This document shows positions 1-33,559 of a stretch of 33,559 bases of DNA, one piece after another. Every line of letters begins with the position of its first letter. The first letter of the stretch is position 1. The stretch comes from Gemmatimonadota bacterium (GTDB lineage Bacteria; Latescibacterota; UBA2968; UBA8231). The stretch covers positions 1 to 33,559 of the forward strand of contig PATE01000143.1 of the NCBI GenBank assembly GCA_002712305.1. Reading direction: 5' to 3'. The position numbers were made by a program, and so were the translations under genes. The notes beneath the pieces were generated by a model. It saw only the letters and a list, made by a program, of their open reading frames with translations, did no database searches and was not told the DNA's origin.

Positions 1-846
1 CAACAGGCGCTGGGCCACCTGTGTCTTGGACATTTCGAGGCTGAATACAGCGACCCCCGTACCTGAATCGACGGCCGCATTGCGCGCAAAGGCCATGGAC
101 AATGCGGTCTTCCCAACACTTGGCCGGGCGGCGAGAATGATCAGATCACCCGGCTGGAATCCAGACGTCATGTCATTCATGTCGCCAAATCCCGTATCGA
201 CACCCGACACCGTGCTGACCCGTTCATGGGCACGTTCGATGTGCTCGAAGGTCTCGTGCAGGACCGTCTCAAGAGACTCGAACCCCTGGCTGAGACGGCG
301 TTCAGAGAGACTGAAAATCCGCTGCTCTGCCCAATCGATCAGTTCGTAGACATTGCTCTGACCTTCGTAGGCACGATTGGCAATCTCTGACGATGCCTCG
401 ATCAGACCTCGACTCAGACCCCGATCGACGACAATCTTGGCATGGTGTTCGAGATTCGCGGCTGAGGCCACGCCCGCGGCCAACTCGGCCAGATAGACCA
501 CTCCACCGGACTCGTCGAGGCGTCCAGCGGCTTTGAGCTCTTCGGCAACGGTGAGTTGGTCTACAGCCTCACTGCGTTCGTAGAGTCGTACCATGGCGCT
601 GTAGATGTATTCATGGGGTGCGTTGTAGAAAATGCCCTCATCGAGCATTTCGATGGCTCGACCCACGGCGCGGCCATCCAGCAGCATCGCCCCGATGACA
701 GCCTGCTCAACCTCCACAGCCTGCGGCGGCACGCGCCCCAAACCGGGCCCAGGCGCTGACCCCTGACCCGGTCGCGGCTGATCACGGCCATTGCCCCGCT
801 CTCCGTGTGGAGGCGGAGAGGACCCTGGTGGCGGACCTTGTGTCAT
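1..846 (-). CDS. dnaB: Replicative DNA helicase DnaB, N-terminal part (cut by window edge)
   Basis: Hexameric ATP-dependent helicase that unwinds DNA at the replication fork and works with primase. The first 282 codons are visible, and the frame stays open to base 1. After a Pro/Gly-rich leader of about 40 residues comes the DnaB N-terminal domain, beginning RVPPQAVEVEQAVIGAMLLD (about residues 39-58). It continues through a helical linker into the RecA-like ATPase. The Walker A motif ARPSVGKT lies at about residues 237-246 (bases 108-135), followed by the FSLEMS segment. The ATG at 844-846 is 22 bases after the uracil-DNA glycosylase stop, so the genes are probably cotranscribed. The Pro/Gly leader is longer than in E. 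coli DnaB. The Walker B and C-terminal regions are outside the window. Identity is very secure. Confidence 0.96.
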   Translation of the reverse strand, partial: MTQGPPPGSSPPPHGERGNGRDQPRPGQGSAPGPGLGRVPPQAVEVEQAVIGAMLLDGRAVGRAIEMLDEGIFYNAPHEYIYSAMVRLYERSEAVDQLTVAEELKAAGRLDESGGVVYLAELAAGVASAANLEHHAKIVVDRGLSRGLIEASSEIANRAYEGQSNVYELIDWAEQRIFSLSERRLSQGFESLETVLHETFEHIERAHERVSTVSGVDTGFGDMNDMTSGFQPGDLIILAARPSVGKTALSMAFARNAAVDSGTGVAVFSLEMSKTQVAQRLL

Positions 847-868
847 CGCGTGAAGCGTCTCGTGTCTG

Positions 869-1678
869 TCACAACTCCACTCCGTCGTAGATGCGGCGAA
901 CCCACTTCACGTCTTCCCACGTGTCCCGTTTGTAGGCCGCATTCCGCAGCAGTGCCGCTGGATGATAGGTGACCACGAGAGGAATTCCCTCGTATTCGTG
1001 TTGCTGACCTCGCATACGAGACAGACTCGACTGAGACCGGAGAAGCGCTTGCGAAGCAAACTTCCCCAGACAGCAGATCACCTTGGGTGCGACCATCCGG
1101 ATCTGCTCCTTTAGATAGGGCTCACAGGAGGCAACTTCTTCAGGAAGGGGGTCACGATTGTTCGGAGGCCGACACTTGAGCACGTTGCAGATGAAGACAT
1201 CCTCGCGCTTCATCCCCATAGCCTCGATAATCTTCGTCAACAGTTGACCGGCGGCCCCTACAAAGGGCTCTCCCGCGCGGTCCTCATCGGCGCCGGGTGC
1301 CTCCCCGACGAAGAGAATGTCCGCGTTCGGATCTCCCGAACCGAACACAAATCGCTGGCGAGTGTGGCCCAATTCACACTTCGTACACTCGCAGATCTGC
1401 TGCCGAAAGGACGCCAGTTCTCCGCCGCCCGATGCAGAGGCTGCCTCCGACGTCACCCGGCCGGTCGCCACCGCCGGGGCAGATGCGCCCAGTTCAGGTG
1501 CAGGTTGTTGTGCCGACACGTCCTCCCTTGGCGGTCTGGGATCCGCCCCGATTTGCTCACTCACCTGGTCGGGGAGGATAAACTGACGCCCCTCGAACAG
1601 GACCAGATCCTCCAGCGCACGGCGCACCTGGCGAAGCGTCTGGTGTGGGGAGACCTGTGCATCGTCCGTTGAGTCCAT
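869..1678 (-). CDS. Uracil-DNA glycosylase, family 4 (Fe-S type)
   Basis: Removes uracil from DNA after cytosine deamination, the first step of base excision repair in the cytoplasm. The 269-residue product has a low-complexity N-terminal stretch (about 90 residues, Ala/Pro-rich) and then the family 4 core. The core shows Cys98 and Cys101 (CTKCELG), motif GEAPGADEDRAGEPFVG with the uracil-pocket residues (from about 126), and Cys169 and Cys185, which complete the four ligands of the 4Fe-4S cluster. The C-terminal motif HPAALLR is at about 239. The frame is open upstream to a GTG at 1744, but I prefer the ATG at 1678 because the added 22 residues look non-native. Neither start has a good ribosome binding site. 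It lies between coaBC and dnaB, so it may share their transcript. The family call is secure and the start less so. Confidence 0.93.
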   Translation of the reverse strand: MDSTDDAQVSPHQTLRQVRRALEDLVLFEGRQFILPDQVSEQIGADPRPPREDVSAQQPAPELGASAPAVATGRVTSEAASASGGGELASFRQQICECTKCELGHTRQRFVFGSGDPNADILFVGEAPGADEDRAGEPFVGAAGQLLTKIIEAMGMKREDVFICNVLKCRPPNNRDPLPEEVASCEPYLKEQIRMVAPKVICCLGKFASQALLRSQSSLSRMRGQQHEYEGIPLVVTYHPAALLRNAAYKRDTWEDVKWVRRIYDGVEL

Positions 1679-1791
1679 GGGTGTACGACACAAGGCGTGG
1701 AGGAGAAAGGGACGGATCGAGGGATACGACGCGAAGCACCTCACGTGTTTGCGTGAAGATGCCGGGGGAGTTTTACGCTGTCAACTGGCTC

Positions 1792-3012
1792 TCACAACAC
1801 GCGCTGAAGCAGGTCGGCCACCTCGTCGAGGATGCGATCTGCCACCTCATGCTTCTCCAGCAGGGGGAGGGTTTGCTCGCGCTTAGAATCGACGAAACTG
1901 ACGATGTTCGTGTCCACGGCGAATCCGGCGCCCTCTTGCTGGAGATTGTTGAGCACGACCAGATCGGCGCTCTTCTTCTTCAGCTTGCCTCGTGCCTCGT
2001 CCACGCCCTGCCCGGTCTCCATGGCAAACGCAATCAGAACGCGCTTGCCCTTCCGCGCTCCGAGCGTGGCGGCGATGTCCGGGTTTTCGACGAGTTCGAT
2101 CGGCTTGATCCCCGCATCTCGCTTCATCTTGGTCTGTGAGGACGTGGCGGGCCGAAAATCGGCGACGGCAGCAGCCATGATCGCCGCGTCAACCCCTTCG
2201 AAGGCGCTCTCGCAGGCCTGCAACATGTCAAGGGCGCTTCGGACCCCGACGAATTCGACACCGTCGGGCACCGGGAGTTGAGTGGGCCCCGACACGAGAT
2301 GGACAGAGGCTCCTCTGCGACGGGCCTGTTCAGCGATGGCGTATCCCATCTTCCCCGTCGACCGGTTGCCGATGAAACGAACCGGATCGAGATCTTCCAG
2401 TGTCGGACCCGCCGTGACAAGCAGACGCCGGCCTTGGAGATCCTGCGTTGAATTCGAGTCGGCCTGGCTTGCCAGATTCGACTCGACATCAGCGATGATC
2501 TGCTCGATATCGGCCATACGTCCCTTGCCACTGGCCCCGGAAGCCAGAGGGCCGGTGGCCGGCTCGATCCAACCGACCCCCTGCTGCCGCAACCGCTGGC
2601 AGTTGGCAACGACTTGAGGGTGCTGGAGCATGTGCTCCTCCATGGCGGGCGCCACCATCGTCGGCGCCTGGGTCGCCAAGTAGACACACGTGAGCAGATC
2701 GTCGGCGAGGCCATGGGCCATCTTTCCAAGCGTATGTGCCGTGGCCGGTGCCACCAGGAAAAGATCTGCCCACTCTGCGAGCCCCACGTGTAACACGGGG
2801 AATTCGTCGGTGGGCGCAAACAGATCGGCCGAGACAGGATGTTGGGACAACACGGACAAGGTCGTATCGGTGACGAATTGCTCGGCGGTGGCCGTGCGCA
2901 CGACACGAACCTTGGCACCGCATTCCAGCAGACGACGAATCAGCAACGGCGCTTTGTAGGCGGCGATGCCGCCGGTGATGCCGAGGAGAATATGTCTATC
3001 CTGCAGAGTCAT
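1792..3012 (-). CDS. coaBC: Bifunctional phosphopantothenoylcysteine decarboxylase / phosphopantothenate-cysteine ligase CoaBC (Dfp)
   Basis: Joins 4'-phosphopantothenate to cysteine and decarboxylates the product to 4'-phosphopantetheine, two steps of coenzyme A synthesis. The 406 residues cover both halves. The FMN-binding CoaC flavoprotein is at about 5-180 (GITGGIAAYK near 11, His75, APATAH near 88). The CoaB ligase is at about 195-400 (TAGPTLEDLDPVRFIGNRST near 200-219, AAAVADFRP, KLKKKSADLVVLNN). Two decarboxylase residues differ from the E. coli pattern: the PAMN Asn is Glu125 (PAMEEHM) and the flexible-flap Cys is Ser158 (PLASGASGKGRM). His75 is kept. From memory, Bacteroidota-type CoaBC proteins carry a similar acidic/Ser pair, so loss of function is not implied. 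The ATG at 3012 overlaps the upstream kinase stop as ATGA, indicating translational coupling. Confidence 0.95.
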   Translation of the reverse strand: MTLQDRHILLGITGGIAAYKAPLLIRRLLECGAKVRVVRTATAEQFVTDTTLSVLSQHPVSADLFAPTDEFPVLHVGLAEWADLFLVAPATAHTLGKMAHGLADDLLTCVYLATQAPTMVAPAMEEHMLQHPQVVANCQRLRQQGVGWIEPATGPLASGASGKGRMADIEQIIADVESNLASQADSNSTQDLQGRRLLVTAGPTLEDLDPVRFIGNRSTGKMGYAIAEQARRRGASVHLVSGPTQLPVPDGVEFVGVRSALDMLQACESAFEGVDAAIMAAAVADFRPATSSQTKMKRDAGIKPIELVENPDIAATLGARKGKRVLIAFAMETGQGVDEARGKLKKKSADLVVLNNLQQEGAGFAVDTNIVSFVDSKREQTLPLLEKHEVADRILDEVADLLQRVL

Positions 3013-3557
3013 AACACTCGTTCGGCAGCCAGAACGGCATCCAGCACCTGTGTCGCCAGGCCCTCGGCGTCGGTGTCGTCGGAATTGAGGACAAGATCGT
3101 AGATCTTCATCTGTTCCAGATCGATGCCATAGTTTTCGGCGTAGCGGGTTCTCTCTGAGGCTTCTCGCTTTCGTACCGCATCGATCGCCTCCTGCTCCGA
3201 CTGTTCATCTCGCCCTCCCACCCTACCGGCTCGCACGCGCAGATCCGCAGCCACCCACACCTTCAGTGCAGCAAGTTGATGGCGATGCGCCATCCAGCCA
3301 GTGACACGCCCTTCGAGCACGGCCCCAGGCTGCTGCAGCGCGAGTTCGACCATACGAGCGTCCAGGCGCCGATCGATCTTATCGTTTTGCTCGGCGAGCT
3401 TGCCAAAATCGGCCAAGGACATCTGCTGTTCCGACGCCAGATCACGGAAGATCTGCCCCGCATTTACATAGGGTCGACCACTCTTCTCGATCAGGTGTTT
3501 GCAGAGCGTGCTGGTGCCACTGCCAGGCAACCCGCTGATGGTGATGAGCAACGCCAC
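3009..3557 (-). CDS. cmk: Cytidylate kinase-like protein, archaeal type
   Basis: Probably phosphorylates CMP/dCMP with ATP, feeding pyrimidine nucleotide pools. The 182-residue P-loop NMP kinase has ITISGLPGSGTST at 5-17 (Walker A), AGQIFRDLA near 33, EGRVTGWMA near 81 and RKREASERTRYAENYGID near 128. This order matches the short archaeal-type Cmk family rather than E. coli Cmk or guanylate kinase. The GTG start at 3555-3557 is 3 bases after the yicC stop, and the gene overlaps coaBC by 4 bases. Its position between yicC and coaBC is where many bacteria keep gmk followed by rpoZ. The motifs do not fit Gmk, so I read it as a different kinase in that slot. Substrate specificity cannot be proved from sequence alone. 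Confidence 0.82.
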   Translation of the reverse strand: MALLITISGLPGSGTSTLCKHLIEKSGRPYVNAGQIFRDLASEQQMSLADFGKLAEQNDKIDRRLDARMVELALQQPGAVLEGRVTGWMAHRHQLAALKVWVAADLRVRAGRVGGRDEQSEQEAIDAVRKREASERTRYAENYGIDLEQMKIYDLVLNSDDTDAEGLATQVLDAVLAAERVL

Positions 3558-3560
3558 GTG

Positions 3561-4451
3561 TCAGGCCAGGTTCTGCACCTGTTCGCGCAGGCGCTCGATC
3601 TCTTCTTTGGCTTCGACGGCGGCGTGAATGATCTCTCCCGCCGATGCCTTTGAAGTGATCGTGTTGATTTCTCGGTGCAGTTCTTGGAGAAGAAAGTTGA
3701 GTCGTCGTCCCACTTCTCCCCCTTCGTCGAGGGCAAGAAGGAATTGCTCGGTATGACTGCGAAAACGCACGATCTCCTCTGTGATGTCGCTTCGCTCGGC
3801 AATCAGCAAAATCTCTGTCGTAATGCGATCCTCATCGAGCTCGCCAGGACGAAGTAGTAGGTCAACCCGCTCACGCAAACGCTCGCGAGCCCTGTCCTTC
3901 TCACCCACCGCCCACTGGCTGATCTGCTCCACCAACCGATCGAGGGTGGCAATTCGGCCACGCAGATCGGTCGCGAGGGTGGCGCCCTCCCGACTGCGCA
4001 TCTGCTCGAGATCTACTGCAGCCGCGTCGAGAACCTCGAAGACCGATTTCGCAAGTTGATCGGCGTCAAGGCGCGTCGCCTCGGTACGGAACAACCCGGG
4101 AAGACGGGCCAGGGCGTCGAGTGTAGGCGTCTGGGGTTGAGTGCCGGACAGTTCGGCGAGACGTTGTAGTTCCTTGATGTACTGAAGGGCGACTTCCTGG
4201 TTGAGCTGGGGCAGAGAGCTTTGCTCAGCCGTCTCTTCCAACTCAATGTGCACGGTGACCTTGCCGCGTCGCAGGCGCGTCTGAAGACGCTCACGAATCT
4301 GTGGCTCCAACTCCTGCAGGGCATTCGGGGAGCGGATCTGCAAATCCAGGAATCTCCCATTCACGGAGCGCAGCACTGCCCGCAGACACAAGCCCTCGGC
4401 CTCGACACTTGCGTTGCCAAAGCCAGTCATGCTGTAGATCGATTCCGTCAC
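3561..4451 (-). CDS. yicC: YicC/YloC family endoribonuclease
   Basis: Member of the YicC family, reported as endoribonucleases acting on small RNAs and other transcripts. The 296-residue protein has the family N-terminal signature SMTGFG (residues 7-12), NGRFLDLQIRSP near 31 and a C-terminal DUF1732 region. That region contains AERSDITEEIVRFRSH near 217 and the closing stretch LNFLLQELHREINTI near 251. Length is normal for the family. The GTG at 4449-4451 has an AGGAG-like site about 13 bases upstream; an internal ATG seven codons in, at SMTGFG, is an alternative. It leads the compact run yicC, cmk-like, coaBC, udg, dnaB. A 47-base gap separates it from the upstream lipoprotein gene. Confidence 0.93.
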   Translation of the reverse strand: MTESIYSMTGFGNASVEAEGLCLRAVLRSVNGRFLDLQIRSPNALQELEPQIRERLQTRLRRGKVTVHIELEETAEQSSLPQLNQEVALQYIKELQRLAELSGTQPQTPTLDALARLPGLFRTEATRLDADQLAKSVFEVLDAAAVDLEQMRSREGATLATDLRGRIATLDRLVEQISQWAVGEKDRARERLRERVDLLLRPGELDEDRITTEILLIAERSDITEEIVRFRSHTEQFLLALDEGGEVGRRLNFLLQELHREINTITSKASAGEIIHAAVEAKEEIERLREQVQNLA

Positions 4452-4498
4452 CTGTCAGCCTGCTCTCCTGAAAGCCGCGATCACTGTTCAGCGATTGT

Positions 4499-5782
4499 TC
4501 AATTGCCGCTGTGCACGACGACATCGACGGTCTCTGTGAAGCCCGTCAGCTGGGTCTGGTAGGCGGCCTCCAGCGATACCTTCCACAACCGTGTCGATGC
4601 GGCGATCCAGACATGTTCGTTGCGCTCATCAATCGCAACGGCGCGTGTATCCGGGATATTGTCCCAATGTAGAATGGGTACCCCCACATTCGTGTAGGCA
4701 ACCACATCGGCAGGCCCGGCTACCCAAACGTCGCCACGTACATCGCCCACGTCGAGGGCGACTGCAGCATCGACGAAAGGCATGAAGATCTCCAGGGGAG
4801 GATGATCGGGAACAAGGAGCATCAATGTGAGGCCGTCATTGGCCAGAATCCAGGCGCGATCTGACCCAGCCGACGCGTCGATCTTGATCAAGCCTTCGAT
4901 CCCCTGCCACTCGAATACGCGAGCACCCGAGGCGTCATAAAGCAACACACGCTCGCCCTGGCGATCCGCGATCCACAGGGAGCCATTCTGCTCGGCCAAC
5001 TCGACTTCGTCCTGGAACGTGGCGTCAATCTCTGTCAGATGGAGGGTATCGTCTACCGCGTCCAATCCGAAGGAATACACTTCGAATCCGAATCGATCCA
5101 CGACCCATCCGCGGCGCCCAGGACCGTCGATGACGAGATCTCCCCCGGCCTCGAGATCCGCACCGATTCGATCGAGGTCCCCTGTCGAGTCGATCCGATG
5201 CAAGCTACGGAAGCGACGATCGCTGACCCAGCAATCGCCACTGGTTGCATCGACGGCGATGGCAGCGATCGAAGGGAACCTGCCCTGGGCGAACAGTCCC
5301 GTCCGTCCATCGGCGCTCAGGCGCCACACGAGACCACTCCCACGGTCTGCAAGCCAACTGATCTCGGGGCCCGGCGTCGCCAGTTGGGCATCTCCGACAA
5401 AGATCTCGCCTTCTTCTTTCACCAGCATCGACAGGGAATACCGATAGATGAACCCGTTCGTCACATCTTCATCGGTGTAGACCGAGTCTGACGGCGGTAA
5501 CTCGATCACTTCCGAACCCTCGGGCCCACCGACTCGGTAGATCCGTAACCCCTCAAGATCAGACAGCCGGGTCAGGTCCCACTGCAACCGCACGCGTCCA
5601 TCTTCGGCGAGGGCGCCCAGTGGGCTGAGCACGTCTAAGGGGCTCTCGGCGTCGGGGTCGAGTGGATTCCGTCGCTGCCGGTCAGCACAGCCTGCTGCCA
5701 CCATCAACAACAGGCCCAGCAGGATCATCCGGCCAGAGATCTGACAGACATGTCGTGTTCGATAAGAGTATTCAGGTCGCAT
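4499..5782 (-). CDS. Lipoprotein with Fn3-like and NHL-type beta-propeller domains
   Basis: Function is not recognised beyond fold. About 427 residues. A hydrophobic stretch MILLGLLLMVAAGC ends in a probable lipobox Cys near residue 32, followed by a polar stretch and NPLDPD, which I often see in lipoproteins of FCB-like bacteria. Residues of about 50-135 resemble an Fn3/Ig-like domain (GRVRLQWDLTRLSDLEGLRI). The rest is a propeller of NHL/SMP-30 style with blade phrases such as GDCWVSDRRFRSLHRID, GSLWIADRQGERVLLYD and EHVWIAASTRLWKVS. The stop of the upstream gene (TAG at 5785-5787) runs into GTG then ATG; I chose the ATG at 5782. An ATG at 5728, just before the hydrophobic stretch, is also possible. 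It probably sits on the periplasmic or outer-membrane face as a binding or assembly platform. Confidence 0.78.
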   Translation of the reverse strand: MRPEYSYRTRHVCQISGRMILLGLLLMVAAGCADRQRRNPLDPDAESPLDVLSPLGALAEDGRVRLQWDLTRLSDLEGLRIYRVGGPEGSEVIELPPSDSVYTDEDVTNGFIYRYSLSMLVKEEGEIFVGDAQLATPGPEISWLADRGSGLVWRLSADGRTGLFAQGRFPSIAAIAVDATSGDCWVSDRRFRSLHRIDSTGDLDRIGADLEAGGDLVIDGPGRRGWVVDRFGFEVYSFGLDAVDDTLHLTEIDATFQDEVELAEQNGSLWIADRQGERVLLYDASGARVFEWQGIEGLIKIDASAGSDRAWILANDGLTLMLLVPDHPPLEIFMPFVDAAVALDVGDVRGDVWVAGPADVVAYTNVGVPILHWDNIPDTRAVAIDERNEHVWIAASTRLWKVSLEAAYQTQLTGFTETVDVVVHSGN

Positions 5783-5784
5783 CA

Positions 5785-6396
5785 CTAGAAGAATACGAAG
5801 TAGGCGCTCAAGACGAGCCCCGCTTCCATGGCAAAGAAGGCCGCACCGGCAATTCGATCGTAGCGCTCGGCTTCGTCAAAGGCGTCCTCGCGGCGCTGCT
5901 CTCCGGCAGAACTCAGATATCGATCGTAAGCCTCGTCGCCACGCCCGCTACTCCAGTGCGCGATGGCGGCGCTGGTGGCCGCCAGCGCCGCGCTGGCCAA
6001 CACGGCACGACGAAACAACACCCTCCCCTTTTCGGGCTCGATCCGGGGATAGTTCGCGGACGATGCGACATTCGAATGACTCGCTGACGGTGAATGGACC
6101 GATGAGGCTGGTTCGCTCACCCATTTTGACGTAGGCCTTTGCCCTTGGGGCCACGCGCTGGCCAAGGATATTGGCCCTGATTCGCTCCCCCTTTTCCAGA
6201 CCTTGAACTGGTGCTGGCCGACGCCTCCAACCCCCATCTGTCCACCTGCCCTCACGTCCAGGCCGACCGCCACGGCAACCACAGATCGATCCGACATCTT
6301 GTGATGACCGAGGCGTCCCTGGCCAAAGAGTGTCGCAGGAATCATGACGATCAGGAAGATCGTGCAGACCATGCGCGGTTTCATGCGCATCCTCAT
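5785..6396 (-). CDS. Small exported protein of unknown function, with probable compensating frameshifts
   Basis: No family recognised. About 203 codons from the ATG at 6394-6396, which overlaps the stop of the upstream PQQ-propeller gene as ATGA. This favours that start over longer ones. The N-terminus is a clear signal peptide (MRMRMKPRMVCTIFLIVMI, cleavage after about residue 26). The C-terminal third has a hydrophobic segment (FRRAVLASAALAATSAAIAH), a charged stretch with two YDR motifs and a terminal hydrophobic segment ending FVFF. Between roughly 6190 and 6030 the annotated frame gives an unusual Ser/Pro-rich stretch. The -1 frame over the same bases gives a normal-looking sequence (ERIRANILGQRVAPRAKAYV). 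Both ends of that interval are C5T4 or C4T4 homopolymers on the plus strand. The true product may therefore follow the other frame there. Confidence 0.62.
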   Translation of the reverse strand: MRMRMKPRMVCTIFLIVMIPATLFGQGRLGHHKMSDRSVVAVAVGLDVRAGGQMGVGGVGQHQFKVWKRGSESGPISLASAWPQGQRPTSKWVSEPASSVHSPSASHSNVASSANYPRIEPEKGRVLFRRAVLASAALAATSAAIAHWSSGRGDEAYDRYLSSAGEQRREDAFDEAERYDRIAGAAFFAMEAGLVLSAYFVFF

Positions 6397-7574
6397 CGCA
6401 ATGCACTCTGGGCGGCGAACAGATAGACCGTCCCCACCTGGGTCGTGACCGTAAGTAGATCTTTGGCCAGAACGATGGATGAACGAACCGGGGCATCCAG
6501 CTCGTAGGTCCACACTTGCTCACCTGTTTCCAAAGACAGCGCATCGAGATACCCGGCCGTACTGCCAAGGTAGACGGTGGTCGACGTGGTTGCAGGGGCG
6601 CCGCGGATGATCCCCCCCGCCTCATAGCGCCACAATTGTCGCCCATCGACGGTGCTGAGACCGTAGACACTCCGGTCGCTGGTCCCCACCACCAGGACCT
6701 CCCCCATCAGGCTCATGCCCTGTGCGGGCAGTCCGGTCACGCCTGCCGACCACTCGACGTGCCCGTCTCGTGACATCGCCCAGATCTGACCATCTCCGGT
6801 GGCGGCAAAGACTTGGTCCGCAGTCGACAACGGTTGGCCTCGCACCGCGACACCGTCAAGGAGGCGAGTCTCCCATCGAACCGATCCATCCTCCAGATTC
6901 AGCGCCATGACGGAGCCGTCCGCCCCGCCAACGACAGCCACATCGTCGGTAAAGACCGCACCCGTGCTTGGATGGTGTGGAAGCGCAGTGACCCACAGCT
7001 GTGAACCATCGTCGCTGGCCAGAGCCAGCAGATTGCCTGCATCGGTGACGGAAAGGACCGTGTCGCTTCGGCCGACCAGAGGCGCACAGGCGGACGACTC
7101 GATTTCCCAGGCCACTTTCCCCGTGCGTCGATCATATCCGCGTAGTCGAGGTTTTCGCCCCGCTTCAGAGAGCACGAGGGTTTCGCTGAACCGCCCCGCG
7201 ATGGTGGCAGGACCGCAGACGGCCGCCTTGCTGCCTCGACGCCCGACACGTTGCCCATCGACAAGATCGAATGCGTAGACGCGCTCGGATTGAGTCGCCT
7301 GCAACACCAGGGGGCCCGCCAGCAAGGCGCCACCTACGGGGGCTGCGCCTGTGTTCTGAGACCACAGCAGTTCGAGGGGTGGTTGAGGACCACCCTCTAG
7401 TGCGGCCACACCACCGGGGCCGCCCCCTGTTGAAAGCCAGTTCCCTCGACCTGAATCCATCGGCACGTAGAGAGTCCCACGTCCACAGCCAACGACGAGC
7501 CACAAGACCAAGCCGTTCAGCAGGAGCCACAGCAAGGTGGAAGGCCCACGACGAACGGAGGGCTGGGTCGACAT
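6393..7574 (-). CDS. PQQ-type beta-propeller lipoprotein (BamB-like fold)
   Basis: About 393 residues from the ATG at 7572-7574. The stop of the upstream gene and this start share one base (TGATG), so I chose it over the open extension to 7604. A hydrophobic N-terminus ends in the lipobox LVVGC (Cys30), so it is probably lipid-anchored. The body repeats the PQQ/BamB blade signature, for example YAFDLVDGQRVG, YDRRTGKVAWEIE, ALNLEDGSVRWETRL, YGLSTVDGRQLWRYE and ALSLETGEQVWTYEL. That gives about seven or eight blades and fills the protein. BamB itself is a scaffold of the outer-membrane protein assembly machine. Here the upstream partner is a protein with an outer-membrane barrel, so a related role is plausible but unproven. 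PQQ dehydrogenase activity is unlikely, as no cofactor-site residues stand out. Confidence 0.83.
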   Translation of the reverse strand: MSTQPSVRRGPSTLLWLLLNGLVLWLVVGCGRGTLYVPMDSGRGNWLSTGGGPGGVAALEGGPQPPLELLWSQNTGAAPVGGALLAGPLVLQATQSERVYAFDLVDGQRVGRRGSKAAVCGPATIAGRFSETLVLSEAGRKPRLRGYDRRTGKVAWEIESSACAPLVGRSDTVLSVTDAGNLLALASDDGSQLWVTALPHHPSTGAVFTDDVAVVGGADGSVMALNLEDGSVRWETRLLDGVAVRGQPLSTADQVFAATGDGQIWAMSRDGHVEWSAGVTGLPAQGMSLMGEVLVVGTSDRSVYGLSTVDGRQLWRYEAGGIIRGAPATTSTTVYLGSTAGYLDALSLETGEQVWTYELDAPVRSSIVLAKDLLTVTTQVGTVYLFAAQSALR

Positions 7575-10417
7575 CAGAAATCCCAACCGAAGAAGAAGTC
7601 CCACCGTGTCTCGTTCTCAATAGAGGAGAAATCTGTGCGTCTCGAAGCGTCGAGCCGCAGAACGAAGAAACCACCCAGCGCGATTCGGGTACCTGCGCCG
7701 ATGCTTCCTCGCCAGTTGAATTCGTCGTTCCAGGCATTGCCTGCGTCGACGAACAGTGCACCACGGAAGGCGCTGAAATCGATCACGCCAAAAGGAAACG
7801 CGAAGATCATGCGATCGAGTAGTGGAAATCTCAGTTCGTGATTGGCGAGAATCAGATTCTTCCCCCATAGAGACCGCCAGCCGTATCCGCGAAGCGTCCA
7901 ACTTCCGCCCAGTGCATAAAACTCGGGGACGTCGCCACGACTCTGCACGCCGAGATATCGAACGCCGAGAGACGTGCGCTGAGACAGTCTCAGATAGTGA
8001 CGCAGATCGGCGAAAATGGTGATATTGAAGGGACGTGATCGCTTGAAGTCTACCGTCTGTCCGATACCGAGACTGTATCGGGTACCCTCCAGGGGACCGG
8101 TGGGAATCCACAAGCTGTTGTCGTGGGTATAGGCGAGATGATTCGAGACGAGCCATCCGCCGAGCTTTCTGCCTTCAAACTCCCGATCGATGTCGGCGTG
8201 GCGCAGAGACAACCGTGTCGTGAGGCGATCGTGCCGGTTGAAGGGGTAGCTCAGCTCGACGTATCCCCCCGTTCGCTTTTCCCGGACGAACCGACCAAAG
8301 GTGCTGGTAAAACGATCGTTCAAGCGGAACAGTCCCCAGCCGACATTCAACTGTCGAGCAAGCTGCTGACGCCCGAAGGCGACATTCAGCCCGTCGAAGA
8401 ACCCGGTCTCGCTGCCGGCGATGTGAGAGAGGATGAAGTAGTACTGATCGTTGCCCAGCACATCGCTGAGGGCGATCTGAACTCCGCCTGAAGTACCGAA
8501 CAGTGGATCCTGAGAAATCTGGCTCTGCGCAACGTCGATCGACATGCGCCGCTCATACTCGCGCAGCGATATGGTCGTCTCTGCGTCATCCTCCAGGTCG
8601 ACGAGCTGGAGGTCCCAGCGCGAAATGTCCTGCTCCGGCAACGCACCCAACTCAAGATCGTCGAGTTGGCCATCGTCCAGGTCGAAACGAAAAACGTGGA
8701 AGCGCGCCGCCTCGAATCCGGTCACGAGCAGCGACTGTCCATCGCGGGTCCAGTCGGGGTCAAAGACACCTGTCAGTGTCTGCGAGAATCGCCGCAGACC
8801 GATCCGCGTCGCTGAGGAGGGATCCTCCACGCGAAGACCGTAGATATCAAACATGCGTTGGCGATTCGAACTGAAAGCGATCCACTTCCCATCCGGCGAC
8901 CAGGACGGTTGTTGGTCTACGAACGGACCTTCGGTGAGACGAGTCGCCTCAGCTCGGGCCAGGTCGTAGAGATACAGGTGATACTCCCCTTCCCGATCGC
9001 CGTCGGCACGGTCGGAACTGAAGACGAGTTGCTCACCTTCAGGGTGCCAGTCGGGGTCACGGTCGTGGGATAGATCATCGGTCAGTGGCTGCAGTTCCCC
9101 GGAGAAGGCGTCGACGAGAAACAGGTCGGTCTGGCCACTGCGGCGTGCCGCGGAAAGGGCCAGACGCTGACCGTCAGGAGCCCAGGTGGGCGAACTGAGG
9201 GCGACAAGCTCATCGTAGGCGTGTTCACGCAGGGACTCTCCCGTCTCCATATCCCACACATACAGCCGATCTCGGCCGTTGTATTTGCCCACAAACGCCA
9301 GGTGTTTGCCATTCGGGGCCACACTGAGACTGGCCTCGATGGGGTGAAGCGATTCGAAGTCGGCACTTCGTTCACCCTCGACGACGATCTCGACCTCGCC
9401 CGTGCCATCGATGCGGGCCTGGGCGATGCCGGTGTATCCCTTCACATTGCGGAAGAAGACGAACGTATCCGTCGAATCGGCAAAATCGACGTTTGGCACG
9501 AGAGACGGCTTGAGATTGTACCCCGTTTCTGTGAGAGCCTCGGCCATGCGACTCGGAGGATCGGCGGTCTCAATATCCGGCAGATACCGCTTGCGAAGCT
9601 CGTAGCTCCAGTCTTCATCGAAATCGCTCAACTTCTCGCCCGTGGTGACGGCGAAGATTTCGGCGAAGGTCTCGGCCCGCCACCAGTTGTCGAGAAGACG
9701 AGCGAAAATGTCGGGTCCATATCGAGCAGCCATGTAGTCGCAGATCGACTGGCCTTCCTTGTACATCTGGAACGAACCGTAGATCGCTGCCATGCGTGAG
9801 ATCGGTACCAGCCGACCAGCAAACAGCGCATCACGAACGATCATGTCTCCCGTACTATCCCACGTCCCGGAAAGATGTTCGGCCAGTCCCTCCGAAAACC
9901 ACAGAGGGCCACGATTCATGTCGGTGATTCCCCGCTCAGCGAGGGTCCGTCGAATCTTGTCGAACTGGAAGACATGCACGAGTTCGTGGTGGAGAACTCG
10001 ATCGAACTCGGCATAGGAACCACTCAGGGGGAGTGCGACTCGCCCCTTGAGAAACTCGGTGAAGCCCGCGACCCCTTCGGGCAACATCCCGGGGATCACG
10101 TTGGTCTGTTCGAAGTAGATGTGGGAGGAGTACAGAATCAGCGGAATTCGCCGCTGAACCGTGTGCGCCAGTTGACGTTCTACAGCCCGATAACTCGTCT
10201 CGGCGGCGCGAGCAGCAAAGGCGGCCAGCTCGCGCTCCTCCTCGTAGAAGTAGACATCGAAGTGAATCGTCTCCAGACGCTGCCAGGTAAACTCGTCGAA
10301 CTGCACCTTGTTCTTGCCGAACCGGTATAATTGGGCCGAACCACTCTCGGGAACGATGCACGCGAAGATGGCGAAACACAGGGCGAATCGTCCGAGTCTG
10401 GCACTCGCGCGATTCAT
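7574..10417 (-). CDS. Outer-membrane fusion: peptidase MA-like gluzincin, TolB/PD40 propeller, C-terminal beta-barrel
   Basis: 947 residues in three parts. A signal peptide (about 1-28, ending SGSAQ) leads into a zinc-peptidase domain of the peptidase MA-like type at about 45-285. Its HELVH is at 144-148, and the third ligand is likely Glu176 in WFSEGLAEHLSG. Next is a PD40/TolB-type propeller at about 300-620, with blades such as PTWAPDGQRLALSAA, PDWHPEGEQLVFSSD and PSWSPDGKWIAFSSN. The last 300 or so residues resemble a BamA/Omp85 (surface antigen) barrel: alternating strands, a GSWTLRGYGWRSLWG loop resembling the Omp85 VRGY/F motif, and a terminal aromatic beta-signal (FFFGWDF). It overlaps SprT by 4 bases (ATGA) and the PQQ lipoprotein by 1. 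The likely location is the outer membrane with the peptidase and propeller in the periplasm. Substrate unknown. Confidence 0.85.
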   Translation of the reverse strand: MNRASARLGRFALCFAIFACIVPESGSAQLYRFGKNKVQFDEFTWQRLETIHFDVYFYEEERELAAFAARAAETSYRAVERQLAHTVQRRIPLILYSSHIYFEQTNVIPGMLPEGVAGFTEFLKGRVALPLSGSYAEFDRVLHHELVHVFQFDKIRRTLAERGITDMNRGPLWFSEGLAEHLSGTWDSTGDMIVRDALFAGRLVPISRMAAIYGSFQMYKEGQSICDYMAARYGPDIFARLLDNWWRAETFAEIFAVTTGEKLSDFDEDWSYELRKRYLPDIETADPPSRMAEALTETGYNLKPSLVPNVDFADSTDTFVFFRNVKGYTGIAQARIDGTGEVEIVVEGERSADFESLHPIEASLSVAPNGKHLAFVGKYNGRDRLYVWDMETGESLREHAYDELVALSSPTWAPDGQRLALSAARRSGQTDLFLVDAFSGELQPLTDDLSHDRDPDWHPEGEQLVFSSDRADGDREGEYHLYLYDLARAEATRLTEGPFVDQQPSWSPDGKWIAFSSNRQRMFDIYGLRVEDPSSATRIGLRRFSQTLTGVFDPDWTRDGQSLLVTGFEAARFHVFRFDLDDGQLDDLELGALPEQDISRWDLQLVDLEDDAETTISLREYERRMSIDVAQSQISQDPLFGTSGGVQIALSDVLGNDQYYFILSHIAGSETGFFDGLNVAFGRQQLARQLNVGWGLFRLNDRFTSTFGRFVREKRTGGYVELSYPFNRHDRLTTRLSLRHADIDREFEGRKLGGWLVSNHLAYTHDNSLWIPTGPLEGTRYSLGIGQTVDFKRSRPFNITIFADLRHYLRLSQRTSLGVRYLGVQSRGDVPEFYALGGSWTLRGYGWRSLWGKNLILANHELRFPLLDRMIFAFPFGVIDFSAFRGALFVDAGNAWNDEFNWRGSIGAGTRIALGGFFVLRLDASRRTDFSSIENETRWDFFFGWDF

Positions 10418-11541
10418 CGATCGGCCTGCCTCAGGTAGCCACCCAATCCAGCCTGTTCGACAGGTGGATGGATCTGCACCCGCCTTCCCTCGGCCACGCC
10501 GTGGTGAAATGCGTCCGTCGCGGCGACGCCGCCCGTCATTCGCGTGACGATGCGCGGATTGTGATACCGGTAGTATTGCTGCAATTGCTGGTCGCCGTGC
10601 CAGATGAGATCGGTGTTGTGCTCATCCTCGTTCACCGCCTCGCTACGGTTCGAGGTGGCTATCGAATGCTCGGCCTGTGTCTCGGCGCTGAGCTTCTCGT
10701 GGAACCCTTGCGCCACCCCCGCATAGAATCGCATACGCTCACGATTGTCGGACAAGCCTTGCTCTTGTCGGTATCGGTCCCATAGTCGTGGCAACAAGCC
10801 TTCCAGAAAGCCGTAGACGTAGTCGGCCATCTCAAGATTCGTCCTCGTCCCATAAATCTCCAGCACCGTGCCTGCTCGATCGTTGTTCGCGTCGTAGGAG
10901 TGGGCCCACAGAACCTCCACGAAAAAGAAATCACTCAACAACATGGCCACCCATAGCTCCCACGCAGGATGTCGCCCTTTGACATCTCCCAATGGACGCC
11001 GGTCGAACTGGCGCTGCTGATCGCTGCGCACCAGATCGATATTGTATTCGAGCAACAGGCGCCTCGCCTTGCGCATCGCCGCCTGTGCTTCGTTCTCATT
11101 CGGACTCTCGGCAAGGGAGAGCAGTTTCCGCACGAGGCGGATCACGCGCTCTTCCTGATCACCGGCCAGCGCCGTATTCGAAGACGCCGACCGGGAACGG
11201 GCAACGGCCTCGCAACGCAGTCGTTCACAGGCACTGGCAAAGGCCGGGCCATGGGCCGTCTCATGCTCCGGCTTCAGAACCTCATCGACATACTGGTGGG
11301 CCATTTCATGCCGGAGGGTGTCCAGAACCGAAGTCCAGGCATCTTCGTGAATGTGCCGTGCGCTGATCATGAGACGGCGATGCGAACCATCCCAGGCGCC
11401 CAGAGTCATCTCGCCGTCGGACAGTTCGATGATCGGAAGTCGCAAGGCGTCGCGAAGAAACTCGTGATTGTAGTGTTTCCACCACTTCACAAGCGTGTGC
11501 AGCCACGCATTACGCAACTCGGGCGCCGGGGGGCCCGTCAT
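10414..11541 (-). CDS. SprT-like zinc metallopeptidase domain fused to DUF2786
   Basis: 375 residues, without a signal peptide, so probably cytoplasmic. The SprT-like domain occupies about 8-115, with RHEMAHQYVD holding HEMAH at 78-82 and a probable third ligand His97 in ETAHGPAF. DUF2786 follows at about 132-172 (VIRLVRKLLSLAESPNENEA), and then a C-terminal region of the kind that usually accompanies DUF2786 (about 190-320). SprT/Spartan-like proteins cleave DNA-protein crosslinks in eukaryotes; the bacterial role is unclear. Its stop overlaps the start of the outer-membrane peptidase gene (ATGA), and its start is 14 bases after dapF. The linkage of a cytosolic SprT protein to an outer-membrane protein is unexplained and may only reflect operon packing. 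Confidence 0.85.
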   Translation of the reverse strand: MTGPPAPELRNAWLHTLVKWWKHYNHEFLRDALRLPIIELSDGEMTLGAWDGSHRRLMISARHIHEDAWTSVLDTLRHEMAHQYVDEVLKPEHETAHGPAFASACERLRCEAVARSRSASSNTALAGDQEERVIRLVRKLLSLAESPNENEAQAAMRKARRLLLEYNIDLVRSDQQRQFDRRPLGDVKGRHPAWELWVAMLLSDFFFVEVLWAHSYDANNDRAGTVLEIYGTRTNLEMADYVYGFLEGLLPRLWDRYRQEQGLSDNRERMRFYAGVAQGFHEKLSAETQAEHSIATSNRSEAVNEDEHNTDLIWHGDQQLQQYYRYHNPRIVTRMTGGVAATDAFHHGVAEGRRVQIHPPVEQAGLGGYLRQADR

Positions 11542-11555
11542 CTCAGATCAGCAAG

Positions 11556-12425
11556 TCAGGAGACTGAACGGAGGAAGGAGGACGTGAATCGACCCTGGAA
11601 CACGTCGGCGACGGGGCCCTTCATCGTCAGGGAGTAGTCCTCATCCACATCGATGTGCAGCGTGCCACCGGGGGCCTTGACCGTTACGGGGCTGGAGACC
11701 AACCCGAGACGGACCGCGGCGCTTGCTGCCGCACAGGAAGAGGAGCCTGATGCCTGGGTTTCTCCCGCCCCACGTTCCCAGATGAGGATGTACAAGGTGT
11801 GGGGGCCTGTGGGGACTGCCAGTTGAACATTCGTCCGCTTTGGAAAGATCTTGTGATTCTCGAGGTCGGGTCCCAAGTCCAGCAGTTCCTGCCGCGTCCA
11901 GGGATGCCCCTTCTCACGAAACACGACACAGTGCGGATTGCCCACCGACACGCCGGTAAAGATCAGTTTCTCGTCACCGACGCGAATCGGGCGTTCGATC
12001 AGTTCCTTGACCTTGAGCGAGCAGGGCAACGCTGCAGGCGCGAAGGTCGCCTCGCCCATCTCAACCGTGGCGGCACTCGCGTCGCCATGTTTGTCGATGT
12101 GGAGATCGATGGCGACCAGCCCGCCTTTGGTCTCCACCGTGAAGGACCGGCGGCGAGTACGACGCGTGGCGTAGAGATAGCGGCCAAAGATCCGCAGCCC
12201 ATTGCCTGATTTTTCCGCCTCGCTGCCATCCGGGTTGTAAATCCGCACACCAAAGTCAGCGCGACGAGACTTGGACAACGCCAGAATCCCATCGGATCCG
12301 GCCCCCCAGTTTCGGTCGCAGACGGCACGGATATTTTTTGGCGTCAGACGGAAATCGAGTTCATCGGGGTCGAGGGCGATATAGTCATTGCCCAAACCAT
12401 GCCCCTTGAAGAAGGCGTTCTTCAT
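11556..12425 (-). CDS. dapF: Diaminopimelate epimerase family protein with both catalytic Cys replaced by Ser
   Basis: DapF interconverts LL- and meso-diaminopimelate for lysine and peptidoglycan synthesis. The 289 residues cover the full two-lobed fold. FFKGHGLGNDY is at 5-15, YNPDGSEAEKSGNG at 63-76, VSVGNPHCVVF at 159-169, and WERGAGETQASGSSSCAAA at 216-234. In E. coli DapF the catalytic pair is Cys73 (CGNG) and Cys217 (ACGSG). Here the aligned residues are Ser73 (codon TCA) and Ser226 (codon TCA). The remaining substrate-binding phrases are intact, so this is not a decayed gene. It may be a Ser-type subfamily, an epimerase with another base arrangement, or an enzyme for another substrate. 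A sigma70-like promoter and a hairpin lie in the 160-base gap upstream. The dapF symbol reflects homology, not proven activity. Confidence 0.85.
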   Translation of the reverse strand: MKNAFFKGHGLGNDYIALDPDELDFRLTPKNIRAVCDRNWGAGSDGILALSKSRRADFGVRIYNPDGSEAEKSGNGLRIFGRYLYATRRTRRRSFTVETKGGLVAIDLHIDKHGDASAATVEMGEATFAPAALPCSLKVKELIERPIRVGDEKLIFTGVSVGNPHCVVFREKGHPWTRQELLDLGPDLENHKIFPKRTNVQLAVPTGPHTLYILIWERGAGETQASGSSSCAAASAAVRLGLVSSPVTVKAPGGTLHIDVDEDYSLTMKGPVADVFQGRFTSSFLRSVS

Positions 12426-12475
12426 CGGTCAGTTGAAACGATTGATTAGAGGTTGGCAGACACAGCATCGACACT

Positions 12476-12498
12476 CCATCACATTGGGTGTGTGATGG
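12476..12498 (-). other. Perfect 8-bp inverted repeat (hairpin) in the dapF leader
   Basis: CCATCACA (12476-12483) and TGTGATGG (12491-12498) pair perfectly around a 7-base loop. It lies between the stop of the giant protein gene (12586) and the dapF start (12425), inside the leader expected from the putative promoter. No run of T follows on the minus strand, so a classic intrinsic terminator is not supported. It could be a weak terminator, an mRNA end-protecting hairpin or a regulator binding site. The rest of the 12426-12585 gap shows nothing else. Confidence 0.45.
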
Positions 12499-12514
12499 GA
12501 GCAGCACCGAAAGC

Positions 12515-12543
12515 AACGTAGAGTGCTACGCGATGAGCGTCAA
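12515..12543 (-). promoter_or_regulatory. Putative sigma70-like promoter upstream of dapF
   Basis: On the minus strand a TTGACG box (12538-12543) is followed after exactly 17 bases by TACGTT (12515-12520). The -35 matches consensus at 5 of 6 bases and the -10 at only 3 of 6. It points at dapF and would give a leader of about 80 bases. It lies in the only gap between the giant secreted-protein genes and dapF, where a transcription break would make sense. Assigned by eye. Confidence 0.35.
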
Positions 12544-12585
12544 TGCGTCTGTCGGGGCTCAGGTGGCGTGGGACCTTGCCCAATC

Positions 12586-15500
12586 CTATCGCAGGAGCAG
12601 TAGACTCCGTGAGTGTACCAGGCCGCCAGCCTTCAGCTGATAGAAATACAGCCCCGAAGCGACATCACGCCCCTCTTCGTCGAGGCCGCGCCAGACCACT
12701 GCATGGTGTCCGGCAGCGAGCATCTCATCTGCGAACAGCACACGCACGCGCTGGCCCAGGATGTCGAAAATCTCAAGCCGTACGCGACCGTTGTTGCTCA
12801 GATCAAAGGGGATCGTCGTCGTTGGATTGAAGGGATTGGGAAAGTTTCTGCCCAACTGCGTGTGCAGCGGCCGCGAGTCGACCACGCTCACACGCCTGCT
12901 CTGCCCCTGGGCGGTCAGAATCTCCACATCCCGAAGCTGTGCCAGAGACCCGTCCCTTTCAGCCATGCCCAGATTCAGCAGCGGCCCATCTCCAGGGATC
13001 GGTATGGCACCCCGATCCGAAAGCACGAGAGCGACTCTCTGCTGCCCTGCTGGCTCGGGCCAACTGTGCATGTGAGTGTTCATGTCTGCGAAGGGAGTCT
13101 GCTCCAAGGAGACTTCGCTGTGGGCAGGCAGGGCAAGGCTCAACCCAGTGATGGGACCAAGCCCCTCTCCGTGAAGGATCCCCATATCCGATATCCAGAC
13201 ATGCCCTCTTTCGGATGCTGATCTGGCGGCGGGGGTGGTCACCTGCATACCGATGCGCCCAAAATTGTCCGCCAACAGCATGAAATCATCGAAGTCGACG
13301 CGCTCATCCCCGTTGTAGTCGGTCTGACGAGCCACCGTCCACTCGCTGGAGGAAGGGGTCGAGCCATAGTGTCGAACGAGCACACCAAAGTCTGCGAGAT
13401 TCACGTGGTTGTCGTTGTTTCCATCACCTGCAGGCAACAGAGACAGGGCACTCGTGTCGGGCGCGACCCATCGGAAGGTGAGGTGTCTCCGTGATGAGTC
13501 GATGGACACCGTATCACCGACGACGATCCCCTGTAGGTGCGTGGCGACCTTGGCGAATACGCGGTACGTGCCAACCGGGATCTTGTCGAGGTTGAAGCGA
13601 CCTTGATCGTCGAGGCTCACCTGGATCCCCGGCCTCAGTCGATCTTCGTCGTTGATGGCTGACACCAGCGTATCATTCGTGGTTCTGACGAACAGGAGTG
13701 TGGCAAGGTCACCATCGATGGCCGTCGTTCCCCGCTGCTGTACCTGAATCTGCCCACTGACGAACAGGTCACGGACGGACAGCTTCGTCGTGTCACCCAG
13801 TACGGGTTCGATCCAGAGACCACTGCCCTTTTCCACGACGGCACTGCTGCGATTGGTCGTCGGCTCGTCGTCGATGGACAGGAAGGTGGATGCTTCCTTG
13901 CTGGCCAGGAACCACAGTTCAGCCAGCAATACGGGTTCGACAGATGCCGTAAGGGGCGTGGTCCCACCCGGCACGGTGGAGATGAGCGTCAGATCCACTT
14001 TTCCTGTGGAATCAAAGGACCCACTGTGGTAACCGTTGATGGCAGACGTAAAGGACGCTGCCAGGTCCGTCGACACGCGAAATGGCCGCAAAGTGTCCGA
14101 AGGGGATGGGATCAGCGTCATGGCCGTCGGTTCGTACGTCATAAAGACCGACACACCGGCGATGTCGTGCTGTGCAGGCGTGAGATAGACTTGCGCCACG
14201 AGCGTGTCACCCCGGCTGACCCGCGGTGCGTTCGACAGCTTCACATCGATCAGTGGCGCAGGAAGACTGGTGGCACTGGCCGGCGCTGACGGCGCCGATT
14301 GGAGCCCCGCGCGCTCGGCCACGACCTGATAGTAAAACGTGGAATAGGGCGTAGCATCCGGGTCTTCATAGGAAAAGGTCCCTCCCGGAATCACAGCCAG
14401 GGTCTCGGCAACGGCAAAGTCGAGACTCGCCGAACGCAACACGGTGTAGCCGGTGGTGGGTATGATCTGTTGCGCCGGGGGCTGCAGTCCGTAGTCGCCA
14501 TCCTGCCAGGCGACACGAATCCGCCCTCCAAGGTCCCGAGTTACGTCCTCGGCCTGTACGGCCACCGGTGCCCTTGGCGGAACCTGCCGTCCCACGAGGC
14601 GATTGCGCAGCAACTGGAGTCGCCCACTGTCAGCGCTGACGGCGATGATGTCGCCGACGCCATTGGCATCGATATCTGCAACTCGCACCTGTCGAATCGG
14701 GAAACCGATCTCAATGTCTTGCCGTTGGTAGGTCTGGCCGTCCTCGTTCTCGAGGAACACGAGAAAGTCGCCATGTCCACCCGCCACCAGATCGTCGAAG
14801 ATGTCAGCCGTGAGTCCAGCAGCGGCAAGCGCTGACGGCCGCAGACTCGTCGAAGGGGCTGTGAGGGAGGTGAAGGAACCCGTACCGGTGTTGCGCAGGA
14901 TGCTGACGGCGCGTGAGCCGCTGGTGGCCACCGCAATGTCCACATGGCCATCGGCATCTACATCGGCCAGCGAGATCTCTCCAGGGGCAACCCCGACCAG
15001 ATAGTGCACAGCAGCTGAGAATCCGCCATTGCGGTCGTTCAGATAGACACTCACCGTGTTGGCGAGCCGATTGGCGACCACCAGGTCGACATATCCATCG
15101 GCATCGAGATGTCCCGCAGCGACCTGGGCCGCACCGGCCTGGGCCGCTACAACGGCTCTGGCGCTGAAGTTTCCCTGGCCATCGTTGAACAGCAGGGTGA
15201 TGGAGTCCGACGTCGGTCCATTGGCGACCACAATGTCTCGATCTGCATCGGCGTCCAGATCGACGACGACCAGATCCCCAAGGTGGTGACCGATGAAGAT
15301 GTCCTGCCGGCGCCCACTGAACCCGCCCCGACCGTCGTTGGCCAACACCGACAGTGAACGAGCGACGCGATCGCCAATCACGAGATCTGCCGGGCCCGTG
15401 GCACTAAAAATCGGCCCTGCGTCGATCGCGACCGGTTCCGACCAGGCGTGATAGGGAGCGCCATCGTCAGGTAGGATCGTTCGACCAACCTCCGGGAACT

Positions 15501-17877
15501 CTCCACTCCCATCGTTGGCCAACACATGAAGTCGTCCCGTAGCACTATCCACGACAGCAATGTCAACACCGTCTACGTCGTCCAGTTGGGTCACGACGAG
15601 ATCTACGGGGTGAACGCCAAGCGGGATCGTGGGCGATGGTTCCAGGGAGAGAGCATTCCCCTCTCCTCTGAGCAGCACGCTCAGTTGCCCGAATCGCAAG
15701 GGGGCATCACTCATGATATCGAGCGTGTCCACACGGAGTCCGGAGACAGTCGGTCTGTAGGTCACCTGAAAGACAAAGGTGCTGTTCGGCGCTAGAATCG
15801 TACTGTCTTCGGCGGCGACCATGACGGTACGCGTGCCCCCGACGACGATGAGGGTTGTCTCCGCTCCGCTGACGATGCGTGTCGTGTCCGAACCTGCGAC
15901 CAGACTTGTGGTATCACCATGCACCTGGACGATCGTGCTCACGCCCGTGTCGATGGCGATCGTCGTGTCGTCACCGGCCACGACCAGGATCGTATCCTGC
16001 GCCGGAACGGTGAACACCGTATCCCGGGCCACGCCAAGGGTCCGATCGATTTGGAACTGATCAGACCGGGCGTTGAGCCGAGTGATGGTCAGCGGCGCCG
16101 TGCCTGTGTTGGTCACCTGAAGAGGTCGCGTCACTTCCTGGCCAACATCCACCCGACCGAAGTCCAGAATGGCGGTGGACACATCGATATCGGGGGCCGT
16201 GCCCGTCCCCGTAGCCGACAGGCGCAGCGTGTCCGTACCGGCGTCGGTTGATTCCAGCGATTCGCTGATCAGCAGCAGCGTCCCTGTCTCGGATCGCGGC
16301 ACCAGTGGATCAAAGGAGACCCGCACAGTCGTACCCTGACCAGGCAGCAAGGTTTGTGGTGCAAAATCGAGCACCCGGAAACGGCTGTTGGTGAAACTGG
16401 CACCCAACAGCCTCAGGCCTGCCGATCCCGTATTCGTCAGCGTCAGAATAGTGTCGGCCACCTGTGCCGATGGCGTACGCACAGCGCCAAAATCGATCTG
16501 ATTCGGATAGGCAGAGAGCACGGCCTGTGTTCCACGGCCTTCCACCGAGATGGTTCGTTCTGGCTCGTCGGGATCGTTGCTCGTGATCCGTACTTCATCC
16601 CGCAGAAACATGTCGCGTACCGTGGGCGAGAAGACAACTTCAATGAAGCTGCTGCCCCCCTTTGCGATAACGAAGGAGTCTGGCAGCGCCGGATCTGCAC
16701 CAGGAAGTCCAACGGTGAATCCCGAGGCTCCCCCCATACGCACACGCGTCACGACCAGATCTGCGGTGCCGCTGTTCTTGATTTCGATGGTCTGCATCTG
16801 ACGGCTGCCGATCGGAACCGGGCCAAAATCGATACTGACAGGTGTCAGATCGATCTGCGGTGTATCGGCGAAACGGATTTCCCAGACTCCGGGTCCGGTG
16901 CCCGAGCCGATGACTCGATTGCGATCGGCGAAGGGCAATCCCACATCCCGCCCCGTCAGTTGAGTCAGCCCCACATTGACAGACAACCAGGTCTCACCTC
17001 CGTCGAGGGTTCGCAAAAACCCGCCTGTGGAGGTCGCCACATACATGACTTTGGGGTTCGTTTCATCGATGGCCAGTGCCCGCACCTGCAATGGTGTCAA
17101 TGGCCTGTCCGTATTCCCATTGAGCTCGGTCCAGGTCACACCGCCATCAGGAGATTGCAGCACACCACGCCCATAGGTGGCAATCGTCATGGCACCAGCG
17201 TCGACGGCCGGGGGCAGGTGGATGGCGCGTACACTCGTGGTGTTCAGCTGATCCCCGGGAGTCGACCAGGTCGTGCCTGCGTCTCGACTCACCAGAAGGC
17301 CTCTGGCTGTGGCCGCATACACGGTCTGGTCATCGAAGGCGGGTGCGATGTCATAGACAATGGCATCCACCGCATCCCCCTGCGTCCACTGAATGCCACC
17401 ATCGACACTGGTATAGACGCCACGACCGAAGGTCCCGGCGTACACCCGCCCCGCTGACAACCCTGTAGCCAGACTCATGATGCCCGAGCCAGGTTCGGTG
17501 GCTTGTGTCCAGAGCGTTCCTGCATTGGCACTCACGAACAGCCCCTGATCGGTGCCGGCGTACAGGCGCGCGTCGGTTGTATCGACCGCAAAACTCAGCA
17601 CGTTGTGCTCGGCCAATGCCCCGCCTGCAAGCACCGTCCACACCGAGTCGTTCATGTCACGTGTGAAGATCCCCCGATCGCTGCCGGCATACAGCCGCTG
17701 TTGAGACTCATCTGGCACGACGAGATTGACGACGGCATCGGGACCGGTCGAGGTCCAGCCATTCTCCCCCGCCTGAGCCGTCACACTGAGGCCGAGCAGA
17801 GCCAGGCAGATCAGTTGCCGGCCAAGGGTTTTGGTCTTGTCGAGGGACATGGCAATCCGTGATTCGATTCGTGACAT
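12586..17877 (-). CDS. Giant secreted multidomain protein: BNR-like, 3x ASH, FG-GAP, Fn3, cohesin-like, dockerin, C-terminal sorting domain
   Basis: About 1763 residues. A signal peptide ends near QA in LSVTAQAG. Approximate order: photosystem II stability-factor/BNR-like repeats 39-339 (NAGTLWTQ, DGGETWLS, GRGVYTSVDGG); three ASH (choice-of-anchor D) domains 340-749 (SIDFGPVPIG, QIDFGAVRTP, ILDFGRVDVG); FG-GAP/VCBS repeats 749-1095 (ADVDADGHVDIAVA); Fn3 1095-1205; cohesin-like 1205-1369; carboxypeptidase-regulatory-like 1369-1474; dockerin 1474-1544 with two Ca-binding loops; C-terminal T9SS type A-like domain 1672-1763 (NFPNPFNPTTTI, ending LLLLR). The third ASH domain carries a nonapeptide repeat array. 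No catalytic domain is seen. Start at 17877 is 10 bases after the upstream stop; an ATG at 17850 closer to the hydrophobic core is possible. Last of five consecutive giant exported proteins. Confidence 0.85.
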   Translation of the reverse strand: MSRIESRIAMSLDKTKTLGRQLICLALLGLSVTAQAGENGWTSTGPDAVVNLVVPDESQQRLYAGSDRGIFTRDMNDSVWTVLAGGALAEHNVLSFAVDTTDARLYAGTDQGLFVSANAGTLWTQATEPGSGIMSLATGLSAGRVYAGTFGRGVYTSVDGGIQWTQGDAVDAIVYDIAPAFDDQTVYAATARGLLVSRDAGTTWSTPGDQLNTTSVRAIHLPPAVDAGAMTIATYGRGVLQSPDGGVTWTELNGNTDRPLTPLQVRALAIDETNPKVMYVATSTGGFLRTLDGGETWLSVNVGLTQLTGRDVGLPFADRNRVIGSGTGPGVWEIRFADTPQIDLTPVSIDFGPVPIGSRQMQTIEIKNSGTADLVVTRVRMGGASGFTVGLPGADPALPDSFVIAKGGSSFIEVVFSPTVRDMFLRDEVRITSNDPDEPERTISVEGRGTQAVLSAYPNQIDFGAVRTPSAQVADTILTLTNTGSAGLRLLGASFTNSRFRVLDFAPQTLLPGQGTTVRVSFDPLVPRSETGTLLLISESLESTDAGTDTLRLSATGTGTAPDIDVSTAILDFGRVDVGQEVTRPLQVTNTGTAPLTITRLNARSDQFQIDRTLGVARDTVFTVPAQDTILVVAGDDTTIAIDTGVSTIVQVHGDTTSLVAGSDTTRIVSGAETTLIVVGGTRTVMVAAEDSTILAPNSTFVFQVTYRPTVSGLRVDTLDIMSDAPLRFGQLSVLLRGEGNALSLEPSPTIPLGVHPVDLVVTQLDDVDGVDIAVVDSATGRLHVLANDGSGEFPEVGRTILPDDGAPYHAWSEPVAIDAGPIFSATGPADLVIGDRVARSLSVLANDGRGGFSGRRQDIFIGHHLGDLVVVDLDADADRDIVVANGPTSDSITLLFNDGQGNFSARAVVAAQAGAAQVAAGHLDADGYVDLVVANRLANTVSVYLNDRNGGFSAAVHYLVGVAPGEISLADVDADGHVDIAVATSGSRAVSILRNTGTGSFTSLTAPSTSLRPSALAAAGLTADIFDDLVAGGHGDFLVFLENEDGQTYQRQDIEIGFPIRQVRVADIDANGVGDIIAVSADSGRLQLLRNRLVGRQVPPRAPVAVQAEDVTRDLGGRIRVAWQDGDYGLQPPAQQIIPTTGYTVLRSASLDFAVAETLAVIPGGTFSYEDPDATPYSTFYYQVVAERAGLQSAPSAPASATSLPAPLIDVKLSNAPRVSRGDTLVAQVYLTPAQHDIAGVSVFMTYEPTAMTLIPSPSDTLRPFRVSTDLAASFTSAINGYHSGSFDSTGKVDLTLISTVPGGTTPLTASVEPVLLAELWFLASKEASTFLSIDDEPTTNRSSAVVEKGSGLWIEPVLGDTTKLSVRDLFVSGQIQVQQRGTTAIDGDLATLLFVRTTNDTLVSAINDEDRLRPGIQVSLDDQGRFNLDKIPVGTYRVFAKVATHLQGIVVGDTVSIDSSRRHLTFRWVAPDTSALSLLPAGDGNNDNHVNLADFGVLVRHYGSTPSSSEWTVARQTDYNGDERVDFDDFMLLADNFGRIGMQVTTPAARSASERGHVWISDMGILHGEGLGPITGLSLALPAHSEVSLEQTPFADMNTHMHSWPEPAGQQRVALVLSDRGAIPIPGDGPLLNLGMAERDGSLAQLRDVEILTAQGQSRRVSVVDSRPLHTQLGRNFPNPFNPTTTIPFDLSNNGRVRLEIFDILGQRVRVLFADEMLAAGHHAVVWRGLDEEGRDVASGLYFYQLKAGGLVHSRSLLLLR
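13245..13455 (-). other. Dockerin type I-like module in the BNR/FG-GAP protein
   Basis: Two EF-hand-like loops spaced as in dockerin: GDGNNDNHVNLADF and TDYNGDERVDFDDF, each with Asp/Asn at alternating Ca-ligand positions and a following hydrophobic helix (GVLVRHYG, MLLADNFG). Unlike the other two dockerins in the window, the first loop has no insertion. It directly follows a carboxypeptidase-regulatory-like domain, the same order as in the two B proteins. Confidence 0.8.
15787..16023 (-). repeat. Array of about eight degenerate nonapeptide (27-bp) repeats inside the third ASH domain
   Basis: Seventy-nine residues divide into 9-residue units: DTVFTVPAQ, DTILVVAGD, DTTIAIDTGV (10), STIVQVHGD, TTSLVAGSD, TTRIVSGAE, TTLIVVGGT, RTVMVAAED and a partial STILAP. 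The pattern is x-T-x-[ILV]-[VA]-x-x-G-[DE]. The array interrupts an ASH domain: sequence before it (ITRLNARSDQFQID) and after it (NSTFVFQVTYRPTVSG) reads as one ASH fold. Each unit looks like one short beta strand plus a turn. Confidence 0.75.
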
Positions 17878-17887
17878 GGCAGACACT

Positions 17888-20800
17888 CTAACGCAGCAGT
17901 AGCATCGGGCGCAGGCGGGCACCGCCCGGTTCCTGCACCTGGTAGTAGTAGACGCCGGATCCCAGTCGCAGACCGTCATCGTCGCGACCATCCCACTGGA
18001 TGGCCCACAGACCATCCTGCTGCTGTGATTCGTCGACGAGGAGGCGCACGCGCTGGCCAAGAATGTTGAAAATCTCTACGCGCACTGCGCCGTCGCGAGT
18101 GACCTCGTATTCGATCTGGGTCATCGAGTTAAAGGGGTTCGGATGGTTCGAGAGTCGTTTGGCAGGTCGACGGTTCTCTGGATCCACCTCTCCACGACGA
18201 TACAGCCCCGGTTCACGAAGAGCTGCCGAGATCCAGGCAGAGGCCGTATCCACTGCGGCCGGCACGTCTTCCCAATCGACGTTCATCGGATTCCATCGCT
18301 GCATCCCCTGCATCGGGTCCAGAATGGAACTTCCCGCATACAGACTGAGAACGACCGGTTCGCTGATCTCATCGCCAGCGGCGATATCCAGTTCGTAGAC
18401 TGGGCCACCGCCATCGGCACCGGAGGGAAGATCGGCGGGTGCCATCTGGCGCAGGACGACGATCCGACCTGGCTGTGCGGCAGCATCTGGCACGTTGACG
18501 TTGGCGGCATTGTCAGCACTCAAGGCGCTGCCGCCGTCATTGCCGACGCGACGCAGGGTGATCTCCACTTCCCGGGTCGCTTCGTTGCCGGCAGCATCGG
18601 CTGCACGGACCCCGACAGTCAGACGCTGATCATCTTCGCTGACAGGGATCCGATAGGACACGACCCAACGTCCGGGACCTATGGGTTGGGGCGTTGCCGA
18701 GATGCCATTTAACTGGACTTCCGGTGGCGCACGGAGCTCTTCGTCCGTTGAAAAGTCGATGTCGAGGGCATCGGGTGTCAGGGGATTGCGTCGTGCCTGA
18801 ACCGACACAGTCGGTGCCTCGTCATCCTGCTGAATCAGCACCGTCAGAGGAGCCTCATCGCGATTCCCCTGCGGATCGATGGAAGCGAGAAGAACCCGGC
18901 GAACGCCCTGCTGGTCAGCTGGAACTGAAACCAGGAGTCGACGCCCATCGATGCGCGCCCCGATGCCGGGTTCGGCACTTGCGAGCCAGGTCAGGTCTTC
19001 GATGGGTGTATCCGCGTCACTGACGAACAGATCGAGACTCAGAGACTGCTCAGGAGTACCTGCGATCAGCAGCAACTGTGGCAAATCGGCGATGATCGGT
19101 GGCTCACCTCCTCGCAGCACGGTGATCTCCAGCAGTGCCAGATCGGTGTTGCCAGCCGGGTCTCGAACCAACAGTTGCGCCGTGCGGGGCCCACTGGCGG
19201 TCTCCAGAGGGGTTACGGTGACGATGTGTGTCAGCGAATCGACCTCGACGAGTACGTCAGCAGGCCGACTGACCGACCAGGACAGATTGGAGTCTGCGTC
19301 GTCATCGACTACGAAGTCGTCCAGATCGACATCCGTATTCTCTTCTCCCGCACGCACCAACACGCTCGGTAGTGCACGGATTTGCGGTGCCAGGCCACGT
19401 CCGCGAACGCTGACACGGGCCGACGCCGATCGCGTACGACCCGATGGATCCGAAGCGGTGAAACGCAGCAACTCCGAACCGATGAAGCCAGGACCGAGTG
19501 AGGTCAGATAGACACGGGACGTTGCTGAATCGATGAGGGCCGTCACTTTTACGGGCGCCTCAACCTTCCAGTCGAGACCGACAGTATCGGCCTCGAACTC
19601 AATGAAATCGTTGAGAACGAGCGTCGAATCAGTGCCCCCCGGAAAGATGGTGAGCTCTGGGAGCGCGGTAATGTCGAAGACGGGAGGAAGCATGACATTG
19701 AGAATCTTGCTCTCCCGTTGTCCCCGCGTATCCTCCACCGTCAACAGAAGCAACGCCTCGCTCGGGGGTGGATCGAGGTTCGAATCATCACTGCGTTGCA
19801 ATCGCAATACGTGATTGACCGGGTCGAGAACAGCCTCGACGCCTTCGGCCGGCTCTACGGACCAGAGCAACTCGCTGTCGAAATCTTCGTCATCAAACAC
19901 CAGATCATCGAGGTCGATCCGTCCCATGTCTCCCGTATCCTCAAGAACCACCGAGCTGGGTGTATTCAGGATTGGCTTCCCACCTGGCTCACTCACGAGA
20001 ACGGGAATCGATCGTGTGTGCTGCAAGTCTTGCGGATCGGAGGCGGTCAGTGTCAGAGATCCTATCGTGGCCAGACCGGTCTGCGCCTTGAGGACAACCT
20101 GCCGATTCGTCGAATCCAGTCGTGCTTCCAGTCCCGATGAGGCCGTGACCATCCACTGCAGTTGAGAGACCGGCGTATCGGGATCGTCGACGACCGAATC
20201 CAGAGAGATCACAACCGAATCCACCTCTCCTCCACCCGCGTCCCCACTTACCAGACCGACCTTGGGGATGTCATGGACAAAAGGTGCTGCCGGTTCGTCG
20301 TTGGGCAGAACAATGACAGGCAGCGACGCAGTGTCCTGATGCAGGTCAGGGTCAGTGACGGTCAGCACGATGGCCGAGGGACCGGCGAAGTCGGGTTCTG
20401 AGGGCACCAACAAGGTCTTGCCGGTCACCGATCCACGCAGTTCCTGGGGCCCCACGCCGGTCCAGCTCAACGAGCTGGCGGGAGAATCGTCGGTGGCCTT
20501 GTTGGTCAGGTCGAGGGTGCCTGTGGTACCCTGCAGGAAACGCAAGGGGTTCAATGGGACGATCTGCGGTCCCACATTCTGATCGTCTTCCAACACGATC
20601 GCCACAAGGCGCCCAGCGGCTTCGTGGTCGGCATCGCGTACACCGATGGATACGACGCCTCGGCCAGAGACACTGCCCGTAATGACAAGTTCGGTCTCGT
20701 CCTCGCTGAGGGTGGCGGTCAATCCTCCCTCTCCGAGGAGTTCGATGTTGAGATCCGCCACCGAGTCATCGGCATCGACGATGAGTTCGTCGAGCGGAAT

Positions 20801-22033
20801 CCGTGCCTCGCCACCCGCACCCAGACGTGGGTATACGGGGTCCCTTCTCAAGACCATGGGTGGATCGTTTACGGGAGTGACGATGATCTGCGTCGTCACC
20901 GTGTCACTCAGACCGGTTTCATCAGCCACGACCAGCTGAATCTGCGCGGTACCGAAGCTGTCCGGTTCGGCCGAGAACAGAGCACGTCGCTCATCGTCGA
21001 TGGAGACCTTGGCAAAGGTGCCATTCGTCGCTCGCCAGGTCAGTTCCCCGTCCAGATGGTCAAGATCGGTCACCACGTCGTCGAGTCGGACGAAACCACT
21101 GAAAGAGTCTTCGGCGAACGTAATCGTCGGTGGAAATCCGGCGATACGCGGCGGCGACAGGACCCGGATCGATACGGTGTCCAGATCCTCATTGCCCTCG
21201 GCAACATCAAAGACCGTAAACACGACCTGACGTTCGCCGACAATGCCTTCCGGACGCATGGTGACGTGCCCATTCGCGTCGATGGTTGTGTTGAGTCCAT
21301 CGATGAAGGACGCTGACCAGATCACCTGAGCTCCAATCTGGTCGAGAAACAGGTCTATGTCTTCGAAGATGGTCTGATCCCCGGCGCCCTCCACGACCGT
21401 CATATCGGGCAGGGGTTGGATCTGAAATCCTGTCACGCGCAACGTCATCGAGCCAAGAGGTGACCCGAAGTCCTGTTCGACGCCGGCAGCCACCGATGAT
21501 GTGTAGTGGGACTTTCGATCTCGGCCGACGGCCAGCAGTTCGAGGGCGGTCTCGTCCCCGAGAGGCCTGTGGTTCACATCCAACACGACCGTCGCCGCCA
21601 CGCCTTCCTGGGTGACGACCTGTCGCTGCGTCCCAGACGCTTCAGCGAAGCTCAGTACGACCTGGTCTTCATCGAGATCGAAGCGATTTAGCAGTTCCAC
21701 ATCGAGCAGGTCCCCATCGAGGAAGGGTTTGGCTTCGAGGCCTTCTCCTGCTGCTGGATCGAGAGAAAACACATTCGCGTCATAGGCGAGATAGAAGGCG
21801 TATCCTGTCACCGGATCGGTTCCAGGCGTGATCACGACCTCCACCTGCAGTTTCTCGCCCACTTCGACGGTGCCCGACAGCTCACCATCTGCACGACGCA
21901 GGCTGATTTCGGCAGGGCCATCGATGGTTCCCTGTGTCTGGCCCTGTGCCCCCTGAACGACAAGCAGTGCAAGCACCAGGCTTGCCAGAAGCAGCCGGAA
22001 ACGGGCGAGTGAATTGTCGCGAAGAGTCATCAT
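17888..22033 (-). CDS. Giant secreted protein A: N-terminal cohesin-like domain, nine cadherin/Ig-like repeats, C-terminal sorting domain
   Basis: 1381 residues. The signal peptide (about 1-31) ends VVQGAQG. A cohesin-like domain at about 33-205 shows GTVEVGEKLQVEVVI and YAFYLAYDANVFSL. Nine tandem repeats follow, about 211-1061. Each opens with an acidic phrase such as GFVRLDDVVTDLDHLDGELTW, GRIDLDDLVFDDEDFDSELLW or TDVDLDDFVVDDDADSNLSW. An Ig-like domain (about 1068-1160), a ZU5-like stretch (about 1178-1281) and the T9SS type A/FlgD-Ig-like domain (about 1294-1381, NHPNPFNSMTQIEYE, ending LLLR) complete it. There is no dockerin and no enzyme motif. The start overlaps the upstream protein B stop (ATGATGA), so translation is probably coupled. 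The Asp clusters suggest calcium-stiffened rods. An extracellular structural or adhesive role is inferred. Confidence 0.85.
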   Translation of the reverse strand: MMTLRDNSLARFRLLLASLVLALLVVQGAQGQTQGTIDGPAEISLRRADGELSGTVEVGEKLQVEVVITPGTDPVTGYAFYLAYDANVFSLDPAAGEGLEAKPFLDGDLLDVELLNRFDLDEDQVVLSFAEASGTQRQVVTQEGVAATVVLDVNHRPLGDETALELLAVGRDRKSHYTSSVAAGVEQDFGSPLGSMTLRVTGFQIQPLPDMTVVEGAGDQTIFEDIDLFLDQIGAQVIWSASFIDGLNTTIDANGHVTMRPEGIVGERQVVFTVFDVAEGNEDLDTVSIRVLSPPRIAGFPPTITFAEDSFSGFVRLDDVVTDLDHLDGELTWRATNGTFAKVSIDDERRALFSAEPDSFGTAQIQLVVADETGLSDTVTTQIIVTPVNDPPMVLRRDPVYPRLGAGGEARIPLDELIVDADDSVADLNIELLGEGGLTATLSEDETELVITGSVSGRGVVSIGVRDADHEAAGRLVAIVLEDDQNVGPQIVPLNPLRFLQGTTGTLDLTNKATDDSPASSLSWTGVGPQELRGSVTGKTLLVPSEPDFAGPSAIVLTVTDPDLHQDTASLPVIVLPNDEPAAPFVHDIPKVGLVSGDAGGGEVDSVVISLDSVVDDPDTPVSQLQWMVTASSGLEARLDSTNRQVVLKAQTGLATIGSLTLTASDPQDLQHTRSIPVLVSEPGGKPILNTPSSVVLEDTGDMGRIDLDDLVFDDEDFDSELLWSVEPAEGVEAVLDPVNHVLRLQRSDDSNLDPPPSEALLLLTVEDTRGQRESKILNVMLPPVFDITALPELTIFPGGTDSTLVLNDFIEFEADTVGLDWKVEAPVKVTALIDSATSRVYLTSLGPGFIGSELLRFTASDPSGRTRSASARVSVRGRGLAPQIRALPSVLVRAGEENTDVDLDDFVVDDDADSNLSWSVSRPADVLVEVDSLTHIVTVTPLETASGPRTAQLLVRDPAGNTDLALLEITVLRGGEPPIIADLPQLLLIAGTPEQSLSLDLFVSDADTPIEDLTWLASAEPGIGARIDGRRLLVSVPADQQGVRRVLLASIDPQGNRDEAPLTVLIQQDDEAPTVSVQARRNPLTPDALDIDFSTDEELRAPPEVQLNGISATPQPIGPGRWVVSYRIPVSEDDQRLTVGVRAADAAGNEATREVEITLRRVGNDGGSALSADNAANVNVPDAAAQPGRIVVLRQMAPADLPSGADGGGPVYELDIAAGDEISEPVVLSLYAGSSILDPMQGMQRWNPMNVDWEDVPAAVDTASAWISAALREPGLYRRGEVDPENRRPAKRLSNHPNPFNSMTQIEYEVTRDGAVRVEIFNILGQRVRLLVDESQQQDGLWAIQWDGRDDDGLRLGSGVYYYQVQEPGGARLRPMLLLR
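18850..21400 (-). repeat. Nine tandem cadherin/Ig-like protein repeats in protein A
   Basis: Nine units of roughly 85-100 residues share a core of hydrophobic-L-D-x-[LFV]-V-x-D-x-D followed by an L-x-W strand, then a strand of the type V-x-x-x-x-D. They are divergent from one another, so this is old duplication and not recent slippage. The Asp-rich junctions resemble inter-domain calcium sites of cadherin-like repeats. Confidence 0.7.
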
Positions 22034-25000
22034 TTCAGTAACAGCATCGGCCGGGTCTGTACATTCGACCCCGCCCGCAATTGTGCGAAGTAGACACCAC
22101 TCGATACTCGCTCACCCTTGCTGTCCCGCCCATTCCAGCTGACCCGATGGTGTCCCGCGTGAAGGGGACGACTCACGAGTTGCGTCAGCCGCTGGCCGAG
22201 GACATCGTAGATCCCGAGCTCCACCTGCACGAACTCACCCACTTCCGCATCGATATCAAACTCGATGGTCGTGGCCGGATTGAAGGGGTTGGGATAGTTG
22301 GGACGCAGTCCGAATCGGGCCGGCGCCACAGCAATGTCCTCGATGCCGGTGCGCGGACCGGCCTGGAAGTCGACATCGCGATAGGCGGCATCCAACAACA
22401 GCAGTTGTGTCAGTCTCGGTGCGATCGCGGCAGAATGTCGCGCCACCAGCCGCCAGCGCAGAGGGTCGATGCCGACATCTCCTGCGCCGATACGAGTCAG
22501 TCCCCAGCGCCCGTGATCCGTCTCAAGCCGCTGTGCGAGCAGCGTGGATTCGTTGCCTTCTACGGCCATCAGCCGCCAGTCCTTCTCGTCGAAATCGACA
22601 ACCGCCTCGAAAGCGCGAATTCCGCTCCACGAGGTGGCTTGCAGTGAGGCGACGAGTGTGTCCCCCTCCGCATACGATCTTTCGTCGAAGGAGAATCGGA
22701 TGATCCTGGGAGACCTGGCCACCGAAGCGGTCCGAAACACGGGAACAGGGCCTTTTACGCGGAAATTGTTACCTACGAGGATCAGATCCCGGATGTCTAC
22801 CTGACCGTCACCGGTGATATCTGCCCGAACGCTGTCGTCATCCGGCTCCAGTTGGCGACCAAACAGGGAAGCGAGGAAATCCCAGTCCGCGAGGGTCACT
22901 TCGTTGTCCGGCTGCGACACGCCGTCGACATCGAGGTATCCGGCCACATCGCCACCGAGCAGGAGCGTGTCACCCTCGGTCGTGGTGGGTCGGATGTCTG
23001 TGAGAGCAGCCCCAGGATGCAGTTCCAGCCCGGGCACGTGACCCTCGAGATACCCGTCGATACGAACGTGCAGATCAAGACGACCTTCCGGTGTCTGAGT
23101 CAGCAGGAAAGAGCCATCGGGCTGCAGGCTGACCTGCACGCCAGGACGATCCTCATCCACATCGTTGCTGACAGCGAAGAGACTGTCCTCGATGTCGATG
23201 AATGCCCCCCAATGCCGCCACGCGATATCGACGTTCGCCGTGCGGTCCACACGCCCTTCCAGGGCGATGATCCCATTCACAGTGGCACGGCCGGGCAACA
23301 AACGGGCAGTGGCCAGCGGCTCGGCCGTGGCCAATACGACCACCTGGCCGTCACGCTCCAACTGCGATGGCTGATCGTTTTCGGCATCGCTCAGGATTTG
23401 CAGGTCACTGCTGCCGGAGACGCCATCGTCGTGAATGGCATCCCCAGGGGCGGCCAACACCTCCATCGCCACGAGTGCCCGATCTCCACTCAGTGTGGGA
23501 ATCCCACCGGGTGCCGGATCGAAGTACTCGCACGTCATAAGCAGGCTGCCCTCGGTTTCGGTGGCTCGATTGGTCACCAGCTTCGATGCCTCAAAACCAG
23601 GCTGGATCAGGAAGGGCTGAACTCCCTCTTGATCCAGATCTTGATCGACGACATCGAAAATGTTCGCATCCAGACGCAGGGTGATCAGGACCAGATCGGC
23701 AGTCTCTTCCAGGGCGTCGACGACGATGTCGACTTTCTGAACGCTGCCTTCGGTGCCAATGGTGAAGTTCTCGGGAAGGAGATTGAACACCCGGCGCTGG
23801 GGAATCGTCGCCGGCGCACCAAGAGTCAACGTTCCGGGTGCACGCCATGCACGTGTGTCGGCGCCGAAGGAATCGCTGTCGGTGATCGCCAGATAGACGT
23901 GGTAGGTACCCTGCTGTGGTGCTCCAGGTGTATTCGGGCCTCGTTGCAGGTGGCCGGTGGTCAGATCGAAGGCGTCGGCATCGTCGTTTTCACTCAGATC
24001 CGCGTTTTCGTCGACTCTGGCCAGTGCAAACCCGTCCGTCGAATTGATGACGTATGCCTGACCCGACACAACGGTGGTGTAGTTCGTCGTGTCGCCGTGA
24101 TCGACGGCGCTGAGGATAATACGGAGCCGGGCATCATCGTCGAGATCCATGTCCTGCCAGCTGACCCGGGCGCTCTCGCCGGCCCCCACTGTGATCGCCG
24201 TAGAGGGCTGCAACGGACGCACTGCGGGGGGATGTTCGAATCGAATCGCCGTGGGCGTCGTCGAATCCCCCATCCGAGTCAGGCGCTGGAGATTGCCATC
24301 CGCGATCACGCCATAGACGTAGTAGTCCTGGTCGGCGGCAGGGACGAACGTGCCGGACTCGAGCCCCCACAGATCCCAGACGAACTGATTCGACTGTCGA
24401 TCGTCGGATTCTTCCTGCAGATCGGCGGCGATCAGATGGGCACTCTGAGCGATCGCGCCTGCCCCGCCGGGCGTTTCAACGTCAGGATCGGCACTCAGAT
24501 ACAGTGAGATGGTCGCCTCGTCGTCAGCGTCGAGATCCCCACCGATGCCGCTTTGTCCCCAGCCCAGGGTCAGAAAACGCTGTGGGCGCCACGCACCGGT
24601 CACGATGGGTTCACCTGCAAGCACGTCATCGAGATCATCCAGACGCAGAAACGGCGAGTGTCGGACGAGGACCGGATGGGCCGAGCGATCGATATTCGCC
24701 TGTGATCCGCCCGTGGCCACGAGGTAGATGTAGTAGTCGCCTTCCGGGACCAGGGGTGAGATCGTTCCCCAATCGTAGCGCTGCGTCAGTTCAGGGAGTC
24801 CCGCCGTCGGCGTGATCGCCGTGGCACCGGCCAGTTGTGCCAACTCGCCTTCGAGAGACACATCGGAGGGCCCAAGGTTTGGATCGGCGCTGTAGAACAG
24901 ATGAGCCCTGGCGCTGTCGTCGTGATCGACCACGTTTAGATCGATGACGAGGCGCCGAGGTCCCTCCCCATTGGCGACGCCGGACAGATCCAGCAGACCG

Positions 25001-26088
25001 CCAGAATCAAATACGATGGCATCTTCAGCCGTCGTTCCACCTACCAACGGGCCGAGTTGTTCCACGACGGGCTGATGGCGAACCTGAATGGCTCGACTGC
25101 GACCCAGAGGTGTTCGTCCAGTGACGTCGGAAACCACGTACAACCAGTACGTATCGGCGGGCAGGTCTCTCACCAGAAGCTGGACAGAGCTGCCGACGCC
25201 TTCGGTCTGCTCATAGGCCATCTCGTCGCCGGACAACAGGACGGGCGTGGCCACATCGGGGCCGATCTGAGTCAGGTCTGGTTCGGTGGCGAAGTAGAAC
25301 CGATAGGGTGTGTCGTTGGCATCGTTTCCATCACCCAGCCCTGTCCGGTCGTTTCGATCAGCCTCTCCTCCATCAAAAACCAGATCGGGCAGATCCAGAA
25401 CCAGGATCGTGGCCAGTTCGGGAAAGACCGTGCCACGGGCCGAGGTCAGGGTGTCGGTGTCGCCGGCGAGAGGGGCGGCCAGATCGATGATTCCCATCGA
25501 GCCGGATGCCGCAAGCTCCGTGGCACCGACGAAGTTGATGTTAGGCAGTTGTTCGGTCAGATCCGTCTCAAGCGGATCGGCAAACTCGATGGCCTGATAG
25601 ACGGTAGATGTGGCCGAGAGCGAGGATGACGCTGCCGAACGGGAAGGGAACTGGACATACACCTGTCCACCCGCGGCGGCCCTCGCACGAGATGACAGCA
25701 CGATGGTCTTAGCAGTGGTCTTTGTAGAGGTCTCGAAGCGGGGCAGTTCGGCATCGACGGCTCGGTAGACAATCCGCACCTCATCGAACAGGGCCCCATC
25801 CCCATCGCCATCGTGGAGTTCAAGCAAAGCGGGCAGATCGATGCGAATGGCTTCCGACGAGGCCTCGTCGGCCTGCCCGAGAGTAATGCGCAACTGCTGC
25901 CAGTACAGACCATCCCCCGCGTCCGCCATCGGCACTCGAGACAGAGCAGACGGCTCGAGCGCAGCAGACTGTGCCCCTGCGTCGATGGCGACAAGGAACA
26001 AAACGGTCAAGGCGGCGAACACCCGTCTTGCTGGACTAGCCTTGCCGACAAGGCGGCCAATGGTCTGTGTCAGGACGGGTGGAAACAT
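22030..26088 (-). CDS. Giant secreted protein B: YYxY modules, cohesin-like, carboxypeptidase-regulatory-like, dockerin, C-terminal sorting domain
   Basis: 1352 residues. The signal peptide ends near DAGAQS (about residue 39). Four modules of about 135 residues each end in a phrase such as DTYWLYVVSDVTG, GDYYIYLVATGG, DQDYYVYGVIADG or GTYHVYLAITDSD; I know no family name for them. Then come a cohesin-like domain (about 776-899), a carboxypeptidase-regulatory-like beta-sandwich (about 933-1033), and a dockerin (about 1038-1109) with one loop interrupted. A second cohesin-like sandwich (about 1129-1249) and the C-terminal domain (about 1259-1352, NYPNPFNPATTIEFD, ending LLLK) follow. The ATG at 26088 has GGAAGA about 6 bases upstream. 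The stop overlaps the start of protein A. Paralogous to the gene at 30809 over its whole visible length, with shared phrases VVDQD, GVQPF, GHVP and LLGGDV. Confidence 0.85.
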   Translation of the reverse strand: MFPPVLTQTIGRLVGKASPARRVFAALTVLFLVAIDAGAQSAALEPSALSRVPMADAGDGLYWQQLRITLGQADEASSEAIRIDLPALLELHDGDGDGALFDEVRIVYRAVDAELPRFETSTKTTAKTIVLSSRARAAAGGQVYVQFPSRSAASSSLSATSTVYQAIEFADPLETDLTEQLPNINFVGATELAASGSMGIIDLAAPLAGDTDTLTSARGTVFPELATILVLDLPDLVFDGGEADRNDRTGLGDGNDANDTPYRFYFATEPDLTQIGPDVATPVLLSGDEMAYEQTEGVGSSVQLLVRDLPADTYWLYVVSDVTGRTPLGRSRAIQVRHQPVVEQLGPLVGGTTAEDAIVFDSGGLLDLSGVANGEGPRRLVIDLNVVDHDDSARAHLFYSADPNLGPSDVSLEGELAQLAGATAITPTAGLPELTQRYDWGTISPLVPEGDYYIYLVATGGSQANIDRSAHPVLVRHSPFLRLDDLDDVLAGEPIVTGAWRPQRFLTLGWGQSGIGGDLDADDEATISLYLSADPDVETPGGAGAIAQSAHLIAADLQEESDDRQSNQFVWDLWGLESGTFVPAADQDYYVYGVIADGNLQRLTRMGDSTTPTAIRFEHPPAVRPLQPSTAITVGAGESARVSWQDMDLDDDARLRIILSAVDHGDTTNYTTVVSGQAYVINSTDGFALARVDENADLSENDDADAFDLTTGHLQRGPNTPGAPQQGTYHVYLAITDSDSFGADTRAWRAPGTLTLGAPATIPQRRVFNLLPENFTIGTEGSVQKVDIVVDALEETADLVLITLRLDANIFDVVDQDLDQEGVQPFLIQPGFEASKLVTNRATETEGSLLMTCEYFDPAPGGIPTLSGDRALVAMEVLAAPGDAIHDDGVSGSSDLQILSDAENDQPSQLERDGQVVVLATAEPLATARLLPGRATVNGIIALEGRVDRTANVDIAWRHWGAFIDIEDSLFAVSNDVDEDRPGVQVSLQPDGSFLLTQTPEGRLDLHVRIDGYLEGHVPGLELHPGAALTDIRPTTTEGDTLLLGGDVAGYLDVDGVSQPDNEVTLADWDFLASLFGRQLEPDDDSVRADITGDGQVDIRDLILVGNNFRVKGPVPVFRTASVARSPRIIRFSFDERSYAEGDTLVASLQATSWSGIRAFEAVVDFDEKDWRLMAVEGNESTLLAQRLETDHGRWGLTRIGAGDVGIDPLRWRLVARHSAAIAPRLTQLLLLDAAYRDVDFQAGPRTGIEDIAVAPARFGLRPNYPNPFNPATTIEFDIDAEVGEFVQVELGIYDVLGQRLTQLVSRPLHAGHHRVSWNGRDSKGERVSSGVYFAQLRAGSNVQTRPMLLLK
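22760..22975 (-). other. Dockerin-like module in protein B
   Basis: The second loop is canonical (ADITGDGQVDIRDLILVGNN). The first begins GGDVAGYLDVDG and resumes PDNEVTLADWDFLASLFG, so about a dozen residues interrupt the usual D-x-[ND]-G-D loop. The same interruption occurs in the paralogue at 31515-31725. Confidence 0.7.
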
Positions 26089-26157
26089 TTTTCTTCCGAC
26101 CGCTCAGGCTCTTCCCAGAGAACGCAGCATTTCCGCGCCTTCAGAACGCGCCATTCA

Positions 26158-26178
26158 GGTCGTCACAAGTGGACGACC
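26158..26178 (-). other. Perfect 7-bp inverted repeat in the longest intergenic gap
   Basis: GGTCGTC (26158-26164) pairs with GACGACC (26172-26178) around a 7-base loop, in the 191-base gap 26089-26279 between protein A' and protein B. A second, weaker 5-bp repeat GGTAC/GTACC lies at 26198-26215. Neither is followed by a T run on the minus strand. I saw no convincing promoter and no coding potential in the gap. A terminator or a 5' leader structure for protein B is possible. Confidence 0.35.
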
Positions 26179-26279
26179 CCAGAGGCATTCCTCTTCCGGT
26201 ACGCCGACGGGTACCAGCGGAGCCGGCACCTGTGGTCACTCTGATCAACTTCCATTTGAGCAAACCCCGGGCCACCTCC

Positions 26280-29200
26280 CTATCGAAGCAGCAGCAGCTT
26301 GTGCATGTGAGTTCCGCCGGGGGTCTTTACCTGCAGCAGATACATGCCGCTTGCCACCGGTCGGCCCCCTCTATCCGACCCATCCCAGATCAACGATCCC
26401 ACGCCTCCTGGGTGATCGAACCTCCACTGCCGGACGGGTTGGCCGAGGGGATCATAGACGATCAGCTCGACCAGGCCCGGCAAGGTGGGCGCAAACTGCA
26501 GGGTCACCTGGGCGTTGAAGGGATTCGGAAAGGCGTGCACCGGTGTGAGTGCGCTGGCCTCGCCCTGGGTCTCGGCAAGTCTGTAGACGCCGCTGTCGAA
26601 CACCGTGCCGTAGACACCCGGCGGATTCGACACCTGCCACGACGGCACCGTCACCCAACCATCAGGGCTCAACCACTCCAGGCCGGAGACGCCAGATGAG
26701 CGTGCACCAGGCACGACTTCAGACCGCCCTGTCCGGCCTGCGGCGATCCGATTCGATCCCTCAGCCGTGTGGGTCAGGAAAAGGCCGACCCCGTCGGCGG
26801 CAAGTCGTGGCGACAGGAGCAACTCCACCCCTTCCTCTACCCGCTGCATCAGGAGGCCCCCACCGGAACCCACCGGAATCTCGACCCTCGCCCCTGCATC
26901 TGGGAGGTCGAATCGACCTCCATCTGAACCTCCGATAAGGGACACAATCGATTGCTGCACAACCTTTTGCACATCTTCAATGGACACGGAGACCGCCACG
27001 AGGCTGTGGTGGATTCCCTGTTCGAGTCGCAATTGGACGTGCCCGTCTATCAGTACCACGGGCAGAGCATCGACCGTCACGGAGACATGAGCCGGATCGG
27101 CAGCCTCTACGAACAGATCGAGGCCACTGTCGCTCACCTCCACGTGGATTGTGGGATCGGGGATCGGGCGAATCGCCAGTGGGATCACGATGCTCTGCAC
27201 CTGTCCATTTGGGTCGGTCGCTCGAATCCAAAGGGTCGATGTGGTCAGCGGCTGAATCTGGACCTCGCCTGCCTCGATCCATACATCGCCCTCGCCGCCG
27301 CCCAGAAGTCGGGCCTCCCACGCCATCGACTGAACCCAGGTGGTGTCCAATCCTTCAGCCCCGCCGGTGAAATGGACGAGGTCGAACAGAGACAGTGTCA
27401 TGGTCTGACCTGACCAGTGAGAATCGACAGAAGGCACCGTCAGCCCCCAGATAACACCGTCAGATGGGAGTGGATCAGCAGAGGCGTGTTCGAGGGGATC
27501 GGGCACATCGTTCGATGTGATCCCAAGCAACGCGATGCCAAGGCGGCTGGAGGCAACTTGAAGGCCGCTGGCGAGGCGCGCCTCCAGCAGCAGTTCTCCC
27601 GGCAGGTCTGCCACCACGGTCAGTCGCTGATCGAGACCGTCCCACACGGCGTGGATCCCCGTATCGGCAGCAGCGACAAACCACGTGATCTCCGAATCTT
27701 CGGCAGACGGATCTTGGGATGTCAGTTCGTCGAGAGACAGGCGTGCAGCGATCCCGGCGGCGAGTTCGACCTGCCAGGCAGTCACCTGGATGGATGGCGG
27801 GTCGATACGAACGATGAGATCAACATCCTGGACCCGAGCTGCCGTGATCGCACGAAGTCGCACAACCTGGCGACCCGGTAGGGACGCTCTCGCGTCGACG
27901 ATGAGTATCTGCTGTTCCAGGGAGGCCCCCAGGTGCCCCGCATCGACGAGTTCCCAACGGACCGGACCATCCGCCTGAAGAACAAGAGTTCCCAGGTCGA
28001 GCAGGGCCTGCTGACGCCCTGCGTGCACATGCTGCGCCGAGGGTGTCGCCAACACCAATGTGGGTGGTTCCACGACATGAATCTGGACGGCAAGGCCAAT
28101 CGTCTGCGTCTGAGTAACCGCTTCCAACTGCACATCGAACACCCCGGCCGGCACACTTGCGGCCACCGTCAGGTAGATGAAACCATCGTCCAGAACCGCC
28201 GTGACCCCATCGGGCAGCGCCAGGACGCGCCACAGGGACACATCACCTGCCAGGACCCAAGAGGCAAGATCGAACTCGGCAAATTCACCCGATCCCATGG
28301 TGATCTCATCGGGCACCTCAACCTGGAGGGGCATCGACGCATCTGTTTCGACAATCACACGCAGCAGGCGTTCAGCGTCGCCGGAATCATCGATGACCGT
28401 CAGACGCAGGGCTTCCTCACCGACCCGTCCTTGTCCGGCTTCGATCTGCAGGACATCACCCTCGATGCGCGCCGTCACCAGCGAGGCTGTCCCGATTTGC
28501 CATTGCACCGGCCCGACTGCATCGACTGCAAAACCCGACAGATCGACCTTGATCGAACCTCCCTGCGTCAAACGCACAGGGGGTATATCGCGGATGTGCA
28601 GTTGGGCGACGGGTGCTTCGAGTTCGACATCGATGGTGATGGTCATACGTCGCTGCTCGACGTAGAGGTGGACTGAAATCTGGTCTGTGCCGGCCGATTG
28701 AATGGGCGCTTCCAGGAAAAGGCGTCCATCCTCCACCCGGGTCTTCACCAGGAGTCCATCGTCGGCCACCCAGAGGACATCTTCCATCTGCACACCAGAC
28801 AGATAGTCGTCGAGACGCAGTTCGAGAGCACTCCCGGCCATGAGGCCTAACCGCTCCGGCAAGGTGATTTCGATACTCGACAGGTCGATCTGCGAATTCG
28901 TTGGATTCTCACCGGGGCCAACGGTCTGGGTTCCACCATCCCCCGTCTGATCATCTGACTCATCACCTGGAACATCACTCAGAAGATCATCTATGGGATC
29001 CTGCTCGCCTTGAGGTGTCTGGCCGACCTCGATCCCGGCCTCGTCGACGAGATCGTCCATCGGTAAGCTGGCTGGATCCTCAACATCTGGACCCTCAACC
29101 GCAGGATCACCAGCGCCAGGGTCATCGGCACCAGGCACGTCAACCTGAACCGAGAGTACCGTCGACGATGAATTGCCTTGCTCATCGGTGGCAAGCAGTC

Positions 29201-30773
29201 GGATCCAACCCTCACCCTCCTGTGTCGCCTCTACCCGTAGCCCATCCGCCTCCACCTGCACCTGGACGTTGGCCGAAGACTGAGCCGCCATCTGGAGCCC
29301 TTCCACAACCCCGTCATCCGTCAACAGTTGGCCCCAGGACCAGAACGTCGGCGTGCCCACATGCAAGACCGGCGTTTTCCACGGCTGGAACTGCGGGCCC
29401 TGGCTCTGCCCCGTCACCTGCACCGGCAAAGTCCACTGCCAGGACACGCCCCGTGCGTCGATGGCCTGGAGTCGCACAGCACCGAGACCTGAAGCCAGAC
29501 CGTGAAATCGGAGTCTCGAGTTCACGATCTCAACTGCAACGAGCGAGTCTCCCTCCACCGTGACATGAAAGCTCGTGACCGCATCATCCACGTCCCGCAG
29601 CAAGTCCGACAACTCGGGACCCCAACTGTCTACACCCTCCATCGCCACCAACACCTCGACGACGTCCGTCTGCAGCTGGGGGGCGTCATCGATCGCCTGT
29701 ACCGCTACGGGCACCACGAGCGAATCAACCAGGACCGAGTGCTCGTCGAACAGACGCAGGGTGAGACTGCTGACGCCGGCCCAGTCAGGCTCAGAAGACA
29801 GATGCCAGTCCGCTCCCTCTCGGCTTACGAGAAGACCGGTACCGGCCTGCACCAGCAGATAGGTGTCGGCGGAAACATGGGGTAGAACGGGATTGGGCAG
29901 GTTCACCGCAACATCTTCACTCATGACCACGGGTTTCAGCGCCAGAGAAGGTTCGGCGGGCGCCACTGTCAGGTTGAACACACCTCGCACGATCTCACCG
30001 TGTTCATCGGTTGCTACATAAGCCACAGGCGCGGAGCCGGCCGTCCGAGGCCGAGCCCAAATCTGAAGGTGGCCGTCGACGATCTTGAGCTGTGCGAGAT
30101 GATCTGCCTGGTGGTCGAGTCGCCAAGTGAGTGCCTGAGAGGGGTGAATACGATCGAGGGCCCACGTCCACCTCTGCTGGCTATTCAGATGCAGATCAGC
30201 GAGCGGCACATATCCCTCTGCCGATACGTGCAGGGATACGGGCTGTCCGGTGAGAGCAAAGCGATTCTGACGGCCTGGGTGCCCTTGTTCGGTGAACACC
30301 GGACCATCCGGGCCAGCCGGCACCAGACTGATTCCAGTGGTACTGGCGGCGCCGATCACCTGCCAGCGTGCGCGGGCCAGCAGGTGCTGACCAGCGATCA
30401 CGTCACGGTTTCCCGACTGCTGCGCCGTAACCACTACGAGCCTGGCGCGGGCATCGGATATCGATGCTTGCACCACATCGTTCGTGTAGGTCCCTACCGA
30501 CAATGCCAGGTCGATGGCAAAGGGTTCAGTTCCTTCGTCTGCGTCGCCATCCAATGCCCGCAGCCGTCGCGGGTCATAGAAGAGGGCCAGACCAATCGAG
30601 GTCAGCAGTCGATCCTGGGTATCGACGTGAATCGTCACATCGACCGTGTCCCCAAGGGCAGGGGCATCTGTTGAGGCGGACTCGATCCAGAGGTGCTGAC
30701 CCGAGGTTGCCGAGACCATCAGCAACAGGGCAAGGGTGACCTTGGTCAGGAGAGGATTTTGGTGGCCGTGCAT
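26280..30773 (-). CDS. Giant secreted protein A': N-terminal cohesin-like domain, about ten Ig-like repeats split by an acidic linker, C-terminal sorting domain
   Basis: 1497 residues. The signal peptide (about 1-26) ends MVSATSGQ. A cohesin-like domain (about 27-165) contains LGDTVDVTIHVD and IGLALFYDPRRLRAL. About four beta-sandwich repeats precede a low-complexity Asp/Gly/Pro/Glu linker (about 541-626). About six more repeats follow, with openings such as LELRLDDYLSGVQMEDVLW, IKVDLSGFAVDAVGPVQW and ALLDLGTLVLQADGPVRW. A pre-C-terminal stretch (VEIPVGSGGGLLMQRV) and the C-terminal domain (about 1409-1497, AFPNPFNAQVTLQF, ending LLLLR) resemble those of protein A. The Asp clusters between repeats are much weaker than in A. 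The ATG at 30771-30773 has no good ribosome binding site; the upstream stop is 35 bases away. Structural extracellular role inferred. Confidence 0.84.
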   Translation of the reverse strand: MHGHQNPLLTKVTLALLLMVSATSGQHLWIESASTDAPALGDTVDVTIHVDTQDRLLTSIGLALFYDPRRLRALDGDADEGTEPFAIDLALSVGTYTNDVVQASISDARARLVVVTAQQSGNRDVIAGQHLLARARWQVIGAASTTGISLVPAGPDGPVFTEQGHPGRQNRFALTGQPVSLHVSAEGYVPLADLHLNSQQRWTWALDRIHPSQALTWRLDHQADHLAQLKIVDGHLQIWARPRTAGSAPVAYVATDEHGEIVRGVFNLTVAPAEPSLALKPVVMSEDVAVNLPNPVLPHVSADTYLLVQAGTGLLVSREGADWHLSSEPDWAGVSSLTLRLFDEHSVLVDSLVVPVAVQAIDDAPQLQTDVVEVLVAMEGVDSWGPELSDLLRDVDDAVTSFHVTVEGDSLVAVEIVNSRLRFHGLASGLGAVRLQAIDARGVSWQWTLPVQVTGQSQGPQFQPWKTPVLHVGTPTFWSWGQLLTDDGVVEGLQMAAQSSANVQVQVEADGLRVEATQEGEGWIRLLATDEQGNSSSTVLSVQVDVPGADDPGAGDPAVEGPDVEDPASLPMDDLVDEAGIEVGQTPQGEQDPIDDLLSDVPGDESDDQTGDGGTQTVGPGENPTNSQIDLSSIEITLPERLGLMAGSALELRLDDYLSGVQMEDVLWVADDGLLVKTRVEDGRLFLEAPIQSAGTDQISVHLYVEQRRMTITIDVELEAPVAQLHIRDIPPVRLTQGGSIKVDLSGFAVDAVGPVQWQIGTASLVTARIEGDVLQIEAGQGRVGEEALRLTVIDDSGDAERLLRVIVETDASMPLQVEVPDEITMGSGEFAEFDLASWVLAGDVSLWRVLALPDGVTAVLDDGFIYLTVAASVPAGVFDVQLEAVTQTQTIGLAVQIHVVEPPTLVLATPSAQHVHAGRQQALLDLGTLVLQADGPVRWELVDAGHLGASLEQQILIVDARASLPGRQVVRLRAITAARVQDVDLIVRIDPPSIQVTAWQVELAAGIAARLSLDELTSQDPSAEDSEITWFVAAADTGIHAVWDGLDQRLTVVADLPGELLLEARLASGLQVASSRLGIALLGITSNDVPDPLEHASADPLPSDGVIWGLTVPSVDSHWSGQTMTLSLFDLVHFTGGAEGLDTTWVQSMAWEARLLGGGEGDVWIEAGEVQIQPLTTSTLWIRATDPNGQVQSIVIPLAIRPIPDPTIHVEVSDSGLDLFVEAADPAHVSVTVDALPVVLIDGHVQLRLEQGIHHSLVAVSVSIEDVQKVVQQSIVSLIGGSDGGRFDLPDAGARVEIPVGSGGGLLMQRVEEGVELLLSPRLAADGVGLFLTHTAEGSNRIAAGRTGRSEVVPGARSSGVSGLEWLSPDGWVTVPSWQVSNPPGVYGTVFDSGVYRLAETQGEASALTPVHAFPNPFNAQVTLQFAPTLPGLVELIVYDPLGQPVRQWRFDHPGGVGSLIWDGSDRGGRPVASGMYLLQVKTPGGTHMHKLLLLR
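28895..29150 (-). other. Acidic low-complexity linker in protein A'
   Basis: About 85 residues rich in Asp, Gly, Pro, Glu and Ser (GADDPGAGDPAVEGPDVEDP, DDLLSDVPGDESDDQTGD). It separates two blocks of Ig-like repeats and is probably disordered or calcium-binding. Protein A has no counterpart. Confidence 0.7.
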
Positions 30774-30808
30774 GATAGATCGGCCCAGGTCTCGGGTCAG
30801 AACTCTGG

Positions 30809-33559
30809 TCAGCGGAGCAGGAGCATCTTGCGCTCAGCCTGCCAGCCACGACCCGTGAGACGCGCGAAGTAGGTTCCCGAAGCGACCTGACGGCCGGCGG
30901 CGTCTCTCCCGTCCCAGTAGACGGTGTGGATTCCGGCGGGCATACTCGAACGCAACAGGGTCCGGATCGCTTGCCCCGTGGCATCGTAGACGGTGAGGCG
31001 AATGGAATCGGGGGCGCGCAGTTCGAGTCGCAGTGCCGTCCGCGGGTTGAACGGATTGGGATAGTTTTGTCCAAGAGCGAATCGCTCAGGCGTCGCCAGC
31101 ACACCCCACGTGCCGGCCTGCCCTTGATGCGAGCGGTCGACCAGATCAGCCCGCAGGAGCCTCACGCTCTGCGCCTCCGCCGACGGGGCCATCGGTTCGA
31201 AGAGCAACTCGGCCAGACCGCCCGTATCACTGACCGGTCCCGCATCGCCTCGGTGAGCGGCGCCCAGATCGACAAGACCCTCCCCTTCACGGAAGGCATG
31301 GATCGCCTCCAGAGGAGACACCCATTCGCCGGGCACATGGCCCCGAAGTCGCCATTGAGAAGGGTCGAATGCCAGTCGCAGTCCGTAGGCCCTGGTATCG
31401 GCGAGGCCTTCACCACCTATGCGAACCAGCAAATTGCCGTTCGGTTGCACATGACGCTGCACGTCGATTGCGGGAGGCACATCATTGATCGGACGGTAGG
31501 AGGGCTCGACACCTCGGATACCGAAATTGGCGGCCACCATGTTCAGATCTTCAACCCACACGAGGCTGTCGCCGTCTACATCGGCCAGAGCCCCAGCGTG
31601 TGCGGGACTTGTGGTCACGCCGAAGTACGTGATCACGAAATCGACATCGAGCTGGTCGATCTCATTGTCAGGACTCGAGGTATTGGACGTATCTACCCAA
31701 CCGGTGACATCGCCACCGAGTAGATACTGTGCCTGTGAGACCCCATCTCTGAGCACCGTGGGTTGCAGACCGGTGATCTGATCACCTGGGTTTACCTGCA
31801 CCGACGGCACGTGGCCGTCGAGGTACCGGTCAACGTGGACTGCAAGGTGGTAGTTCCCCGTGGGCACGCTAGTGAGTGTGAAGGTGCCCTGAGCATCGAC
31901 GGAGTCCTGTATTCCGGCCTTAGTGCTATTCACGTCGTTGACGGCTTCAAACAGTGAATCAGAGACGGTGGTGAACCCATTATTTTCGCGCAGCATGAGG
32001 GTCACTTCTTCCGCGTGATTGGTCCTACCCTGAAGTTGCACCAGTCCGGCGAGGGTTCCGCGCGGCAGGAAGTCGACAACCGCACCGGTCTCGGGGGCCA
32101 GAGACCCCATTTCGATTCCATTGCGATAGAACGCCGAACGACGCTGCTCAATATTGTCAACGCGAACTTGCGCAGTCCCTTCCACATTGCGCGAAGCCAA
32201 TGTGATCGTTGCCAGAGGCTCGGTTCCGTCAAAGGTGCGCCCGCTCTGTTCGAAATACACCAGGTCCATCACCCACCGACCCGCCAGCGATGAATCGGTA
32301 GCGACCTTCACCGAGTCGTAGAGGGTCTGACCCGCAAGGGCAGAGGACACGGCGAAGGGCTGTACCCCCGCCGTCGTCGCATCCTGATCCACCACCGTCG
32401 TCACCAGCGTATCCACGCTGATGAACACCGACACGACGTCGACGGTTTCCCCATCGGTATGAGGATGGATGGCAAAGGTAGTCGTGTCACGCCAGGCCTC
32501 CATCGTCCGTCGAGCTGGCAGGATTTCGATCGCTGAGCGCACCAGCCCCACGGCGCCCGTGGGCAGTCCGTCCACCGTCAGTCTGCCCGGAACGCGCTGC
32601 ACGAGACTGGATGGGCCGGGTTCATCGGTGCCAGCGCCAGGATCCAACACGACGTAGGCGTGATACTCGCCGTCGCTCAGAGGAATCGCCTGGCCGTCGA
32701 AGGTCTGGATCATCCGTGAGGGTCGAGCGTCGAACCGCACGGTCGTGTTCTCGCTGACAGGTGCTCCCGAGGCCAACGACCCGTCGGTGGAGGTCAGGAC
32801 CCAGAGACTGTCACCCGCGGCAGCCTGCAGTTGACTCCAGCTCAGTTCGGATGCGGTGGCCTGGGCCGTGAGGGCGGGGATCATCACCACCCAGATCAAG
32901 GCGTCGTCATCGACGTCCCTGGCTTCCCAGGACACTTCGAAGCTGCGTCGGCCGTCGACGGCAACCAGTGCCATCGGTGCAAGAATCGTCAGATGAGGTT
33001 CGTGTTCGAAGGACAGGGTTCGCAGGGTCCCCGTGCCGTCTTCCCAGCGGACGAGTCTCTCTGTCCCCCCGCCGGTGATGACGCCGTACAGGTAGTAGGG
33101 CGTGTTCTCCAGGGGAACTCCCCCATCATCCGGGTTTGTATAGGCCCACAGATCCCAGGCGTACTGGTTGTCTGCCTGAACCCCATCCGTGGCGCTGAGC
33201 GAATCGACGATCTCGTGCGTATCGAGTGCTGAATTCGCCGCCGCCGACTCAATGGCACTGACCCCATTGGGAATGGCGAATGTGGAATCGGCGGAGTAGT
33301 ACAGGTCGATCAGCGCCGTGTCGTCGCGATCGAAGTCCCCGTCGAGACCAGCGTCCTGATTCCACGTAATCGTGTGAAACCTCGCCGGCATGGCTCCGCC
33401 TGTGGCGATCACCGTGTCCAGGCGCACGTCGAACACCAATAGGGGTGAATGTCGCACCCGGTACGTCGTATCGCTTCGCGTCAACGACAGGGTCGTTCCA
33501 TCGGTGATGACAGCATAGATGAAGTAGTCCCCCGCGGGGACGACAGAACTGTCGTCGGG
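30809..33559 (-). CDS. Giant secreted protein B' (5' end outside window): YYxY modules, cohesin-like, carboxypeptidase-regulatory-like, dockerin, C-terminal sorting domain
   Basis: The frame is open from the window edge; 916 codons are visible and the true start lies upstream. A TTG at 33484 is only an internal codon, because the 25 codons before it continue a conserved module (PAGDYFIYAVITDG). Three YYxY modules are visible (DYFIYAVITDG, TPYYLYGVITGG, GEYHAYVVLDPG). A cohesin-like domain (about 32530-32140) and a carboxypeptidase-regulatory-like domain (about 32065-31770) follow. Then come a dockerin (about 31725-31515), a second cohesin-like sandwich and the C-terminal domain (NYPNPFNPRTALRLE, ending LLLR). 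It is a clear paralogue of the gene at 22030-26088. No catalytic domain is seen. An extracellular scaffold component is inferred. Confidence 0.84.
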   Translation of the reverse strand, partial: PDDSSVVPAGDYFIYAVITDGTTLSLTRSDTTYRVRHSPLLVFDVRLDTVIATGGAMPARFHTITWNQDAGLDGDFDRDDTALIDLYYSADSTFAIPNGVSAIESAAANSALDTHEIVDSLSATDGVQADNQYAWDLWAYTNPDDGGVPLENTPYYLYGVITGGGTERLVRWEDGTGTLRTLSFEHEPHLTILAPMALVAVDGRRSFEVSWEARDVDDDALIWVVMIPALTAQATASELSWSQLQAAAGDSLWVLTSTDGSLASGAPVSENTTVRFDARPSRMIQTFDGQAIPLSDGEYHAYVVLDPGAGTDEPGPSSLVQRVPGRLTVDGLPTGAVGLVRSAIEILPARRTMEAWRDTTTFAIHPHTDGETVDVVSVFISVDTLVTTVVDQDATTAGVQPFAVSSALAGQTLYDSVKVATDSSLAGRWVMDLVYFEQSGRTFDGTEPLATITLASRNVEGTAQVRVDNIEQRRSAFYRNGIEMGSLAPETGAVVDFLPRGTLAGLVQLQGRTNHAEEVTLMLRENNGFTTVSDSLFEAVNDVNSTKAGIQDSVDAQGTFTLTSVPTGNYHLAVHVDRYLDGHVPSVQVNPGDQITGLQPTVLRDGVSQAQYLLGGDVTGWVDTSNTSSPDNEIDQLDVDFVITYFGVTTSPAHAGALADVDGDSLVWVEDLNMVAANFGIRGVEPSYRPINDVPPAIDVQRHVQPNGNLLVRIGGEGLADTRAYGLRLAFDPSQWRLRGHVPGEWVSPLEAIHAFREGEGLVDLGAAHRGDAGPVSDTGGLAELLFEPMAPSAEAQSVRLLRADLVDRSHQGQAGTWGVLATPERFALGQNYPNPFNPRTALRLELRAPDSIRLTVYDATGQAIRTLLRSSMPAGIHTVYWDGRDAAGRQVASGTYFARLTGRGWQAERKMLLLR
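31515..31725 (-). other. Dockerin-like module in protein B'
   Basis: The second loop LADVDGDSLVWVEDLNMVAA has Asp at the expected calcium positions. The first loop starts GGDVTGWVDTSNTSS and resumes PDNEIDQLDVDF, with the same type of interruption as the module in protein B. Confidence 0.68.

Follow-up and report, generated by a model that had tools for sequence, protein, structure and literature searches.

Paired giant cohesin and dockerin genes in a Latescibacterota genome: a candidate enzyme-free surface assembly exported by type IX secretion

Our analysis of contig C143 (PATE01000143.1, positions 1-33,559), which as a whole constitutes the window of 33,559 nucleotides examined here, revealed a series of giant genes in which proteins headed by a cohesin (type A) alternate with proteins bearing an X-dockerin between two cohesin-like domains (type B), all of them ending in a sorting domain of the type IX secretion system (T9SS). 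The coupling of such modules resembles that found in cellulose-digesting clostridia but is enzyme-free, and may therefore build a surface fibre or layer. The reading that we favour, and to which we give about even chances, is that of a T9SS-exported surface assembly in which the X-dockerin of B docks on the cohesin at the tip of A.

The host genome (4.77 Mb, ~91% complete) has as nearest named relatives metagenome genomes labelled Latescibacterota, Handelsmanbacteria, Gemmatimonadetes or Gemmatimonadaceae. The initial annotation had described four genes alternating between the two types, followed by a fifth one, and the five open reading frames were confirmed, all on the minus strand as are the features within them: B1 (30809..33559), A1 (26280..30773), B2 (22030..26088), A2 (17888..22033) and the fifth gene, here called F (12586..17877). 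The 5' end of B1 is missing because the contig stops there. Hardly any space separates B2, A2 and F: the start of A2 overlaps the stop of B2 by 4 nt and the ATG of F lies 10 nt past the stop of A2. B1 and A1 are separated by 35 nt and A1 and B2 by 191 nt, a gap in which promoter and terminator scans found nothing. Elsewhere on the contig, a single protein (7574-10417) combines Peptidase_MA-like, TolB/PD40 propeller and Omp85-like regions. In relatives, a large gene is placed divergent to B1 (L045:13279-17439, L047:9420-13315, L049:9300-13418, L051:4461-8054, L056:7327-11121), a position that in this genome lies beyond the end of contig C143; this gene carried an NHL propeller and Big_9/cadherin repeats in the one copy scanned, and in L045 and L056 its neighbours include HlyD and AcrB genes.

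Both A proteins consist of a signal peptide, an N-terminal domain, a long array of repeats and a T9SS sorting domain. The N-terminal domain, previously taken for a cohesin, is one by both fold and profile match. When scanned alone, that of A2 (21395..21919) scored 27.2 bits against the Pfam Cohesin cut-off of 24.1, the single-sequence scan of the full protein reaching Cohesin only at E 1e-4. A profile constructed from 15 A domains matched 21 PDB chains (best E 7e-7), nearly all of them scaffoldin cohesins or the NagJ cohesin, and its best matches were the type II cohesin dyad of an adaptor scaffoldin (3l8q) and SdbA-type cohesins. In an AlphaFold2 model of A2 residues 30–640 (mean pLDDT 79), the first domain matched a cohesin with Z 13.7, and the modelled first part of the tandem cadherin/Ig-like repeats that follow (18809..21376, Pfam Big_9) resembled cadherins, Ig proteins and the S-layer proteins SbsB, SbsC and Sap in fold comparison. 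The cohesins of A1 are very divergent; the one in this genome (30189..30698) was matched by the A-cohesin profile with E 1e-46.

Type B had been annotated simply as dockerin-bearing. The dockerin stands, but the B proteins also have two cohesin-like domains, here called coh1 and coh2, which flank the X-dockerin and may correspond to the several cohesins of scaffoldins. After a region of repeats, almost all B proteins have the order coh1–CnaB–dockerin–coh2–sorting domain, with one match lacking in a few that are fragmentary or divergent. In B1 these modules occupy 32087..32530 (coh1), 31739..32083 (CnaB or CarboxypepD_reg-like fold), 31502..31729 (dockerin) and 31106..31501 (coh2), and in B2, which is complete and has the same layout, 23317..23787, 22969..23313, 22741..22965 and 22360..22740, respectively. 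Single-sequence Pfam scans gave Dockerin_1 at 0.04, below the cut-off, in B1 and not at all in B2, whose dockerin was delimited by loop alignment and the family profile. This profile matched the type II X-dockerins of CipA and ScaA (E 4e-5), and eleven positions, G6, D7, G10, D21, N22, D28, A49, D50, D54, D61 and L62, are invariant across 14 B proteins. The two calcium-loop repeats together with the profile match thus identify dockerins in B as in F, in agreement with the initial assignments.

The two cohesin-like domains of B were recognised by different means. The family profile of coh2 matched NagJ and type II cohesins in the PDB (E about 2e-3), and coh2 exceeds the Pfam Cohesin cut-off in two relatives (G048, G052); the coh2 of B2 was found by family profile and HMM. 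On the other hand, the coh1 profile alone matched no cohesin among PDB sequences, and coh1, located by HMM in both proteins, was identified as cohesin-like by fold comparison of the B1 model (Z ~14, residues ~16–175). The AlphaFold2 model of B1 residues 326–830 (mean pLDDT 76) had as best PDB match the Coh9–X–DocII portion of CipA (3kcp, 4fl4; Foldseek E 9e-13), and its alignment with 3kcp covered the whole Coh-X-Doc order, with Z 13.5 over 276 residues and an rmsd of 6.8, a value that reflects the superposition of several domains. The CnaB-like module thus stands where CipA has its X module. In addition, the A-cohesin and B-dockerin profiles independently matched the partner chains of the same complexes (2b59 A/B, 3kcp B/A, 4u3s A/B, 4wi0 A/B, 2y3n A/B). 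The position of X before the dockerin and the profile matches of both partners point to a putative type II cohesin/X-dockerin pair, while the fold matches of the B1 and A2 models to cohesin complexes indicate likeness and are no proof of binding.

The F protein combines a BNR propeller, HYDIN-type Ig domains, an FG-GAP propeller, a partial cohesin-like domain, a CnaB-like module, a dockerin and a T9SS sorting domain. The cohesin-like and dockerin modules had been noticed before, and the dockerin (13243..13422), with two canonical loops, is the only one of the five proteins to exceed the Pfam Dockerin_1 cut-off (23.9 versus 22.9); no coh2 was recognised in F by HMM. The C-terminal type A sorting domain, which the initial annotation had not noted, was above the NCBIfam cut-off (TIGR04183) in all five proteins, as in B1 (30812..31063, 25.1 bits against a cut-off of 23) and B2 (22033..22296, 27.9 bits). 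Hydrophobic N-termini were seen by eye in A1, A2, B2 and F, that of B1 being missing. Sorting domains and signal peptides together mark these proteins as probable T9SS cargo, and the genome encodes secretion machinery, with SprA (E 1.5e-38) and five PorV-family genes above cut-off. The sorting motif was not seen in several A3 proteins.

In the family of the host, four arrangements recur: B1–A1; B2–A2–F; A3 with a divergently oriented pair of B3 genes; and B4–A4, after which several genomes have a TPR protein and a protein of about 490 aa. Two further classes, x and y, were found in other parts of the phylum. A TPR protein and a protein of about 460-500 aa, beta-barrel-like by eye, were found after A in classes 4 and y (L089:13758-15982, L085:6580-8775, L099:4108-6170, L063:17234-19305). 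A curli-like exporter was considered for the protein of about 490 aa and rejected, as it had no PDB match and the CsgG and LptE hints in relatives were sub-threshold. In maximum-likelihood trees, for A as for B, classes 1, 2, 3, 4, x and y each form one clade. The order of classes in these unrooted trees is compatible: besides 1 and 2 there is a group in which 3 and 4 stand together, joined by y and then x, with bootstrap values of 83–100 at the deeper forks. Since the class trees are compatible, the A and B genes were most likely passed on together, as pairs, in the course of several duplications; class-mean identities of dockerins versus cohesins gave no clear co-evolution signal beyond the trees. 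The initial annotation had viewed the two cassettes as a duplication. B1 and B2 show 31% identity over about 950 aa, while A1 and A2 have in common only the C-terminus and weak repeats and yield no full-length alignment. These divergences, as well as the six classes forming clades of compatible order in both trees, indicate that the duplication is ancient. A recent tandem event was rejected, given that B1 and B2 have orthologues in several genera and that A1 and A2 cannot be aligned over their full length. Dockerins of classes 1, 2, x and y have 10 extra residues inserted in the first loop, which in classes 3 and 4 and in F has the canonical form.

Co-occurrence of the two types in relatives, which had been suggested as a check on their association, was borne out. 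Of 64 genomes of the phylum, 21 have B-type genes and 23 have A-type cohesins (20 genomes with both, 1 with B only, 3 with A only and 40 with neither). The A profile was built partly from A genes first found beside B, though the search itself covered whole genomes. Treating genomes as independent despite their common ancestry, Fisher's test gave 1.8e-12. The two types also adjoin: a B dockerin lies within 6 kb, upstream of A, for 36 of the 46 A-type cohesins. Seven of the other ten are at a contig edge, one (G004:C81) follows the remnant, namely the coh2 tail, of a B gene split at a contig edge, and two (G011:C292 and G001:C95) have readable surroundings and no B. The distribution is patchy, the same genus including genomes with both types and genomes with neither, among the latter the single-contig G018 and G024. 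Pfam Dockerin_1 had matches in 61 of the 64 genomes, many of them without the A/B cassette; in other families, G026-G034, G037 and G039, as well as G038, G040 and G041, had about 20-53 matches each and no cassette. Hence dockerins in general are not tied to A, but the B class is. Some cohesin-like ORFs stand alone, away from B-type dockerins (G001:C95:23735-24226, G009:C269, G005:C455, G005:C91); they measure about 210-225 aa and are possibly free cohesin proteins.

As had been stated at the outset, no glycoside hydrolase or carbohydrate-binding family exceeded the Pfam or NCBIfam cut-offs in the five proteins. Genome-wide, the B dockerin profile found six dockerins at three loci, namely B1, B2 and F on C143, two B3 genes on C139 and B4 on C2, with a strong A-type cohesin at each locus, and the independent Pfam Dockerin_1 model found nothing outside those loci in the same genome. 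A recognised enzyme domain was present in none of the six dockerin proteins of this ~91% complete genome. Two features of cellulosomes, dockerin-bearing enzymes and a CBM on the scaffold, are therefore absent here, the latter as judged by Pfam in A, B and F.

In the assembly that we propose, which takes up the docking of B dockerins on A cohesins suggested in the initial annotation, A would act as a stalk, its C-terminus either anchored or released and its type II-like cohesin displayed at the outer tip of the cadherin/Ig-like repeats; in the likeliest use, A would be held at the surface by its C-terminus and docking would proceed serially. The X-dockerin of B might then dock on the A cohesin in a calcium-dependent manner, as the X-DocII of CipA does on an anchoring type II cohesin, leaving the B repeats to point onward from the A tip and extend the stalk or a lattice. 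The two cohesin-like domains of B would stay free for the dockerin of F or for further B proteins, giving what could be an arm, a fibre or a lattice of protein on which B repeats and F propellers are displayed. Two features complicate this picture: B has its own cohesin-like domains beside the dockerin, so that A is not the sole possible partner, and both partners have sorting domains, so that B, too, may be anchored and the geometry less straightforward. Binding of A to B, its calcium dependence, this geometry and a use as adhesin or matrix are what we infer for the system. A more tentative extension, which we regard as rather doubtful, is that each A-B cassette has its own lock and key, as the initial annotation had suggested, and that one cell builds up to four or more separate T9SS-exported fibres or layers.

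The main rival to the docking of B on A is that B proteins dock within themselves or on one another, given that almost all of them have cohesin-like domains on either side of the dockerin. The B dockerin would then bind coh1 or coh2 of its own or of the next B, giving a locked C-terminal unit or a B polymer, and A would be a separate adhesin of the same operon. The Pfam-level cohesin matches of coh2 in orthologues fit this possibility, as do the one genome with a B match and no A match (G059) and the presence in F of a cohesin-like domain and a dockerin with no recognised coh2. We nevertheless think it somewhat improbable, for it leaves unexplained why A cohesins have been kept beside B dockerins through several duplications, and why the clear type II cohesin matches come from the A N-terminus and not from B coh1. 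The modules might instead be purely structural, that is, beta-sandwich and calcium-folded spacers within large T9SS cargo that never dock. Their divergence, with most of them below Pfam cut-offs, the insertion in the first calcium loop of four classes and the abundance of Dockerin_1 in cassette-free genomes are in line with such a role, which we hold to be unlikely in view of the invariant loop residues, the adjacency and co-occurrence of A and B, and the X-like module that precedes the dockerin as in type II scaffoldins. A cellulosome-like degradative complex, with enzymes encoded elsewhere docking onto the B cohesins, seems very improbable: an enzyme-bearing, type IX-linked cohesin/dockerin system has been proposed in Ca. 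Stygibacter (PMC8542988), but in the present genome neither of two dockerin models detects a dockerin outside the B, B-like and F proteins, and these have no recognised enzyme domain.

Should B dock on A as we propose, cohesin–dockerin coupling would be used as structural glue in a diderm candidate phylum, providing a new set of possibly orthogonal cohesin–dockerin pairs and suggesting a role for the giant surface proteins of these genomes, which are largely without Pfam annotation. Cohesin–dockerin pairs build cellulosomes in Clostridia, and it is mostly in enzyme complexes that these bonds have been studied. They are among the strongest protein pairs known, and rupture forces have been quoted (PMC6030884). 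The C-terminus of Clostridium thermocellum CipA (3kcp, 4fl4, 2b59) is like B in its cohesin-X-dockerin order, and the corresponding type II cohesin belongs to a separate surface protein, as does the type II-like cohesin of A. Compared with CipA, B is without enzymes or CBM; it also differs by its T9SS sorting domain, by a further cohesin behind the dockerin and by the insertion in the first dockerin loop. Cohesin and dockerin modules outside cellulosomes have reportedly been reviewed by Peer et al. in 2009, as cited in other papers; the arrangement found here is a dedicated, conserved and co-duplicated two-gene cassette.

The nearest published case that we found is the enzyme-bearing, cellulosome-like complex of Ca. 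Stygibacter (Cloacimonadota), in which dockerins are borne by GH18, GH57 and peptidases and a single scaffoldin holds tandem cohesins and CBMs (PMC8542988). Both systems comprise cohesin/dockerin proteins with a C-terminal sorting domain in a diderm bacterium, but here the genes are giant, paired and enzyme-free. Giant ORFs of Omnitrophota contain noncellulosomal dockerins and have been proposed as adhesins, although the relevant part of that paper describes no paired cohesin gene (PMC10066038). The TMEM132 cell-adhesion proteins, like A, place a cohesin before tandem Ig-like domains on a surface protein, but they are animal proteins and have no detectable dockerin partner (PMC6030884). A limited literature search for cohesins, dockerins or type IX secretion in Latescibacteria returned nothing relevant, and neither cohesins nor dockerins are mentioned in the paper on the WS3 genome. 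Overall, cohesins and dockerins outside cellulosomes form a known kind, and what is new in the present case is an enzyme-free, co-duplicated pair of giant genes.
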